From the NCBI GenBank assembly GCA_017623055.1, contig JAGAPX010000031.1, positions 1 through 64,000 on the forward strand: a DNA stretch of 64,000 nucleotides. The letters run 5' to 3'. The first letter of the stretch is position 1. Each line of letters begins with the position of its first letter. This document shows, piece after piece, positions 1-64,000 of the stretch. This stretch comes from Phascolarctobacterium sp. GTDB lineage: Bacteria; Bacillota; Negativicutes; Acidaminococcales; Acidaminococcaceae. The notes under the pieces were generated by a model. It did not search any database. It was not told the DNA's origin and saw only the letters and a program-made list of their open reading frames with translations. Position numbers and translations under genes: made by a program.

Positions 1-1
1 A

Positions 2-676
2 ATACTTCCCATTGCTAAGAAATACAACTTGCTAGTGCTTGAAGATGGTGCACAAGGATTTGGTGGTAGTATTAATGGTAAAATGGCATGTAGTTTTGGT
101 GATGCTGCAACTACATCTTTCTTCCCTGCCAAACCTTTAGGTTGCTATGGTGATGGTGGTGCAATCTTCACTGATAATGATGAATTAGCTGATCTGTTAA
201 AGTCCATTAGAATTCATGGTAAAGGAATCGAGAAATACGATAATGTACGTATTGGCTTGAACTCTCGCCTTGATACTTTGCAAGCTGCTATTCTGTTGCC
301 TAAACTTAAAGCTTTTAAAGATTATGAATTACAAAAGCGTAATGAGGTTGCTCAAAAATATACTGATGCATTAAAAGAAAAGTATCAAGTTCCTGTCATT
401 CCTGAAGATATGAATAGTAGCTGGGCTCAATATACGTTGTTAATTGAAAATGAAGAAGAACGCAATGCATTGCAAGCTAAATTACAAGAAGCTGGTATTC
501 CTAGTATGGTTTATTACCCAAAACCGCTTCATCAACAAACTTGTTATAAATGTTTAGGTTATAGCGAAGGCTGTTTGCCTAATTCTGAAAAGGCAAGTAA
601 ATGTGTCTTGAGTTTGCCGATGAGTCCCTGGATTACAAATGAAGATCAAGAAAAGGTTATTAAAGCAATAATTTAA
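2..676 (+). CDS. DegT/DnrJ/EryC1-family PLP aminotransferase (WbpE-like), 5' partial
   Basis: The reading frame is open from base 2, so the N-terminus lies outside the window. The visible part carries EDGAQGFGG, then FFPAKPLGCYGDGG, whose lysine is the expected PLP Schiff-base residue, then HGKG and GLNSRLDTLQAAIL, all typical of sugar-nucleotide aminotransferases of the DegT/WbpE type. These enzymes move an amino group from glutamate to a keto-sugar nucleotide to make amino sugars for surface polysaccharide. The flippase gene begins 3 bases after the stop, so they are very likely co-transcribed. The family call is firm; the exact sugar (for example the WbpE substrate UDP-3-keto-GlcNAcA) is inferred from resemblance only. 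Confidence 0.88.
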   Translation: MLPIAKKYNLLVLEDGAQGFGGSINGKMACSFGDAATTSFFPAKPLGCYGDGGAIFTDNDELADLLKSIRIHGKGIEKYDNVRIGLNSRLDTLQAAILLPKLKAFKDYELQKRNEVAQKYTDALKEKYQVPVIPEDMNSSWAQYTLLIENEEERNALQAKLQEAGIPSMVYYPKPLHQQTCYKCLGYSEGCLPNSEKASKCVLSLPMSPWITNEDQEKVIKAII

Positions 677-679
677 TAT

Positions 680-1927
680 ATGTTATATAGAATAAAACAA
701 AATAAATTTTTAAAATCCATTTCAATATTGGTTACTGGTTCATTATTGGCGCAGTTAATTACAGTTTTAACTGCACCAATAATGACTCGTTTATTTTCAG
801 TAGAGAGTATAGGTGTATATACATATATTACTACTGTTGCCTTTTTATGGTTGCCTGTTGTTAATGGTAGGTATGAACTTGCAATAGTTACAGAAAATGA
901 TAAAAGTAAAGTTTTCGCTCTTGTTAAGTTGTGTATGTATATATGCTTGTTTTTGGTGTCGATATTTACAGTTGGATTAGGTGCATATGCTTTTATTTTT
1001 GATAAGTTTTTAGGGTATAGAGAATATTTTATTTTTGTTCCGTTCTTACTATTGATTAGTGGATATATAAATATTGTTACTTCATATAATAATCGTTTTG
1101 CGAAGTATAAACTTATGAGCAAAGTAGCAATAGTGCGGGCAGGTGCTATGTGTGTACTTGTGATTGCTTTTGGTTTGTTGGAATATGATGTGTGGGGATT
1201 GTTATTTGCTGCTCTTATAAGTAATCTTGCTTCTTTAAAGAAACAATCTGAAGATTTACTGGAAGATATAAATGAAATTCTAAAGACTAGTTTTACAAAA
1301 ATTAAGCAAGTTGCTATTGAGTTTAAGAGTTTCTTATTTTTTTCTGTTCCCGCTGCGTTTATGAATAGTTTTGCTTTTTCTGCAGTAAATTTTTGTATTG
1401 AAGATTTGTATGGGTTGGCGGCATTAGGATATTATTCTTTATCGTTTAGAATATTGGGAGTGCCACTATCTTTAATTAGTACTAATGTATCTAAGGTGTT
1501 TTTTGAACAAGCGTCAAAAGAATACAATGAGACGGGTTGTTTTATATTTGCATTAAAGAAGTGTACTAGATATCTTGTTTTAATGGCTATTCCTATCACT
1601 ATGGCTATTTATTATCTTAGTCCATGGGCTTGTAAAGTTTTTTTTGGTGAGGAATGGATTATAGCAGGGGAATATATACAATTATTGGCAATAATGTTTG
1701 GCGTAAGGTTTATTGTCAGTCCGTTAAGTGTTGGTGTGTTGGTTACAAGGAAGAATTATTTAGAGGTTATTGGACAGGCAATGCTATTTCTTTGTCTAGT
1801 CATAGTGTATCTGTATTGTTATATAAATAATTGTACTATGAATCAATTTTTATGGTATTATTCTTTAGCAAATATGAGTATCTATTTTTCTTGGTTAATA
1901 TGCTTTTTTGTTATTGCTAGAAAATGA
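680..1927 (+). CDS. wzx: Wzx-type polysaccharide flippase (MATE/MOP superfamily)
   Basis: 415 residues, almost entirely hydrophobic segments separated by short basic loops. The opening (KSISILVTGSLLAQLITVLTAPIMTRLFS) followed by a VESIGVYTYI-like segment is the usual start of O-antigen and capsule flippases. Such proteins move lipid-linked repeat units from the inner to the outer face of the cytoplasmic membrane. The central charged stretch around residues 190-215 is the normal break between the two helical bundles. It is somewhat shorter than many Wzx proteins. Context (aminotransferase before, glycosyltransferases after, ligase at 7.8 kb) supports the role. Base composition is much more AT-rich than the housekeeping genes further on, as is common for polysaccharide loci. 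Confidence 0.82.
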   Translation: MLYRIKQNKFLKSISILVTGSLLAQLITVLTAPIMTRLFSVESIGVYTYITTVAFLWLPVVNGRYELAIVTENDKSKVFALVKLCMYICLFLVSIFTVGLGAYAFIFDKFLGYREYFIFVPFLLLISGYINIVTSYNNRFAKYKLMSKVAIVRAGAMCVLVIAFGLLEYDVWGLLFAALISNLASLKKQSEDLLEDINEILKTSFTKIKQVAIEFKSFLFFSVPAAFMNSFAFSAVNFCIEDLYGLAALGYYSLSFRILGVPLSLISTNVSKVFFEQASKEYNETGCFIFALKKCTRYLVLMAIPITMAIYYLSPWACKVFFGEEWIIAGEYIQLLAIMFGVRFIVSPLSVGVLVTRKNYLEVIGQAMLFLCLVIVYLYCYINNCTMNQFLWYYSLANMSIYFSWLICFFVIARK

Positions 1928-1952
1928 GAGAATTTTAGGGAGTGGATGATTT

Positions 1953-3164
1953 ATGAAGAATATTCTTATTGTAACGTCAAAGTATTATCCTGTTAGGCAT
2001 ATTGCAGTCAATAGAATAATGGCGTTCTCCAAGTATTTTATTGAAGCTGGTTATGCTGTTACAGTAATAACTAAGGGTGACAAAGATGCTAAGGATATTA
2101 TTGATGGAGCCAATGTATATTATATAAAAGATAGAGGGATTCTTCATAGAGCAAATACACAAAAAAAAGATAATATTGTTTATCATTATATTAAATGTGC
2201 TTGGAATAAAGTATATATGAGTATGTTTATTGATGAGGAAAGGTCTTGGGTTGATAGCGTATTAGAAAATCTTGAATCTATAGTTGAATTAAAAAAATTT
2301 AATTATGTATTATCAAGTGCACCACCAATATCTGCTCATAGAATAGCAAGGGAAATTAAAAAAAGAGTGCCTAAAATTAAATGGATTATTGATATGCGTG
2401 ATGCTATGTGGTCTTCCAATTATCCTTTGAGGACAAGAGATAAACTGGTAAAGTTTGTGCGACTGATTAGCCGAGAGGGAGATATTTTACTTTCAGTATC
2501 TAAACCACAATTAGAAAAATATAAAGAGATAACAAACAATAAATTACAGTATTTGGAAGTGCGTAATGGCTATGATTTTGATGCAGATAACAAGGATTCT
2601 GGTAAAAGAAACCAAAAGTTTACTATAATTTTTGCGGGCAATTTTTATGCAAATTTAAATCCTAAAAACTTTTTTAAGGGATTAGAGTTGTTTATAAGTA
2701 ACTATAAAAATATTGAAATTAGTGTTGAGATTATTGGTAATAATGCTCCGATAAATATACCTTCTTCTATTGGTGAATACGTAATAACGCGGAATGCAAT
2801 GTCTTATTTAGATGTAATAAATTATTTGAAGACAAAAGCAGATTTGCTTTTGGTTATTATACCTAGAGCGAGGGAAAGAGGTATTTATAGTGGAAAACTG
2901 TTCGATTATATAGGAGTCGGAAAACCAATAATAGGTTTAGTACCAACTGATGATGTTGCTGCTGAGTTGATAAATTCTACTGGAATTGGATATGTCACAA
3001 CCAATGAGGATGTTGAAGGAATTTATGAGGCATTAAAAAAATCATATGATGACTGGTGTAATAACAAGGTGATGATTGCTGATAAAAATGTTATTAGAGA
3101 TTCTCACAGAAGTGTACAAGTTAAAAAATTGATTGATTTTATTGAAGTTTATGAGGAATGTTAG
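1953..3164 (+). CDS. Glycosyltransferase, GT4-like (GT-B fold)
   Basis: 403 residues with the GT-B layout. The N-terminal half begins NILIVTSKYYPVRHIAVNR and contains SSAPPISAHRIA and IDMRDAMW, where a donor-lobe GT4 enzyme would have its acceptor-binding loops. The second half begins TIIFAGNFY near residue 225 and contains SGKLFDYIGVGKPIIGL, the region that normally binds the nucleotide sugar. The usual GT4 E-x7-E motif is not clear. A good Shine-Dalgarno (GGGAGTGG) precedes the ATG. It lies directly before another glycosyltransferase with no gap. Acceptor and donor sugars cannot be read from sequence. Confidence 0.75.
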   Translation: MKNILIVTSKYYPVRHIAVNRIMAFSKYFIEAGYAVTVITKGDKDAKDIIDGANVYYIKDRGILHRANTQKKDNIVYHYIKCAWNKVYMSMFIDEERSWVDSVLENLESIVELKKFNYVLSSAPPISAHRIAREIKKRVPKIKWIIDMRDAMWSSNYPLRTRDKLVKFVRLISREGDILLSVSKPQLEKYKEITNNKLQYLEVRNGYDFDADNKDSGKRNQKFTIIFAGNFYANLNPKNFFKGLELFISNYKNIEISVEIIGNNAPINIPSSIGEYVITRNAMSYLDVINYLKTKADLLLVIIPRARERGIYSGKLFDYIGVGKPIIGLVPTDDVAAELINSTGIGYVTTNEDVEGIYEALKKSYDDWCNNKVMIADKNVIRDSHRSVQVKKLIDFIEVYEEC

Positions 3165-4271
3165 ATGAGAGTGCTTTTATTATCTGATGCCTATTCAATA
3201 CATACCATCAAGTGGGCGAAAAGTTTAAGTGAACGTAATATTGCAATATGTATTTTTTCTTTAAGTATTAACGAAAATGATTATCCATATGAAGATAATT
3301 GTAATATAAGTGTTTTCAGTTATGAAGATAACAACACTAAGAGCAGAGAAAGTAATTTTTCTAAACTTAGTTATTTAAAGTCATTATCATATTTGAAGAA
3401 AGTTGTTGAAGATTTTAAACCTGATATCGTCCATGCGCATTATGCATCAAGTTATGGTATGCTTGGAGCGTTATTAGATTTTCATCCCTACATTATTTCT
3501 GTGTGGGGAAGTGATGTGTTTGATTTTCCGAATATAACTTTCTTGCATAATTTAGCTTTGAAATATAATTTATCAAAGGCAGATAAGATACTGTCAACCA
3601 GTAATGTAATGGCGATAGAAACAAAAAAATATACCAATAAGGATGTAGTGGTAACTCCATTTGGAATTGATTTGGAAAAATTCAAGCCATTAGAAGTTGA
3701 TAGCTTGTTTTCTGAAGATGATATTGTGATTGGTACGATAAAAACACTGGAAGAAAAGTATGGCATAGAATATTTAATCCGTGCGTTTGCAATTGTCAAA
3801 CGAAGACATCGGGAGTTACCGTTAAAGCTATTAATAGTAGGTGATGGTAGCTTGCGAAATAAATTAGAAGAGTTGACCATAAATTTGGGAATTGCAGAAG
3901 ATGCTATATTTACTGGTAAAATTAAGCATGATTTAGTACCAAAGTATGCTAATATGTTGTCTGTGTCTGTGTCTGTGTCTAATAGTGAAAGTTTTGGAGT
4001 AGCAATAATAGAAGCAAGTGCTTGCGGTATACCAGTAGTGGTATCTAATGTGGGAGGATTGCCAGAGGTTGTCGAAGACACGGTAACTGGTTATGTAGTA
4101 CCTGTAAGAAATCCAGAAGAAACAGCTGATGCGATAGAAAAACTTATATTAGATGATGAATTGAAAGCTAGAATGGGAAAGGCTGGCAGAGAGCGTGTTA
4201 AACAACTTTATGATTGGAATAAAAATGTAGATCAAATGATAAGTATTTATAAAGAGATTGTGAGGAAATGA
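3165..4271 (+). CDS. Glycosyltransferase family 4
   Basis: 368 residues, typical GT4 length. Visible features are DIVHAHYASSYG and SVWGSDVFDFP in the N-lobe, TPFGIDLEKFKP at the hinge, IVGDGSLRNKLE, and the donor-site signature SESFGVAIIEASACGIPVV with both glutamates of the E-x7-E motif, followed by VGGLPEVVEDTVTGYVV. It should transfer a hexose or amino-sugar residue from a nucleotide donor onto a lipid-linked precursor at the cytoplasmic membrane. The start codon follows immediately on the previous stop, and its own stop overlaps the next start (ATGA). A short hexanucleotide repeat (TCTGTG, 3960-3980) encodes the unusual run VSVSVSNS just before the donor site. Confidence 0.88.
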   Translation: MRVLLLSDAYSIHTIKWAKSLSERNIAICIFSLSINENDYPYEDNCNISVFSYEDNNTKSRESNFSKLSYLKSLSYLKKVVEDFKPDIVHAHYASSYGMLGALLDFHPYIISVWGSDVFDFPNITFLHNLALKYNLSKADKILSTSNVMAIETKKYTNKDVVVTPFGIDLEKFKPLEVDSLFSEDDIVIGTIKTLEEKYGIEYLIRAFAIVKRRHRELPLKLLIVGDGSLRNKLEELTINLGIAEDAIFTGKIKHDLVPKYANMLSVSVSVSNSESFGVAIIEASACGIPVVVSNVGGLPEVVEDTVTGYVVPVRNPEETADAIEKLILDDELKARMGKAGRERVKQLYDWNKNVDQMISIYKEIVRK

Positions 4272-5353
4272 AAGTCACAACTGTAGTAGGAGCAAGACCG
4301 CAGTTTGTTAAGGCTGCTGTTGTATCTCGTGCAATTAAAGAACACAATAAAGTTAATGTTGAGCATCAAATTGAAGAATAAATTATACATACCAATCAGC
4401 ATTACGACGCAAATATGTCTGATATTTTCTTTGATGAAATGTGTATTCCTAAGCCACATTATAATTTATATGTTGGTGGTGGCACCCAAGGCGCCATGAC
4501 TGGACGCATGTTGGAGAAAATAGAGGCAATTTTGCTGGAAGAAAAGCCAGACTATGTTTTAATTTATGGTGACACTAATTCCACTTTAGCTGGAGCGTTG
4601 GCTGCAATAAAATTGCATATTCCTGTTGTACATGTAGAAGCAGGTTTACGCTCTTTTAATATGCGGATGCCTGAAGAAGTGAACCGTATTTTGTCTGACA
4701 GGGTTTCTAAATTATTGTTGTGTCCTACCAATACTGCTGTTAAGCATTTAGCAAATGAAAATATTACTGCTGGTGTTATCAATGTTGGCGATGTTATGTA
4801 TGATGCTGTAAAGTTTTATGGAGAAATAGCAGTGCCTTCAAAAGAGGTTAAAGAATTAGCACAAGGTGAGTATTATTTATCCACTGTGCATAGAGCTGAA
4901 AATACTGACGATATAAATCGCTTAAAAGGCATTATGAATGCATTGAATGATATAGCATTAAAAACAAAAGTAATTCTGCCGTTGCATCCTAGAACTAAAA
5001 AGGTTCTAGCTGCAAATGATATTAAAATAGACAATGTTATTGTAATTGATCCCGTTGGTTATTTTGATATTTTGTACTTGCTTAAAAATTCTATTGGTGC
5101 TCTTACTGACAGTGGTGGTATGCAAAAAGAAGCATATTTCTTAAATAAACCGTGTTTCACTCTTCGTGATGAAACAGAATGGACTGAATTAGTTGACTGT
5201 GGTGCAAATATTCTTGTAGGTGCTGATTACGAAAAGATAATGAGTGCAGTGAATGCAATGAATTTTGATAAAGAAGTTTTTGAGCAACAACTTTTCGGTA
5301 ATGGTGAAGCTGGTAAGAAGATTGTTGAAGTGTTGGTGAAGAATCAAGCTTAA
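4268..5353 (+). pseudogene. wecB: UDP-GlcNAc 2-epimerase (WecB/MnaA family), interrupted by an in-frame stop
   Basis: The frame starts at an ATG overlapping the previous stop and reads MKVTTVVGARPQFVKAA, the standard start of this family. It meets TAA at 4379-4381 after 37 codons and continues in the same frame as IIHTNQHYDANMSDIFFDEM, then the rest of a normal epimerase: DTNSTLAG, HVEAGLRS, RMPEEVNR, STVHRAENTD, LTDSGGMQKEAY, LRDETEWTELV. The enzyme interconverts UDP-GlcNAc and UDP-ManNAc. The glycine of the usual HTGQHYD motif is also replaced by asparagine. An internal start at 4415 would give a 312-residue product without the GARPQ nucleotide-binding loop, probably inactive. Alternatives are stop readthrough or an assembly error. 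Confidence 0.85.
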
Positions 5354-5381
5354 TGTTTTAGTTTAGATATGGAGTAAGATA

Positions 5382-6302
5382 ATGAATGACAATATTATAC
5401 GTGAATTATTAGAAAATCTTGGTAACTTTGAGAATTTAAATCTAAGGCTTACGTTTTTTCAGAAAAGAAAGAATGACTATTTGGCGTATAATCCAAATGT
5501 TGATAGGAATATATGTGGTCGATTAATCGGCTTGATTACAGATTACTTGAGAGAAAAAATTGACTTAAGGATAGTGAACTATAATCCAGTACGTCCATGC
5601 GCAGATGGCGAACTTGAAAGTTGCGAAGTTACATATGTAGGTAATTATAATGAAGTTATTGAAAGTGTCGAGAGAGCAGATTGTGTAAATACTAATATTG
5701 ATGCTAATAAACTGACATTTTATTGTATCGATATAATAAACAATACTACTGACTTTAGGTGTTCTGTCTTTAGGAGAGTAACTAAGTTTAAAAGGCTTTC
5801 AGCACAGGGGATTCTGGCAAGATTTAATGGTAATACTTTGAATACTATTGATGAGCAGTTATTAGGTATTGATGGGTGTATTGATTTGTTATGTATAAAC
5901 AATAGGCTTTTTATTTTTAATCATATCGCTTTGGAAAGAATATTTCGCATAAATGTTGAGTTTGAACAACGTGCACGTCGTGCGTTGGAATGTATTGCAA
6001 GGACTAATAAAATAATGAACTTTCAGCAATTTGAGACTGAGTGTGTTAGAAATACGCGCTATCATAAAGCGTTGAGCAGATTAGTGGAGAATGAAATAGA
6101 TCCTAATGTAGTTTTTAATAATTTTGATGAAGTGGAGTCTGTTATTAATACATTTAATCTTGATATTGAATGTAGTGGACTTGGTAATGAAAGACAAATT
6201 GTCTATTCAGATGCTTCTCAAATAATGGATATTATTAGAATTATTAATGACGCTTATTGTAGAAGTATAATTTGTTCTCGAAATTTAGTATATGATAGTT
6301 AA
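5382..6302 (+). CDS. kwaB: KwaB-like protein (DUF4868), Kiwa anti-phage system candidate
   Basis: 306 residues, close to the usual KwaB length. The C-terminal half has the pattern I associate with DUF4868: a strand-rich stretch with FRRVTKFKR near residue 130, then LARFNGNTLNTIDEQLL, GIDGCIDLLCINNRLFIFNHIALERIF, then a helical region (EQRARRALECIA). KwaB is the cytoplasmic DNA-binding effector of Kiwa and acts with the membrane protein KwaA. The next gene, 14 bases on, is a small four-helix membrane protein, which matches. In described Kiwa loci kwaA usually comes first; here the order is reversed. A Shine-Dalgarno (GGAGTAAG) precedes the ATG. Family assignment is from pattern memory, not a database search. 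Confidence 0.62.
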   Translation: MNDNIIRELLENLGNFENLNLRLTFFQKRKNDYLAYNPNVDRNICGRLIGLITDYLREKIDLRIVNYNPVRPCADGELESCEVTYVGNYNEVIESVERADCVNTNIDANKLTFYCIDIINNTTDFRCSVFRRVTKFKRLSAQGILARFNGNTLNTIDEQLLGIDGCIDLLCINNRLFIFNHIALERIFRINVEFEQRARRALECIARTNKIMNFQQFETECVRNTRYHKALSRLVENEIDPNVVFNNFDEVESVINTFNLDIECSGLGNERQIVYSDASQIMDIIRIINDAYCRSIICSRNLVYDS

Positions 6303-6316
6303 GTGAAGTAAAGATT

Positions 6317-6883
6317 ATGAAAGACATATTAGTAAGATCTTTAATGTTCATATCATCTTATTTCCCTCTATATATTTTTATGTTGGTAAAAATATACATG
6401 AACACAGAAACTATTTTTTCCACAGATTTAAATAATTGGTACAATTATAAATTGTGGGTGGTAGTTATTTTGTATTTTTTTGTCTTGGTTTCATTTCTTA
6501 GTTTAGTTTGCTTTTTAAAGAATAATTCTATTAATATGAAAGGTATAGACGGTATAGAAAGAGCCGATGATATAGTACTCAATTATATTTACACATATAT
6601 GCTGCCTATACTAAGTTTTGAATTGGAGAAAATTGATACATTAATTATTAATGGACTTCTATTTTTATTAGTTTGGTTTTTGTATATCAAACTTCAGTTG
6701 GTTTATCTTAATCCTTTGTGGGCAGCTTTTGGTTATATTCCATATCCTTATAAAGATGGTTATATTTTAACTAATATAGAGTATGAAGTACTTAAGCGAA
6801 ATCAGGGTGTGGAAATAGTGGGACATTATTTAACAAATGGTGTATTTGTTGCTAATAAAAGGGACAATAAATTTGAGTGCTGA
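6317..6883 (+). CDS. kwaA: KwaA-like four-helix membrane protein, Kiwa candidate
   Basis: 188 residues with four predicted membrane segments at about residues 9-27, 46-67, 86-101 and 108-132, followed by a cytoplasmic tail of about 55 residues containing LNPLWAAFGYIPYPY and GYILTNIEYEVL. The four-helix layout and the NP-x-GY segment after the last helix agree with KwaA, the membrane sensor of Kiwa that responds to phage injection. The partner candidate kwaB lies directly upstream. If not Kiwa, this is an uncharacterised small membrane protein paired with a DUF4868-like protein. The gene is very AT-rich. A small hairpin (CTGATAAA/TTTATCAG, 6880-6899) overlaps the stop codon and may end the transcript weakly. 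Confidence 0.6.
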   Translation: MKDILVRSLMFISSYFPLYIFMLVKIYMNTETIFSTDLNNWYNYKLWVVVILYFFVLVSFLSLVCFLKNNSINMKGIDGIERADDIVLNYIYTYMLPILSFELEKIDTLIINGLLFLLVWFLYIKLQLVYLNPLWAAFGYIPYPYKDGYILTNIEYEVLKRNQGVEIVGHYLTNGVFVANKRDNKFEC

Positions 6884-7000
6884 TAAAATAATTTATCAGT
6901 GCTTAGCGAGCATTGGTTAGAGGGAGAACATCATAAACGATAAGTACCGAAATTATTATGAAAAGATGTATGGTAATAGGTAAAAAGTTCCCCCTATATA

Positions 7001-7128
7001 ATAAGTGACATAAAAAAATCAAAGTGGCTCACAAAATACTAAAATTTTTTCAAAAAAGAAGTTTTTATGTGTTTTTAAAAATTTTTTAGGAAAAAGTGAG
7101 CCACTTGCCCTTAAACGAAGTCACTTAT
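7001..7128. repeat. Long foldback (two nested inverted repeats)
   Basis: Outer arms ATAAGTGAC (7001-7009) and GTCACTTAT (7120-7128) are exact reverse complements. Inner arms AAGTGGCTCAC (7022-7032) and GTGAGCCACTT (7096-7106) are also exact. The centre is an A/T-rich stretch that is itself roughly self-complementary (CTAAAATTTTTT against AAAAATTTTTTAG). The size and arrangement resemble a miniature inverted-repeat element or a large intrinsic terminator; no transposase lies nearby. Confidence 0.55.
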
Positions 7129-7300
7129 ATAGTGAGATTTTCTTTTTTGCTCTCCTTATTCCTCTTTTTTACTAGGTTTTCTTCTCCTTGTTCCTCTCGT
7201 TTTTTCTTTTGCCATAATCTAGCAAAGCGGAAGCTTTGCTTCATTGTTCTAAAGTTAGTACTAACTTATAGTTATAAATGTTTTATACGAAACATTTGCA

Positions 7301-7341
7301 AAAGTAAAAGCCTTACTCCAAAGTAATGTGGAGCAAGGCTT
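7301..7341 (-). terminator. Intrinsic terminator of the decayed HTH gene
   Basis: Arms at 7308-7320 and 7329-7341 pair over 13 bases with one mismatch. On the minus strand the hairpin is followed by TTTTACTTTT. It sits 8 bases after the stop of the minus-strand HTH pseudogene, which supports that gene having once been real. Confidence 0.6.
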
Positions 7342-7348
7342 GGTAATG

Positions 7349-7614
7349 CTAAGTATTTAGTTTTTCTTTGATGCGTTTAAGGGCATCTAGTTTCTGTCGT
7401 TTGGTAGTACTAAGGCTACAAAAAAGTTGTGCTGCTATTTGCTTGTTGCTTTTTCCTTGACCGTAATACATTTTCAAAATTTTGAATTGCTTTCTTGGTG
7501 GGGCGTTTAATTGCTAAGGTTTTTGACAAGGGCTTTTAGTTCAGTAGCAGAAAGCTTGGTAAAACGAGGTAAAGCATTGGATGTGGTACTGCTTTTTTCG
7601 TTTTGGAAGATTAA
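7349..7614 (-). pseudogene. Decayed small HTH (sigma-70 region 4-like) protein, frameshifted
   Basis: On the minus strand one frame reads ALPRFTKLSATELKALVKNLSN and stops. The adjacent frame continues as NAPPRKQFKILKMYYGQGKSN, then KQIAAQLFCSLSTTKRQKL and ends LKRIKEKLNT at a TAG (7349-7351). The second part looks like a helix-turn-helix of the sigma-70 region 4/LuxR kind as found in small phage regulators. The switch of frame at about 7505-7515 means the gene is broken. No start codon is evident, so the N-terminus is probably lost too. A good terminator follows it. Confidence 0.5.
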
Positions 7615-7788
7615 TTACCTTCTTTCGTTTTAGAATGTAAATCATTCATTTCTGGGGAGATACTATAAAATCGTTTCCAGAAATTTATGAGTTAATAATA
7701 TTTTATTTCCTCGGTGTTTATAAATCAAAATTTATTTCGCGAAGTTGTGAAATCTACGTGAACTTATAAAAGTTTTTAGGAGTATTGT

Positions 7789-9147
7789 ATGTCTTTTTCA
7801 TTAGCAAACATTTTTTTGATAGCCATATGTCTTTTTGCTGTTACATCTTTTTTGTCCATTGCAGCAACTAATGTTTTCTTAGGGATAAGCACATTGCTGT
7901 TTTTAATAAATTTATATAGAGATAAAAGGGTTAATTTAAATGAAGATAAAGTGCCTTATTTGAAAGCTATAGGTGTATTTGCTAGCACGTTACTTATTTC
8001 TGCATTATGTAGTGGAGATATCGTACAAGGCTTAAAAACTTGGGCAGATTTTTTCCTATGGAGATTTATGCCTTTCTTGATTTTGCTATTTGTATTTGAC
8101 AATAAGGAAGATGCTAAGAAAGTTTATTGTGCTATTCTAGGTGCCTTCTTGGTAGATGCACTGTATGTAATTTATCAAGGTGTCTTTGTTTATAAGTTAA
8201 ACATAAATTGGGCAAGACCTTATGGCTTTACAGGTCATCCTATGACATTTGCAGGGTTCTTATGCATTATTGTACCAGTTCTTTTGGTGTTGGTATTTGA
8301 ATCTAAAGTGCTTGGTAAGTATGGTAAGCTTGCGTTGCCTGCTTTTATTGTTGGAGTAGGTGCGTTAGTGCTTAACTCTACACGTGGTGCTTGGCTTGCA
8401 GTTGGAATTGTTGTTAGTTTAATTTGCTTAAACTATATGTTCCGTAGCAAAAGGATTTTTATTGGTTGTGTAGCGTTGATGCTTGTTGGTGGATTATTAC
8501 TTGTAAATAACCAAGCATTTATGAAACGTGTAAATACATTTAGTAGCGTAAAGAGCGCTACACAAGACCCACGTTTTAAAATTTGGGATGTCTCTGTTGT
8601 ATTGTTTAAGGAGCATCCAGTTCTAGGTGTTGGCTTAGGGCAGTTCAAAGACGAATATCGTGAGAGGCATTCTAAAGTATATCCAGTTAATGAAAAACAG
8701 AAAAAGTTAGCTACTGAGTACAAAAAGTATTTGGATAATAGGAAGAAGAAAAAGCTAACACCTGCTCAAAAGAAAATGACAAAGGCAAAACGTCTTGAGT
8801 TACAAAAGGCATACGTTGCTCAAAGAAAGTATGAGGTTATTGGAAGACTAACTCATGCTCACAATAACTTTCTACAAATGCTTGGTGAGAATGGTTTAGT
8901 GGGATTTGCTGGATATGTTTTTGCTTTTGGTTATATTTTATGGCGTAATATAAAGAATTATTTTGTCAACAAGAATCCTTACGCTTTAATGATTGCTGGC
9001 TCTACAGGTGCTTTAGTTTTACAAGGCTTAACGGAGTATAACTTTGGTAATGGTGCAGTTATGAAGTTGTATTGGTTAGTCTTGGGGTGCTTGGTTGTAT
9101 TGGCAAGGTACTACAACAAAGAAAATGATGAAAAAGAAACTAAATAA
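7789..9147 (+). CDS. O-antigen ligase / polymerase family membrane protein (Wzy_C)
   Basis: 452 residues with about ten membrane segments. The large external loop contains NSTRGAW (arginine near 199) and, further on, LTHAHNNFLQMLGENGLVG (residues 354-372), the signature of the Wzy_C / O-antigen ligase family. These proteins join finished polysaccharide to lipid A-core, or polymerise repeat units, on the outer face of the inner membrane. An unusual lysine-rich stretch (about residues 301-347) interrupts the loop just before the THAHN motif. The gene has GGAG eight bases before its ATG. It ends at a strong terminator (9152-9190). Whether it is ligase or polymerase cannot be decided from sequence alone. 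Confidence 0.85.
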   Translation: MSFSLANIFLIAICLFAVTSFLSIAATNVFLGISTLLFLINLYRDKRVNLNEDKVPYLKAIGVFASTLLISALCSGDIVQGLKTWADFFLWRFMPFLILLFVFDNKEDAKKVYCAILGAFLVDALYVIYQGVFVYKLNINWARPYGFTGHPMTFAGFLCIIVPVLLVLVFESKVLGKYGKLALPAFIVGVGALVLNSTRGAWLAVGIVVSLICLNYMFRSKRIFIGCVALMLVGGLLLVNNQAFMKRVNTFSSVKSATQDPRFKIWDVSVVLFKEHPVLGVGLGQFKDEYRERHSKVYPVNEKQKKLATEYKKYLDNRKKKKLTPAQKKMTKAKRLELQKAYVAQRKYEVIGRLTHAHNNFLQMLGENGLVGFAGYVFAFGYILWRNIKNYFVNKNPYALMIAGSTGALVLQGLTEYNFGNGAVMKLYWLVLGCLVVLARYYNKENDEKETK

Positions 9148-9151
9148 AGAC

Positions 9152-9190
9152 TTAAAGGCTACAGTTCATTTGGACTGTAGCCTTTCGTAT
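9152..9190. terminator. Bidirectional terminator, copy 1 of a 39-base direct repeat
   Basis: The stem AAAGGCTACAGT/ACTGTAGCCTTT is flanked by A and T residues, so it can act in both directions. It ends the ligase gene. The same 39 bases, with one difference, recur in direct orientation at 11869-11907. Confidence 0.85.
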
Positions 9191-9260
9191 AGGTTGAGTT
9201 GTATAGAATCAGATTAGATATAATCCTATAAATGACTAATTGTAGTAAGTTGGATTAAAT

Positions 9261-10277
9261 TTATTTTTCTAAATCAATCATCAATTCGTCAAATTTAGAG
9301 TATAAGTAGTCAGCTGGTAGTTCGTTGTTTAATTTCATGTCCATCATTTTAATCATATCTTCATTGCTAATGCTTAAAATAAGCTTTCCATTTTCTCTAA
9401 GGGTTCCTCTAATTGCTTTTTCAGCATTTGGTGATGCACTTTTACAAGAGATTATTATAGCGACGCTTCTCAACGCTTTCTTATAAAGATATTTGTCAGT
9501 AGTATAGATTTCTCTTTGAGTAATTTGTTCATTATAATTCTTAAATTCAAAAATTATGTATTTACTATTGAAAAATTGTATTAACGTTGTCCAAAATCCA
9601 CTGATGTTACCGTCTTTTATTTTGCAAATTAAATCAAATCTATACAGATTATCGTTGGATTTTTCTTGTGTGTGCCATAATGTTAGTTCGTTGTCAAATA
9701 GATAATTTAATATTTCTGTGCAAAGATTTTCATAGGCATAATTTCCGTAGCTTGTTGACCAATTTATGATACTAGTTTTCAATGATGCTTCTTTTGAAGG
9801 AAGGTGTTCCGAAATAGAATTTTGAGGAAATATAATTTTGTTATCTGGTTCTTTAGGAATAATATCTACAACAGAAAAATCTAATAAAGATAATAATTGG
9901 CTTTTTAAATCAGGATTATTATGCACTAAGAACAGAAGGTTTTGAATATCTATGACTAACAGATTGCGATTTTTGCATAATTTAGATTTAAGGTCATCAT
10001 TGATTATTGAGTTCACAACTAAAATATAAGTAAAATTTTTATTACCATGTTCAAATAGTTGATTTGTCACGCGAAGTAGTAATTGTGGATTGGATTTAAG
10101 AGTTCTAAAATACTTAGTTTCTACTAAGTAATTTTTATTGTTCTTCTGAACTTCAAAATCATAACGATAATTTTGAAGACGTTGGTTGATTTCTATATTA
10201 AAGCCATAAAATACAAAAATTTCTTTAATGACTTTTTCATAATTTATAACTGTGTCTAAAAATGGATTTTGACTCAT
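9261..10277 (-). CDS. Protein with two PD-(D/E)XK nuclease-like signatures
   Basis: The start at 10277 (MSQNPFL) is preferred to the ATG at 10292, because AGGAGA lies correctly before it and overlaps the earlier one. The protein has 338 residues. Two separate nuclease-like patterns are visible: RYDFEV with D40, then LVETKY with E53 and K55; and RFDLICKI with D215, then IIFEFKNY with E244 and K246, the second resembling Mrr-type restriction endonuclease domains. Between them is a variable linker of about 70 residues. It lies downstream of an AbiE toxin-antitoxin pair on the same strand, so a role in defence is likely. No methylase partner is present. The exact family is not recognised. Confidence 0.6.
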   Translation of the reverse strand: MSQNPFLDTVINYEKVIKEIFVFYGFNIEINQRLQNYRYDFEVQKNNKNYLVETKYFRTLKSNPQLLLRVTNQLFEHGNKNFTYILVVNSIINDDLKSKLCKNRNLLVIDIQNLLFLVHNNPDLKSQLLSLLDFSVVDIIPKEPDNKIIFPQNSISEHLPSKEASLKTSIINWSTSYGNYAYENLCTEILNYLFDNELTLWHTQEKSNDNLYRFDLICKIKDGNISGFWTTLIQFFNSKYIIFEFKNYNEQITQREIYTTDKYLYKKALRSVAIIISCKSASPNAEKAIRGTLRENGKLILSISNEDMIKMMDMKLNNELPADYLYSKFDELMIDLEK

Positions 10278-10329
10278 AAAGCATCTCCTCATAAAAGGTT
10301 ATTGAATGATTACCTTAGTTTATTATATT

Positions 10330-11193
10330 TTACTCACATCTCAACCCTTGAGTAATAGCCTTAAAAAAATTGGCACTCCAGATGTCAATGCTTTTAGTAT
10401 CTTTGATGAACGGTATTACGTCTTTCTTTGCTTGGTCGTAATCAATGGCGTCAAATTTTTCTATGAGCATATTCTTCACGTCGTCAATAGTCAAATTTTT
10501 TTCTGGAGCTATTGCCTCGGTTTGAACAAGTCTTTCTTTAAGATGAGGAAGATTGAATTGGGTGCCTTTGCTTAAGTAAAAGACATAGTCATATAAATCT
10601 CTACCTTTGATTCTGTTTTTCCAAGAACGACAAATTACGGCATGAAGCTTTCCTGCGAAAAGAGAAGGTGCATCGTAAAGATTAACCTCGTAAGGAGCAG
10701 GAAGAAGTTTAAATTGTGGGTCGAAGTTTGCATACTTAGGTGGATTTATATCGACTTCGAATTTTATTTTAATAAGCTCGTTACTGGTAATACCAAGAAG
10801 AGGACTGTTGGGATAAAAGAGTAGCATATGCTCGCGAGTGTTACCTTTTAGAAATGCTGATTTAATATCTGAGTCTGCAGTCTTTTCTTTTTCAGTTATC
10901 TCTACATTGAGACCGAAGGATTTAACTTCCTTCTCTAAGATGGGAAAGTATTTTGAGAGGTTAAAGTTTTGATTTTCTTTCAATAGGGAAAAGTCTAAGT
11001 CTTCGGAGAAACGGTCTAAGCCATAGAAAATTCTTAAAGCAGTACCGCCATAAAAAGCTGCTTCTTTAAAGAAGCCTGCTCTGCTGAGGCCACATAAGAT
11101 AATTTCTTGAATAACTTCTTTAAGAGCGTTCTTTTTATTATAAATTGTTGTTATATCATGTTGTTTTAACATTTCTTGAATTATGGTGCTCAT
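10330..11193 (-). CDS. abiEii: AbiEii/AbiGii-family nucleotidyltransferase toxin
   Basis: The start is placed at the ATG at 11193 (MSTIIQEM) with GAGGTGA correctly spaced; a GTG at 11202 is also in frame. The 287 residues contain FYGGTALRIFYGLDRFSEDLDFSL (residues 47-70, shown here as family motifs GGTALR and SEDLDF), the nucleotidyltransferase signature of AbiEii toxins, and later LYDAPSLFAGKLHAV with KGRDLYDY, which complete the family pattern. AbiEii toxins transfer nucleotides to RNA targets and stop growth during phage infection (type IV toxin-antitoxin). The AbiEi-like antitoxin gene lies immediately upstream in the same transcript, with 5 bases between stop and start. Confidence 0.9.
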   Translation of the reverse strand: MSTIIQEMLKQHDITTIYNKKNALKEVIQEIILCGLSRAGFFKEAAFYGGTALRIFYGLDRFSEDLDFSLLKENQNFNLSKYFPILEKEVKSFGLNVEITEKEKTADSDIKSAFLKGNTREHMLLFYPNSPLLGITSNELIKIKFEVDINPPKYANFDPQFKLLPAPYEVNLYDAPSLFAGKLHAVICRSWKNRIKGRDLYDYVFYLSKGTQFNLPHLKERLVQTEAIAPEKNLTIDDVKNMLIEKFDAIDYDQAKKDVIPFIKDTKSIDIWSANFFKAITQGLRCE

Positions 11194-11198
11194 AGATT

Positions 11199-11774
11199 TC
11201 ACCTCAACAATTTTTTTAGGAGCTTTAAGTTTGTTGCTTTATAGAGGTCAGCTAAGCTACATAAGGCTTCTTTGTCTAGTTGCTGGAATTCTGTTCCATC
11301 AATGCGCAAATCAGTAAATAAAAGCTCAATTAATTCCTTTTTATTTCTCACTGTACTTTCTATATAAAGCTTGTCGCACAAAGCTTTTTCAGGAGTAGCA
11401 ATGGCGAAGGAGTATTGGCCTTCTGAAATTAAGCGAATGCCGTAAGGATAGGCTGAGGATGGTACGTCTCTATATGTAAACGTACCAAAGTGATTGTTGT
11501 AAATCTTTTCTTTTTTCTTCTCGAAGGTTGCGGACGTAAATGTATAGACAGCTTCTGGAATTAAACCATAGTAGGAAAGTGCAAAGTCAAAGGATAAATA
11601 TGATGGACCATAAATAATATTTGCTAAGAGATAACCGGGAATGGTTTTGTCAGTTTCGTATAAGCCTTTGGTAATTGGAATGACACTTCCTGTTCTAACC
11701 ATACGGGAGATTTTATTATTAGGAGCACGATAATTGTGTAGTTCTTTTAGTAATGCATTATAGGTTTTTATCAT
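11199..11774 (-). CDS. abiEi: AbiEi-family antitoxin (type IV toxin-antitoxin)
   Basis: 191 residues. It begins with a short winged-helix-like region (ISRMVRTGSVIPITKGLYE, residues 22-40), then YLLANIIYGPSYLSFDFALSY, and ISEGQYSFAIATPEKALCDKLY, the usual AbiEi core. AbiEi antitoxins repress their own promoter and neutralise the toxin without binding it strongly. A Shine-Dalgarno (GAGGTGAG) precedes the ATG. It is the first gene of a minus-strand unit that continues with the toxin and the double-nuclease protein. The 156 bases upstream hold the terminator repeat at 11869-11907 and a TATAAT-like hexamer (11794-11799). Confidence 0.88.
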   Translation of the reverse strand: MIKTYNALLKELHNYRAPNNKISRMVRTGSVIPITKGLYETDKTIPGYLLANIIYGPSYLSFDFALSYYGLIPEAVYTFTSATFEKKKEKIYNNHFGTFTYRDVPSSAYPYGIRLISEGQYSFAIATPEKALCDKLYIESTVRNKKELIELLFTDLRIDGTEFQQLDKEALCSLADLYKATNLKLLKKLLR

Positions 11775-11868
11775 ATTCTCACCTCATACTCACATTATAT
11801 TACATTATCTGGTGAAAATAAAGCGATTTATCTAAGGGAAATAAGTGTTTGAACATAATCGTATAATG

Positions 11869-11907
11869 TTAAAGGCTACAGTTCATTTGAACTGTAGCCT
11901 TTCGTAT
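11869..11907. terminator. Bidirectional terminator, copy 2 of the 39-base direct repeat
   Basis: Identical to 9152-9190 except for one base in the loop. It ends the minus-strand hydrogenase transcript, 24 bases after the stop codon of that gene. Together the two copies exactly bracket the defence cassette. Confidence 0.85.
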
Positions 11908-11930
11908 ATCTATGATATCTAGGACAATTT

Positions 11931-13658
11931 TTACTTATAATTCTTCTCTTTCACGTGGTCAGAATGGAGCAATTCTTCTGCCAAGTTGCTGAGCGGTTTT
12001 TCTAAGAAGTTAGCGTAAACTGCTTGTACATCAGGGTTGTTGTGGGATTGACGCAAGGTGCGTTTTTCGTCAAGGTCGTAAAGTTTCGCACCACGACTGC
12101 ACGCCAGTTCTTGTCCGTCATGGATAGGTTGTCCGCCGCCACCCACGCAACCGCCAGGACATGCCATAACTTCCACGAAGTCATACTCGACTTTGCCTGC
12201 CTTGATGTCATCCATCAATCGACCTGCATTGCCCAATCCACTTACGGTACAGGTGCGTACAACGGTGTCGCCAAGTTTGAAGTTAGCTTCGCGACGAGCT
12301 GCATTGCCACGTACATCTACGAAAGCATCAAGCGGAGCTTCTTTGCCTTCAACAACTGCATAAGCAGTACGAAGTGCTGCTTCCATTACGCCACCAGTTA
12401 CACCGAAGATTACTGCTGCACCGGTGCTGCTACCTAACGGGCTGTCAAATTCGGCAGGTTCCAGGGAAGCAATGTTGATATGTTCAGCTTTAATCAAGCG
12501 TGCCAGCTCGCGAGTGGTGAGGACGATGTCAACGTCAGGTACGCCACTGCTACGCATGGAGAACAGTGCTGCTTCGCGCTTTTTAGATACGCAGGGCATA
12601 ATGGAGATGGAGCAGATGTCCTTAGTATCAATGCCTTTTTGTTGGGCGAAGTAAGTTTTAGTCAAGGCACCAAAGATTTGTTGAGGACTCTTGGTGCTGG
12701 AAAGGTTGGGGAGGAACGCAGGATATTTTTTGCTTACGTAGCTTACCCAGCCCGGACAGCAGGAGGTGAACATAGGCCAAGGATGTTTGTCACGTTCAGC
12801 CAAGCGTTCTAAAAGTTCGCTGCCTTCTTCCATAATGGTAACGTCTGCTGCGAAGTTGGTATCGAAAACGTAATCGAAGCCAATCTTTTTGAGGGCAGCA
12901 ACCATTTTTCCTTCGGTAAACTGTTCAGGAGCAAGACCAAGTGCTTCGCCCCAAGCAGTACGAACTGCAGGAGCAACTTGCACAACGGTAACTTTCTCCG
13001 GATTTGCCAGCACTTCGAAAATTTTAGGAACATCGTCACGTTCTTTAAGTGCGCCAACGGGGCAATGGGTAATGCATTGACCGCATAAGCTACAATCGGA
13101 TTGAGCGATGTTAGGGAATTTTTGGGCAACATCTACGGTAGTACGTCCACCGGTGTTAACCAAGTCCCAAATGTTCAAGCCTTGCACTTTGTCACAGATT
13201 TGGATGCAACGCATACACTTGATGCATTTTTTGGAATCTCTAATTAAGGGGAACTCTTTGTCCCAAGGAATATCTACAACGTCTTTTTCGTAGGGGAGTT
13301 CAAAAATTCCAAGGTCATTTGCCAAGGTTTGCAGAGCGCAGTTACCGCTTCTTACGCAGGTTGCGCACAGGCAATCGTGTTGGGAAAGAATCAGCTCCAC
13401 ATTGGTACGGCGGATAGCACGTACTTTGGGAGAGTTAGTGTAAACAACGAGGCCTTCTTGTACGGGAGTGCTGCAGGCAGTTACCAGTCTAACTTTGCCT
13501 TGCACTTCTACTACGCACACTTTGCAAGCGCTAATTTCGTTAATGCCTTCCAAATAGCAAAGGCGAGGGATGCGGATACCAACGGAGTCCGCTGCTTGCA
13601 TGATGGTTGCACCTTTGGGGGCAGTTACTTTTTGTCCGTCAATTGTTAAGTTTACCAT
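11931..13658 (-). CDS. hydA: [FeFe] hydrogenase catalytic subunit (NuoG-like N-terminus)
   Basis: 575 residues. In order: a [2Fe-2S] domain (Cys34, 45, 48, 62), a His-Cys3 [4Fe-4S] motif (His94, Cys98, 101, 107), two ferredoxin-type [4Fe-4S] clusters (Cys145-155 and 189-199), then the H-cluster domain with TSCCPGW (residues 298-304), MPCVSKKREA (354-363) and ACPGGCVGGGG near 507. All three H-cluster motifs are intact. The enzyme reduces protons or oxidises hydrogen in the cytoplasm, taking electrons from ferredoxin and/or NAD(P)H through a flavoprotein partner. It is the second gene of a two-gene minus-strand operon; its ATG overlaps the stop of the flavoprotein by 7 bases. The maturases HydEFG are not in the window. 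Confidence 0.95.
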   Translation of the reverse strand: MVNLTIDGQKVTAPKGATIMQAADSVGIRIPRLCYLEGINEISACKVCVVEVQGKVRLVTACSTPVQEGLVVYTNSPKVRAIRRTNVELILSQHDCLCATCVRSGNCALQTLANDLGIFELPYEKDVVDIPWDKEFPLIRDSKKCIKCMRCIQICDKVQGLNIWDLVNTGGRTTVDVAQKFPNIAQSDCSLCGQCITHCPVGALKERDDVPKIFEVLANPEKVTVVQVAPAVRTAWGEALGLAPEQFTEGKMVAALKKIGFDYVFDTNFAADVTIMEEGSELLERLAERDKHPWPMFTSCCPGWVSYVSKKYPAFLPNLSSTKSPQQIFGALTKTYFAQQKGIDTKDICSISIMPCVSKKREAALFSMRSSGVPDVDIVLTTRELARLIKAEHINIASLEPAEFDSPLGSSTGAAVIFGVTGGVMEAALRTAYAVVEGKEAPLDAFVDVRGNAARREANFKLGDTVVRTCTVSGLGNAGRLMDDIKAGKVEYDFVEVMACPGGCVGGGGQPIHDGQELACSRGAKLYDLDEKRTLRQSHNNPDVQAVYANFLEKPLSNLAEELLHSDHVKEKNYK

Positions 13659-15502
13659 TTAAAAGTACGGCCTCCTTTCAATGCGCTTAAACCGAATTTG
13701 TCGCAGCGCAGGCAACGGCCTGCTTCTTGACAGGCTTCTTGCACTGTCATACCACATTCAAATTCTTCAAAGTTATTTTTACGTTCGCCTGCTTCTTTTT
13801 CTTTCATTTGAATACGTCCGCAGGGGCGTTTGTCAGACAAATCAGCAGGGGGAATTTCTACATCGCAGCTAATTTCGTGTTCGTAGCCTAAGTATTCGTC
13901 AATATTTGCTGCTGCTACTTTGCCTGCTGCAATGGCACGGATTACAGTAGCAGGACCGGTTACGCAGTCGCCACCAGCAAAAACACCATTAGCATTGGCA
14001 AGCTCGCCAGTATCCATAGCAGCGATGCTACCACGTTTAACTTTTACGCCAGCTTCTTCAAAGGGGCGAAGCTCTACGCCTTGACCGATTGCTACAACGA
14101 TGATGTCGCAGGGGATACGATCCAAGGGAAGTTCTGCGCGAATGGGGCGAGCACGTCCCCAAGCGTCGATGGGGCCGATGATTTGAGGCTCTGCCCAGAG
14201 AGCAACAACGTTGCCGTTTTCATCAGCTTCGATTTTATGAGGAGCCTTCAGTTCGTAAAGCTCTGCGCCTTCAGCAACAGCGCCTTCAATTTCTTCAGGA
14301 AGAGCAGTCATATCACTTTTGCGACGACGGTACGCGATGGTAACTTTTTTTGCACCAAGACGAATTGCACTGCGGGTGCAGTCCATGGCTACGTTACCGC
14401 CACCGATTACGACAACGGTTTTATCTTTAAAATCAGGCATAACTTCTTCGCCAATAGAGCCAAGCATTTCAACAGCAGAGATTACGCCTTTGGAATCTTC
14501 GCCTTCAATGCCAACCTTTTTATCTTCGTGAGCACCGATGGCAATGTAAACTGCATCGTATTCTTCACGAAGTTTATTGAAGGGAACTTCGCCTTCACCG
14601 CTGCCAATCTTGGTGTTGAGATGAACTTCTACACCAGTAGAAAGGATTGCTTCAATATCTTGGTCAAGTCTTTCACGGGGGAAGCGATAGCTGGGAATAC
14701 CATAGCGGAGCATACCACCCAGTTTGCTCTTAGCTTCAAATACAACTGCGTGATGACCCATTAATTCTAAATAGTAAGCTGCTGCCAAGCCACTGGGCCC
14801 ACCGCCGATAATGGCGATGCGTTTGCCGGTGGTTTCCGCTTTTTCGGGAACAGGAACAGTATTGGCAGGAGCGTTATCTACTGCCATACGTTTTAAGCCA
14901 CGGATGTTGATGGCAGCGTCAATCATATTACGACGGCAACGTGCTTCACAGGGATGCTCGCAAATGAGAGCACAAGCTGTGGGGAAGGGATTGTCTTTAC
15001 GGATGAGCTTGATGGCATCAGCATAACGACCTTCGCCAACCAAAGCGATGTAACCGGGGATGTCAACTTGTGCCGGGCACAGAGCAACGCAAGGAACGGA
15101 ATGGTTTACGGTGCTATTGCATTTACCGGTCTTGATGTGGTGAATATAGTCTTCTTTGAAGCCAACCAAGCCAGCCAAAACCATGTGAGCTGCTTCGTAG
15201 CCAATAGCGCAGTCCGCAGAATCCATAATATTGTTGGCAGTGTCTTCGATAAGCTGCAAGGTTTTCATGGTAGCCTTGCCTTCTAAAACACTTTCCATCA
15301 ATTTTTGTAATTGTCCTAAACCAATACGGCAGGGAGTACACTTGCCGCAAGTTTGAGCATGACAAACTTTCAAGAAGGACAGCTGCAAATCAACGGGGCA
15401 CAGTCCGGGAGGGCTGGCGATGATGTGACGTTCAAGGTCTTTGTAAAGACGTTCAACGGTGAGCTGCGCTTGATCAGGTGTTTCAACTTTTAAACGACTC
15501 AT
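13652..15502 (-). CDS. Hydrogenase-linked flavoprotein: NuoF-type FeS domain fused to GltD/NfnB-type NAD(P)H oxidoreductase
   Basis: The start at 15502 (MSRLKVET) has GGAGG six bases before it. The 616 residues contain a NuoF C-terminal iron-sulfur domain (CGKCTPCR near 55, closing Cys near 97), a GltD-type N-terminal iron-sulfur region (CVALCPAQVDIPGY, CALICEHPCEARCRR), an FAD site (IAIIGGGPSGLAAAYYLE), an NAD(P) site (VVVIGGGNVAMD with YRRRKSDM) and the closing FAD motif GVFAGGDCVTGPATVIRA. A final CLRCD pair may hold another metal. The FMN domain of true NuoF/HydB is absent. It should pass electrons between NAD(P)H, FAD and the hydrogenase encoded next. Annotation pipelines may call it glutamate synthase small subunit; the hydrogenase context argues otherwise. 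Confidence 0.85.
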   Translation of the reverse strand: MSRLKVETPDQAQLTVERLYKDLERHIIASPPGLCPVDLQLSFLKVCHAQTCGKCTPCRIGLGQLQKLMESVLEGKATMKTLQLIEDTANNIMDSADCAIGYEAAHMVLAGLVGFKEDYIHHIKTGKCNSTVNHSVPCVALCPAQVDIPGYIALVGEGRYADAIKLIRKDNPFPTACALICEHPCEARCRRNMIDAAINIRGLKRMAVDNAPANTVPVPEKAETTGKRIAIIGGGPSGLAAAYYLELMGHHAVVFEAKSKLGGMLRYGIPSYRFPRERLDQDIEAILSTGVEVHLNTKIGSGEGEVPFNKLREEYDAVYIAIGAHEDKKVGIEGEDSKGVISAVEMLGSIGEEVMPDFKDKTVVVIGGGNVAMDCTRSAIRLGAKKVTIAYRRRKSDMTALPEEIEGAVAEGAELYELKAPHKIEADENGNVVALWAEPQIIGPIDAWGRARPIRAELPLDRIPCDIIVVAIGQGVELRPFEEAGVKVKRGSIAAMDTGELANANGVFAGGDCVTGPATVIRAIAAGKVAAANIDEYLGYEHEISCDVEIPPADLSDKRPCGRIQMKEKEAGERKNNFEEFECGMTVQEACQEAGRCLRCDKFGLSALKGGRTFKW

Positions 15503-15533
15503 AATTTCCTCCAAAAAATTTATCTATAAAATA

Positions 15534-15573
15534 GTGTATACACAAAGTGTAGTAGGTACATAAATTGCGTACC
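15534..15573 (-). promoter_or_regulatory. Two palindromes downstream of the hydrogenase promoter (candidate operators)
   Basis: GTGTATACAC (15534-15543) is a perfect palindrome, and GGTAC/GTACC (15555-15559 and 15569-15573) forms a second dyad. Both lie just after the expected transcription start of the hydrogenase operon. I do not see a clear Rex consensus, so the regulator is unknown. Confidence 0.4.
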
Positions 15574-15577
15574 ACTA

Positions 15578-15606
15578 ATTATACTACCCTTGCAATGTTT
15601 TGGCAA
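15578..15606 (-). promoter_or_regulatory. Promoter of the hydrogenase operon
   Basis: On the minus strand TTGCCA (15601-15606) and TATAAT (15578-15583) are separated by 17 bases, a near-consensus sigma-70-type promoter. Confidence 0.75.
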
Positions 15607-15763
15607 ATCCAAAAGTGTTAAGGTTGTTACGCTTTAAGTGTGTAGTTAAAGATATTCTTGCTTTTCTTTCTTAAAAAATATCTTAGCTGATTTAGAGAAA
15701 GTCTTTTGTGATGTGGTATACTTATAATAATGAAGAAATTTTTGCTGAAGCTGGTGAATTTTG

Positions 15764-17140
15764 ATGAAATTATCTTTAATACATATAGTAAGTTTGATTT
15801 TGACCTTGGCAGTAACAATTTTGCCGGGGGTTTACGCTGCTCGAAAAATTAAATCTGCTGACGATTATAATGTAGGTGGAAGAAGCGCTGGTGTTGGTAT
15901 GGTTGCCGGAAGTATCATCGGAACTATTGTTGGCGGCGCTGCTACCGTAGGTACTGCTCAGCTTGGCTACAAGCTTGGACTTACTGCCTGGTGGTTTACC
16001 TTGGGCAGTGGCATTGCGTTAATCATTATGGCGATTTTTTACGCAGTGCCTTTGCGTCGCAGTAGCTTGACTACTGTTAGTGAGTTCCTTGTTGGCAACT
16101 ACGGCAAGGTGGCTGGACCATTTACCAGTATTTCTGCCTCCGCAGGCATTTTCTTTAGTATTGTTGCCAGTACTTTGACTGCTTTAAGCTTGGTGTCCGG
16201 TCTTTTTAACGTAAGCATGGAAACAAGCGGTATGATTGTCTTAGGCTTGACCGTTGCCATCGTTTTCTTTGGAGGCATTAGTGGTGCAGGCATGGCTGGC
16301 CTTTTAAAGATACTTTTGATTTTTGCGACCATCTTCGTTGGTGGCGTGCTTTGTTATTTTGATTTAGGACAATGGCAAGGTTTGCAGGCAGCTTTCCCAG
16401 CGCACCCGTGGTTCAGTCTTTTTGGACGTGGGGTAGAGGACGGACTTTTTAGCTTGGCGTCTATGATTGTAGGTGTAATCTCTACTCAAAGCTACATTCA
16501 GTCCATTTTTTCTGCCAAGGATAGCAAGACAGCTGCGGCTGGTTGCATTGCTGCTGCGTTGGTAGTTATCCCCGTAGGCTTGCCTTCTGTAATGATTGGT
16601 ATGTTTATGAGCGTGCAGCATCCGGAAATAAATTCTATTGACGCTCTGCCTATGTACCTTGCAACTTACTTGCCTGATTGGTTGGGCGGTATTGGCCTTG
16701 GTGCTATTATGATTTCCGCCCTTGGCTCTTTGTCCGGCTTGGCATTGGGCGTAGGCACTATGATTTCTCGTGACCTTGTTAAAAATTTGTGGAAGAACGC
16801 CAGCTCCGTAAACCTTTTGTGGGCTAGCCGTATTAGCGTGCTTTTGGTAAGTGCCTGCGCAATTATTTTTGTTTTCTTCCATTTAGATAGCTCTGTTCTG
16901 GAATGGAACTACCTTTCCATGGCGTTACGTGGTAGTGGTATCTTCCTGCCCTTGACCTTTGCAGTGTTCTTCCCTGGTAAGGTGAACCGCAAGTTTGGCA
17001 TTATGGCAATTATCGGCGGTATTGCGGTGGCGTGCCTGTGGAAGTACGTTGCGCCTTGGAAGATTAACGGATTGTTCCCTGCCTTAGCATGCAATCTGCT
17101 GTTCTTGATTCCTGGATTATTGGTGAAAAATGATGACTAA
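15764..17140 (+). CDS. Sodium:solute symporter family (SSS) transporter
   Basis: The ATG at 15764 is preferred to the TTG at 15761; GGTGA lies upstream. The 458 residues form about 12-13 membrane segments. The N-terminus is a hydrophobic helix followed by ARKIKSADDYNVGGRS, the typical SSS start, then GSIIGTIVGGAATVGTAQ and a conserved small-residue pattern throughout. SSS proteins import an organic solute (carboxylate, amino acid, vitamin and so on) with sodium; the substrate cannot be told. It runs divergently from the hydrogenase operon. Its last 11 bases overlap the start of dnaE, so they are probably one transcript. Confidence 0.85.
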   Translation: MKLSLIHIVSLILTLAVTILPGVYAARKIKSADDYNVGGRSAGVGMVAGSIIGTIVGGAATVGTAQLGYKLGLTAWWFTLGSGIALIIMAIFYAVPLRRSSLTTVSEFLVGNYGKVAGPFTSISASAGIFFSIVASTLTALSLVSGLFNVSMETSGMIVLGLTVAIVFFGGISGAGMAGLLKILLIFATIFVGGVLCYFDLGQWQGLQAAFPAHPWFSLFGRGVEDGLFSLASMIVGVISTQSYIQSIFSAKDSKTAAAGCIAAALVVIPVGLPSVMIGMFMSVQHPEINSIDALPMYLATYLPDWLGGIGLGAIMISALGSLSGLALGVGTMISRDLVKNLWKNASSVNLLWASRISVLLVSACAIIFVFFHLDSSVLEWNYLSMALRGSGIFLPLTFAVFFPGKVNRKFGIMAIIGGIAVACLWKYVAPWKINGLFPALACNLLFLIPGLLVKNDD

Positions 17141-20100
17141 TTTTACACATCTACATGTTCATACTCAATATAGCCTTTTAGATGGTGCAGCGAAGATTAC
17201 TGATTTGGTTGGCTATGCTAAGGAACTAGGTATGACCAGCCTTGCCATAACTGACCACGGCGTTATGTATGGTGCCATTGAATTTTACGAAGAGTGCAAG
17301 AAGCAGGGTATCAAACCTATTTTGGGCTGTGAAGTTTACGTTACTACAGGTTCTCACTTGGAGCGTAATAACCGTGGCTTGTACCATTTGATTCTCTTGG
17401 CAGAAAATTTAGAAGGCTACCATAATATAATGAAGATGGTTTCCTTGGCGCAGCTGGAAGGTTTCTATTATAAGCCTCGTGTGGACAAGGATATTCTGCG
17501 TGCTCACAGCAAGGGCGTAATCTGCCTTAGTGCTTGCATCGCCGGCGAATTGCCTGTATTTATTTTGCAGGACAATCTTGATGGTGCACGTCGTTGCTTG
17601 GAAGAGTATCTAGAAATTTTTGGGAAGGATAATTACTTCCTCGAAATCCAAAACCACGATTTAGATGAAGAACATAAAGTTAATAAAGTTTTGAAGCAAC
17701 TGGCTAAGGAATATGGTTTAGGCTTGGTTGCTACTAACGATTTGCATTATGTGCGTCGTCAGGATGCGGAAGCTCAGGACGTACTCTTGTGCCTACAAAC
17801 AGGTAGCACTGTTGATGAACCGAATCGTATGCGGTTCCCTAATGACCAGTTTTATTTGAAAAGCTATAAGGAAATGGCAGAAAAGTTCCCTGATTGCCCA
17901 GAGGCTCTTGCTAATACCAACCTTATTGCTGAACGCTGCAATGTGGAGCTTGAATTTGGCAAGCTGCTTTTGCCGGAGTTTGCTGTTCCGGAAGGTTTCG
18001 ACGCTGTTAGCTACCTGCGTCATTTGTGCGAGGAAAGCTTAGTGAAAAAATATCCCCAAGCAAATCAAGAAGTTTGGGACAGGCTTGATTTTGAGCTTAA
18101 AATCATTAACCAGATGGGTTACGCCTGCTACTTTTTGATTGTGTGGGATTTTATAAAATACTGTCGTGAAAACGAAATCTTAGTTGGTCCCGGGCGTGGC
18201 AGTGCGGCGGGGAGCATTGTTGCCTACCTTTTAGGCATTACCAATATTGAACCCATACGTTACGCATTGCTTTTTGAACGCTTCCTTAATCCGGAGCGTG
18301 TAAGCATGCCTGATATTGATACGGACTTCTGCTATGTGAACCGCGATAAGGTTTTGGATTACGTTGTTCGTCGCTATGGTCAGGAACGTGTGGCGCAAAT
18401 TGTTACCTATGGAACCTTACAGGCGAGAGCTGCCATCCGTGACGTGGGTAGAGCTTTAGGCATGAGCTACGGTAGTGTGGACAGGGTTGCTAAGATGATG
18501 CCCAAGGAATTAGGCATTACCTTGGATAAAGCGTTGCGTATCAGCAATGATTTGCGTGCCCTTTATGATAACGACGAAGAAGTTCGCCGCCTTATCGACC
18601 TTGCTAAAAGCGTGGAAGGTATGCCCCGTAACGTAGGTACCCACGCTGCTGGTGTAATCATTGCTCCTGCAGATTTGAAAGATTACGTGCCCCTGCAGTT
18701 TGGCGCAGAAGGTTCCGTCATCACCCAATACGATAAGGATAAGCTGGAAGGTCTTGGCCTTTTGAAGATGGACTTCTTGGGCTTGCGCACCTTAACCGTA
18801 ATTGGTGATGCCATTCGTAATATTAAAGAAACTACCGGTGAAGTTATCGATATTGATAATATTCCCCTTGATGATAAAAAGACTTGTAAAATGCTTTGCG
18901 CAGGCGATACCTACGGCGTGTTCCAGCTGGAATCCAAGGGTATCACCAAGCTGGTGGTGGATTTGGCTCCCGAAAGCTTTGAGGACTTAATTCCTCTTGT
19001 TGCTCTCTATCGCCCTGGTCCCTTAGGCACTGGTATGGCAGAAGACTTTATCGCAGGTCGTCATGGTCATCGTACCGCAGAAATTCTCCATCCGCTTATG
19101 GAGCCAATCTTAAAAGATACCTATGGTGTAATTCTGTACCAAGAACAGGTTATGCAAATTACTTCTGCCTTGGCTGGCTTTAGCCTTGGTCAGGCAGATA
19201 TCTTACGTCGCGCCATGGGTAAGAAAAAGGCGAAAGAGCTGGATTCCATGCGTGCAGAATTTATTAGAGGTGCGAAAAAGCTGCACGATATTCCCGAAGA
19301 ACTTAGTAATAGGATTTTCTCACTCTTGCAACACTTTGCTGGCTATGGCTTTAATAAGTCTCACTCCGTAGCATATGCCTTGGTTGCTTACCAAACAGCT
19401 TATTTGAAAGCGCACTGGCCTGCTCAGTATATGGCAGCCTTTTTAGATAGCGTCATCACCGATGCTGATAAGATTAGCTGGTACATTTCTAAATGTCGTA
19501 ATTCCGGCATCAAGATTTTACCGCCCGATGTTAACGAAAGTGGTTCCACCTTCACCGTTATGAAGGACGGTTCCGTACGCTTTGGTTTGGCTGGCATTAA
19601 GAGCGTAGGTGAGGCTGCCGTAAGCACTATTATTGAAAATCGAAAAACAGATGGCGAATTTACTAGCTTAGTTGATTTTTGCCGTCGCGTAAATATGCGT
19701 GTTGTCAATAAGCGCGTGTTAGAAGGCTTGATTAAATGTGGTGCCATGGATTCCTTTGGGGTCAAACGTTCCCAGCTGATGGCAATCTTAGACAAGGCTG
19801 TGGATTTGGGTACTGCATACCAAAAGGATAATGCCAGCGGGCAAATGGGGCTTTTTAGTGATGGAAATGATTTTAGCGATATTGACGAAATCATTTTGCC
19901 CAATCTTGATGAAATGCCCAAGGAAACCATCTTGCAAAATGAAAAGGAACTGATTGGTTTTTACGTAACTGGTCATCCTCTTGATGAATATAGTAACGTT
20001 CTTAAAAAGTTTACTCCGTTGTATCTATTGCAGGATGAAGAAGTTGTAAGTGATGGTAAATACTTAACTGTTGCAGGCATCATTACCAATTGCACTATTA

Positions 20101-20531
20101 GAAACACCAAGCAAGGGGATACTATGGCAATTCTTTCTTTGGAAGACCATTCCGGTAGAGTTGACGTAGTTGTTTTCCCGAAGGCGTTCCGTGCTAACGC
20201 AAGGGAAATCTTCCAAGACAATATCGTTTCTGTAGAAGGTCGCTACAGCATCGACGAGCGAGAAAGCAAAATTGTTGCCGGTACCGTGCGTAAACTGCCT
20301 AAGGCAATTACAGAAGTGCGGATTGGAATCGCTGCTCATTTAGAAAATGCCTTGGTACAAAAAGAATTGAAGCGTCTTTTTGAAAAGTATAAGGGTGATG
20401 ACGAAGTCTACCTTCACTTGCTTGGCTCTAAAAAAATAGTCAAAACTGATAAGAGCTTTTGGGTGGATTCCTCTAAGGCTGGATTTAAAGAAGAAATTAT
20501 AAAAGTTTTAGGCCCTGACTGCTTTATTTGA
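17130..20531 (+). CDS. dnaE: DNA polymerase III alpha subunit
   Basis: 1133 residues, usual DnaE1 length. It starts with the PHP domain (HLHVHTQYSLLDG, ITDHGVMYGA), followed by the polymerase core with GPGRGSAAGS and PDIDTDF, whose aspartates are catalytic, then GVFQLES, LYRPGPL, GYGFNKSHSVAYA, tandem HhH region (DVNESGSTF onward) and a C-terminal OB domain (VAGIITNCTIRNTKQGD). It copies DNA at the replication fork with the clamp and clamp loader. Two adjacent ATG codons (17130, 17133) are possible starts within the end of the symporter gene. The absence of a proofreading domain is normal for DnaE. Confidence 0.97.
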   Translation: MMTNFTHLHVHTQYSLLDGAAKITDLVGYAKELGMTSLAITDHGVMYGAIEFYEECKKQGIKPILGCEVYVTTGSHLERNNRGLYHLILLAENLEGYHNIMKMVSLAQLEGFYYKPRVDKDILRAHSKGVICLSACIAGELPVFILQDNLDGARRCLEEYLEIFGKDNYFLEIQNHDLDEEHKVNKVLKQLAKEYGLGLVATNDLHYVRRQDAEAQDVLLCLQTGSTVDEPNRMRFPNDQFYLKSYKEMAEKFPDCPEALANTNLIAERCNVELEFGKLLLPEFAVPEGFDAVSYLRHLCEESLVKKYPQANQEVWDRLDFELKIINQMGYACYFLIVWDFIKYCRENEILVGPGRGSAAGSIVAYLLGITNIEPIRYALLFERFLNPERVSMPDIDTDFCYVNRDKVLDYVVRRYGQERVAQIVTYGTLQARAAIRDVGRALGMSYGSVDRVAKMMPKELGITLDKALRISNDLRALYDNDEEVRRLIDLAKSVEGMPRNVGTHAAGVIIAPADLKDYVPLQFGAEGSVITQYDKDKLEGLGLLKMDFLGLRTLTVIGDAIRNIKETTGEVIDIDNIPLDDKKTCKMLCAGDTYGVFQLESKGITKLVVDLAPESFEDLIPLVALYRPGPLGTGMAEDFIAGRHGHRTAEILHPLMEPILKDTYGVILYQEQVMQITSALAGFSLGQADILRRAMGKKKAKELDSMRAEFIRGAKKLHDIPEELSNRIFSLLQHFAGYGFNKSHSVAYALVAYQTAYLKAHWPAQYMAAFLDSVITDADKISWYISKCRNSGIKILPPDVNESGSTFTVMKDGSVRFGLAGIKSVGEAAVSTIIENRKTDGEFTSLVDFCRRVNMRVVNKRVLEGLIKCGAMDSFGVKRSQLMAILDKAVDLGTAYQKDNASGQMGLFSDGNDFSDIDEIILPNLDEMPKETILQNEKELIGFYVTGHPLDEYSNVLKKFTPLYLLQDEEVVSDGKYLTVAGIITNCTIRNTKQGDTMAILSLEDHSGRVDVVVFPKAFRANAREIFQDNIVSVEGRYSIDERESKIVAGTVRKLPKAITEVRIGIAAHLENALVQKELKRLFEKYKGDDEVYLHLLGSKKIVKTDKSFWVDSSKAGFKEEIIKVLGPDCFI

Positions 20532-20552
20532 GCTGTTAAATGGCTTATAGAC

Positions 20553-20582
20553 TTGCAAGTCAGCATTAAAAGATGGTAAAAT
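20553..20582 (+). promoter_or_regulatory. Candidate promoter of the etf operon
   Basis: TTGCAA (20553-20558) and TAAAAT (20577-20582) are 18 bases apart, 45 bases before the etfB start codon. The match is moderate. Confidence 0.5.
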
Positions 20583-20626
20583 ATACTCCGAATGATTTTT
20601 GTTTATATAGCACAAGGAGGCTACAC

Positions 20627-21421
20627 ATGAATATTTTAGTTTGTATTAAACAAGTTCCGGATGTTGAAAAAGTTAAATTCTGTCCGGAAACCAGAACTTT
20701 GCTGCGTGAAGGCGTAGAAAACATTATGAACCCCTTTGACCGTCACGCATTGGAAGTTGCTTTGATGATGAAAGATAAAGTTGGTGCAAAAGTTACCTGC
20801 CTTTCCATGGGCTTGCCTATGGCTACTGATGTTCTGAAAGAAGCAATCGCGATGGGTGCTGATGACGCTGCCCTGATTAGTGACCGTGCTCTCGCAGGCT
20901 CTGATACCTTGGCAACCAGCGTTACCTTGGCTGCTGGCATTAAACATTTGGGTGAATTTGACCTTATCCTCTGCGGCAAACAAGCTGTTGACGGCGACAC
21001 CGCACAAGTAGGTCCTGAAATTGCAGAACATCTTGGCATTCCCCAAATCACCGGCGCATTGAAACTTGATTATGTAGAAGATAAATTCATTGTGGAACGT
21101 GAAAACGAAAGCAGCATCCAAACCTTGGCTTGCGCTGCTCCTCTTCTGGTAACTGTTACCAAAGCTGAAAAAGAACCGCGCTTTGCAAGCATCAAAGGCA
21201 AAATGAAAGCTCGTAAAGCTAACGTTCCCATCTTGACTGCTGCTGATTTGAACCTTGACCCTGCTGATGTTGGTCTGCCCGGTTCCCCGACCCAAGTTAA
21301 GAAGTCCTTTACTCCGGAAGCTCCCGTAATCAACAGTGAAATCATCAACGAAGAAGATATTGATGTTGCAGTAGATATGCTGTTCAACAAATTAGTTGAA
21401 GCTAAAATTATTACTCGCTGA
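20627..21421 (+). CDS. etfB: Electron transfer flavoprotein beta subunit
   Basis: The ATG at 20627 is chosen because AAGGAGG lies seven bases before it; the frame is open further upstream without a ribosome site. The 264 residues begin MNILVCIKQVPDVEKVKF and carry RHALEVALMMKD, ALISDRALAGSDTLATS, LILCGKQAVDGDTAQVGPEIAEHLG and the C-terminal helix region. EtfB pairs with EtfA to hold FAD and move electrons between acyl-CoA dehydrogenases, NADH and ferredoxin or quinone. It is followed after 11 bases by an EtfA with a built-in ferredoxin domain, which points to an anaerobic, possibly bifurcating complex. No acyl-CoA dehydrogenase gene is in the window. Confidence 0.95.
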   Translation: MNILVCIKQVPDVEKVKFCPETRTLLREGVENIMNPFDRHALEVALMMKDKVGAKVTCLSMGLPMATDVLKEAIAMGADDAALISDRALAGSDTLATSVTLAAGIKHLGEFDLILCGKQAVDGDTAQVGPEIAEHLGIPQITGALKLDYVEDKFIVERENESSIQTLACAAPLLVTVTKAEKEPRFASIKGKMKARKANVPILTAADLNLDPADVGLPGSPTQVKKSFTPEAPVINSEIINEEDIDVAVDMLFNKLVEAKIITR

Positions 21422-21432
21422 GGTGAAGATAG

Positions 21433-22632
21433 ATGGCAATGATCGTAGATAAAGAAACTTGTGTAGGCTGCGGTGCTTGCGTAGCCGTTTGCCCCGTTGG
21501 TGCAATTTCCTTAGAAGATAAGGCTCACATCGATGCAGATGCTTGCATTGGTTGCGGTGCTTGTGTAAACGCTTGCCCCGTAGGCGCTATTTCTGCTGAA
21601 GGCGCAGTGGCTAAAAAAGAAGTTGAAAACAACCATGGTACTGACCTGTGGGTAGTTACCGAACTTGAAAACGGTGAACCCGTTGGTGTAACCTATGAAC
21701 TTATTGGCGTTGCTTCCGACCTTGCTGCTAAAGCTGGCGAAAAATGCTGTGCAGTTCTCGTTGCTGCTGAAGCTGGCGACGTTCCTCAAAAACTTATCGC
21801 TGCTGGTGCAGACAAAGTTTATGTAATCGCTGATGCTAAATTTGCAGATTACAACACTGACCTTTACACTGACGCAATCTGCCAATTGATTGATGCTTAC
21901 AAACCTAGCGCTCTCCTCATTGGTGCAACTGCTGACGGTCGCGACCTTGCTCCCCGTATTGCAGCTCGCAAAATGACCGGTCTTTGCGCTGACTGCACTG
22001 AACTTGACATTGATGTTGACAACCAAGTAGTTGAATGGACTCGTCCTGCGTTGGGCGGTAACATTTTGGCTACCATTCTTTGCAAAGAAACCCGTCCCCA
22101 AATGGGTACCGTTCGTCCTAAAGTTTTCAAAGCAAAACCCATGGACGCAACCCGTACTGGCGAAGTAATCAACTTCACCTGCGAAAACTTGGTAACCTCT
22201 CCTGTTGAACTTCTGAAAAAAGAAGCAGTTGGCGGCACCAGCTCCATCAAAATCGAAGACGCAGAAGTAATCTGCTCCGGTGGTCGTGGTATGGGTAGCG
22301 CTGACAACTTCAAAATTTTGGAAGAAATGGCAGCTCTCTTTGAAAACGGTACCGTTGCAGGCTCCCGTGCTGTTGTTGACGAAGGCTGGATTGGTCATTC
22401 CTGCCAAGTAGGTCAATCCGGTAAAACTGTTACCCCGAAAATTTACTTTGCTTGCGGTATCTCCGGTGCTATCCAACATTTGGCTGGTATGACTGGTTCC
22501 GATACTGTTATCGCAATCAATAAAGATGCTAACGCTCCCATCTTCAATACCGCCCAATATGGTATCGTTGGCGACGTTAACGTAATTCTTCCCAAGCTGA
22601 TTGCTAAAATCAAAGCTTACAAAGAAAACTAA
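21433..22632 (+). CDS. etfA: Electron transfer flavoprotein alpha subunit with N-terminal 2[4Fe-4S] ferredoxin domain
   Basis: 399 residues. Residues 1-55 hold two complete ferredoxin motifs (CVGCGACVAVCP and CIGCGACVNACP). From about residue 70 the usual EtfA fold follows (WVVTELENGEPVGVTYELI, LLIGATADGRDLAPRIAARKMTG), ending with the FAD-binding C-terminal domain (GRGMGSADNF, GQSGKTVTPKIYFACGISGAIQH, NTAQYGIVGD). Normal EtfA lacks the ferredoxin part; the fusion is known from anaerobic Etf complexes such as caffeyl-CoA reductase CarE, where it passes electrons to or from ferredoxin. It sits 11 bases after etfB, with GAGGTGA before the ATG. Confidence 0.95.
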   Translation: MAMIVDKETCVGCGACVAVCPVGAISLEDKAHIDADACIGCGACVNACPVGAISAEGAVAKKEVENNHGTDLWVVTELENGEPVGVTYELIGVASDLAAKAGEKCCAVLVAAEAGDVPQKLIAAGADKVYVIADAKFADYNTDLYTDAICQLIDAYKPSALLIGATADGRDLAPRIAARKMTGLCADCTELDIDVDNQVVEWTRPALGGNILATILCKETRPQMGTVRPKVFKAKPMDATRTGEVINFTCENLVTSPVELLKKEAVGGTSSIKIEDAEVICSGGRGMGSADNFKILEEMAALFENGTVAGSRAVVDEGWIGHSCQVGQSGKTVTPKIYFACGISGAIQHLAGMTGSDTVIAINKDANAPIFNTAQYGIVGDVNVILPKLIAKIKAYKEN

Positions 22633-22653
22633 TCTTTACGGAGGCGCTTCCCT

Positions 22654-22848
22654 ATGTGGAAAGTAGTTTATATTGCTCATAGTGAAGATAGTGCTAAGAA
22701 AATTAAAGATATGCTTACCGCCAATGGCTTTCTCGTTCAGCTGAAAGGTGTTGGTGGTAAGAACAAAAAGGCATACGAGATTTGTGTGCCTTTTTCTGAA
22801 GCTGAAGATGCCTGCGAAGTGTTGCGCGAGCATCAATTTCACGGCTAA
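22654..22848 (+). CDS. Small conserved protein before pyruvate kinase
   Basis: 64 residues. It begins MWKVVYIAHSEDSAKKIKDMLTANGFLV and ends with ICVPFSEAEDACEVLREH, a compact beta-alpha-beta layout resembling the DUF2007 / signal-transducing-like small proteins found next to glycolytic genes in Clostridia, sometimes mislabelled glutamate decarboxylase. Function unknown. A good Shine-Dalgarno (CGGAGGCG) precedes the ATG. It lies between etfA (21 bases) and pyk (16 bases), all in one direction, so it is probably translated from the same message. Confidence 0.75.
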   Translation: MWKVVYIAHSEDSAKKIKDMLTANGFLVQLKGVGGKNKKAYEICVPFSEAEDACEVLREHQFHG

Positions 22849-22864
22849 GGAACGGTGACTGACA

Positions 22865-24616
22865 ATGAAAAAGACGAAAATTATTTGTACTGTTGGTCCT
22901 AGCACTGATAATGTAGAGCTTTTAGGAAATATGATGCGTGCAGGTATGGACTTGGCTCGCTTTAACTTTTCCCATGGCTCCCACGAAGATCATGGCAAAC
23001 GTTTGGCAATGGTAAGAGAAGCCGCTGCCAAGGTAGGCAAGATTGTTGCTACCATTGCGGATACCAAAGGACCTGAAATGCGCCTTGGTATGTTTGCCAA
23101 TAACAAAGTAACCTTGCACGAGGGCGACGAGTTCGTACTTACTACGGAAGAAGTAGTGGGCGACATGCATAAGGCTCACGTAAATTATGTTGGCTTACCT
23201 CAAGAGGTGCACGTTGGCAGTATGATTTTGCTGGCTGATGGTTTGCTCTCTTTGGAAGTAACTGCCATTGAAGGCGTAGAGATTCATACTAAGGTTGTTC
23301 ACGGCGGCGAAGTAAGTAACCGTAAACGTGTGGCTTGCCCCGGTATTGAATTAAAATTGCCCTTCTTATCCGAGCAGGACAAAGCAGATATTCTCTTTGC
23401 CGTAAAAAATGATATGGATTACATCGCTGCTTCCTTCGTACAAAAGGCAGACGATGTGCTTGCCATCCGCAAGATTTTGGAGGATGCAGGCTCTTCCATT
23501 GGTATTATCTCTAAGATTGAAAACGAAGCGGGCGTACACCACATTGACGAGATTATTAACGTATCTGATGGCGTAATGGTTGCCCGTGGCGATTTGGGTG
23601 TGGAGATTCCTTCCGAGGTTGTACCCTTGGTACAAAAGGATATCATCGCTCGTTGCAATAAGGCAGGCAAGCCTGTCATCACTGCTACCCAAATGTTGGA
23701 AAGCATGATGCACAGCTACCGTGCGACCCGTGCGGAAGCAAGCGATATTGCTAACTCCATCTTTGATGGTACGGACGTAATCATGCTCTCCGGTGAAACT
23801 GCTTCCGGTGATTTCCCCTTGGAAGCTGTGGAAACCATGGCGAAAATTGCAGAACGTACTGAAGAATCCTTGGACTACGTTGCCATCTTCCAAAAGAAAG
23901 GCATTAGCGAGCGCTTGAACTCTACGGACGCAATTAGTCATGCTACCGTACAAATCGCTCAAGAAATTAATGCAGACGCCATCTTGACCATGACTGCTTC
24001 CGGCTTTACAGCAAGGATGATTTCCAAATATAAACCTCATGCCAAGGTCATTGCTGCTTCTCATTTAGAAAAGAGCGTACGTATGATGCAGTATTATTGG
24101 GGTGTTAAACCTATTCTTGGTCCTTACTCCGAAAATACTGACGAAATGATTGAGCAATCCTTGGAACGTGCTATGGATGAAGGCTATATCAAAGAGGGTG
24201 ACTGCGTAGTCATCACTGCAGGTGTGCCTGTAGGTAAGGTTGGCAGTACAAACTTAATCAAGGTGGTTAATGTGGGAACTAAATTATTATGTGGTGTAGG
24301 CATTGGCAAAAAATCTGTAACAGGTAAAGTGTGCAAAACTAGAACCACTGCTGATTTCATAGACAAGTTGCAAAAAGGTGACATTCTCGTCGTTGACGTA
24401 CTCAACGATGAAAACGTACCCTTGGCTGCCCAAAAGGCTGCAGCGATTATCTCCGAAGAAGGCGGTTTGACTTCTTCAACTGCAATTGTAGGCGTAACCT
24501 GTGGTATTCCTGTATTGGTTGGTGCTATGAGGGCAACTTCCGTTTTGCAGAATGGTCAACTGATAACTCTTGATACTGCTGGCGGTATCGTTTACGACGG
24601 TAATATTAATTTGTAA
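22865..24616 (+). CDS. pyk: Pyruvate kinase with C-terminal PEP-utiliser-like domain
   Basis: 583 residues. The catalytic part has KTKIICTVGPSTDN, ARFNFSHGSHEDH, ATIADTKGPEMRLG, the lysine in IISKIENEAGVHHIDEI, VARGDLGVEIP and ATQMLESM, then the alpha/beta regulatory domain. It converts PEP and ADP to pyruvate and ATP. An extra domain of about 105 residues (from 475) matches the PEP-utiliser swivelling fold also present in Bacillus enzymes; its motif reads GGLTSSTAIVG where phosphotransfer proteins have TSHAAIV, so the phospho-histidine is absent. It should be the last glycolytic step of this operon-like cluster. Confidence 0.96.
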   Translation: MKKTKIICTVGPSTDNVELLGNMMRAGMDLARFNFSHGSHEDHGKRLAMVREAAAKVGKIVATIADTKGPEMRLGMFANNKVTLHEGDEFVLTTEEVVGDMHKAHVNYVGLPQEVHVGSMILLADGLLSLEVTAIEGVEIHTKVVHGGEVSNRKRVACPGIELKLPFLSEQDKADILFAVKNDMDYIAASFVQKADDVLAIRKILEDAGSSIGIISKIENEAGVHHIDEIINVSDGVMVARGDLGVEIPSEVVPLVQKDIIARCNKAGKPVITATQMLESMMHSYRATRAEASDIANSIFDGTDVIMLSGETASGDFPLEAVETMAKIAERTEESLDYVAIFQKKGISERLNSTDAISHATVQIAQEINADAILTMTASGFTARMISKYKPHAKVIAASHLEKSVRMMQYYWGVKPILGPYSENTDEMIEQSLERAMDEGYIKEGDCVVITAGVPVGKVGSTNLIKVVNVGTKLLCGVGIGKKSVTGKVCKTRTTADFIDKLQKGDILVVDVLNDENVPLAAQKAAAIISEEGGLTSSTAIVGVTCGIPVLVGAMRATSVLQNGQLITLDTAGGIVYDGNINL

Positions 24617-24636
24617 TTTTAAAAGGTGGTGTAATA

Positions 24637-25680
24637 ATGGAAGAAGTAATTGCTGATAAAAGCGCTGAATGGCAGCAAATTTTAGAGCAGGCTTTTTCTA
24701 TGTTGCACTGCGCCAAAGAAGCAGAAGCTGACCAGGCGTTGCAACAATTAAGCTTGTTGGGATGCATTGGGCTAAAAACAGGAATGGTGCAGGAAGCACA
24801 GGCGTGCTTTACTGAACTGCTTGCTGTGGATAGCGCCAAGGGTTCAGCTTTTTGTTATTTAGTCTGCCTAAAAAATATGCTGATGATGGCAAGCAGAATG
24901 CGCAAGGGAGAACTGTTTACTGAATGGCTCCTTGCTGCGGAAGAAAGGTTAAGCCTTACCTTGCAAAAGGTGGAGCAGCAACAAGCAATGGATTTTATCG
25001 TTGCCCTTACCTTTACCGTATGCGACAGACGTTATGCTGCTTCCTTGCCCGTTGTTGGTAAGCTGGCAAGACTTGTGATTAAAACAACTAATGATACTAA
25101 ATTACTGCAAGCATTGTTTAGCGAATGGACAAGCCTCATCGCCCAGATGGCACGTAGAAACTGGCGCGAAGCTAATAAATTTCTGCTTGCTATTTTGCTC
25201 AAGGCTTTGCTTAAAAAACAAGACCTCCAGCTTTTGAAGCTGACCTTATTACAGCTCAATATGCATTTGCAAATGTATAGTCGTTGGGATGGTTTTGAAA
25301 ATGCCTTCGTCGCTTACAAGGAGTTGCAATATTTTTATCTGCTCCTGTTAAAAAGGGTGGGCAAGCTTAATTTGCCGGAGGATTTGCGCAAGCAGTACTT
25401 GGTTATTACCCTGCGTGCCATCCGTGAATGGATTGCTAATGTTGCCCGCGTAGGTATGCAAGATGATTTGGACATCATCCGCCAATGGCAGGAGCTTTTG
25501 AAAGAACAACTTTCCCAAAGCGTACAGCCTTGGGTTGACGTGCTTGTGCAATTAGAAATTAACTACTGGCATTTAACCAAGCCTAAGACCAGTCGCAAAC
25601 AGCTGGAATATTTGGCAGATTTACTGGAGCCTGACGTAGTACCGATAGAATATCGTAGCTTGCTGGCAATGCTGGCGTAG
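24637..25680 (+). CDS. Uncharacterised all-helical protein
   Basis: 347 residues, rich in Leu, Ala, Gln and Lys, with no signal peptide and no clear membrane segment. Predicted as a chain of amphipathic helices, for example residues 13-45 (EQAFSMLHCAKEAEADQALQ region) and 48-65, reminiscent of TPR-like solenoids, but I find no clean 34-residue period. I do not recognise a family. GGTGG precedes its ATG, 20 bases after pyk, so it is probably the last gene of the etf-pyk unit; a terminator follows. Codon use matches its neighbours. Confidence 0.7.
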   Translation: MEEVIADKSAEWQQILEQAFSMLHCAKEAEADQALQQLSLLGCIGLKTGMVQEAQACFTELLAVDSAKGSAFCYLVCLKNMLMMASRMRKGELFTEWLLAAEERLSLTLQKVEQQQAMDFIVALTFTVCDRRYAASLPVVGKLARLVIKTTNDTKLLQALFSEWTSLIAQMARRNWREANKFLLAILLKALLKKQDLQLLKLTLLQLNMHLQMYSRWDGFENAFVAYKELQYFYLLLLKRVGKLNLPEDLRKQYLVITLRAIREWIANVARVGMQDDLDIIRQWQELLKEQLSQSVQPWVDVLVQLEINYWHLTKPKTSRKQLEYLADLLEPDVVPIEYRSLLAMLA

Positions 25681-25691
25681 AATCTTATTAG

Positions 25692-25721
25692 ACCTCGTTC
25701 ACCTTTGTGGACGGGGTTTTT
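25692..25721 (+). terminator. Intrinsic terminator after the etf-pyk unit
   Basis: ACCTCGTTCAC (25692-25702) pairs with GTGGACGGGGT (25707-25717), including G-U pairs, and is followed by TTTTCTCTT. Confidence 0.7.
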
Positions 25722-25866
25722 CTCTTCGTGCTTCTTTTTAAAATTCACTTGGATTTCACAAAATCGCAAAATAAATATAGGAGTTTTGATTTTTAAGACG
25801 AACTGTTAGAATGAAAAGCATTATGTGTTAAAATAAAATAAAATAAAAAGCTTATGGAGGAACGCT

Positions 25867-28803
25867 ATGGCTAAATTATACTGCGTACCTTTGGGGCACA
25901 GTTCCCGCAGTTTGTTTTACGATAAATTACAAAGTGTTGGTTACGACAAGGGTGTACTGGTTTTGCCCAGCCGCCTTTTGATGCATCAGGCACAGCGTGA
26001 AGCCAACATCAGAACTATTGATATAGATTTTTTAGCAACGACAATTTTAAATGACAACGGCTATTTGAATTTGAAACCTATTAATAGTCGTAGCCAAGAG
26101 CTTGTCATCAAGGACTTGGTTAAATTTTTAGCGCAACGAGATAAGCTGGAATACTTTGAAGCATTGGCTGAAAAGCAAGGATTCATTAAGGCACTTGCTT
26201 CTTTGGTAAGGCAGCTTTCTCGTAGCGGTGTGACAGAAGTGCAAATTATGAATGCCTTGGAAAATTGGGGCAGAACCGGTAACCAAGGACAAAAGGATTG
26301 GGAAATTAGCCAGCTTTACGCTTTGTACCGTAAGTATTTAAAGGATAACGACTGGTTCGATTTGGAAGGCAAGTACCGTCTTGCCATTAAGGTTTTGCAG
26401 GAAGAAAAGGTTAGGCTGCGCTGGCAAGAGGTTTGCATTAGCGATTTCTACACCTTTGACGCTTTGCAGCTGGAATTTATCAAGGCTTTGAGCAAACGCA
26501 CCAATGTTAGCGTTGGCTTGATGTACGAGGCTCAAAATTCAGAGGTGTTCAAGGCTGTGGAGAATACCTACGGCGCGTTGATGAACTTTTGCGATTTGGA
26601 AAAGGTGAGCCTGCTCACAAGTAAAGCTTCTGAAAACGTACGCCTTTGCCAATTCCCGGATAGAGAACTGGAAATGGCATGGGTGCTTACGGAAGTGAAA
26701 GGCTTGCTCCGAAATGGAGTAAACGCTAAGGAAATCTTAGTGACCTTCCGCAAATTTGATAATTACAATGGCTTACGTAGATTGGCTGACCAATACGGTA
26801 TACCTGTGTCCATTCCGCAAAGCTCTGGTTTGAATTTGCAACCTTTAGCAGAATTTATATTGCTTTTTTTGGAAGCGAAGCCTGACAACCGTTTGGGAGC
26901 AGAGGCTTATTTTAAACTTTTGTCCAATGGTATTGGCAAGTTGTTTTTGAATGTGGATGGCGAGGCTGCTCATTTTTGGCGCCAAGGAAAATACTTCACT
27001 ACCCGTTCCCAAGTGCAAGCTAAATGTGGTGAAAGCTTTATCGCAGAAGATGGCAGGTTAGCAATAATAGATACTGCTTTAGAAAATTTGCGGGCTACTG
27101 CCACCGTTTCTGAATATGGTGCAGTACTGGAAGCCCTTTTAGAAGCTTTAGATTTGGAGCGTACTTTAGGCGCTATGCATAAGCGAGGCGCTTTACAATA
27201 TCAAGATGTTAAAGGCTGCTTACAAAGCAAGCAGCTTATTCTGCAATGCTTGCAAAGCTTGGGAGAAGATTATAAGAACTGCAATTTGTATGAAGAAAAG
27301 CTTACCTTGCAGGACTTTGCCCTTACTTTGAGTGAAGCAATGGCAGATTACCAAGTAACTTTGGTAGATGGCAGAAACGATGGCGTGCTGATTACAGAAG
27401 TCATTAACGCACAAGGCTTGGAGCATAAATACGTGTTCCTAATGGGCTTGCGTGAAGGTGAGTTCCCAACAGGCAGTAATGAAAATTGGATTTATAGTGA
27501 TAAAGAACGCAGTGAATTAGCTGGGCTTGGTATTGATATGCCTACTAGCACCTTGGCTTATGGTGAGGATGCGTACTTTTTCGCTTCGACCGTAGCGTTG
27601 GCAAATGAGAGCTTGGTTTTAACTTATCACGTTGATGATAAGGCAGGTGCTTCTGCTTACGTTGATGAAGCCAAGAAAAAATATAATGTAAATGTAGAAA
27701 ATATTTTGTCCAAGGAGCCTGCTTCTTTGGGAGAAGCTTGTATTGACGGCAGAAAGATAAGCTTTGCATGGATAACTGCTAATTTAGGACCATTTGTTTT
27801 TGCCGGTTCAACGGTGGATTCTACCAGAGAAAACTTTGGCGTTTATCGAGGTGTGTTTAAGTCTGAAGAATTAAGCAAGGAAGTAGAAGCTTTTGTCGGC
27901 AATGTCTTTAGCCCTTCGTCTTTAGAGGTTTATGCTCAATGTCCTTTTAGATTTTTGGGTGAGCGTGTTTGGAAACAAAAAGAGTTTGTGGAAAAAGAAG
28001 AGCTTGCTGCGCCTGCTGATGAGGGTAGCTTGCTCCACGCTACATTGGCAAAATTTTTAGGCAAGCATTTGCAGGAGAAACTTTTGAAATATGAATTTTC
28101 ATTACTGTGGGAAGAACTGCAGAAGGATTTTCAAGAAGTGTGTGCAGAGTTCGTGGCTAATGGCACCTTAGAAGAAAACGAATTGTGGGAGGCAGAGCGT
28201 AATCGCCTGCTGAACGTTTTGCGTAGATGGTTAAGTTATGAGTATGAACTGCAAGGACAGTGGGATTTTGTACCCTGCGCCGTGGAATGGGACTTTAGCA
28301 GTAAAAATGGTAAACCCTTGCGTCTAAACTTGCCGGATGGTAGAAGCTTTGCCATTATGGGACGCTTGGACCGTATTGATAAAAATGGTGACAAGGTTTT
28401 TGTTACAGATTACAAGCTTTCTACCACTCCTGCTGGAAGTGATTTGCCTGCAGGCATTGATTTGCAGTTGCCAGTTTACCTGTTGGCAGCAAGCGAGCTG
28501 TACGGCAAGAAAGTTGCCGGTGGCGGTTACTTGTCCTTGAAAAATACAGAAAGAAAATCTACCGTCAAATTAGACGATATAGAATTACCCTTCAATAAAA
28601 GGAGTACTGACTATTTTGCAGATGCGGAGGATAAATGGCAAGCCTTTAGCCAATTTAGCCAACAGCTTTTGCAAAACTACGTGCAAGAAATTTACGAAGG
28701 CAATTTTGATGTACTGCCTAAGAAAAATTGCAGTCCCTATTGTCCGTTGAAAGATATCTGCCGTGTGAATTTGCTTGAGCAGGGAGGTGAAGCTGATGAG
28801 TAA
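25867..28803 (+). CDS. addB: AddB-type subunit of the AddAB helicase-nuclease
   Basis: 978 residues, shorter than the roughly 1150 of Bacillus AddB. The C-terminal nuclease domain is clear: FSPSSLEVYAQCPFRF, GSLLHATLAKF, GRLDRIDKNGDKVFVTDYKLS, and the closing cysteines in CSPYCPLKDICRVN, which with the first Cys form the [4Fe-4S] staple of the AddB nuclease. The middle contains LITEVINAQGLEHKYVFLMGLREGEFPTG, the degenerate helicase region. The N-terminus starts YCVPLGHSSRSLFYDKL where AddB normally has a Walker A loop; no GxxGxGK is present. With AddA it processes double-strand breaks for RecA. Its stop overlaps addA by 8 bases. Confidence 0.88.
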   Translation: MAKLYCVPLGHSSRSLFYDKLQSVGYDKGVLVLPSRLLMHQAQREANIRTIDIDFLATTILNDNGYLNLKPINSRSQELVIKDLVKFLAQRDKLEYFEALAEKQGFIKALASLVRQLSRSGVTEVQIMNALENWGRTGNQGQKDWEISQLYALYRKYLKDNDWFDLEGKYRLAIKVLQEEKVRLRWQEVCISDFYTFDALQLEFIKALSKRTNVSVGLMYEAQNSEVFKAVENTYGALMNFCDLEKVSLLTSKASENVRLCQFPDRELEMAWVLTEVKGLLRNGVNAKEILVTFRKFDNYNGLRRLADQYGIPVSIPQSSGLNLQPLAEFILLFLEAKPDNRLGAEAYFKLLSNGIGKLFLNVDGEAAHFWRQGKYFTTRSQVQAKCGESFIAEDGRLAIIDTALENLRATATVSEYGAVLEALLEALDLERTLGAMHKRGALQYQDVKGCLQSKQLILQCLQSLGEDYKNCNLYEEKLTLQDFALTLSEAMADYQVTLVDGRNDGVLITEVINAQGLEHKYVFLMGLREGEFPTGSNENWIYSDKERSELAGLGIDMPTSTLAYGEDAYFFASTVALANESLVLTYHVDDKAGASAYVDEAKKKYNVNVENILSKEPASLGEACIDGRKISFAWITANLGPFVFAGSTVDSTRENFGVYRGVFKSEELSKEVEAFVGNVFSPSSLEVYAQCPFRFLGERVWKQKEFVEKEELAAPADEGSLLHATLAKFLGKHLQEKLLKYEFSLLWEELQKDFQEVCAEFVANGTLEENELWEAERNRLLNVLRRWLSYEYELQGQWDFVPCAVEWDFSSKNGKPLRLNLPDGRSFAIMGRLDRIDKNGDKVFVTDYKLSTTPAGSDLPAGIDLQLPVYLLAASELYGKKVAGGGYLSLKNTERKSTVKLDDIELPFNKRSTDYFADAEDKWQAFSQFSQQLLQNYVQEIYEGNFDVLPKKNCSPYCPLKDICRVNLLEQGGEADE

Positions 28804-31800
28804 TTTTACACCCCAACAATTACAAGCCATTACTACCATTAATAATAATGTTTCTGTTTCTGCTGGTGCTGGTAGTGGCAAGACGCGTGTCTTGGTAGAA
28901 CGTTTCTTGCATATTTTGGAAGCGGGTAAGAAGGCAAAGAAACCCATCAGCGCCAAAGAAATTTTGGCAATCACCTTTACCCGCAAGGCAGCAGGGGAAA
29001 TGAAGGAACGTGTACGTTCTTCTATGGAAGCTAAGCTTGCTGGCGATATGGATGGCTTTTGGAAAGAACAGCTTGTGGAGCTGGAGCGAGGGCAGATTAC
29101 TACCATTCATGGTTTTTGCAATAGATTGTTAAAGGAAAACCCGGTAGAGTTAGGGCTTGACCCTGCTTTCACCTTGGCAGAAGAGTTCGAAGCAGAAGAG
29201 TATTTGCAAAATTGCTTGCTAGATTTTGTACGACAAGGTTTGAAGCAGCAAAGGACGGAGCTTTCGCTTTTGACTAATGCCTACGGAATTAACGGAACCA
29301 TTAGCCAACTGCAAAGCTTGGTTGGGCAAATGGATGAAGTGCTTGCCTTTGGTGATTTGACCAAGAGCTATCAAAAGATTTTGCAAGATGAGCCTGCGGC
29401 GAAGGCAAGGTTGTGTAGTTTGGTAGCAGCCTTTGCTCATCGTGATGACTTAGGTAAAAATAAAACTGCGGAAGCCGTAGCCCTGCTAAAGGAAAATTTA
29501 CAGGATGTTGTAAGTGGTATTCAAAAGGAGCCTAGCGACTTTACTGCCTACGATACATATTTAGGTAAACTGCGCAGTACAACTAAAATTAAAGCGCAGC
29601 TGGAAGAAATTAGAAGTTTAAAGGATAGCCTGCTGAATTTGGACGTGGACAGGGCAGCGTTTCCCCTTGTCGAAGCTTGGCAAAAAGTATTGCAGGATTT
29701 CGCAATTTATTATCGTACTTGTAAGGAGCAGGATGATTTCTTAACCTACGATGATTTGGAAGAACTTGCCGTTAAATTATTGCAAGATAACGAACAAGTA
29801 CGTCATAAGTATCAAGAACGATATGCTTATATAATGGTGGACGAGTTCCAGGATACCAACGATAGGCAAAGGCAGCTCATCTATTTGTTATGCGGAGACG
29901 ATGCTGCAAAATTGCAAGGACACAAGCTTTTCGTAGTAGGTGACCCTAAGCAGTCCATCTACCGTTTTCGTGGGGCAGATGTAAGCGTTTTTGCAGAAGT
30001 GCGTCAGGCGATTAGGGAGCAAGGCGGTGTGGACATTACCTTGCCAGATAACTTCCGTACGGTGGATAGCATACTTAACGCTTGCAACGAGGTCTTTGAA
30101 AATTTACTTGGTACTGACCAAAAGCAGGACGTTTTCTTTGAACCATTGGTTCCGCATAATCAAAGCGAAGTGAAGCCTGTCTTATTACAGGTTCCCTACG
30201 ATAAAGAAACTAAACCTTTAGCAAGGGAACTGGAAGCTGCAGCCGTTGCCCGTCATATTAAAAATTTACATGCTCAAGGTGAAGCTTATGGCGGTATGGC
30301 GATTTTGCTCAGTGCCATGACTGCTTGTCACATTATGACGAAAGCTTTGGAAGTTGCCAAGATTCCTTATCAAGTGGTGGATGGCAAAGGCTTTTATGAG
30401 CGACAAGAGGTACTGGACTTCATTAATTTGTTGAAAGTACTGCAAAATAAATATCGTAGTATAGAATTGGCAGGTGTATTGCGTTCGCCTTACGTTGGTT
30501 TAGATGACGAGATGATTACCAAAATCTTCCTTGATGCCAATGCCAAGCAAGCTTCTTTGTGGGATGTGATGATGGCAATGGAAACTACTGCTTTGTCTAA
30601 GGAGCGACGTATGCTCTTAAGCAATTGTAAGAAAGTTTTGCAGGAACTGCGTAATGCTGCAGAACTGGAAGCTTTACCTGATTTACTGGAACACATTGCA
30701 CAAGCTTTTGATATAGAGGCATTACATTATCTGCAGGAAAATGGTGCGGCGAAGCTTGCCAATGTGAAAAAGTTTATCCGTTTGGCAAACGAGTATTGTA
30801 GTGCTAAGCAAGGAACGTTGACTACTTGGTTAGAATATGTAGATGCTTTGCGTAAGGCACAAGCAAGGGAAACAGCAGCTAATCTTTACGCAGAAGATGC
30901 TGTAACCATAATGACCATTCATAAATCTAAGGGCTTGGAATTTTCGACCGTATACCTGCCTATGTTAGATAGACGTAATGCTTTTGACAGGGACGTTGTG
31001 AAATTCCACAAGCAGCTTGGTTTGGGAGTTAAAGCGGTACTGGATAATGGCAAAACAGAAGAAAGCAGCGTGCTGAAGCAAATTAAGGACGAAGATAAAA
31101 ATTTACAGAAGGCAGAAAAACAACGTCAGCTGTACGTTGCCATGACCAGAGCAAAAAATAGATTGATAATGTCCGGTGCCTTTAACGAGGAGCGGGAAAG
31201 CACTGGTGACAATTGGTTTAATGACCTGCGTGGCATTTTAGCGCAAAGCCCTAATGTAGAAAACGTTGTTGAAGATATGCGCGGTGAGAGCAATGAGGAG
31301 AAACGCATCATTGATATAGTTGAGGGTATTATGCCTGACGATGATGCTATCGCTCCGCTGGAAAGCTATGGTGCAAGTGGTAGGCAAAATTTTACACCTA
31401 CTTCCTTGCAAACTTACATGCATTGTCAACGTCAATACTTTTATCAGCAGGAAGGTTTGCCTGTGTTAGAAGCGGAAAGTGGCGATGGCAGTGGTGACTT
31501 GCCTCCTCATATTGTTGGTAGCATCATTCATAAAGCCTTGGAGCTTTACGATGGTAAGGATTTAGAAGTAGCCTTTGCCAAGGCTGTAGAAGATTACGCT
31601 CCCGGTAATACGCAAGGCACTACAAAAGCAAAGGCAATTCTTGAGCAATACGTGGCAAGCGATTTGTATAAATCCTTGTCCAATAATAAGCTGAAGGAAT
31701 TACGTTTTGCCCTGCCTATGGGCGACTTATTCATAAGCGGTGTTATTGACTGTTTGGTAGAAACTGCTGACGGATTGACCATTATAGACTACAAAACAGG

Positions 31801-32080
31801 TCGCCCTCCCCAAGTGGGAGAGGTGCCTTTGGGCTACGCTTATCAATTGGCTATCTATAAGGCTGCTGCTGAAAAGCTCTTGGGCAAAAAAGTTGTGGAA
31901 GCAAAACTCCACTTTCTGCAAAATTTAATTGAGTGGAATTTGCCAATGGATAGAGACCATTTGGCTGTGGCTATTGCTTTGTGTAAGCAGATTAGTTCTC
32001 AAGGTGGGGAAGAAGATTTTGCCTGCAACCTTGCCAGCTGCAAATATTGCCCTTATAATTATTTGTGTCCGCAAAAATAA
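28796..32080 (+). CDS. addA: AddA helicase-nuclease subunit
   Basis: The start at 28796 (MSNFTPQQLQAI) follows GGGAGG and overlaps addB. The 1094 residues contain SAGAGSGKTRVLVERF (Walker A), AITFTRKAAGEMKERV, TIHGFCNRLL, MVDEFQDTNDRQ (Walker B), VGDPKQSIYRFRGAD, LPDNFRT, TIHKSKGLEFSTVYLP and VAMTRAKNRL, the full set of UvrD-type helicase motifs. The C-terminus is a RecB-type nuclease with GSIIHKALELYDG and IIDYKTGRPPQ, and ends with CKYCPYNYLC. AddAB unwinds and degrades broken ends up to a Chi site and loads RecA. recA lies about 5 kb downstream in this window. Confidence 0.95.
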   Translation: MSNFTPQQLQAITTINNNVSVSAGAGSGKTRVLVERFLHILEAGKKAKKPISAKEILAITFTRKAAGEMKERVRSSMEAKLAGDMDGFWKEQLVELERGQITTIHGFCNRLLKENPVELGLDPAFTLAEEFEAEEYLQNCLLDFVRQGLKQQRTELSLLTNAYGINGTISQLQSLVGQMDEVLAFGDLTKSYQKILQDEPAAKARLCSLVAAFAHRDDLGKNKTAEAVALLKENLQDVVSGIQKEPSDFTAYDTYLGKLRSTTKIKAQLEEIRSLKDSLLNLDVDRAAFPLVEAWQKVLQDFAIYYRTCKEQDDFLTYDDLEELAVKLLQDNEQVRHKYQERYAYIMVDEFQDTNDRQRQLIYLLCGDDAAKLQGHKLFVVGDPKQSIYRFRGADVSVFAEVRQAIREQGGVDITLPDNFRTVDSILNACNEVFENLLGTDQKQDVFFEPLVPHNQSEVKPVLLQVPYDKETKPLARELEAAAVARHIKNLHAQGEAYGGMAILLSAMTACHIMTKALEVAKIPYQVVDGKGFYERQEVLDFINLLKVLQNKYRSIELAGVLRSPYVGLDDEMITKIFLDANAKQASLWDVMMAMETTALSKERRMLLSNCKKVLQELRNAAELEALPDLLEHIAQAFDIEALHYLQENGAAKLANVKKFIRLANEYCSAKQGTLTTWLEYVDALRKAQARETAANLYAEDAVTIMTIHKSKGLEFSTVYLPMLDRRNAFDRDVVKFHKQLGLGVKAVLDNGKTEESSVLKQIKDEDKNLQKAEKQRQLYVAMTRAKNRLIMSGAFNEERESTGDNWFNDLRGILAQSPNVENVVEDMRGESNEEKRIIDIVEGIMPDDDAIAPLESYGASGRQNFTPTSLQTYMHCQRQYFYQQEGLPVLEAESGDGSGDLPPHIVGSIIHKALELYDGKDLEVAFAKAVEDYAPGNTQGTTKAKAILEQYVASDLYKSLSNNKLKELRFALPMGDLFISGVIDCLVETADGLTIIDYKTGRPPQVGEVPLGYAYQLAIYKAAAEKLLGKKVVEAKLHFLQNLIEWNLPMDRDHLAVAIALCKQISSQGGEEDFACNLASCKYCPYNYLCPQK

Positions 32081-32095
32081 AGTGAGGGGTAACGT

Positions 32096-32287
32096 ATGGA
32101 AAAATTAGAAATGTGGGATTACATCTGCATGGGCACAATGCTTTTGTGCTTGTGGATGGGAACCTATGGATTAAAGATGTGCCGCGATGCCAACAAAGAC
32201 GGCTTTGACGAAAAGAGCTTGCGTAACAAGATTTGGGGCGCAGGGGTTGCGGCGGCGCTATATTTAATAATTCGTTTTGTGAGTTAA
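32096..32287 (+). CDS. Small two-helix membrane protein
   Basis: 63 residues. Predicted membrane helices at about 7-25 (WDYICMGTMLLCLWMGTYG) and 46-61 (IWGAGVAAALYLIIRF), joined by a polar loop containing CRDANKDGFDEKSLRNK. I do not recognise the family. GTGAGGGG precedes the ATG, 15 bases after addA, and a strong terminator follows the stop, so it is likely the last gene of the addBA transcript. Confidence 0.65.
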   Translation: MEKLEMWDYICMGTMLLCLWMGTYGLKMCRDANKDGFDEKSLRNKIWGAGVAAALYLIIRFVS

Positions 32288-32292
32288 TTGTG

Positions 32293-32320
32293 ACGACGAG
32301 CTTCGGCTCGTCGTTTTTTC
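32293..32320 (+). terminator. Intrinsic terminator after the addBA unit
   Basis: ACGACGAGC-TTCG-GCTCGTCGT forms a nine-pair stem with a UUCG tetraloop, followed by six T residues. Confidence 0.92.
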
Positions 32321-32348
32321 TTGACTGGTATATTCAACGTGTTATAAT
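32321..32348 (+). promoter_or_regulatory. Promoter of the riboflavin operon
   Basis: TTGACT (32321-32326) and TATAAT (32343-32348) are 16 bases apart. It begins directly after the previous terminator and about 20 bases before the riboswitch. Confidence 0.8.
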
Positions 32349-32366
32349 TAAGTGTAGCTGAATATG

Positions 32367-32476
32367 ATAACCTTTGGGGCGGGGTGCAATTCCCCACCGG
32401 CAGTATAGTCTGCGAGCCTACGGGCATGAACTGGTGAGATTCCAGTACCGACAGTATAGTCTGGATGTGAAAAGGG
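32367..32476 (+). ncRNA. FMN riboswitch (RFN element)
   Basis: The element shows the classic conserved blocks: CTTTGGGGCGGGGTGCAATT, CCCCACCGGC, GCGAGCC, CTGGTGAGATTCCAG, CCGACAGTATAGTCTGGATG and the closing GAAAAGG that pairs with the start. It binds FMN and controls the ribDEBAH operon downstream. A terminator hairpin follows at 32493-32530, as expected for transcription attenuation. Confidence 0.97.
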
Positions 32477-32492
32477 GTAGTTACGTTTTTAC

Positions 32493-32530
32493 GCGCAAGT
32501 ATGACCTGAAGGTATACTTGCGCTTTTTTA
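32493..32530 (+). terminator. FMN-responsive terminator of the riboswitch
   Basis: GCGCAAGTAT (32493-32502) pairs with ATACTTGCGC (32514-32523) and is followed by a run of seven T residues. It lies 16 bases after the RFN element, so FMN binding should favour termination before ribD. Confidence 0.88.
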
Positions 32531-32563
32531 GTGGGACGCACCATAAGAGCCATCTAACTTTGT

Positions 32564-32624
32564 TGGAACTGCGATTGCTTGCTCGACGTACTTCAAGTAC
32601 GACTTCGCTTCACAATCTTGTTCC
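32564..32624 (+). repeat. Imperfect hairpin repeat, copy A (before ribD)
   Basis: GGAAC (32564-32568) pairs with GTTCC (32620-32624) at the base, with partial pairing through to the tip CGTACT-TCA-AGTACG (32587-32601). It shares the 13-mer TTGCTCGACGTAC (32579-32591) and overall layout with the hairpin at 36176-36235. It lies in the leader between the riboswitch terminator and ribD. Confidence 0.6.
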
Positions 32625-32671
32625 GCCTCGTTATATAGCACTTCTGATGCGTCTGAAGGAGTAGTTAAGAT

Positions 32672-33775
32672 ATGGAAAATACTCAACACGAAATATATAT
32701 GCAACGCGCTTTGGAGCTTGCTCAAATGGCAGAGGGCAACACCAGCCCTAACCCTATGGTGGGCTGTGTGATTGTTGATGACGAGGGCGAAATTGTTGGC
32801 GAAGGCTATCACCACAAAGCAGGGGAGCCTCACGCAGAGGTGAATGCCTTGAAAGATGCAGGCACTGCGGCGAAGGGCTGTACTGCCTACGTTACCTTGG
32901 AACCTTGCTCTCACTATGGCAGAACTGGCCCCTGCTGTGTGGCTTTGGCAAAGGCAGGCATCAAAAAGGTTGTAGTTGCCTGCACTGACCCTAACCCCAA
33001 GGTGGCAGGTAGGGGCTTAGAATATTTGCGCCTGCAAAATATCGAGGTTGTTACTGGCGTGTGTGAGGAAGAAGCATTGCGCTTAAACGAAAAGTTCTTC
33101 TGTTGGATTACTAAGCAGCGTCCGTTCATTAGTCTTAAATATGCAATGACCTTGGACGGCAAGATTGCTTCTCACACTCGCGACAGCAAGTGGATTACCG
33201 GGGAAGAAGCTCGCACTTATGCGCATCTTTTGCGTAAACAGTACGATGCTATTTTGGTTGGCATTGGTACAGTTCTGGAAGATGACCCGGAGCTGACTAC
33301 CCGTATGGTAAAGGGAAAGAACCCCATCCGCATTGTACTGGACAGCCATTTGAAAATGTCTTTGATGTCCAGCGTGCTGAACGCTGCGGCGGAAACTATT
33401 GTTGTTACTAGCCTTGAGGCTGACGAGGTAAAGGCAGAAGCTATTAGCGCTCTGCCCAATGTTGAAGTTATCCGTTTGCCCTTGGAAGATGGCAAGATTC
33501 CTTTAGATTTATTGATTATCCAGCTGGCAAACCGCAATATTACCAGCCTTCTTGTAGAAGGTGGTAGTGAGATTCACGGTGCCTTTAAGGATGCTGGCTT
33601 GGCAGATAGGGTGTACGCCTTTATTGCACCAAAGGTTGTAGGTGGTAAGAACGCTCTTACTCCCATTGGAGGAACTGGTAGTGCAACTATTGACGAGGGC
33701 TGGCAACTGGACGAGGTGGAATACCAAGTCCTTGGCAAAGACCTTTTGATTACAGGTAAAATTAAGGAGGCTTAA
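32672..33775 (+). CDS. ribD: Bifunctional riboflavin biosynthesis protein RibD (deaminase/reductase)
   Basis: 367 residues. The N-terminal deaminase has the zinc ligands in GEPHAEVNAL and EPCSHYGRTGPCC. The C-terminal reductase begins SLKYAMTLDGKIA and carries SKWITGEEAR, DAILVGIGTVLEDDPELTTR and SLLVEGGSEIHG. It performs the second and third steps of riboflavin synthesis: deamination of the pyrimidine intermediate and reduction of its ribosyl group. First gene of the riboswitch-controlled operon; GAAGGAG lies upstream of the ATG. ribE starts two bases after its stop. Confidence 0.97.
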   Translation: MENTQHEIYMQRALELAQMAEGNTSPNPMVGCVIVDDEGEIVGEGYHHKAGEPHAEVNALKDAGTAAKGCTAYVTLEPCSHYGRTGPCCVALAKAGIKKVVVACTDPNPKVAGRGLEYLRLQNIEVVTGVCEEEALRLNEKFFCWITKQRPFISLKYAMTLDGKIASHTRDSKWITGEEARTYAHLLRKQYDAILVGIGTVLEDDPELTTRMVKGKNPIRIVLDSHLKMSLMSSVLNAAAETIVVTSLEADEVKAEAISALPNVEVIRLPLEDGKIPLDLLIIQLANRNITSLLVEGGSEIHGAFKDAGLADRVYAFIAPKVVGGKNALTPIGGTGSATIDEGWQLDEVEYQVLGKDLLITGKIKEA

Positions 33776-33776
33776 A

Positions 33777-34427
33777 ATGTTTACAGGCCTTGTGGCAGAA
33801 CTGGGAACGGTACAGAATTTAGTTCGTCAGGGCGAGTCCTACCATTTAACAGTTGCTGCTAAAAAAGTTATGAACAATTTAAAGATAGGTGATAGCGTGG
33901 CAGTGAATGGTGCTTGCCTTACCGTTGTGGAAATGACGGAAGGCAGCTTCACAGCAGACGTAATGCCCGAAACGGTGCGCCTTACTAACATTGGCGACTT
34001 GCGTGGCGGCGATAGGGTGAACCTTGAAAGAACATTGCGTTTGTGTGACGGTTTGGACGGTCACATCGTAAGTGGTCACGTGGAGGGCTTGGGTACAATC
34101 CTTAGCCAACGGTCAGAAGGCATTGCCGTTGTGGTTACCGTTAGCGCTGAACCCAAGCTGTTAAAATATATTTTGCCCAAAGGTAGCATTGCTATCGACG
34201 GCATTAGCTTAACCGTTACCCAAGTGACGGATAGTAGCTTTTCAGTTTCACTTATACCTCACACCGCTAAGGAGACTACCTTGGGCTTTAAGGCAGTGGG
34301 GGACAAGGTTAATTTGGAAACAGATATCATTGGTAAATACGTTGAGCGTATGCTTGGCTTCCATACCAAGGAAAACCAAGAGCTTACCCTCGACAAGAAT
34401 ATATTGATGGAAAATGGTTTTATCTGA
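33777..34427 (+). CDS. ribE: Riboflavin synthase alpha chain
   Basis: 216 residues built from two repeated lumazine-binding barrels: MFTGLVAELGTV with DSVAVNGACLTV in the first, and HIVSGHVEGLGTI with GSIAIDGISLTV in the second. The enzyme dismutates two molecules of 6,7-dimethyl-8-ribityllumazine to riboflavin. AAGGAGG, within the end of ribD, serves its ATG, so translation is coupled. ribBA follows after 15 bases. Confidence 0.97.
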   Translation: MFTGLVAELGTVQNLVRQGESYHLTVAAKKVMNNLKIGDSVAVNGACLTVVEMTEGSFTADVMPETVRLTNIGDLRGGDRVNLERTLRLCDGLDGHIVSGHVEGLGTILSQRSEGIAVVVTVSAEPKLLKYILPKGSIAIDGISLTVTQVTDSSFSVSLIPHTAKETTLGFKAVGDKVNLETDIIGKYVERMLGFHTKENQELTLDKNILMENGFI

Positions 34428-34442
34428 GGAGGATAAGATAAT

Positions 34443-35669
34443 ATGGAAGAAAAATTCAAGTACAATACTATTGAAGAAGCCATTGCTGCCATTAAAGCAG
34501 GCAAAATGGTATTGGTTACTGATGACGAAGATCGCGAAAACGAAGGCGATTTGATTATGGCGGCAGAGCTGTGCACTCCCGAAGCCATTAACTTTATGGC
34601 AAGGGAAGCACGTGGCTTAATCTGTATGCCTGCTGCTGGTGAGGTTATGGATAAGCTGCAATTTGGTGCAATGGTTAGCAAGAATACTGATAACCACGAA
34701 ACAGCTTTCTCCGTATCCATTGACCACGTGGATACCACTACTGGTATTTCTGCTTACGAGCGTGCTTACACCATGCAAAAATGCTGTGAGGAAGGTGCGC
34801 AACCTAACGACTTCCGTCGTCCTGGTCACGTGTTCCCCCTGCGTGCTCGCGAAGGTGGCGTGCTGGTTCGCACCGGTCATACGGAAGCAACCGTTGACCT
34901 TTGCAAGCTGGCTGGCTTGAAGCCCGTAGGCATTTGCGTAGAAATTATGGACGAGGATGGTCAAATGATGCGCACTCCTCACCTAATGGAGTTCGCTCAC
35001 AAGCACGATATTGTGTTCATCACCATTGCAGACCTTGTTGCTTACCGTAAGAACCACGAAAAAATGGTGCACCGTGTTGCGGAAGCTGATTTGCCCAGTA
35101 AATACGGTAAGTTCAGAATCATTGCTTACGAAAATGACTTGGACGATTTGTGCCATGTTGCCATTGTTAAAGGCGAAATCGCAGGCAAGGAAAATGTCCT
35201 TGTTCGCGTGCACTCTGAATGTTTGACTGGTGATGCGTTAGGTAGCCTGCGTTGTGATTGTGGCGACCAATTGGGTAACGCTTTGCGTATGATTGAAAAG
35301 GAAGGCTGCGGTGCTGTAATCTATATGCGCCAAGAAGGTCGTGGCATTGGTCTTGCCAACAAGATTAGAGCCTATGCCCTGCAGGATAAAGGCTTGGACA
35401 CCGTTGAAGCTAATGTACAGCTTGGTTTTGCTCCTGACCTGCGTGACTACGGTATGGGTGCGCAAATCCTTGGAGACTTGGGCTTGTCCAGTATTCGCCT
35501 GATTACCAACAACCCTGCTAAACGCATTGGTCTTTCTGGTTACGGTATTACCATTACTGAGCGTGTGCCTATCGTAATCGAAGCCAACGAATATAATGAG
35601 TTCTATCTTGATATTAAGGAAGAAAAAATGGGTCACCAATTGCATTGCGATTGCGGTTGCCACAAATAA
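34443..35669 (+). CDS. ribBA: Bifunctional DHBP synthase / GTP cyclohydrolase II (RibBA)
   Basis: 408 residues. The N-terminal half is 3,4-dihydroxy-2-butanone 4-phosphate synthase ([31 protein letters not shown]); the C-terminal half is GTP cyclohydrolase II with [20 protein letters not shown] (zinc cysteines) and [17 protein letters not shown]. It makes both precursors of riboflavin, from ribulose 5-phosphate and from GTP. An uncommon short tail ([11 protein letters not shown]) rich in Cys and His ends the protein. GGAGGA precedes the ATG; ribH follows after 13 bases. Confidence 0.97.
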
Positions 35670-35682
35670 GGAGGATATATAG

Positions 35683-36144
35683 ATGAACGTATTAGAAGGT
35701 AAACTTACTGCAAAAGGTATGAAAGTAGCTATCGTTGTAGCTCGTTTTAATGAATTTATCACCAGCAAATTGATGGGTGGCGCAGTTGACTGCTTGGTTC
35801 GTCATGAATGTGCTGATGAAGACATCACCGTAGTTTGGGTTCCCGGTGCTTTTGAAGTTCCTATTGCTGCGAAAAAATTGGCTGCTACCGGCAAGTATGA
35901 TGCTATTATCTGCCTCGGTGCAGTAATCCGTGGTGCTACTCCCCACTTTGACTATGTTTGCGCAGAAGCTTCCAAAGGCATTGCACACGTTAGCATGGAA
36001 TACGGTTTGCCCGTTGCCTTCGGCATCCTGACCACTGAAAATATTCAACAAGCTGTGGAACGTGCAGGAACGAAAGCAGGTAATAAAGGCGTTGACGCAG
36101 CTATGACTGTCATCGAGATGCACAATTTGTTTAAAAACATCTAA
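35683..36144 (+). CDS. ribH: 6,7-dimethyl-8-ribityllumazine synthase
   Basis: 153 residues with [56 protein letters not shown] and [24 protein letters not shown], the complete lumazine synthase pattern with the catalytic histidine in the TPHFDYV segment. It joins the products of RibD and RibBA and forms an icosahedral shell in many bacteria. Last gene of the operon; AAGGAGG lies upstream of the ATG. I see no strong terminator after it, only the hairpin repeat at 36176-36235. Confidence 0.98.
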
Positions 36145-36175
36145 AAATTTGCCATAAGCACCGTTATGCTTTGTC

Positions 36176-36235
36176 ACAGCTTGCTTATTTGCTCGACGTA
36201 CGTTTAGTACGCCATCGCTGCATAAGCTTCGCTGT
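36176..36235 (+). repeat. Imperfect hairpin repeat, copy B (after ribH)
   Basis: ACAGC (36176-36180) pairs with GCTGT (36231-36235), GCTTAT with ATAAGC, and the tip is CGTAC-GTTTA-GTACG (36197-36211). It shares TTGCTCGACGTAC (36189-36201) with copy A at 32564-32624. It has no U-run, so it is not an ordinary terminator. Confidence 0.6.
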
Positions 36236-36303
36236 TCCTCGCCTTCCGGTACTTCTAACAAATTTTTGAAGTTTTTACTTCGTTGAATATAGGAGAATTA
36301 TAT

Positions 36304-37164
36304 ATGGAACAAGACATTTTGACAAAAGGTACAGTTCCTGGCGTGCGCATTTACGCTCTGCGTACTACCAATTTGGTACGCGAGGCTGCAAAGCAACACA
36401 ACTGCTCTCACTTGGCAAGTGCTGCTTTGGGTAGAGCAATGAACGGCGCCCTGCTTTTGGCTGCTACTATGAAAGATAATGAACGTATTACCCTGCGTTT
36501 TAAAGGTGATGGTCCCATTGGTGAGGTTGTTGCCGACGCAGAAGGTACCAACGTGCGTGGCTATGTAGAAAATCCTGACGTTTTTCTTCCTTTGAAAAAT
36601 GGCAAGTTGGATATTGGCGGTGCCATCGGTGAAGGCAATGTTATCGTTACTCGTTACTTGCAAAACTCCGAACCCTTTACCGGTTACTGCGAGCTTGAAG
36701 ATGGCGAAATCGCTAGCGATCTGACCAAATACCTTTACGTTTCCGAACAAACTCCTGCTTCCGTAGCATTAGGTGTGCTCGTTGATAAGGATGGTGAGGT
36801 TACTGCTTCCGGTGGTTACTTTATTCAAGCTATGCCCGGTTGTGAGGATGAAGTTCTTGAAAAGCTGGAACACAATGTAAACTTTATGCCCTACGTTACC
36901 CAGCTTCTGGAAATTGGCTTCAGCACCGAAAAGATGATTGAGATTATCGGTAGGGACTTAGACGTTGACATTAAAGAAAGCGTTCCCGTAGAGTTCAAGT
37001 GCCGTTGCAGTCGTGAACGTATTGAAAGCGCACTGCTCTCTTTGGACAAGGCTTCCCTCGAAGAAATGAGTCATGACGAAGTAACAGAAGCTCACTGCCA
37101 ATTCTGTAACACTACTTATAAATTTACTGCTGACGAAATTAAAAACTTGCTTGCTGGCAAATAA
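36304..37164 (+). CDS. hslO: Hsp33 redox-regulated chaperone
   Basis: The start at 36304 (MEQDILTKGT) has AGGAG before it; an earlier ATG frame exists at 36283 without a good site. The 286 residues include VREAAKQHNCSHLASAALGRA, RFKGDGPIGEVVADAEG and the C-terminal zinc switch FKCRCSRERIESAL with HCQFCNTTY. Oxidation of these four cysteines releases zinc and turns on holdase activity, so the protein guards against oxidative protein unfolding, plausible in an anaerobe exposed to oxygen. recA follows from its own promoter. Confidence 0.96.
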   Translation: MEQDILTKGTVPGVRIYALRTTNLVREAAKQHNCSHLASAALGRAMNGALLLAATMKDNERITLRFKGDGPIGEVVADAEGTNVRGYVENPDVFLPLKNGKLDIGGAIGEGNVIVTRYLQNSEPFTGYCELEDGEIASDLTKYLYVSEQTPASVALGVLVDKDGEVTASGGYFIQAMPGCEDEVLEKLEHNVNFMPYVTQLLEIGFSTEKMIEIIGRDLDVDIKESVPVEFKCRCSRERIESALLSLDKASLEEMSHDEVTEAHCQFCNTTYKFTADEIKNLLAGK

Positions 37165-37167
37165 ACG

Positions 37168-37196
37168 ATTGACAGAACGAACTATCGTTTGTATAA
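37168..37196 (+). promoter_or_regulatory. recA promoter with LexA (SOS) box
   Basis: Consensus TTGACA (37168-37173) and TATAAT (37191-37196) have exact 17-base spacing. The spacer ends with CGAACTATCGTTTG (37177-37190), which matches the Gram-positive LexA box pattern CGAAC-N4-GTTYG. LexA bound here would block RNA polymerase until DNA damage. Confidence 0.9.
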
Positions 37197-37235
37197 TAAA
37201 TATAAGCAGTAAGAATAAACGAGTCAGGAGGACTT

Positions 37236-38273
37236 ATGATGGATACAGATAAAACTAGAGCGTTAGATGCGGCGTTACGCCAAATTGAAAGAGATTTTGG
37301 TAAAGGTTCCATTATGCGTTTGGGTGAAGCCAGCGCTAAAATGAATATTGAAGTTATTCCCACAGGTGCTTTGTCCTTGGACATTGCTCTTGGCGTTGGC
37401 GGTATTCCTCGTGGACGTGTTATTGAAATTTACGGTCCTGAATCTTCCGGTAAAACCACCGTTGCCCTGCATATGATTGCAGAAGCACAAAAAATGGGTG
37501 GCTACGCAGCGTTCATCGACGCAGAGCATGCTCTTGACCCGGAATATGCACGTAAGCTTGGTGTTGACGTAGATAACCTTTTGATTTCTCAACCGGATAA
37601 CGGCGAGCAAGCGTTGGAAATTGCTGATGCCCTCGTGCGTAGCGGTGCTATTGATATTATCGTTATCGACTCTGTTGCAGCATTGGTTCCCCGTGCTGAA
37701 ATCGAAGGTGAAATGGGTGATTCCCACGTTGGTTTGCAAGCTCGCTTGATGAGCCAAGCACTTCGTAAATTGACTGGCTTGATTGCAAAATCTAAATGTG
37801 CTACCGTTTTCATCAACCAAATTCGTGAAAAGGTTGGCGTTATGTTCGGTAATCCGGAAACTACTACCGGTGGTCGTGCGTTGAAGTTCTATTCTACTAT
37901 TCGTATTGACGTGCGTAGAGTGGATACTTTGAAAAACGGCAACGATATGATTGGTAGCCGTACCCGCGTTAAAATTGTTAAGAATAAAATCGCTCCTCCC
38001 TTCAAACAAGCAGAGTTTGACATTATGTACGGCGAAGGCATTTCTCACGAAGGTTGCCTCGTTGACTTGGGTGCAGAGCTGGATATCATTAACAAGAGCG
38101 GTGCGTGGTATTCCTACGGCGATGTTCGTTTAGGTCAAGGCAAGGAAAAGGTTAAAGACTTCCTCCGTGAAAACTCTGAAATCGCTAAAGAAATTGAAAC
38201 TAAAATTCGTAACGTAACCATTGCTAAGCTTGGTGCTGATGCGAATGAAGATGCTTTGAACGATGCAGACTAA
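37236..38273 (+). CDS. recA: Recombinase A
   Basis: 345 residues with [13 protein letters not shown] (Walker A), [31 protein letters not shown] (Walker B and L1 region) and [28 protein letters not shown] (L2 region). It forms the filament for strand exchange and stimulates LexA self-cleavage. CAGGAGGAC lies before two adjacent ATG codons (37236, 37239). Its last 11 bases overlap recX. Controlled by the LexA-box promoter just upstream. Confidence 0.98.
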
Positions 38274-38769
38274 AACTCCAAGAAATAAATTGGATACATT
38301 AGAGCAGGTTTATGGTTATGCCATGAACCTGCTTAATTATCGTGATTATAGTAGCAAGGATATGTTTCTAAAGCTTACAAATAAGGGAGCAAATCCTGAT
38401 GATGCTAAAAAGGCTATTGCTAAATTGATTAGCAATGGTTTTATCAATGAACTGCACTATGCCAAGCAGGTTTATCGTGCTTGGCTAAGCAAGAAAACTT
38501 ACGGTAGATTACATCTTTTGATGGAGCTGCGCCGTAAAAATGTCAGTGAAGAACAAGTTCCTGTTATTATGGAAGAGTTTACTGATGAACTGGAACTGGA
38601 AAATGCTTTGCACGCAGCAAAACATTTTATCCAACGTAATGAGAAAAAAATAAAAGGCAACGATGAAAAATTATTTTCCGCAGCGGCAAGATATATGGGT
38701 AATCGTGGCTTTACAAGTAGATATATACAAGTTCTATTGGAACAGATACGAACGGAGAACGACATGTAG
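38263..38769 (+). CDS. recX: RecX regulatory protein
   Basis: 168 residues, helical, with [40 protein letters not shown] and [15 protein letters not shown], the three-helix repeats of RecX. It binds RecA filaments and limits them. Its ATG lies inside the last codons of recA (ATGCAGACTAA), so translation is coupled. A terminator follows at 38845. Confidence 0.9.
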
Positions 38770-38844
38770 TAGTAAGCTTGACTTTTTTGTCAATTTTATT
38801 TAAAATGTAACTATCCAATCGTGTTAAATTCTCAAGTTATTCTG

Positions 38845-38878
38845 AGGCAACACTTTTGAAGATGTTGCCTTATTTTTT
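38845..38878 (+). terminator. Intrinsic terminator after recA-recX
   Basis: AGGCAACA (38845-38852) pairs with TGTTGCCT (38863-38870), followed by TATTTTTT. Confidence 0.85.
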
Positions 38879-39022
38879 GCCCTTATTAGAATTTTATAAT
38901 ACGTATTCAGATTAAATATAGATTAGAGAATTCAATGGAATAAGGACATTTGAGACAGGCGCAATTTTTGAGCCTGTTATTGTTGTGTAAAAAACCTTTT
39001 GAAACCATCACTAAATTAGGAG

Positions 39023-40567
39023 GTGAAGATCATTTTAGCAATTATTGGCACTGCTGTTGTTGTTGGTTTGGCTGGTGGCGCAATTGGCTACTTGGTTCGC
39101 AAAAATGTAGCTGAAAGCAAGATTGCTACTGCTGAAGAAACTGCAATCCGTATCATAGCAGAAGCAGAACAAACTGGCGAAACTAAACGCAAAGAAGCCC
39201 TTATGGAGGCAAAAGAAGAAATCCATCGTATGCGTTCTGAAATGGAACGTGAAAATAAAGAAAGACGTGCTGATTTGCAACGTCACGAACGTCGTTTAGT
39301 TCAAAAGGAAGAAAACTTGGACAAAAAGATTGATTCCTTTGAACGTAAAGAAGAAAAACTTGCTCATAAAGAAGCTCGTTTAGTTGCAACTCAAGAAAAA
39401 GTAGATGCTTTGTACCAAAAACAATTGGACGAATTGGAACGTCTTTCCGGTTTGACCAGTGAAGAAGCAAAACAAGAATTGTTAGATTCTCTTGCTGATG
39501 AAGTTAAACATGAATCTGCAATGCTTATTAAAGATTTGGAACAACAAGCTAAAGACGAAGCTGATAAAAAGGCTCGTGAAATTATTTCCTTGGCTATTCA
39601 ACGTTGTGCTGCAGACCACGTTGCAGAAACCACTGTTTCTGTAGTTGGCTTGCCTAACGACGAAATGAAAGGCCGTATTATCGGTCGCGAAGGTAGAAAC
39701 ATCCGTACTTTGGAAACCTTAACCGGTATTGATTTGATTATTGACGATACTCCGGAAGCAGTAATTATTTCCGGTTTTGATCCCGTGCGCCGTGAAGTTG
39801 CACGTATCGCATTGGAAAAATTAATCAATGACGGACGTATTCACCCGTCCCGCATTGAAGAAATGGTCGAAAAAGCTCAAAAAGAAGTTGAGCAAAAAAT
39901 TAAGGAAGCAGGCGAACAAGCTACTTTCGCAGTTGGCGTGCATGGCTTGCATCCTGAACTGATCAAATTGCTGGGTCGTTTAAGATATCGTACCAGCTAT
40001 GGTCAAAACGTACTGAACCATTCTGTAGAAGTTGCTAATTTGGCAGGCATTATGGCATCCGAATTGGGTGTTGATGTAATGTTGGCTAAACGTGCTGGCT
40101 TGCTTCACGATATTGGTAAGGCAATCGACCATGAAATGGAAGGCTCTCACGTAGAAATTGGCGGCGAAATCGCTAAAAAATTCCGTGAATCCGAACTGGT
40201 TACTAACGCAATCGTTGCTCACCATGGCGATGTAGAGCCTAAGAGCATTGAAGCTGTACTCGTATCCGCAGCTGACGCTGTTTCCGCAGCTCGCCCCGGT
40301 GCAAGACGCGAAACCCTCGAAAGCTATCTGAAACGTTTAACTCGATTGGAAGAGATTTCTGAATCTTTTGATGGCGTAGAAAAATGCTTTGCAGTACAAG
40401 CAGGTCGTGAAATCCGTATTATGGTTAAACCGGAAGTTATTGACGATGCTTCTGCAATCTTGCTTGCTCGTGATATCTCCAAGAAGATTGAAGCTGAAAT
40501 GGAATATCCCGGTCAAATCAAGGTTGTCATCATTCGCGAAACCCGCGCTGTTGACTATGCAAAATAA
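39023..40567 (+). CDS. rny: Ribonuclease Y
   Basis: About 510 residues: an N-terminal membrane helix ([20 protein letters not shown]), a long charged coiled coil (about 35-190), a KH domain ([23 protein letters not shown]) and an HD domain ([18 protein letters not shown]). It is the membrane-bound endonuclease that starts mRNA decay in Firmicutes. The start is odd. The frame has a GTG at 39023 that lies inside the Shine-Dalgarno AGGAGG (39018-39023) and so cannot use it; the codon correctly spaced after that site is ATT at 39032. No ATG or TTG occurs until 39068, which would cut the membrane helix. Coordinates are given from the GTG. Confidence 0.95.
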
Positions 40568-40582
40568 TTATGTTTCTTTTTG

Positions 40583-40609
40583 AAAGAGTGGGTTTCTTAC
40601 CCGCTCTTT
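40583..40609 (+). terminator. Hairpin after rny, probable terminator
   Basis: AAAGAGTGGGT (40583-40593) pairs with ACCCGCTCTTT (40599-40609) over 11 pairs including one G-T. The following bases (CCGCTTAT) lack a strong U-run, so it may also act as a processing or stability element. Confidence 0.55.
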
Positions 40610-40655
40610 CCGCTTATACAAGCAAAATAAAAATTGAATAGTGGAGGTGAAAACG

Positions 40656-41132
40656 ATGCAGGCTAAAGAAATAGAAGCACTGATCACCGATTTGGTAATG
40701 CCCGTACTTGAAGGTACTGATTTGACATTGGTAGATGTTGAATATGTGCGTGAAAAGGACTGGTACTTACGCATTTTTATTGATAAGCAAGGTGGCGTAG
40801 AAATTGACGACTGCCAGCTGGTCAGTGAAAAATTGACAACCATACTGGATGAAAAGGATCCCATCAAAGACAAGTATTTCTTGGAGGTTTCTTCCCCCGG
40901 TATTGACCGCCCGCTGAAAAAAGATAAGGATTTTGAAGCGGCGTATGGCACAAAAGTGGATATTATGTTCTATGCTCCTTGGGAAAATATGAAAACCTTG
41001 GTTGGCGTACTGGTATCCCATGGCGCAGACTGCATTGAAGTTAAGAAAATTATTAAGGGTAAGGAGTTCAAAAATCCTGTAAAGATTGAAAGAAAACTCA
41101 TTGCCAATGTTAGACCGCATATAGATTTTTAA
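40656..41132 (+). CDS. rimP: Ribosome maturation factor RimP
   Basis: The ATG at 40656 (MQAKEIEAL) is chosen because GGAGGTG is correctly spaced before it. The 158 residues contain LTLVDVEYVREKDWYLRIFIDK, GVEIDDCQLVSEKL and YFLEVSSPGIDRPLKK, the RimP signature. RimP helps assemble the 30S subunit. It opens the nusA-infB block, in the usual order for Firmicutes. Confidence 0.96.
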   Translation: MQAKEIEALITDLVMPVLEGTDLTLVDVEYVREKDWYLRIFIDKQGGVEIDDCQLVSEKLTTILDEKDPIKDKYFLEVSSPGIDRPLKKDKDFEAAYGTKVDIMFYAPWENMKTLVGVLVSHGADCIEVKKIIKGKEFKNPVKIERKLIANVRPHIDF

Positions 41133-41158
41133 AAATTGAAAGGTAGGAGGCGTAAGAA

Positions 41159-42220
41159 TTGAACGCAGATTTTATCTTGGCAATCCAAGAATTGGGAAAG
41201 GAGAAAGGCATTGAGCCTGAACTTCTGTTCCAAGCTGTTGAAGAAGCTTTGGTAACTGCTTATAAGAAAAATTTTGGTGCTACCCAAAATGTTAGAGTAG
41301 ATATGAATAAGCAAAGCGGTGAGATTCACGTATATGCTCAACGCACTGTTGTAGAAGGCGAAGCTGCAGAAGCTAATGAAATTTCTTTGGCTGATGCTAG
41401 AGAAATTGATGCACGTTATGAAGTGGACGACATTGTTGAAATCGAGGTTACTCCGAAAAACTTTGGTCGTATCGCTGCTCAAAACGCTAAGCAAGTTGTA
41501 GTACAACGTATTCGCGAAGCAGAACGTGGAATGGTTTACGAACGCTTCCAAAGCCGTGAACAAGATATCGTTACCGGTATCATCCAACGTATGGAAAAAG
41601 GTAATGTATATATTGACTTGGGCAAGGTCGAAGCAGTGTTGACTGTTAACGAACAAATCCCCGGTGAAATTTATCAATATCACGAAAGAATGAAAACCTA
41701 TATCATCGAAGTTAAACGTACCAATAAGGGACCGCAAATCATGGTTTCCAGAACTCATCCCGGTCTTTTGAAAAGACTCTTTGAACTGGAAGTGCCTGAA
41801 ATCCACGATGGCGTTGTAGAAATCAAATCTGTTGCTCGTGAACCTGGTATGCGTTCCAAAATTTCCGTTTATACCCAAGATGAAAATATCGATCCTGTAG
41901 GCGCTTGCGTTGGTCACAAAGGTATGCGTGTGCAAACCATTGTAAACGAGCTGCGTGGTGAAAAGATTGATATTGTTAAATACAGCGAGGATCCGGCACA
42001 ATACGTTGCTAACGCTTTGAGCCCGGCAAAAGTTGTAAGCACTGAAGTTAATCTGGACGAAAAAATCTGCCGCGTTGTTGTTCCTGATTATCAATTGTCC
42101 CTGGCAATCGGTAAAGAAGGTCAAAACGCTCGCTTGGCTGCTAAACTGACTGGTTGGAAAATCGATATTAAGAGTGAAAGCCAAGCTGCCGAAGAGGCTT
42201 ATGCAGAAGGCGAAGAATAA
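41159..42220 (+). CDS. nusA: Transcription termination/antitermination factor NusA
   Basis: 353 residues. The start codon is TTG at 41159, with TAGGAGG eight bases upstream and no nearby ATG. The order is N-terminal polymerase-binding domain, S1 domain (VTGIIQRMEKGNVYIDLGKVEAVL), then two KH domains (GACVGHKGMRVQTIVNELRGEKIDIV and LAIGKEGQNARLAAKLTGWKIDI). It binds RNA polymerase and controls pausing and termination. The acidic repeats of enterobacterial NusA are absent, as usual in Firmicutes. Confidence 0.97.
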   Translation: MNADFILAIQELGKEKGIEPELLFQAVEEALVTAYKKNFGATQNVRVDMNKQSGEIHVYAQRTVVEGEAAEANEISLADAREIDARYEVDDIVEIEVTPKNFGRIAAQNAKQVVVQRIREAERGMVYERFQSREQDIVTGIIQRMEKGNVYIDLGKVEAVLTVNEQIPGEIYQYHERMKTYIIEVKRTNKGPQIMVSRTHPGLLKRLFELEVPEIHDGVVEIKSVAREPGMRSKISVYTQDENIDPVGACVGHKGMRVQTIVNELRGEKIDIVKYSEDPAQYVANALSPAKVVSTEVNLDEKICRVVVPDYQLSLAIGKEGQNARLAAKLTGWKIDIKSESQAAEEAYAEGEE

Positions 42221-42222
42221 TC

Positions 42223-42492
42223 ATGAAAGTTAAAAAGATTCCGCAGCGCAAATGTGTGGGCTGCAATGAAATGAAGGATAAAAAAACTTTGCTACGTATC
42301 GTTCGTTCTCCGGAAGGGGAAATCAGCCTAGATTTGACTGGTAAGAAGAACGGTCGTGGGGCGTATGTGTGCCCTTGTGAGGCGTGCATTACCAAGGCGG
42401 TTAAAGAAAAACGCTTAGAGCGTGCTTTGGAAAAGCCTGTTAGCGAAGAAGTTTATCAGAAGCTGCTGGAGGATTTTAAAGATGGCAAGTAA
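42223..42492 (+). CDS. rnpM: YlxR/RnpM-family RNA-binding protein
   Basis: 89 residues starting KKIPQRKCVGCNEMKDKKTLLRIVRS, with GKKNGRGAYVCPCEACI, the YlxR (DUF448) signature. In Bacillus the protein binds RNase P RNA and is called RnpM. It starts two bases after the nusA stop and its end overlaps ylxQ by 11 bases, so translation is coupled. Confidence 0.93.
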   Translation: MKVKKIPQRKCVGCNEMKDKKTLLRIVRSPEGEISLDLTGKKNGRGAYVCPCEACITKAVKEKRLERALEKPVSEEVYQKLLEDFKDGK

Positions 42493-42775
42493 TAATATTG
42501 CCTTTGCTTTAGGATTGGCTCAAAAGGCTGGCAAGGTAGCTTCCGGTGATTTTGCCGTACGTAGCGCGCTTAAGAGTGGTAAGGCTAAGCTGCTCGTTGT
42601 GGCGACTGACGCAGCACCTAATTCCAAAAAGGATATGTACTATTTGGCAGAAGTTGCAGGCGTTGAAGTGGTTGAACTCTTAACCCGCGACGAATTAGGT
42701 TTTGCCATTGGCAAGGCGAAAAGAACTGCGCTGGCGATTACCGATTTGAATTTTGCTAAGATGATAAAGAAATAA
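42482..42775 (+). CDS. ylxQ: L7Ae/L30e-family RNA-binding protein YlxQ
   Basis: 97 residues from the ATG at 42482, inside the last codons of rnpM (ATGGCAAGTAA). ALGLAQKAGKVASGDFAVRSALKSGKAKLLVVATDAAPNSKKDM matches the L7Ae family of kink-turn RNA binders that sits at this place in Firmicutes. Exact role unknown. Confidence 0.93.
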   Translation: MASNNIAFALGLAQKAGKVASGDFAVRSALKSGKAKLLVVATDAAPNSKKDMYYLAEVAGVEVVELLTRDELGFAIGKAKRTALAITDLNFAKMIKK

Positions 42776-42808
42776 ATACCCCATGAAACTTTTTTAGGAG
42801 GTGGATGA

Positions 42809-45493
42809 ATGGGTAGTAAACGAATCTATGAAATAGCTAAAGAGATTGGCAAAAGCAGCAATGAAATCATTGATGTTTTGAAGAAAAACAATATCGAAAA
42901 AACCAACTTTAGTGGCGTAGACGCTAAGGAAATGGAAATTATTACTAAAGCATTTGCGAAAAAACAGGAGGCGCCTGTGAAGAAAGAACAACCGAAGCAA
43001 GCTGCTCCTGTTCAAAAGCAGGAGCAACCCAAACAAGCTGCACAACCCGTAGCAAACAGAAACAATCAACCCCAACAAAATGGCGGTAACAAAAATAACC
43101 AACCGCAACAAAATCGTAACAACGATAACCGTCAAGGACAAAACCGTCCCCAAGGTCAAGGTGGTTTCCGTAACGACAACCGTCAAGGTGGTCAAGGCGG
43201 TTTCCGCAACAACGACAATCGCCAAGGCGGTCAAAACCGTCCTCAAGGTCAAGGTGGTTTCCGCAATAACGACAATCGTCAAGGTGGTCAAACCCGTCCC
43301 CAAGGTCAAGGTGGTTTCCGCAACAATGATAATCGCCAAGGTGGTCAAGGTGGCTTCCGCAATAACGACAATCGTCAAGGTGGTCAAAATCGTCCCCAAC
43401 AAAATCGTCAAGGCGGTATCTTCATTGGTCCTAAAGGTCAACAACCTGGCGGTCAACGTCCTAACGAAAATCGTGGCGGTGATGCACGTCCGCAACAAAG
43501 CCGTCCCCAACAACCTCGTCGTGAAAGCCGTCCGGAACCTGCATTCGATATGCTCAGCGTAAAACCCAGCAAGGCTACTAACCGCGACCGCGATAAAAAC
43601 CGCAATAAGGATAAACAACAAGTGAAGGGCTCCTACGCTACTAAGGAAAGCCGTCCTAACCGTAGCGCAGGTCATCAAATGAACATGAAAAAACGTCCTA
43701 CTAATAATCCGCAACCTAAAAACGCACAACCGGCAGTAGAAATAGTTAGACCTACCTTCGTAGAAATCGGCGAAACTATTAACGTAAAAGAATTTGCAAC
43801 CTTGATTAAACGCGAGGTTAGCGAGGTTATTAAAGCTCTCTTCATGCTTGGTATGATGGTTACCATTAACCAAGACATTGACTTCGAAACCGCACAACTT
43901 ATCGGTGAAGAATTTGGCGTAGAAATCGGTCAAAAAGCTCCTGATGAAGATCCCACTGAAGTTCCCGAAGTTGAAGATGATCCGGAAAAACGCGTACTGC
44001 GTCCGCCTGTAATTACCGTTATGGGTCACGTTGACCACGGTAAAACCTCTTTGCTGGACGCTATCCGTAAAACCAACGTTACTGCACGCGAAGCTGGCGG
44101 TATTACCCAACACATCGGTGCGTACAAAATTAACTACCAAGGCAAACAAATCGTATTCCTTGACACCCCCGGTCACGAAGCGTTCACCGCAATGCGTGCT
44201 CGTGGTGCGCAAGTAACTGACGTTGCTATCCTCGTTGTTGCAGCAGATGACGGCGTAATGCCCCAAACTATCGAAGCAATTAACCACGCTAAAGCAGCGA
44301 AGGTACCCATCATTGTTGCTATTAACAAAATGGACCGCGAAGGTGCAAACCCGGACCACGTTAAACAACAACTTGCTGAACACGAATTGATTCCTGAAGA
44401 TTGGGGCGGCGAAACCATTATGGTTCCCGTTTCCGCACATAAAAAGACCGGTATCAGTGATTTGCTGGAAATGATTCTTTTGGTAGCCGAAATGCAAGAA
44501 TTGAAAGCTAACCCGAACCTTCCTGCTCGTGGTACCATCATCGAAGCACAATTGGATAAAGGCCGTGGCCCTGTTGCTACCGTATTGGTACAACGTGGTA
44601 CCCTTCACATTGGCGACACCATCGTAGCTGGCACTGCTTATGGTAAAGTACGTGCAATGGTTAACGACCGTGGCGAAAAAGTTAAAAAGGCTGGCCCGTC
44701 CACTCCTGTCGAAGTGCTTGGTCTTAACGACGTTCCCGGCGCTGGTGACGTTCTTGACTCCACTGATGAAAGAACTGCACGTAGCGTTGCTGAAAAACGT
44801 ATCGCTAAACGTAAAGAAGACGAAATCAAACTCAATTCCAAAGTTTCCTTGGACGACTTGTTCCAACGTATCCAAGAAGGCGAGCTGAAAGAATTGAACA
44901 TCGTTGTTAAAGCTGACGTTCAAGGTACCATCGAAGCGCTTAAAGCTTCCCTTGAAAAAATTAAGAATGATGAAGTTAAAGTTGTTGTTGTTCACGCAGG
45001 CGTTGGTGCAATCGCTGAATCCGACATTATGCTTGCTTCCGCAGCAAACGCTCTCATCATCGGCTTTAACGTTCGTCCTGACGCTAACGCTCGTAAAGCA
45101 GCAGAAGCTGAAAAAGTTGACGTACGCACCTACCGCGTAATCTATGACGCTTTGAACGACGTAGAAGCAGCTATCAAAGGTATGCTTGCTCCGAAATTCG
45201 AAGAAGTTATCCAAGGCCGCGTAGAAGTTCGTCAATTGATTACCATTTCCAAGCTCCTCATTGCAGGTTGCTATGTAACCGAAGGTAAAGTTACCAACCA
45301 CTCCAAAGTTCGCGTAATTCGTGACGGTATCGTAGTTCACGAAGGCGAAATCGAATCCTTGCGCCGCTTCAAAGACGACGTTAAAGAAGTTAACCAAGGC
45401 TACGAATGTGGTATTACCTTGGAAAAATTCCGTGACCTTAAAGAAGGCGACCAGTTCGAAATCTTTAACATGGAAGAAGTTAAAATCGACTAA
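42809..45493 (+). CDS. infB: Translation initiation factor IF-2
   Basis: 894 residues. An N-terminal IF2_N module ([20 protein letters not shown]) is followed by a low-complexity stretch of about 200 residues rich in Arg, Asn, Gln and Gly with repeats of [10 protein letters not shown] type, a second IF2_N ([16 protein letters not shown]), and the GTPase: [14 protein letters not shown] (G1), DTPGHEAF (G3), NKMD (G4), SAHKK (G5), then the domains that bind fMet-tRNA. It places initiator tRNA in the ribosome. TTAGGAGG lies upstream. The low-complexity part is encoded by tandem DNA repeats (about 43120-43420). Confidence 0.98.
43120..43425 (+). repeat. Tandem coding repeats in infB
   Basis: Repeated units encode variants of [10 protein letters not shown] joined by NRPQGQGGF. 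Near-identical DNA blocks such as GGTCAAGGTGGTTTCCG recur several times. The repeat number could change by recombination or slippage without breaking the frame. Confidence 0.8.
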
Positions 45494-45510
45494 AGTCAAG
45501 CAGGTGAATT

Positions 45511-45885
45511 ATGGCTAGACTAAGAGTAGAAAAAGTACAAGAGGCTATTCAACACGAAATCAGCAATATGCTTTTATTTGATGTGAAGGATTCTCGTATC
45601 CAGTTCGTAACCATTACCGGTGTAGAACTGACCGACGACATGAGCATTGCTAAAATTTTCGTAAGCTTGTATGGTCCCGAAGATAAACACGAAGAATGCT
45701 GGAAGGCGCTGAACAAAGCCCTGGGCTATATGCGTAGCGAAATTGCTAAACGTATTCGCCTGCGCTTTGCTCCCAACCTTGTTTTGGTGAAGGATACTTC
45801 CATGGAATACAGCGCTCACATTCAAAGCATTCTTGACAAGATTAAAAAAGAAGAAGAAGGCAAAAGCCATGAGCAAGAAGATTAA
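45511..45885 (+). CDS. rbfA: Ribosome-binding factor A
   Basis: 124 residues with RVEKVQEAIQHEISNMLLFDVKDSRI, VTITGVELTDDMSIAKIFVSLYG and LRFAPNLVLVKDTSMEYSAHI, the RbfA KH-like fold. It binds the 30S subunit during maturation of 16S rRNA. Its end overlaps the next gene by 17 bases. Confidence 0.96.
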   Translation: MARLRVEKVQEAIQHEISNMLLFDVKDSRIQFVTITGVELTDDMSIAKIFVSLYGPEDKHEECWKALNKALGYMRSEIAKRIRLRFAPNLVLVKDTSMEYSAHIQSILDKIKKEEEGKSHEQED

Positions 45886-46819
45886 TCTGCTCGAAACAGG
45901 TAATATGCTGCTGGCAGCGCAAAAGATTGTTTTGTGCTGCCACGTTAGCCCTGACGGTGATACATTGGGCTCTGCTTTAGGGCTTGCACGTTTGCTGGAG
46001 CAAAAGGGTAAAGAGGTAACCGTTTTTGTTGATGATGACATTAACAAGAGCTTGAACTTTATCCCCGGTATCGAGAAGGTGCAAAGGCCGGAAGCGGGCG
46101 TAATCGTAGAAGCTGACCTGTTCGTAGTTGTAGATGCCAGCTCCTTTGATAGAGTGGGCATTTGTAACGAAGTGGTTAAGGCGCCTGTGCTGCTTAACAT
46201 TGACCACCACATCTCCAACACTGAATTTGCAGACTATCTGTATTTAGATGCAGAAGCTGCGGCAGCAGGGGAGATTATGTGCGATTTGTTCGAGGCTATG
46301 GGCTGGGAGTATGACGAAGCTATTGCAATTGATTTTTACACTGCAATCACCACCGACTGTGGTTCCTTCCGTTACTCCAACACCACCTCTAAAACCATGC
46401 AACGTGCGGCAAAGCTTTTGGACTATGGCGTAAAGCCCAACGAAATTTCCGATATGCTGGACATTCGTAGCCGTAAAACTACGGAGCTTCTGGCAAAGGT
46501 GCTTCCTTCCCTGACCTTTGATTACGAAGGCAAGGTTGCACATCTTACCATTACCAATGATTTATATGATAAAGAAGCCCAAACAGATAGCTTCGTTAAT
46601 TATCCCCGCTACATTGAGGGAGTAGAAGTTGCTATTATGTTTAAGGCTGTGGAGCCTGAAGTTACCCGTGTTAGCATGCGTTCCAGCAATGTGGACGTTG
46701 CTAAGATTGCCCTCAGCTTTGGTGGAGGCGGTCACATTAGGGCAGCAGGCTGCACTATTTACGCACCGGTAGAAGAAGCAAAGGCACAGCTTATTGCTGA
46801 AATAGGTAAGGCATTATGA
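45869..46819 (+). CDS. nrnA: DHH-family phosphoesterase (NrnA-like)
   Basis: The ATG at 45869 (MSKKINLLETG) lies within the end of rbfA; an upstream start at 45833 would only add a lysine run. The 316 residues have CCHVSPDGDTLGSALGLA, VVVDASSFDRVG, NIDHHISNTEFAD (DHH motif) and FGGGGHIRAAGC (DHHA1). NrnA degrades short RNA oligonucleotides and pAp in Firmicutes, and this gene occupies the same place between rbfA and truB. All metal-binding residues of the family appear present. Its stop overlaps truB (ATGA). Confidence 0.92.
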   Translation: MSKKINLLETGNMLLAAQKIVLCCHVSPDGDTLGSALGLARLLEQKGKEVTVFVDDDINKSLNFIPGIEKVQRPEAGVIVEADLFVVVDASSFDRVGICNEVVKAPVLLNIDHHISNTEFADYLYLDAEAAAAGEIMCDLFEAMGWEYDEAIAIDFYTAITTDCGSFRYSNTTSKTMQRAAKLLDYGVKPNEISDMLDIRSRKTTELLAKVLPSLTFDYEGKVAHLTITNDLYDKEAQTDSFVNYPRYIEGVEVAIMFKAVEPEVTRVSMRSSNVDVAKIALSFGGGGHIRAAGCTIYAPVEEAKAQLIAEIGKAL

Positions 46820-47691
46820 TTGACGGAATTTTTAATGTGTTAAAACCTCCGGGAATGACTTCCCACGATGTAATTGCTTTTCTGCGTCGTGCGCTTAATA
46901 CTAAAAAAGTTGGACATGGGGGAACTCTTGACCCTGATGCGGCAGGAGTTCTTCCTGTTTTTACCGGTACTGCTACCCGCCTTTTAGAATTTGCAGTAGA
47001 AGGCAAGAAGCAGTACTTAGTAGAAGTAACCTTGGGTAAGCAAACCGATACGGGCGATGACAGCGGTAACGTTGTTAAGGAAATGCCTGTGCCTGCTTTT
47101 ACTGAAGAAACGTTGCAGAAAGTTTTGCAGGGCTTCTTGGGCAAGCAAAAGCAGCTGCCCCCTATGTATTCTGCTATCAAGATTAACGGGCAAAAGCTTT
47201 ACCAACTGGCTCGCAAGGGCGTGGAGGTAGAGCGCGAGCTTCGTGATATTGAGGTTTATAAATTAGAGCTGCTTCATTTTACAGAAAGCACCCTAACCTT
47301 GGCAGTGGATTGCTCTAAAGGCACCTATATTCGCGTGCTTGGTGAAGACATTGCCACCGCTCTTGGTACCTGCGGTACTATGAGCTTCCTGCTACGCACC
47401 CAAGTGGGTAGCTACACTTTGAACGCTTCTCATACTTTACAAGAAATTGCCGCTGACCCTACAGCTTGTGCAGACCAGCCTGTAACTGCAGTGGCGCATT
47501 TGCCTAAGCTGGTGCTTACTGACAATCAGGCGGCACGCATTACCAATGGTGTGCGTACTACTGTTGCAGGAACTGAAGAAGGGCAATATGCATTGCTTGC
47601 TTCTGATGGTGAGTTTCTTGGGATAGGAACTTGTAAAGAGGAACGCGTTAAAGCAGATAAAGTATTTGTAAGAAAATCTTTAGAAAAATAA
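46816..47691 (+). CDS. truB: tRNA pseudouridine-55 synthase
   Basis: 291 residues with DGIFNVLKPPGMTSHDVIAFLRR, VGHGGTLDPDAAGVLPVFTG (catalytic Asp), GKQTDTGDDSGNV and DCSKGTYIRVLGEDIATALG. It converts U55 in the T-arm of tRNAs to pseudouridine. Overlaps the previous stop by four bases. Confidence 0.97.
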   Translation: MIDGIFNVLKPPGMTSHDVIAFLRRALNTKKVGHGGTLDPDAAGVLPVFTGTATRLLEFAVEGKKQYLVEVTLGKQTDTGDDSGNVVKEMPVPAFTEETLQKVLQGFLGKQKQLPPMYSAIKINGQKLYQLARKGVEVERELRDIEVYKLELLHFTESTLTLAVDCSKGTYIRVLGEDIATALGTCGTMSFLLRTQVGSYTLNASHTLQEIAADPTACADQPVTAVAHLPKLVLTDNQAARITNGVRTTVAGTEEGQYALLASDGEFLGIGTCKEERVKADKVFVRKSLEK

Positions 47692-47727
47692 GCTAAGGAT
47701 TTTTGATTTCGTGTTGAAAGGATAAAT

Positions 47728-48666
47728 ATGAAGATTATTCGTTCTTTAGAACAACTTCATACTTTTACTGAACCCTGTGCCATAGCTTTGGGAACCTTTG
47801 ATGGTCTCCATTTAGGTCATAAGGATGTTATCGGTAGCGCTAAGGAATATGCACAACAGCATGGTGAGAGGCTGGCAGTGTTTACCTTTAGCAATCACCC
47901 CTTGTCTTTAATCAAGCCGGAGCTTGTGCCCGTTGCCCTGCTTAGTCAAGAGCAAAAGCACGCCTGCTTTGAAGCTATGGGTGTAGATTTACTACTGGAC
48001 ATTCCCTTTAACGAGGCTTTGGCTAACTTGTCTCCGCAAGAGTTTTTACAAAAACTTGGCGTTCTGAAATTCAGCTGCCTAGTTGTTGGCGAAAACTTTA
48101 GCTTTGGCAAGGGTGGGGCTGGTAATATCCAAACACTTACAGCTTTTGCGCAGGAAAACAACTGCAAGCTTATTGTGAGACCCTTAGTCAGTGATGACGC
48201 GACCGTTATCAGCAGCACTGCAATCCGCCATTTGATTGCAGCAGGCGAAGTGGCTAAGGCTCGTTATATGCTGGGACGAGCATATTCTTTAAGTGGAACT
48301 GTAGTGCGCGGTGCTCAACGCGGAAATAAAATAGGCTTTCCGACAGCAAACTTGGCGTTGGAAGCTGCTAAGATTGCTGTGCCCTCCATTGGTGTTTATG
48401 CGGTTAAGGTTTACTTTGACGGTAAATGCTATAAGGGCATGGGCAATATTGGTAAGAACCCTACCTTCGGTGAGCTAAAAGAAGCACGCCTAGAGGTAAA
48501 TATCTTTGACTTTGACGGTGACCTTTACGATAAGGAAATCACTATTGCTTTTTACGAACGCATCCGTGGCGAAGTAAAATTTAACGGCGTTGATGAGCTT
48601 GTGAAGCAAATTAAAAAAGACAAAGTAACAGTGCTAAACTGTTTGGCAAAAGAAGCTTCTCTTTGA
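47728..48666 (+). CDS. ribF: Bifunctional riboflavin kinase / FAD synthetase
   Basis: 312 residues. The N-terminal FAD synthetase has ALGTFDGLHLGHKDVI and SSTAIRHLIAAGEVAKA; the C-terminal kinase has GNKIGFPTANLAL and YKGMGNIGKNPTFG. It turns riboflavin into FMN and FAD, thus supplying the ligand of the riboswitch at 32.4 kb and the flavins of the hydrogenase and Etf proteins. GAAAGGAT precedes the ATG, 36 bases after truB. Confidence 0.97.
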   Translation: MKIIRSLEQLHTFTEPCAIALGTFDGLHLGHKDVIGSAKEYAQQHGERLAVFTFSNHPLSLIKPELVPVALLSQEQKHACFEAMGVDLLLDIPFNEALANLSPQEFLQKLGVLKFSCLVVGENFSFGKGGAGNIQTLTAFAQENNCKLIVRPLVSDDATVISSTAIRHLIAAGEVAKARYMLGRAYSLSGTVVRGAQRGNKIGFPTANLALEAAKIAVPSIGVYAVKVYFDGKCYKGMGNIGKNPTFGELKEARLEVNIFDFDGDLYDKEITIAFYERIRGEVKFNGVDELVKQIKKDKVTVLNCLAKEASL

Positions 48667-48698
48667 GTGAAGTTCTGTAAATTTTTTAACAAAAACTC

Positions 48699-48728
48699 TT
48701 GCTTGAACACTAATTGATATGATATACT
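48699..48728 (+). promoter_or_regulatory. Promoter of rpsO
   Basis: TTGCTT (48699-48704) and TATACT (48723-48728) with 18-base spacing; an alternative -35 (TTGAAC, 48703) would be too close. About 90 bases of leader follow before the rpsO ATG. Confidence 0.55.
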
Positions 48729-48734
48729 TACAGA

Positions 48735-48805
48735 GTATGTGAACCGAGGCTTGGATGTACGCAACTCCGACGGCGTCTATGCTTTGGGAATTTTAAAATT
48801 TTAGG
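48735..48805 (+). promoter_or_regulatory. rpsO leader, possible S15 autoregulatory RNA
   Basis: The leader contains ACCGAGGC and TCCGACGGCGTC segments that can fold before the Shine-Dalgarno TAGGAGG (48803-48809). S15 represses its own message through structured leaders in several phyla; I cannot confirm a known class here. Confidence 0.35.
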
Positions 48806-48817
48806 AGGCAACTAACA

Positions 48818-49084
48818 ATGTTGACTAGCGAAGCAAAACAATCTATTATCGTTGACAACGCTCGCCACGAAGGCGACACTGGTTCTCCGGAAGTACAAAT
48901 CGCTGTATTGACCGGCCGTATCAAATACTTGACCGAACACTTGAAAGAACACAAAAAAGACCATCATTCCCGTCGTGGCCTGCTGAAAATGGTAGGTAAA
49001 CGTCGTGGTTTGTTGAACTACCTGATGAAAAAAGATATCGAACGTTATCGTGCAATCATTGCTAAACTCGGTATCCGTAAATAA
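48818..49084 (+). CDS. rpsO: Ribosomal protein S15
   Basis: 88 residues with [47 protein letters not shown] and [14 protein letters not shown], the whole S15 pattern. It binds 16S rRNA early in 30S assembly. Followed by a strong terminator, closing the nusA block. Confidence 0.98.
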
Positions 49085-49097
49085 TTACCGAAATCAT

Positions 49098-49130
49098 AAG
49101 GACTTATCCGCAAGGGTAAGTCCTTTTTTC
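49098..49130 (+). terminator. Intrinsic terminator after rpsO
   Basis: AAGGACTTATCC (49098-49109) pairs with GGTAAGTCCTT (49115-49125) and runs into TTTTTC. Confidence 0.93.
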
Positions 49131-49144
49131 AAATGGTGATGAAA

Positions 49145-50155
49145 ATGCAAAAAGAATTTATTATAAATGAATTGCCTACGGATTTCTGTCACGCTTCAAC
49201 CGTAATCCAAACTCCTGATGGCTTGCTGAGCTGTTGGTTTGGTGGTACCCACGAGGGCAATGCAGATGTTGCCATCTGGAGTAGCCATAAGGTTAACGGC
49301 GAATGGACTGCTCCTGTCAAATTGGCAGATGGTGTTGAAGCTAACTGGAACCCTGTGCTTTTTTACAATAGCGCTGGCAAGCTGAACCTCTTTTACAAAG
49401 AAGGAGAGAAGATTTCCGATTGGAAAACCTACCTGCGAATTTCCGAAGACCATGGTAAAACTTGGAGCGAGCCTTGCGAAATGGTAGCAGGCGACGTAAG
49501 CGGTGGTAGAGGTCCCGTACGCAACAAGCCTATTGCTTTAACTAATGGTACTGTGCTTGCAGGTGGTTCCATTGAAAAAGGGGAGTGGACTGCTTTCATA
49601 GATGTTAGCAGTGACGACTGCAACACTTGGGAAAAAACTGCACCTATCAAAATTGCAGGCTTGGTGTACGAAGCAGGAGAGAAAACTGCCGAAAGTAATA
49701 TTGCCGTAAGTGAACAGTCCTTTTACGGGCGCGGGGTTATTCAGCCCAGCTTGTGGGAAGGTGAAGCGGGTAGGGTACACATGCTGCTCCGTAGCAGTGA
49801 AGGCTACGTTTACCGTGCGGATAGCAAAGACTACGGCAAAACTTGGAGCGATGCTTATAAAACAGAGTTGCCCAACAATAACAGTGGTCTTGATTTGGTA
49901 AAGGCTCCCTTTGATGGCAAGCTTTACCTTGTGTGCAACCCAGTTCAGGCAAATTGGGGCATGCGTTCTCCGTTAAGCTTGTTCAAATCTGCTGATGATG
50001 GAGCGAATTGGCAAAAGCTTTGCGATTTGGAAAGCGAACCGGGAGAATTTTCCTATCCTGCCATTATTGCAAATGCTGAAGGCTTAACTATTACCTACAC
50101 TTGGAACAGGAAGAACATCGCCTGCGTGCAAGTAGCAAAGGAAGAGTTACGCTAA
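49145..50155 (+). CDS. Sialidase-fold (BNR/Asp-box) protein, probably cytoplasmic
   Basis: The start is uncertain: 49133, 49139 and 49145 are all in frame; 49145 (MQKEFII) is best spaced from GGTGA. About 337 residues with Asp-box motifs SEDHGKTW (near residue 100), SSDDCNTW and SKDYGKTW, and SADDGANW near 285, all typical of the six-bladed sialidase propeller. FGGTHEGNADVAIW and GRGPVRNKPIAL recall exo-alpha-sialidase-like proteins. No signal peptide is visible, so it is probably intracellular, and true sialidase activity is not proven. It begins only a few bases after the rpsO terminator, so it relies on readthrough or an unseen promoter. Confidence 0.75.
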   Translation: MQKEFIINELPTDFCHASTVIQTPDGLLSCWFGGTHEGNADVAIWSSHKVNGEWTAPVKLADGVEANWNPVLFYNSAGKLNLFYKEGEKISDWKTYLRISEDHGKTWSEPCEMVAGDVSGGRGPVRNKPIALTNGTVLAGGSIEKGEWTAFIDVSSDDCNTWEKTAPIKIAGLVYEAGEKTAESNIAVSEQSFYGRGVIQPSLWEGEAGRVHMLLRSSEGYVYRADSKDYGKTWSDAYKTELPNNNSGLDLVKAPFDGKLYLVCNPVQANWGMRSPLSLFKSADDGANWQKLCDLESEPGEFSYPAIIANAEGLTITYTWNRKNIACVQVAKEELR

Positions 50156-50224
50156 ATGGTTGCCTTTTTTGACTAAGGCATATATAATTTTATGTGGCTA
50201 TAAAAATTTAAGGAGTGTACTAAG

Positions 50225-51193
50225 ATGAAAAAGATTCTTGTAGTTCTGATGGCATTGCTGGCTATGGCAGTAATGGTTGCAGGCTGCGGCGGCGACGCTA
50301 AAAAAGCTGCTTATCCTGCTGACGGCGACATCACCGTAATTATTCCTAAAGCTCCCGGTGGCGGTACTGATACCTCTGCTCGTGGCGTTATTCAATTCAT
50401 TCAAAAAGAATTGGCTGGCAGCAAATTTGTTCCCGTAAACAAACCCGATGGTGGCGGTGTAACCGGTATGGTTGAAACTGCTAATGCTAAACCCAATGGT
50501 CATACCCTCGGCATGGTAACCGTTGAATTGGCAATGTTCCCCCATCAAGGCAAATGCAAAAACACCTACGCTGACTACTCTGCAATTTGCGCACCTATCG
50601 CTGCACCCGCAGCTTTGATTGTAGCTAAAGAAGCTCCGTTCAACAGTGTTGACGAATTTGTAGCTCATGCAAAAGCTAACCCTGGCAAAGTTCAAATGGG
50701 TAACTCCGGTATCGGCGCTATCTGGCACATCGCTGCATTGAACTTCGAAGAAAAATTCGGCGTTAAATTTAAACACGTTCCCTATCCGAAAGGAACTGCT
50801 GACATTGCTGCTGCATTGGCAGGCAAACATATTGACGCTACCTTGGCTGACCCCTCCGTATTCAAAAGCCAAGTTGACGCTGGCAACCTGAAAATTTTGG
50901 CTGTGATGGCAGCTAGCCGTAGCGAAATTTATCCTAATGTTCCGACCTTCAAAGAACTCGGTCACGATATGACCATTCGTGCTTGGGCAGCTCTCGTTGC
51001 TCCTAAAGGCACCCCGAAAGACAAACTTGATATCCTGCGCAACGCAGCTAAAAAAGTTTGCGAATCCAAAGAATTCAAAGAATATTTCATGAAACAAGGT
51101 ATCGACCCCACTTGCATCATTGGTGAAGAAGTTAACAAAATGATGAAAGATGACCATGAAATGTATGGTAAATTCTTGAAAAAAGCGAAATAA
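50225..51193 (+). CDS. Tripartite tricarboxylate transporter-type solute-binding lipoprotein (TctC/Bug)
   Basis: 322 residues. A lipoprotein signal (KKILVVLMALLAMAVMV then AGCGG, lipidated Cys near 21) is followed by ITVIIPKAPGGGTDTSARGV, VPVNKPDGGGVTGMVETANA and IWHIAALNFEEKFGVKFKHVPYPKGTADIAAALAGKHID, the Bug/TctC family pattern. These proteins bind carboxylates outside the cytoplasmic membrane and pass them to TctA/TctB membrane partners, which are not in this window. AAGGAG precedes the ATG. A terminator follows. Confidence 0.9.
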   Translation: MKKILVVLMALLAMAVMVAGCGGDAKKAAYPADGDITVIIPKAPGGGTDTSARGVIQFIQKELAGSKFVPVNKPDGGGVTGMVETANAKPNGHTLGMVTVELAMFPHQGKCKNTYADYSAICAPIAAPAALIVAKEAPFNSVDEFVAHAKANPGKVQMGNSGIGAIWHIAALNFEEKFGVKFKHVPYPKGTADIAAALAGKHIDATLADPSVFKSQVDAGNLKILAVMAASRSEIYPNVPTFKELGHDMTIRAWAALVAPKGTPKDKLDILRNAAKKVCESKEFKEYFMKQGIDPTCIIGEEVNKMMKDDHEMYGKFLKKAK

Positions 51194-51202
51194 GAAAAAA
51201 TT

Positions 51203-51236
51203 AAAGGACTGGTGTAATGCCAGTCCTTTTTTTGTG
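51203..51236 (+). terminator. Intrinsic terminator after the binding-protein gene
   Basis: AAAGGACTGG (51203-51212) and CCAGTCCTTT (51220-51229) form a ten-pair stem followed by TTTTTTG. Confidence 0.94.
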
Positions 51237-51414
51237 TATTTACTCAGTCAAGTACGGAATTTATCAGAAGTATATGTTATGCTATAAATGTTTGCATTGG
51301 TTGTTATACAAAATTCAGTTGTTTCTTACATTAAAGAATATTTAAGATGATGTTCTTTTTCCAAATAAAATCTTTTGTGTTATAGTATTTAATTCGTAAA
51401 AAATAAAAGTGAAG

Positions 51415-51571
51415 TATAGTTCTTTCGTTTTATTTTTTTATAAATACACTATAGTTCTTTCGTTTTATTTTTTTTTATAAATACACTATAGTTCTTTCGT
51501 TTTATTTTTTTTTTTATAAATACACTATAGTTCTTTCGTTTTATTTTTTTATAAATATACTATACTTCTTT
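51415..51571. repeat. Four tandem repeats with stepwise poly-T length, plus a partial fifth
   Basis: Units begin TATAGTTCTTTCGTTTTA, then a T-run, then ATAAATACAC. Copies lie at 51415-51449, 51450-51486, 51487-51525 and 51526-51560 (35, 37, 39 and 35 bases) with T-runs of 7, 9, 11 and 7. A partial copy (TATACTTCTTT) ends the array at 51571, 29 bases before the -35 of the promoter for the next gene. Confidence 0.9.
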
Positions 51572-51599
51572 GAGAAAAGAAAATAAATTTTTAGGTATA

Positions 51600-51629
51600 T
51601 TGCATTAATGGAATTTGAAAGGTTATAAT
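51600..51629 (+). promoter_or_regulatory. Promoter of the nuclease/nitrilase pair
   Basis: TTGCAT (51600-51605) and TATAAT (51624-51629) are 18 bases apart, 30 bases before the start codon of the next gene and just downstream of the repeat array. Confidence 0.65.
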
Positions 51630-51658
51630 GGCAACAAACAATATAGGGGGTATGTTTT

Positions 51659-52750
51659 ATGCCAAAAGATTCAACTTTAGAAATACAAAATATGGTAAGA
51701 TTGCTAGGAGAAAAATTAGGATTTACGGCAGTAATGGAAGAGAGATTACATAGCAATAATATATATGCTCCTATTTATGATGTTGTATGGTATTTAGAAT
51801 TAGATAAATTTTTTAATTTGGAGTCTTTAAGACCATTATTTTCCCATAGACTGGATTTATTTAAACACTTACAGAAATTACCGATTGCTGGATTTGAAAT
51901 TGAGGGTTCGACAACATCAAGTAAAAATCAGATAAGTAATTTTGCAAATTTATATAGTGGAAATTTCTTTTACAATTTTGTAATAGTAAATAATGATGCA
52001 GCTACTAGTGAAAATGACACTTATCGAAGAGGTGTTAAGATTAATAATTATTTCAAACTAATGGCTGGATTTAGAAATGTTTTCTTTTTAGACAAGAAGC
52101 ATTTAGATATTGCTATTGATAAATGTAAATTTGGAACAAATGAATTGAGTTTTGCTGACTGCAAAATTGGTGATAGAAAAGGGTTTGGTGGTGAGAATAG
52201 GTCTATTAATGTGTTTAATGAATTACTAGAAAATTTATCGAATACTGGTTTGTTGGTGAAACAAAATTGGAGTCCGGAATTGAGCAAAATTTTATATAGA
52301 ATTAATAGCAAATGTTCTAGTGATGATTATACTGATTTTGTTTTACATAAAAAATACTATAATCAACCGTTAGACGAATTTCCTATAACATCTAAAAATG
52401 CTACAGCTAGTTACTACATTCCGAAGCTTGATGTAGTATTGGGATTTAATCTTCCTGAAAGTTTTAAAGATTTTCTTTTTCGTTTAAGCATTGCATTGGG
52501 TGAGCAGTATGTAGATTATCCTATTTTATTTGGACTGAGAGAAAAAATGATAACTGATTTGTTTGTGCCATTGGTAAGCATTGAGATAGAAACTAGCATT
52601 AATAAACATTTAAATGGCGGTATTTTCAATATGTCTAAAAATAGTTATTGTGGAATTTTAGTAACAGAAGATGATGCACACTCACATCTTCAATTTTTTA
52701 TGAAAGAACTAGGTATCAATAATATTACCTCATATTGTATGGAAAGGTGA
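51659..52750 (+). CDS. Uncharacterised protein with a nuclease-like (PD-(D/E)XK variant) N-terminal region
   Basis: 363 residues. I do not recognise a named family. The N-terminal 110 residues read like a restriction-endonuclease fold: a helix with E28, then IYDVVWYLEL with D41, and LPIAGFEIEGSTTSSKNQI with E80 and E82, followed by NFANLYSGNF and the hydrophobic strand YNFVIVNN. The D...E-x-E spacing fits PD-(D/E)XK variants where the lysine is replaced, as in BamHI. The C-terminal 230 residues have no recognised motif. GGGGG precedes the ATG. The gene is strongly AT-rich, unlike its housekeeping neighbours, and is followed after six bases by a nitrilase-fold gene. No membrane segments or signal peptide. 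Confidence 0.6.
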   Translation: MPKDSTLEIQNMVRLLGEKLGFTAVMEERLHSNNIYAPIYDVVWYLELDKFFNLESLRPLFSHRLDLFKHLQKLPIAGFEIEGSTTSSKNQISNFANLYSGNFFYNFVIVNNDAATSENDTYRRGVKINNYFKLMAGFRNVFFLDKKHLDIAIDKCKFGTNELSFADCKIGDRKGFGGENRSINVFNELLENLSNTGLLVKQNWSPELSKILYRINSKCSSDDYTDFVLHKKYYNQPLDEFPITSKNATASYYIPKLDVVLGFNLPESFKDFLFRLSIALGEQYVDYPILFGLREKMITDLFVPLVSIEIETSINKHLNGGIFNMSKNSYCGILVTEDDAHSHLQFFMKELGINNITSYCMER

Positions 52751-52756
52751 TTTGTT

Positions 52757-54121
52757 ATGAGGATAGGATTGTTTTTACAGGATTTGGCGAATGTAAATTG
52801 GGAGAAAAGATATAATGAAGTAATCAAGCTTTGTAAAAAGGCAGAACTTGATTTGTTGGTGTTTCCTGAAAATACTTATTGCCCTAAAATGGACGAATTA
52901 GAAGAATGTTATTATTTCGACGATAATGATGAAGGATATGGAATTATTAAAGATTTTGTGTGTGATTTAAGTAAAAATGCGGGATGTGCAGTTTTGTTTT
53001 GTCATTTTTCAAAAGAAGATTACATATATTCTTTTTATGCTAATGAATTTTCTGAAGATGGAGAAACATATAATAATGATTATTGCAAACATACTGCTAC
53101 TTGGAATTCACCGTTAGATGGAAGAATAGAGATTGATGATCCGTTTTTTGGGTATGATTTTAACATAATTAATTTGAAGAATTTTAAAATAGGGCAAACT
53201 ATTTGTTATGATTCAACATTTCCGTTATTTAGTAGGATGTATGGATTAAACAATGTGGATATCTTAATAAATTCTACAGGAGGTCATGTAGATTATAAAA
53301 AATGGTCTTATTATCAAAAAGTTAGAGCTATTGAGAATAATTGTTTTAACCTTTGCATAATGGCAAATATGGATAATTCAAGGAAAAACGAGTCGTATGT
53401 TTTTGCGTATAATAAGTATGGTCGCAAACTGCCACTCGCGATAGTGGATAGTAACGGAAGTATTAAGAAAGTTACTGATAATTCTATTAAAGATGCATTA
53501 TATGTTTTTGATATTGAAAAAAACGAATTTAATTGGTTTTGGGAGAATAAATATGAGGATGATGAGTTTCTGAACCAAAAGGCGACAAAGAATAAAAATG
53601 TACATGCATACATCAGCGTTAAAAGAATAACAGAAATGATATCAAGCTCAAATAAATTAGCACCAAATTTGTATTGTGTTCCTAAGTGGAATTATAATTT
53701 GATTTTATGTTTAGTACATGGTAAAGATATTTTAATACCTGAAAAAGTTGCTGAATTAGAATACAATGATGATTTAAAGAAAATAGATAATAAAAGGTAT
53801 CTAATTGTTAACATGTGGGATGAGCCTGTAAAAAGCGATTTTTACAATGGTGTTTTATCTAATATATTAAAGGTGAGGACTGTGGAAAATTATAGTGCAC
53901 TGTTCTTTTATGACGGAGCGAAAGAGCTGTGTCTTCAAACTGGAAAAAATAAAAATGTACAGGTTGTTGCTAAAGAGTTTGATGGTAGCTATAGTCTGGA
54001 TTTTGATAGAATGACTGGACCTGAAGCTATTTGGAGAACTAGCGTACAGACACAAATGAGAGCAGAGTGGAGAGAGGGATATGAAGATATATTGAAATAC
54101 ATTTTGAAGAATAAAAAGTGA
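52757..54121 (+). CDS. Nitrilase-fold (carbon-nitrogen hydrolase) protein with a C-terminal extension
   Basis: 454 residues. The N-terminal 270 match the carbon-nitrogen hydrolase superfamily with a complete triad: VFPENTY (E38), DYCKHTATW (K111), and IGQTICYDSTFP (C150), plus the conserved RAIENNCFNLC helix (R190). Such enzymes cleave amide or nitrile bonds. The last 180 residues, starting near KNVHAYISVKRI, are not part of the usual fold and contain ILCLVHGKDILIPEKVAELEY and YSALFFYDGAKELCLQ; I do not recognise them. The gene follows the nuclease-like gene by six bases and is equally AT-rich, so the two form one unit. Nitrilase domains occur in defence proteins, for example fused to reverse transcriptase in DRT type 1. 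Substrate unknown. Confidence 0.75.
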   Translation: MRIGLFLQDLANVNWEKRYNEVIKLCKKAELDLLVFPENTYCPKMDELEECYYFDDNDEGYGIIKDFVCDLSKNAGCAVLFCHFSKEDYIYSFYANEFSEDGETYNNDYCKHTATWNSPLDGRIEIDDPFFGYDFNIINLKNFKIGQTICYDSTFPLFSRMYGLNNVDILINSTGGHVDYKKWSYYQKVRAIENNCFNLCIMANMDNSRKNESYVFAYNKYGRKLPLAIVDSNGSIKKVTDNSIKDALYVFDIEKNEFNWFWENKYEDDEFLNQKATKNKNVHAYISVKRITEMISSSNKLAPNLYCVPKWNYNLILCLVHGKDILIPEKVAELEYNDDLKKIDNKRYLIVNMWDEPVKSDFYNGVLSNILKVRTVENYSALFFYDGAKELCLQTGKNKNVQVVAKEFDGSYSLDFDRMTGPEAIWRTSVQTQMRAEWREGYEDILKYILKNKK

Positions 54122-54248
54122 GGAAGTTTCTAATTGGAGAATGGCTTTGAATATCTATCCTAAAATACTAACAATACCGCTTGCTGTTAAAAATATGATA
54201 AGTAATACCCATTGATTTTCACAAATAAAATTACTTATGCAAAAAATA

Positions 54249-54276
54249 AAGGCGTAGCCCTCGTGGACTACGCCTT
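54249..54276. terminator. Bidirectional terminator between convergent genes
   Basis: AAGGCGTAG (54249-54257) pairs with CTACGCCTT (54268-54276). On the minus strand it is followed by TATTTTTT, so it mainly serves the aminotransferase gene. Confidence 0.88.
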
Positions 54277-54300
54277 CTGTAATTCTAAACGATATGTATA

Positions 54301-55494
54301 TTAGTAGGTGTTACCAGGATAAGCTTTCAACGCTTCGCCTAAGATGTAAATTGCTTTTTCAAGGTCTTCGGATTTGAGAACGTAAGCCAAGCGTGCTTCG
54401 TTTACGCCGCGGGTGGGGTCATTGTAGAAGCCATTGCCTGGAGCGAACATTACGGTTTCGCCGTCGATATCGAAGTTTTCCAAAGTCCAGATGGCAAATT
54501 TTTCTGCGTCATCAACGGGCAGGGAAACCATAACATAGAATGCGCCTTTGGGGTCGCTCGCTGCTACGCCGGGAAGTTTTGCCAAAGCAGCTGCGATGGT
54601 GTCACGACGTTTTTTGTATTCTTGGTTTACTTCTTCCAAATAGCTTGCCGGAGTATCGTACAGGGCAGCAGCGCCAACTTGTTCCAAGGTGGGGCAGCAC
54701 AGACGAGCTTGGCAGCATTTGATGATTTCTTTGCTGAAAGCTTTGTTTTTGCAGATTACGCAACCAATGCGCGCACCGCAAGCACTAAAGCGTTTGGAAA
54801 CGGAGTCTACCATAATTACGTGGTTGTCCAGTTCAGGCATGGTACCGAAGCTGCGATAAGCACCGTCGTAAACAAATTCACGATAAACTTCGTCAGCGAT
54901 GAGAGCGAGGTCATGTTTAATAACAAGGCGAGCAATCATTTCCATTTCTTCTTCGGTGTAAACAACGCCAGTGGGGTTACCGGGGTTGGTGAGCAGGATT
55001 GCTTTAGTTTTCGGAGTGATGTGTGCTTCGATTTCTGCTTCGCTGGGCAGATGGTAGCCGTTTTCTACACTGGTTTGTACTGCATTGATAACAGCTCCAA
55101 ATTCTTTAGCGAAGGTGGTGTAGTTAGCGTAATAGGGTTCAAACACCATGATTTCGTCGCCAGGGTCGCACAGCGCCATAGCTGCGAAGATAAGCGCTTC
55201 ACTACCACCGTTGGTAACGAAGATGTCTTCCAAATCATAGTTAATGCCTTTTTCTGCATAGTATTTTTGAATTGCTTTAATCAAAACGGTATCGCCTTTG
55301 GAGTCGCCATAAGCGATAACTTCTGCTTGGTAGTTACGGATGCTTTCCATAAATTGAGCAGGAGTTGCGATGTCAGGTTGACCAATATTCAGATGATAAA
55401 CTTTTTTACCTGCTGCCTTTGCCGCGTTTGCATAGGGAGCCAGCTTTCTAATAGGAGATGTAGATAAATTTTGTACGCGTTGAGACAGTTTCAT
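54301..55494 (-). CDS. PLP-dependent aminotransferase, class I/II (aspartate aminotransferase-like)
   Basis: 397 residues. HLNIGQPDIATP opens the fold; TNGGSEALIFAAMAL, TNPGNPTGVVYTEEEME, LIADEVYREFVYDG and VDSVSKRFSACGARIGCVI (with the PLP lysine in the SVSKRFS segment) are all present, and LAYVLKSEDLEKAI closes it. It transfers amino groups between amino acids and keto acids, probably aspartate or a related donor. A near-consensus promoter lies upstream on the same strand, and GAGGGG precedes the ATG. Flanked by the AT-rich module and, divergently, leuS. Confidence 0.93.
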   Translation of the reverse strand: MKLSQRVQNLSTSPIRKLAPYANAAKAAGKKVYHLNIGQPDIATPAQFMESIRNYQAEVIAYGDSKGDTVLIKAIQKYYAEKGINYDLEDIFVTNGGSEALIFAAMALCDPGDEIMVFEPYYANYTTFAKEFGAVINAVQTSVENGYHLPSEAEIEAHITPKTKAILLTNPGNPTGVVYTEEEMEMIARLVIKHDLALIADEVYREFVYDGAYRSFGTMPELDNHVIMVDSVSKRFSACGARIGCVICKNKAFSKEIIKCCQARLCCPTLEQVGAAALYDTPASYLEEVNQEYKKRRDTIAAALAKLPGVAASDPKGAFYVMVSLPVDDAEKFAIWTLENFDIDGETVMFAPGNGFYNDPTRGVNEARLAYVLKSEDLEKAIYILGEALKAYPGNTY

Positions 55495-55551
55495 TGTGGA
55501 TTACCCCTCACATTTTATAATTTCATCAAGCCCTGAGGCTACAATATGGAT

Positions 55552-55580
55552 ATTATAGCTTGCTGGACGGAGATATGCAA
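55552..55580 (-). promoter_or_regulatory. Promoter of the aminotransferase gene
   Basis: On the minus strand TTGCAT (55575-55580) and TATAAT (55552-55557) are 17 bases apart. Confidence 0.75.
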
Positions 55581-55646
55581 ATTTTTTTGAAAACTTTATT
55601 TCAGGTTCGAAAAAGTGTAATGTTTTTACCATATCTTGACTTATAT

Positions 55647-55675
55647 TTGACTTTTGCATTGTGTGGGTATAAAAT
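55647..55675 (+). promoter_or_regulatory. Promoter of leuS
   Basis: TTGACT (55647-55652) and TAAAAT (55670-55675) are 17 bases apart, 50 bases before the leuS ATG. The leader is too short for a T-box, and none is visible. Confidence 0.65.
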
Positions 55676-55725
55676 ATTTAGGATAGTTTTTATTAAAAAT
55701 TTTTAACAGATTTGAGGTTATAAAT

Positions 55726-58215
55726 ATGTTGGAAGAAAAATATGCTCCCCATGCCATAGAAGAAAAATGGCAAAAATATTGGGAAGAAAACAAATCCTAC
55801 AAAGTAGAAATGGACGAAAATAAACCTAAGTCCTATGTGTTGGAAATGTTCCCGTATCCTTCCGGTAACTTGCACATGGGTCACGTTCGTAACTACTCCA
55901 TCGGCGACGTGCTTTCTCGTTTCCGTACCATGAAAGGCTTTAACGTGCTGCATCCCATGGGCTGGGACTCTTTTGGTATGCCCGCAGAAAACGCTGCAAT
56001 TAAACATGGTGTTGCTCCCAAAAACTGGACTTTGGAAAACATCGCTAACATGACCCGTCAACTTAAAGCTCTTGGTCTTGCTTATGACTGGGATCGTGAA
56101 GTAGCAACCTGCAAAGAAGATTACTACAAATGGACCCAATGGTTCTTTGAATTGTTCTATAAAAAAGGTTTGGCTGTTAAGAAAAAATCTGCAGTTAACT
56201 GGTGCAATAAATGCAATACCGTACTTGCTAACGAACAAGTTATCGACGGCAAATGCTGGCGTTGCGATAGCGTAGTAGAAAAGAAAGATTTGGAACAATG
56301 GTTCTTCAAAATCACTGACTATGCTGACGAACTGCTGAAAGATTTGGACTTGCTGGAAGGCTGGCCGGAACGCGTTAAAACCATGCAACGCAACTGGATT
56401 GGCCGCAGTGAAGGTTTGGAAATGACCTTTGCTATTCCTGAACTCAACGACGAAGTTGCAGTTTACACCACCCGTCCGGATACTTCCTACGGCGTAACCT
56501 TTATGGCTTTGGCTGCTGAACATCCGCTGATTGAAAAAATCTGCGAAAACAACCCCAAAGCTGCTGAAATCAAAGCATTCTGCGACAGAGTTCGCAACCA
56601 ATCCGATATTGAACGTACCTCCAGTGAATCTGAAAAAGAAGGTATCTTCACTGGCGTTCACTGCATCAACCCCTACACTGGCAAAACCGTTGAAATTTGG
56701 GTAACCAACTACGTTCTGTACGATTATGGTACCGGCGCTGTTATGGGCGTACCTACCGGTGACCAACGTGACTGGATGTTTGCAGATAAATACGGCATCG
56801 ACAAAATCGTTGTTGTTCAACCTAAAGGCGTAAACCTGAAACTGGAAGAAATGACCTGCGCTTACGAAGAAAAAGAAGGCGAACTGGTTAACTCCGGTGA
56901 ATTTGACGGTATGGAAATGCACGAAGCTATGGCTGCTATCATGGACAAAGCTGAAGCTGAAGGCTTCGGCAAACGTCGTGTAAACTATCGCTTGCGCGAT
57001 TGGCTCATTAGCCGTCAACGTTATTGGGGCGCTCCCATTCCTGTTATTTATTGCCCCACCTGCGGTGAAGTACTTGTTCCGGAAGAAGAACTGCCTGTTC
57101 GTCTCCCTGAAGACGTTAAATTTGACGCTGGCGCTAAATCTCCGCTGGCAACTTCTGAAGCTTTCTTGAATTGCACCTGCCCCAAATGCGGTGGTCCTGC
57201 AACTCGCGAAACCGATACCATGGACACCTTCTTGTGCTCCTCTTGGTACTACCTGCGTTATACTGACCCGAAAAACGACAAGCTCCCCTTCGCTAAAGAA
57301 ATCAATGGCTACTGGGGTCCTGTTGACCAATACATTGGCGGTATCGAACACGCAATCCTCCACTTGCTGTACTCTCGCTTCTTCTTGAAAGTATTGCGTG
57401 ATGCTGGCTTGGTTGATTACGCTGAACCGTTCTCCAACCTTTTGACCCAAGGCATGGTTATTAAAGACGGTGCTAAAATGAGTAAATCTTTGGGCAACGT
57501 AGTTTCTCCGGAAGAAATTTTGGAAAAATACGGTGCAGACACCGCTCGTCTCTTCATTCTCTTCGCTGCTCCGCCTGAAAGAGAACTTGATTGGAGCGAC
57601 CAAGGCGTTGAAGGTTCCTTCCGCTTCTTGAACCGCGTATGGCGCATCATCTACACTTATCTGCCTCAAATCGAGCAAAAAGTTACCGAATATGACGTAA
57701 CTGCTCTTAACGAAGCTGATAAAGAATTGCGTCGCATCTTGCACAACACCATTAAGAAAGTTACCAGCGACATTGAAACCCGTTTCAACTTCAATACTGC
57801 TATCTCTTCCTTGATGGAATTGGTAAACGCATTGTATGCTTACAAAGAAAACGCACAAGAAATCAATGCAGGTTTGGTTTACGAAGCAACCTCCGCACTG
57901 GTTCGTATGCTTGCACCCTTCGTTCCGCACATGACCGAAGAACTGTGGAAAGATGCATTTGGTGCAGCTGCGAGCGTACACGCAGAACAATGGCCTGAAT
58001 ACGACGAAGCTGCTTTGAAAGTAGATAACGTGGAAATCGTTCTCCAAGTAAATGGCAAAGTTCGTGGTCGTTTGGTAGTTCCTGCTGAAGCAACTGCTGC
58101 TGAACTGGAAAAAATCGCTTTGGCTGATGCTAACGTACAAAGCCATATTGGTGGCGCTACCGTTCGCAAAGTAATTTGCGTTCCTGGTCGTTTGGTTAAC
58201 ATCGTAGCAAAATAA
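55726..58215 (+). CDS. leuS: Leucyl-tRNA synthetase
   Basis: 829 residues, normal length. [20 protein letters not shown] carries the HIGH-type motif (HMGH); the editing domain follows ([23 protein letters not shown] with the aspartate of GDQRDW), then [19 protein letters not shown] zinc region with further cysteines in [22 protein letters not shown]-like segment and KMSKSLGN. It charges tRNA-Leu and edits misactivated amino acids. Its own promoter lies in the divergent region shared with the aminotransferase. Confidence 0.98.
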
Positions 58216-58263
58216 AACCTTTTAAAATTAAATATGGCAGTACAATTTGGTACTGAATTATTC

Positions 58264-58303
58264 GAGCTGTATGGAATAACTTTCTATACAGCTCTCTTTT
58301 TTT
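58264..58303 (+). terminator. Intrinsic terminator after leuS
   Basis: GAGCTGTAT (58264-58272) pairs with ATACAGCTC (58286-58294), followed by a T-run. Confidence 0.9.
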
Positions 58304-58321
58304 AGAAAGCGTGATAAGTGT

Positions 58322-58759
58322 ATGGATAACTACAAACAAAAATTATTTTTACTATGTGCTTTGCTATTTGGTTGCTTGCTTACTAGCGTAGGGGTGGAGT
58401 ACTTCGAAGCTCAAGACGAGCCGATTCACATACAAGCTCCCCAATTTGCAGAGCAGCAATCAAAAACGAAAAGTAACCTGCAATTTTCAGCGGAACAATC
58501 CAAATTTACAAGTAACCTAAAATTTTTAGAAGAACAACATAAAATGAAAGATAACAAGCAATTTTCGACACCCGTTAACATCAACACTGCAACGATTGAA
58601 GAATTGGACACCTTGCCCGGAGTGGGGCCTGCCATTGCCAAAAGAATTGTGGAGTTTAGAAGCACGCAACCTTTTACCAAACCGGAAGACATTATGCTTG
58701 TGAAAGGTATTGGTAAGAAAAAGTTTGCCAAGTTGAGGGAAAGGATTACCGTAGAATGA
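58322..58759 (+). CDS. comEA: ComEA-like competence DNA-binding protein
   Basis: 145 residues. An N-terminal membrane helix (LFLLCALLFGCLLTSVGV) anchors it outside the cytoplasmic membrane. Residues 41-79 are three imperfect 13-residue repeats (QFAEQQSKTKSNL type). The C-terminus is the helix-hairpin-helix domain (VNINTATIEELDTLPGVGPAI, DIMLVKGIGKKKFAKL), which binds incoming double-stranded DNA. It is shorter than Bacillus ComEA and lacks the SLBB domain. comEC overlaps its stop by four bases. Confidence 0.92.
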   Translation: MDNYKQKLFLLCALLFGCLLTSVGVEYFEAQDEPIHIQAPQFAEQQSKTKSNLQFSAEQSKFTSNLKFLEEQHKMKDNKQFSTPVNINTATIEELDTLPGVGPAIAKRIVEFRSTQPFTKPEDIMLVKGIGKKKFAKLRERITVE

Positions 58760-61101
58760 ACGCTGAGAAAATGAATTATGTTTATGTTGGAGCGGTACTG
58801 TTTCTTTTAGGGTGTTACTATACTTTAGAATGGTGGAACGTTAGAGATTATAGGTTCTTATTTTTAGGACTAAGCTTTTTAACTTTACTTGCCTTAAAGT
58901 TGAGAGTCTTCCGTAAATTTTGGAAGCAAGGTTTGTGTGTTGCCTTTCTGCTTTTAGGAATGTGGGCAGGGAGCAATGCGCACCCTAACCCATCAGAGCA
59001 GCTACAACCTTATTTTGGAAAAGAGATGCTTGCTTACGGAAGCATTGTTCCCGAAAGCGTGAAGCGTTACCCCTATGGAACGTCTTTTATATTAAGGTGT
59101 GAACAACTGGAAAATACAGCTTACCAGCAAAACTTAAGGGTGTTCACTAAGGAAAAATTGCTTCCTCAAATGGGGAAGGTGTGGTGCCAAGGTGAACTGC
59201 TCCCCTTGAACATATTGCGTAACCCTGGTGGATTTGATGGCGAGGGTTGGAACTATCTGCAAAATTTGGGAGGGCGATTGCGTAAAGCGAGGGTGGAAGT
59301 AGTTAGTGAGGATGGTAGTTTGCTAGACAGGCTTGCAGTTTTAAACATAAAGCTGCGTGAAAAAATAACAAGCATTGTTCCTGATGAGCGTGGTGCTTTA
59401 CTGTGTGGTATGCTCCTTGGTGGGAGCGTAGGTTTGAGTGATGAAGTACGTGATACTTTCGCTGCCAATGGACTTGCCCACTTACTTTCCGTTTCAGGGA
59501 CGCACTTTGCCTTACTGACAGGCTTCTTACTTTTGCTGTTACGCCCTTTGCCAACGAAGGCACGCAAGCTTTGCGTGGTCGCACTGCTGTGTGCTTACGC
59601 AGTTTTGTGTGGGATGAAGCCTCCCATAATGCGTGGGTTGTGTATGAGTGGCGTGCTGCTTTTTGGTGGGAGCGGTGGAGCCCGTGGCAATTTACTTTGC
59701 TTAACTGCCATGGTGCTTTTGTGCTTTAATCCTGCGTGGCTTCTTGATGTGGGTTTTCAGCTTTCCTTCGGGGCGGTGGCAGGATTAATTTGGCTTTACC
59801 CTAAGCTAAAAAATTATTTTTGCAATTATTTGCCTGTAATTTTAGGTGAGGCTATGGCGTTGACAACTGCGGCACAGCTTGCAGTACTGCCATTATTAGT
59901 TGGCTATTTTCATCAGCTGACTTTGATTTCGCTGGTAAGCAATATTTTATTGGTACTTGTTTTGGAATTGGCAACTCTATTGACGATTTTAGGATTAGCT
60001 TTACAGTCACTAATATTGTTACCGTTTTTAGAATCAAGATTAGGTTTTGTACTCCTTTGTGGTGATTACTTAATTGGCTTTTCTGCTTGGCTTGTGGAGC
60101 AAGTCTTGGTGCAGGCAAAATTTTTGGCAAGCCTTCCTTTTAGCACGGTGGTTGTGGGAAGCTTACCCTTGTGGTGCACAGTGGTTTATTATTTTTGTTT
60201 GCTCCTTTGGGCGGATGTACCTTGCCTGCAATTTTTACGAAACCGCGAGCGTAGGGTGATGCTTGTTTTAACGAGTGTGGTGCTTTTGGGAACGCTCCTT
60301 TGGAAAAGCTTTGCTCCCGTTCCTTTTACCGCTTATTTCTTAGATGTGGAGCAGGGGGATTGTGCTGTGGTACGCACTCCTTCACGCAAGATTATCGTCG
60401 TTGATGCAGGAGGTCTTAAAAATTTTGATACTGGTAGTCGTGTACTTGTACCTTTTTTGCGTAACCTTGGGGTTAGCAAGGTAGATGCGTTGCTTTTAAG
60501 TCACGGTGACTACGACCATGCAGGCGGAGCAGGAGCTTTAGCACGCAATATGAAGATTGAACGGATAATTTTGCCGGCAACGAATACTTTGAGCGAAGCG
60601 GAGGCAACCTTGTTGCGTAATGTACGTTCAAGTTTGGTGGAGCATGCGAGCGTGGGCAGGCAGTACAATTTTGACGGAGCTATCTTAGAAATTGTAGACG
60701 TGCCTCGTTTTGAAAATATTTATGCTCCAGATGGCAATGAGGCGAGTACCATAGCTTCCATTAAATATGGGGAGCACAGCATGCTTTTTACAGGTGATGT
60801 TGATGCTTCGAGGGAACGCTTGCTGAAAAACTTAGGGCGTTACGATGTACTTAAGGTTGCTCATCATGGGTCGAGGCGTAGTAGTAGCGCAAGATTTTTA
60901 CAACAGGTGCGTCCGAAGGTAGCAGTAATCTCCGTTGGGGCGGGGAATGGCTACGGGCATCCTCATCAGGAAACTCTTGCACGTTTGGCGAGTGTAGGAA
61001 GCAAGGTGCTACGGACGGATGAACTTGGGGCGATAAAGGTTGTTTTTGACGATGCTGGTATAAAATGTTATAGTTATGTATATAATCAGAAGAATTTTTA
61101 G
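58756..61101 (+). CDS. comEC: ComEC/Rec2 DNA uptake channel
   Basis: 781 residues. Three N-terminal hydrophobic segments and an OB-like region (LAYGSIVPESVKRYPYG), the competence membrane core (ALLCGMLLGGSVGLSDEVRDTFAANGLAHLLSVSGTHFAL) and a C-terminal metallo-beta-lactamase domain (DVEQGDCAVVRTPSRKIIVVDAG, LLSHGDYDHAGGA, LFTGDVDASRE, KVAHHGSRRSSS). It transports single-stranded DNA into the cell, the metallo domain perhaps degrading one strand. The HxHxDH motif is read as SHGDYDH, as usual for ComEC. Coupled to comEA; holA follows after eight bases. Confidence 0.95.
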   Translation: MNAEKMNYVYVGAVLFLLGCYYTLEWWNVRDYRFLFLGLSFLTLLALKLRVFRKFWKQGLCVAFLLLGMWAGSNAHPNPSEQLQPYFGKEMLAYGSIVPESVKRYPYGTSFILRCEQLENTAYQQNLRVFTKEKLLPQMGKVWCQGELLPLNILRNPGGFDGEGWNYLQNLGGRLRKARVEVVSEDGSLLDRLAVLNIKLREKITSIVPDERGALLCGMLLGGSVGLSDEVRDTFAANGLAHLLSVSGTHFALLTGFLLLLLRPLPTKARKLCVVALLCAYAVLCGMKPPIMRGLCMSGVLLFGGSGGARGNLLCLTAMVLLCFNPAWLLDVGFQLSFGAVAGLIWLYPKLKNYFCNYLPVILGEAMALTTAAQLAVLPLLVGYFHQLTLISLVSNILLVLVLELATLLTILGLALQSLILLPFLESRLGFVLLCGDYLIGFSAWLVEQVLVQAKFLASLPFSTVVVGSLPLWCTVVYYFCLLLWADVPCLQFLRNRERRVMLVLTSVVLLGTLLWKSFAPVPFTAYFLDVEQGDCAVVRTPSRKIIVVDAGGLKNFDTGSRVLVPFLRNLGVSKVDALLLSHGDYDHAGGAGALARNMKIERIILPATNTLSEAEATLLRNVRSSLVEHASVGRQYNFDGAILEIVDVPRFENIYAPDGNEASTIASIKYGEHSMLFTGDVDASRERLLKNLGRYDVLKVAHHGSRRSSSARFLQQVRPKVAVISVGAGNGYGHPHQETLARLASVGSKVLRTDELGAIKVVFDDAGIKCYSYVYNQKNF

Positions 61102-61109
61102 GTGCGTGT

Positions 61110-62156
61110 ATGCTTTTAAAACCAAACGATTTACTTAAAAAACTTCATAGCGCAGAACCTTTACCCAATCTATTTATGCTTATGGGTAATGAAGCCTACT
61201 ACCGTAGCCAACTGCTGGCGGCGATTCCGGAATACGTTTTCGTAGGAGTGGATGTTGCTGATAGGGAAATCAAGGTTTTTGATAAAGACACTAATCTGAA
61301 TGAGTTTGAGGGCGTGATTAACAGCTATCCCTTTTTCTGTGGCAAGTCCTTGGTAATTTTACGTGACGATAAGCTGTGGGGCGGTAAGCAGGATAGCAAT
61401 GCCAAAAAGCAGCAGATGGAAAAGCTTTTGACAATACTTTCTGATATTCCGGAATACTGTACTGTAATTTTAAGTGCGACGGAGCTGAAGAAAACTACCA
61501 GATTATACAAAAACTTGGCGATTAAGGCAGCAGTGTGCGAATGTGAAAGCATTAAACCCAAAGACCTTGTGCCTTGGTTAAAGGAGCAAGCCCAAGAATT
61601 GGGTGGTTCCTTTGAGGGCGAAGCCATTGCCGTAATTATGGAATACCTTGCTGCTGTGGATAGCGTGCCTCTGCAGCTTTTAAGGCAGGAAATAGAAAAG
61701 CTTGCCATTTACGCAGGTGAGCGCAAGCATTGGACTAGGCAGGACGTTGAAGAAACCTTTGCCGCTTTGCCGGAGGTTGGCAATTTTGCGCTGAATAATG
61801 CCATAACCGCACGTAATATGCTCCAAGTTTTAGAACTTCTGGCAGATAAGCGTAAGCGTGGGGAAAATATTATGCCTGTTTGCGGTATGGTTATGAACAA
61901 TATTCGTACCTTGCTCAAGATTAAAGAGATGGCAAGCGAGGGTTATGGAGAATCCAGAATCATTGCGGAAAGTGGTATCAATCCTTACGTGGTGAAGAAG
62001 AACTTTCAAGCGTGCCGCAAATTTTCTTTGATGAGCCTACGTGTTGCTCTTGATGAGCTAGCGCAGATGAACATTGCCATTCGCCAAGGTGGCAGGCAGT
62101 ATGAGCGCTTAGAAGAAATTTTGGTTAAGCTTTTGACAACAAAAGACTTCCTATAA
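61110..62156 (+). CDS. holA: DNA polymerase III delta subunit
   Basis: 348 residues. LPNLFMLMGNEAYYRSQLLAAI, FCGKSLVILRDDKLW, CTVILSATELKKTTRLYK and DSVPLQLLRQEIEKLAIYAG, then FALNNAITARNMLQVLELLADKRKRGENIMPVCGMVMNNIRTLL, match the HolA pattern. It opens the sliding clamp as part of the clamp loader, working with the DnaE polymerase of this window. It follows comEC closely, the usual order in Firmicutes. Confidence 0.93.
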   Translation: MLLKPNDLLKKLHSAEPLPNLFMLMGNEAYYRSQLLAAIPEYVFVGVDVADREIKVFDKDTNLNEFEGVINSYPFFCGKSLVILRDDKLWGGKQDSNAKKQQMEKLLTILSDIPEYCTVILSATELKKTTRLYKNLAIKAAVCECESIKPKDLVPWLKEQAQELGGSFEGEAIAVIMEYLAAVDSVPLQLLRQEIEKLAIYAGERKHWTRQDVEETFAALPEVGNFALNNAITARNMLQVLELLADKRKRGENIMPVCGMVMNNIRTLLKIKEMASEGYGESRIIAESGINPYVVKKNFQACRKFSLMSLRVALDELAQMNIAIRQGGRQYERLEEILVKLLTTKDFL

Positions 62157-62162
62157 AAATGC

Positions 62163-62191
62163 TGGACAAAGCTTTAAAAAGCTTGTATAAT
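62163..62191 (+). promoter_or_regulatory. Promoter of the glutamine synthetase gene
   Basis: TGGACA (62163-62168) and TATAAT (62186-62191) are exactly 17 bases apart, just after holA. Confidence 0.78.
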
Positions 62192-62205
62192 AACCCTGTC
62201 AATGG

Positions 62206-62258
62206 AGACTTTTTCAATAAGGGGTAAGTGCCCCCATTTGGGAAAGTCTTTTTGTTTT
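62206..62258 (+). terminator. Leader hairpin with U-run before glnA (possible attenuator)
   Basis: AGACTTT (62206-62212) pairs with AAAGTCT (62243-62249), enclosing a GGGG/CCCC hairpin, and TTTTTGTTTT follows. A competing CCCC-ATTT-GGG hairpin (62232-62242) overlaps it. It lies in the leader, 50-100 bases before the start codon, so readthrough would be needed for expression. Confidence 0.55.
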
Positions 62259-62307
62259 ATGTGATGTTAGTTAATGAAAGGAGAGCAGATTTTTCTGCGC
62301 TACTACT

Positions 62308-64000
62308 ATGAACAAAAAGGATTTACTGTATTATATTAAGCCTGAACAACAAAATGAACAAGATTTGCATACTATTTTGGCAATGCACCCGGAGGTACAA
62401 TTTGTTTCCTTAATGGGTGTGGATTTTGCCGGTAATGATACTGACGAAAAAATTCCCATGAAAATTTTCTTGGAAGATACTGCTGACTTTTTGGAAGGCA
62501 GTGCTGCCCAAACTGACGGTTCTTCCGTAGTTTTGCCGGGTATTGCTACCTTGAACAACGCTCGTGTAGATTTGACCGTAGATAAATCTGTAAACTGGTA
62601 TGTGGACTACAACTACGAGCATTTTGACGCAGAAAGCGGTAAAATGGTTGGTACCCTGCGTATTCCCTGCTACCTTATTCATAACGACAACCACGTTTGC
62701 TCCCGTTCTATTTTGAAGGACACCCTTGACCACGTAGAAAAAGAACTGCTTGCCATGTTCAAGGAGTATCCTGTAATCGCAGGCTTGGAGCACGTAAACC
62801 TTGCTGATATTGAAAAGATTATCTTCACCTGCGCAACTGAACTGGAATTTTGGGTAAAATCTCCTGCGGAAGATGCTCCTGTTGAAGCATTGCACTCTTC
62901 CCAAATTATGCAAGAGCAATATTGGCAACGTACTCGTGGCAATGTACGTACTGCTTTGGAACAAACCATCCAAACCTTAGAGCTCTACGGCTTGGAACCG
63001 GAAATGGGTCACAAGGAATGTGGCGGTGTTAAAGGACAAATCGACGGTAGCGGTCATATGACCCACGTTATGGAACAACTGGAAGTGGACTGGAAGTTTA
63101 ATGTTGGCGTACAAACTGCGGATAACGAACTTTTGGCGCGCATTATTGTTAAAGAAGTGTTCCGCATGAACGGTCTGGAAGTTTCCTTCCAAGCTAAACC
63201 CATTCCCGGTGTAGCTGGTAATGGCGAGCACGTTCACGTAGGCATTGCTGCTAAAATGAAGAACGGTAAGATAATTAACTTGTTCTCTCCCAAAGATATG
63301 CATGAGGATTTCCTTTCTGCCATTGGCTACGGCAGTATGATGGGTCTCTTGAAAAACTACGAAGTAATCAACCCCTTCATTTCCTGCACCATTGACTCCT
63401 TCAATCGTCTGAAACCGGGCTTTGAAGCTCCTATCTGCGTTGTAACCTCCTTGGGTATGAGCCCCGATAACCCGTCCCGTAACAGAACTATTCTTGCAGG
63501 GTTGATTCGTGACCTTGATAATGACAAGGCTACCCGTATTGAAATGCGTTCTCCCAATCCGTACACCAATACCTACATTGCCATCGCTGCATTCTACTTG
63601 GCAATGCTGGACGGCATCAAGGCTTGCGTAACCTCCGGTAAAGATTTGAAAGCTTTGGAAGCAGAAATTTCCAAAGAAGCTGGCGTGGAAGGCTTCTATC
63701 TGGAAAAAGACCGTCAATACCGTACAGAAGAAGACGTTTTTGAAGACTTCACTGCGGAAGAACGCGACCACCTTTTTGGCAAACCGCCTGCTACCGTTTG
63801 GGAAAACATGTGCGCTTTTGAAGCTTATCCTGAAAAATTGGCAGTGCTTACCGGCAGCGGCATCTTGAAAAAAGAATACGCTGAATCCTTTAAGCAAGGT
63901 GCTCTCATCCGTTGGCAAACCGAGCTTCTGACCCGCATCATTCCCGAAAATTACCAAGTGGTTATTGATTGCAAACGTTTGCACAGCCAAGATTTCAGTA
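62308..64000 (+). CDS. glnA: Glutamine synthetase family protein, 3' partial
   Basis: The frame is open from the ATG at 62308 to the window end (more than 560 residues). Recognisable catalytic segments are FTCATELEFWV, GHKECGGVKGQIDG, PGVAGNGEHVHVGIAA, FNRLKPGFEAPICV and PSRNRTILAGLIRD, ending RIEMRSPNPYTNTYIAIAAFYLAMLDG, in the order of a glutamine synthetase catalytic domain. It is longer than standard GlnA and belongs to the long clostridial type. It would make glutamine from glutamate and ammonia. The Shine-Dalgarno (AAGGAG, 62278-62283) is 24 bases from the ATG, with a small hairpin (GCAGA-TTTT-TCTGC, 62285-62298) between them. Confidence 0.88.
   Translation, partial: MNKKDLLYYIKPEQQNEQDLHTILAMHPEVQFVSLMGVDFAGNDTDEKIPMKIFLEDTADFLEGSAAQTDGSSVVLPGIATLNNARVDLTVDKSVNWYVDYNYEHFDAESGKMVGTLRIPCYLIHNDNHVCSRSILKDTLDHVEKELLAMFKEYPVIAGLEHVNLADIEKIIFTCATELEFWVKSPAEDAPVEALHSSQIMQEQYWQRTRGNVRTALEQTIQTLELYGLEPEMGHKECGGVKGQIDGSGHMTHVMEQLEVDWKFNVGVQTADNELLARIIVKEVFRMNGLEVSFQAKPIPGVAGNGEHVHVGIAAKMKNGKIINLFSPKDMHEDFLSAIGYGSMMGLLKNYEVINPFISCTIDSFNRLKPGFEAPICVVTSLGMSPDNPSRNRTILAGLIRDLDNDKATRIEMRSPNPYTNTYIAIAAFYLAMLDGIKACVTSGKDLKALEAEISKEAGVEGFYLEKDRQYRTEEDVFEDFTAEERDHLFGKPPATVWENMCAFEAYPEKLAVLTGSGILKKEYAESFKQGALIRWQTELLTRIIPENYQVVIDCKRLHSQDFS

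Follow-up and report, generated by a model that had tools for sequence, protein, structure and literature searches.

We describe a two-gene unit, formed by genes A and B, in a 64,000-nucleotide stretch of DNA from Phascolarctobacterium sp. (hereafter the window), in which a PD-(D/E)XK-like nuclease candidate lies directly ahead of a nitrilase-fold amidohydrolase. Comparison with relatives in other genomes supports A-B as a conserved, transferable and horizontally acquired accessory unit, and the predicted coupling of nuclease to nitrilase is well supported by fusions and by the exchange of partners. As to function, we lean, if only just, towards an acquired immune module in which the PD-(D/E)XK-like protein A engages foreign DNA, gating B as an effector of the nitrilase superfamily.

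The gene pair and its chromosomal site

Gene A (positions 51659 to 52750, plus strand) encodes 363 aa and was delimited by its ORF, its homologues and a structure model as a nuclease candidate with two similar halves; gene B (52757 to 54121, plus strand) encodes 454 aa, assigned by Pfam, AlphaFold and Foldseek to a nitrilase-fold amidohydrolase with a C-terminal tail. The preliminary description had reported two tightly spaced, AT-rich genes, and both are present as claimed, with 6 bases between them and a GC content of 28.7% (A) and 30.1% (B) as against 45-46% for TctC, aspC and leuS. A Shine-Dalgarno-like GGGGG precedes A, and a second Shine-Dalgarno-like stretch, ahead of B, overlaps the end of A.

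Terminator-like hairpins bound the inserted module, on the left that of the upstream TctC gene (51203 to 51229, plus strand) and on the right that at the aspC end (54248 to 54277, minus strand); sequence homology with congeners begins at ~54292-54297, near the right boundary. The corresponding TctC and aspC genes of the congener G002 enclose a type II CRISPR-Cas locus instead, comprising Cas9, Cas1, Cas2 and an array whose repeats are spaced 66 bases. Cas1 and Cas2 were named by PADLOC, while the protein that we take to be Cas9 was recognised from its sequence (MAYAIGLDVGIASVGYAVV...). In this genus, the interval between TctC and aspC looks like a hotspot for defence genes, as judged from the site in G002 (L113, L115), the contigs of the other two congeners stopping at the TctC/aspC point.

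Upstream of A lies a 35-bp AT-rich tandem repeat of 4.3 copies (51415 to 51571, plus strand), the units of which carry T-tracts of varying length; the array is possibly a regulatory or slippage-prone region. Nine other loci of the family had no comparable tandem array in the 400 bases upstream. We rejected a reading of the array as a CRISPR remnant because its 35-bp units are near-identical and have no spacers.

Elsewhere in the window, an AbiEi/AbiEii toxin-antitoxin pair (9261-11774, minus strand; PADLOC E 1.7e-71 and 1.5e-110) is accompanied by a 343-aa gene to which no family was assigned and which looks Mrr-like by eye, and it adjoins an AT-rich region of surface-polysaccharide genes (window 1-12000). 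Tandem repeats of 33-57 bases at 43055-43387 appear, by eye, to encode a Gln/Asn/Arg/Gly-rich product.

Predicted folds and conserved sites of the two proteins

By its predicted fold and its Glu-Lys-Cys triad, B is a member of the nitrilase (carbon-nitrogen hydrolase) superfamily. The Pfam domain CN_hydrolase spans residues 20-203 (E 1.7e-14), the AlphaFold model is confident (pLDDT 90, pTM 0.91), and Foldseek returned nitrilase superfamily structures (E ~1e-12). The triad first noticed in the sequence, E38 (52868-52870), K111 (53087-53089) and C150 (53204-53206; plus strand, 52868 to 53206 in all), holds across the family, K111 and C150 being invariant in 19 homologues and E38 present in every homologue not truncated there. 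By profile, the nearest solved relatives are NitFhit, beta-ureidopropionase and Nit2. Together with an ICYD motif, whose C-Y-D had been overlooked, these relatives suggest an amidase-type reaction for B, pointing to the amidase/carbamoylase branches rather than the true nitrilases. B shares its triad, the CYD motif and its fold with Nit/beta-ureidopropionase-type amidohydrolases, but is set apart from them by a conserved extra tail of ~170 aa, by its coupling to a nuclease and by its defence surroundings.

That tail, originally noted as an unknown extension, proved to be a separately conserved and confidently modelled domain (residues 284-454; 53606 to 54118, plus strand), with the motifs LKVR..EN, C.Q.GKN and D..R..GPEAIW conserved in 16 homologues. 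It has no family match in Pfam. A weak lead points to a STAS protein (E 0.086), the strand-helix order of which fits the B model; tail matches in G218 and G165 were attributed to chance. Gene A and the tail domain would be two protein families that are nameless in the searched libraries.

For A, the D41...E80-x-E82 pattern picked out in the preliminary description is invariant across all six intact homologues, which are 42-55% identical and sit directly upstream of B homologues. The three residues (D41, 51779-51781; E80, 51896-51898; E82, 51902-51904) make up a candidate active site in the N-terminal half (51779 to 51904, plus strand), and K89 (51923-51925) is likewise invariant in the six-homologue alignment. 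A second invariant set in the same six homologues, absent from the preliminary description, comprises D258 (52430-52432), E309-x-E311 (52583-52585 and 52589-52591) and K316 (52604-52606), and marks a site in the C-terminal half (52430 to 52606, plus strand). In the AlphaFold model (pTM 0.69, mean pLDDT 61), strands and helices form two successive units, and the invariant residues lie on or beside core strands; D41 adjoins strand 42-47, and E80 and E82 close strand 73-82. The protein appears to contain two halves that each resemble a nuclease, a feature overlooked at first; the halves align with each other at matching motifs, though weakly and no more than suggestively (hhalign E 0.0074, probability 5%; phmmer E 0.0054).

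Library searches with A gave no match in Pfam, NCBIfam or PADLOC, profiles of A gave no nuclease match in Pfam or the PDB, and Foldseek gave no match at E<=0.001. The best-probability named Foldseek matches, all weak and of PD-(D/E)XK type, came from the viral library (endonuclease I, an Mrr-like protein and an endonuclease-like protein of a phage) and from the PDB (EcoT38I); MutS entries have better E-values in the PDB, but with probabilities near 0.1. An AmiA-like Pfam match (E 0.00089) occurs in two A members and is absent from the A of the window and from most homologues, and weak matches to A in G359 and G189 were judged to be non-homologues. A shares its D...E-x-E motifs and strand order with PD-(D/E)XK type II/IV restriction endonucleases (EcoT38I, Mrr-like, endonuclease I), from which it is set apart by its two halves in tandem, by its nitrilase linkage and by the lack of a significant match in fold or sequence. 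Its motif conforms to the PD-(D/E)XK pattern in the form E-x-E, not E-x-K. The idea of a nuclease-like protein is thus supported by invariant motifs and by a predicted topology that is PD-(D/E)XK-like, rather than devoid of a nuclease fold, while the fold has no significant match to a known structure. We regard A as probably a PD-(D/E)XK-like protein and are slightly inclined to consider it an active nuclease.

Distribution and exchange of nuclease partners

Single-sequence searches with A and B found nothing in genome, viral, plasmid and phage collections, and neither gene was carried by any phage or plasmid record searched. A search with the tail alone recovered two proteins of the same phylum in which a nuclease domain is fused ahead of the nitrilase and tail, and a family profile was built from these two fusion proteins and B. 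The resulting family of nitrilase plus tail comprises 25 loci after near-duplicates were merged: the window, L023 (in G351), L024 (in G257), L027-L029, L031-L041, L043-L049 and L122. L027 and L030 have identical contig sequence, one of the two MAGs probably being misbinned, and were counted once, as were the near copies L036 and L042; a Cloacimonadota MAG with the same contig sequence as a Lutispora MAG was left out of the count. The hosts are Bacillota, Bacteroidota and the archaeon Methanobrevibacter cuticularis, and the family is rare, with the tail in 3/399 and A in 1/399 genomes of the phylum.

Partners were counted on 22 readable loci, L037, L040 and L046 being cut or decayed upstream and therefore excluded. 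A nuclease-like partner is present in 17 of the 22. A lies directly upstream in seven (the window, L027, L028, L029, L038, L047 and L048), three of them damaged: L029 and L048 carry frameshifts, in A and in B respectively, and A has decayed in L047. A DUF559-type nuclease with the motif RCDFVC...IIEYDERQHF is fused ahead of the nitrilase in eight (L023, L024, L031, L032, L034, L039, L043 and L122); L034 is cut inside the fused nuclease and the L043 fusion is frameshifted, and the nuclease of L031 passes the DUF559 Pfam cut-off (25.5 vs 20.6 bits). At two further loci (L035 and L036), the DUF559-type nuclease is a separate upstream gene of ~188 aa. The N-terminal head domain stands alone in L041 and L049, and there is no nuclease nearby in L033, L044 and L045. 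In L035, a 138-aa gene of no known family (L035:9572-9988) separates the stand-alone nuclease gene from that of the nitrilase. A resemblance of the N-terminal head of the fusions to a ScoMcrA head found no support in Pfam, and the head is left unassigned.

What resembles DUF559/Vsr-like endonucleases is the nuclease partner in the fused relatives, to which A is not detectably related; the reading that A is itself a diverged version of that nuclease was rejected, there being no detectable similarity (hhalign E 0.61). In a maximum-likelihood tree of the nitrilase-tail region (19 rows, some on long branches, including the window), A-type and DUF559-type loci intermix, with a minimum of three partner changes, two of them forced by well-supported branches. 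The archaeal A-type locus L038, for example, groups with the G351 fusion (support 97/96). Since the partner types are intermixed on the nitrilase tree, we read the nucleases as exchanged equivalents, and the two look interchangeable and functionally equivalent.

These patterns bear on two alternatives. One is that B is an ordinary metabolic amidase next to an unrelated gene by chance, as might be imagined from the mostly metabolic character of the nitrilase superfamily and from three members that are solitary among housekeeping genes. Seven A-B loci across two domains of life, ten loci with the second nuclease, the partner exchange and the rarity of the family all speak against it, and we disfavour it as very improbable. 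At the family loci, no homologues were found in conserved metabolic operons, an arrangement that the preliminary description had counted against a defence role. The other alternative is a toxin-antitoxin-like or stress module that is not phage-specific, with the nitrilase depleting a metabolite as the toxin and the nuclease-like protein regulating it. Tight spacing with A first, the patchy, mobile distribution and the 35-bp array upstream of A would fit such a module, but fusions of nuclease to nitrilase oppose a separable toxin and antitoxin, A and B are bigger than typical pairs, and the surrounding genes belong more to defence than to plasmid maintenance, all of which leaves it improbable.

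Genomic surroundings and proposed function

PADLOC named defence genes beside several relatives. Immediately ahead of L039, from Oscillibacter, are BREX PglZ and BrxL; a type II methyltransferase, a restriction enzyme and Vsr follow L040; AbiD is near L036; a UvrD helicase of the GajB/RT-associated type is divergently oriented at L049; and PDC-S11 and PDC-M13B are near L046, with weaker kinase or helicase matches near L034, L041 and L048. Integrases or serine recombinases, named from sequence, are beside L023, L037 and L122, and several family loci are flanked by ordinary genes. An association with defence genes and sites was seen among neighbours that were picked by eye for scanning, with no matched control. 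WYL regulators are found in the vicinity of L023, L027 and L029, and an HSDR_N_2 gene adjoins both L023 (at L023:5296-6510) and L029 (at L029:4472-5677). Both kinds of gene are found at fusion and at A-type loci, indicating that the two partner types share these accessories, and the HSDR_N_2 gene is a possible third component of the module.

A further alternative is direct restriction, in which the nuclease would be the effector, cutting foreign or modified DNA, and B would either act on that DNA, or on a base or nucleotide carrying a modification (such as 7-deazaguanine with a nitrile or amide group), or serve solely as an assembly scaffold. In its favour, B is kept with two different nuclease types, the G351 fusion ends in DUF6884 (with a weak PADLOC overlap with DpdC, E 1.8e-05) and has Nmad3 nearby, and L039 has DUF6884 ~5 kb off. 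Yet DUF6884 is missing from most members, and B, which retains the full catalytic triad, is thereby not a mere scaffold. Nor is there a constant methyltransferase or other self-protection gene: the ORF tables of the family loci have no methyltransferase that is constant beside the module, that of L040 belonging to a separate type II system, and the lack of a dedicated methyltransferase further distinguishes A-B from PD-(D/E)XK restriction endonucleases. We consider direct restriction unlikely.

The closest described parallel is DRT1/RT-nitrilase (UG1, class 3 defence reverse transcriptases; UG5), which shares with A-B a likely nitrilase-fold effector and a nucleic-acid enzyme and is, like A-B, accessory and defence-associated. 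DRT1 has a reverse transcriptase, whereas in A-B the partner is nuclease-like and B brings its own tail domain. No RT domain was found in A or B with Pfam, NCBIfam or PADLOC, and against the PADLOC DRT models B had no match at E<=1 and its homologues had no match. According to a 2026 paper on DRT1 (PMC13275509), nitrilases are uncommon in anti-phage defence; the DRT1 nitrilase, the substrate of which that paper left open, is gated by non-templated DNA synthesis, requires oligomeric assembly and causes abortive infection. The preliminary description knew of no described system with this pair, and this agrees with the open-licence full texts searched, which give defence nitrilases only as fusions to reverse transcriptases; no PADLOC, Pfam or NCBIfam model names a nuclease-nitrilase pair.

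The recurrence of the same enzyme in distant bacteria and an archaeon with two unrelated nucleases, often among defence genes, makes the family probably anti-virus. For A-B we propose a DNA-gated nitrilase, just as non-templated DNA synthesis gates the nitrilase of DRT1 (PMC13275509). A would recognise foreign DNA and probably cleave or bind it, and the activity of B would be gated by its nuclease partner and by its own tail domain. Upon infection, the nuclease part would engage phage DNA, with the nitrilase being released or assembled; the nitrilase would then hydrolyse an amide-bearing cell metabolite, and growth would stop before phage release. The phage-defence or signalling pair first suggested accordingly keeps its footing in a conserved unit, a fusion-backed coupling and many relatives among defence genes, while the defence role itself we infer, as we do the nuclease activity of A, the gating and direction of control, and the substrate. 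A wider reading, more tentative than that for A-B, is that the family is a new immune system of Bacillota, Bacteroidota and archaea in which interchangeable DNA nuclease sensors switch on a nitrilase effector via a new regulatory tail domain. A second and smaller nitrilase system that lacks an RT, and in which the nuclease occurs both fused and as its own gene, would offer a compact test bed for the substrates of nitrilase effectors and for switching by DNA recognition.
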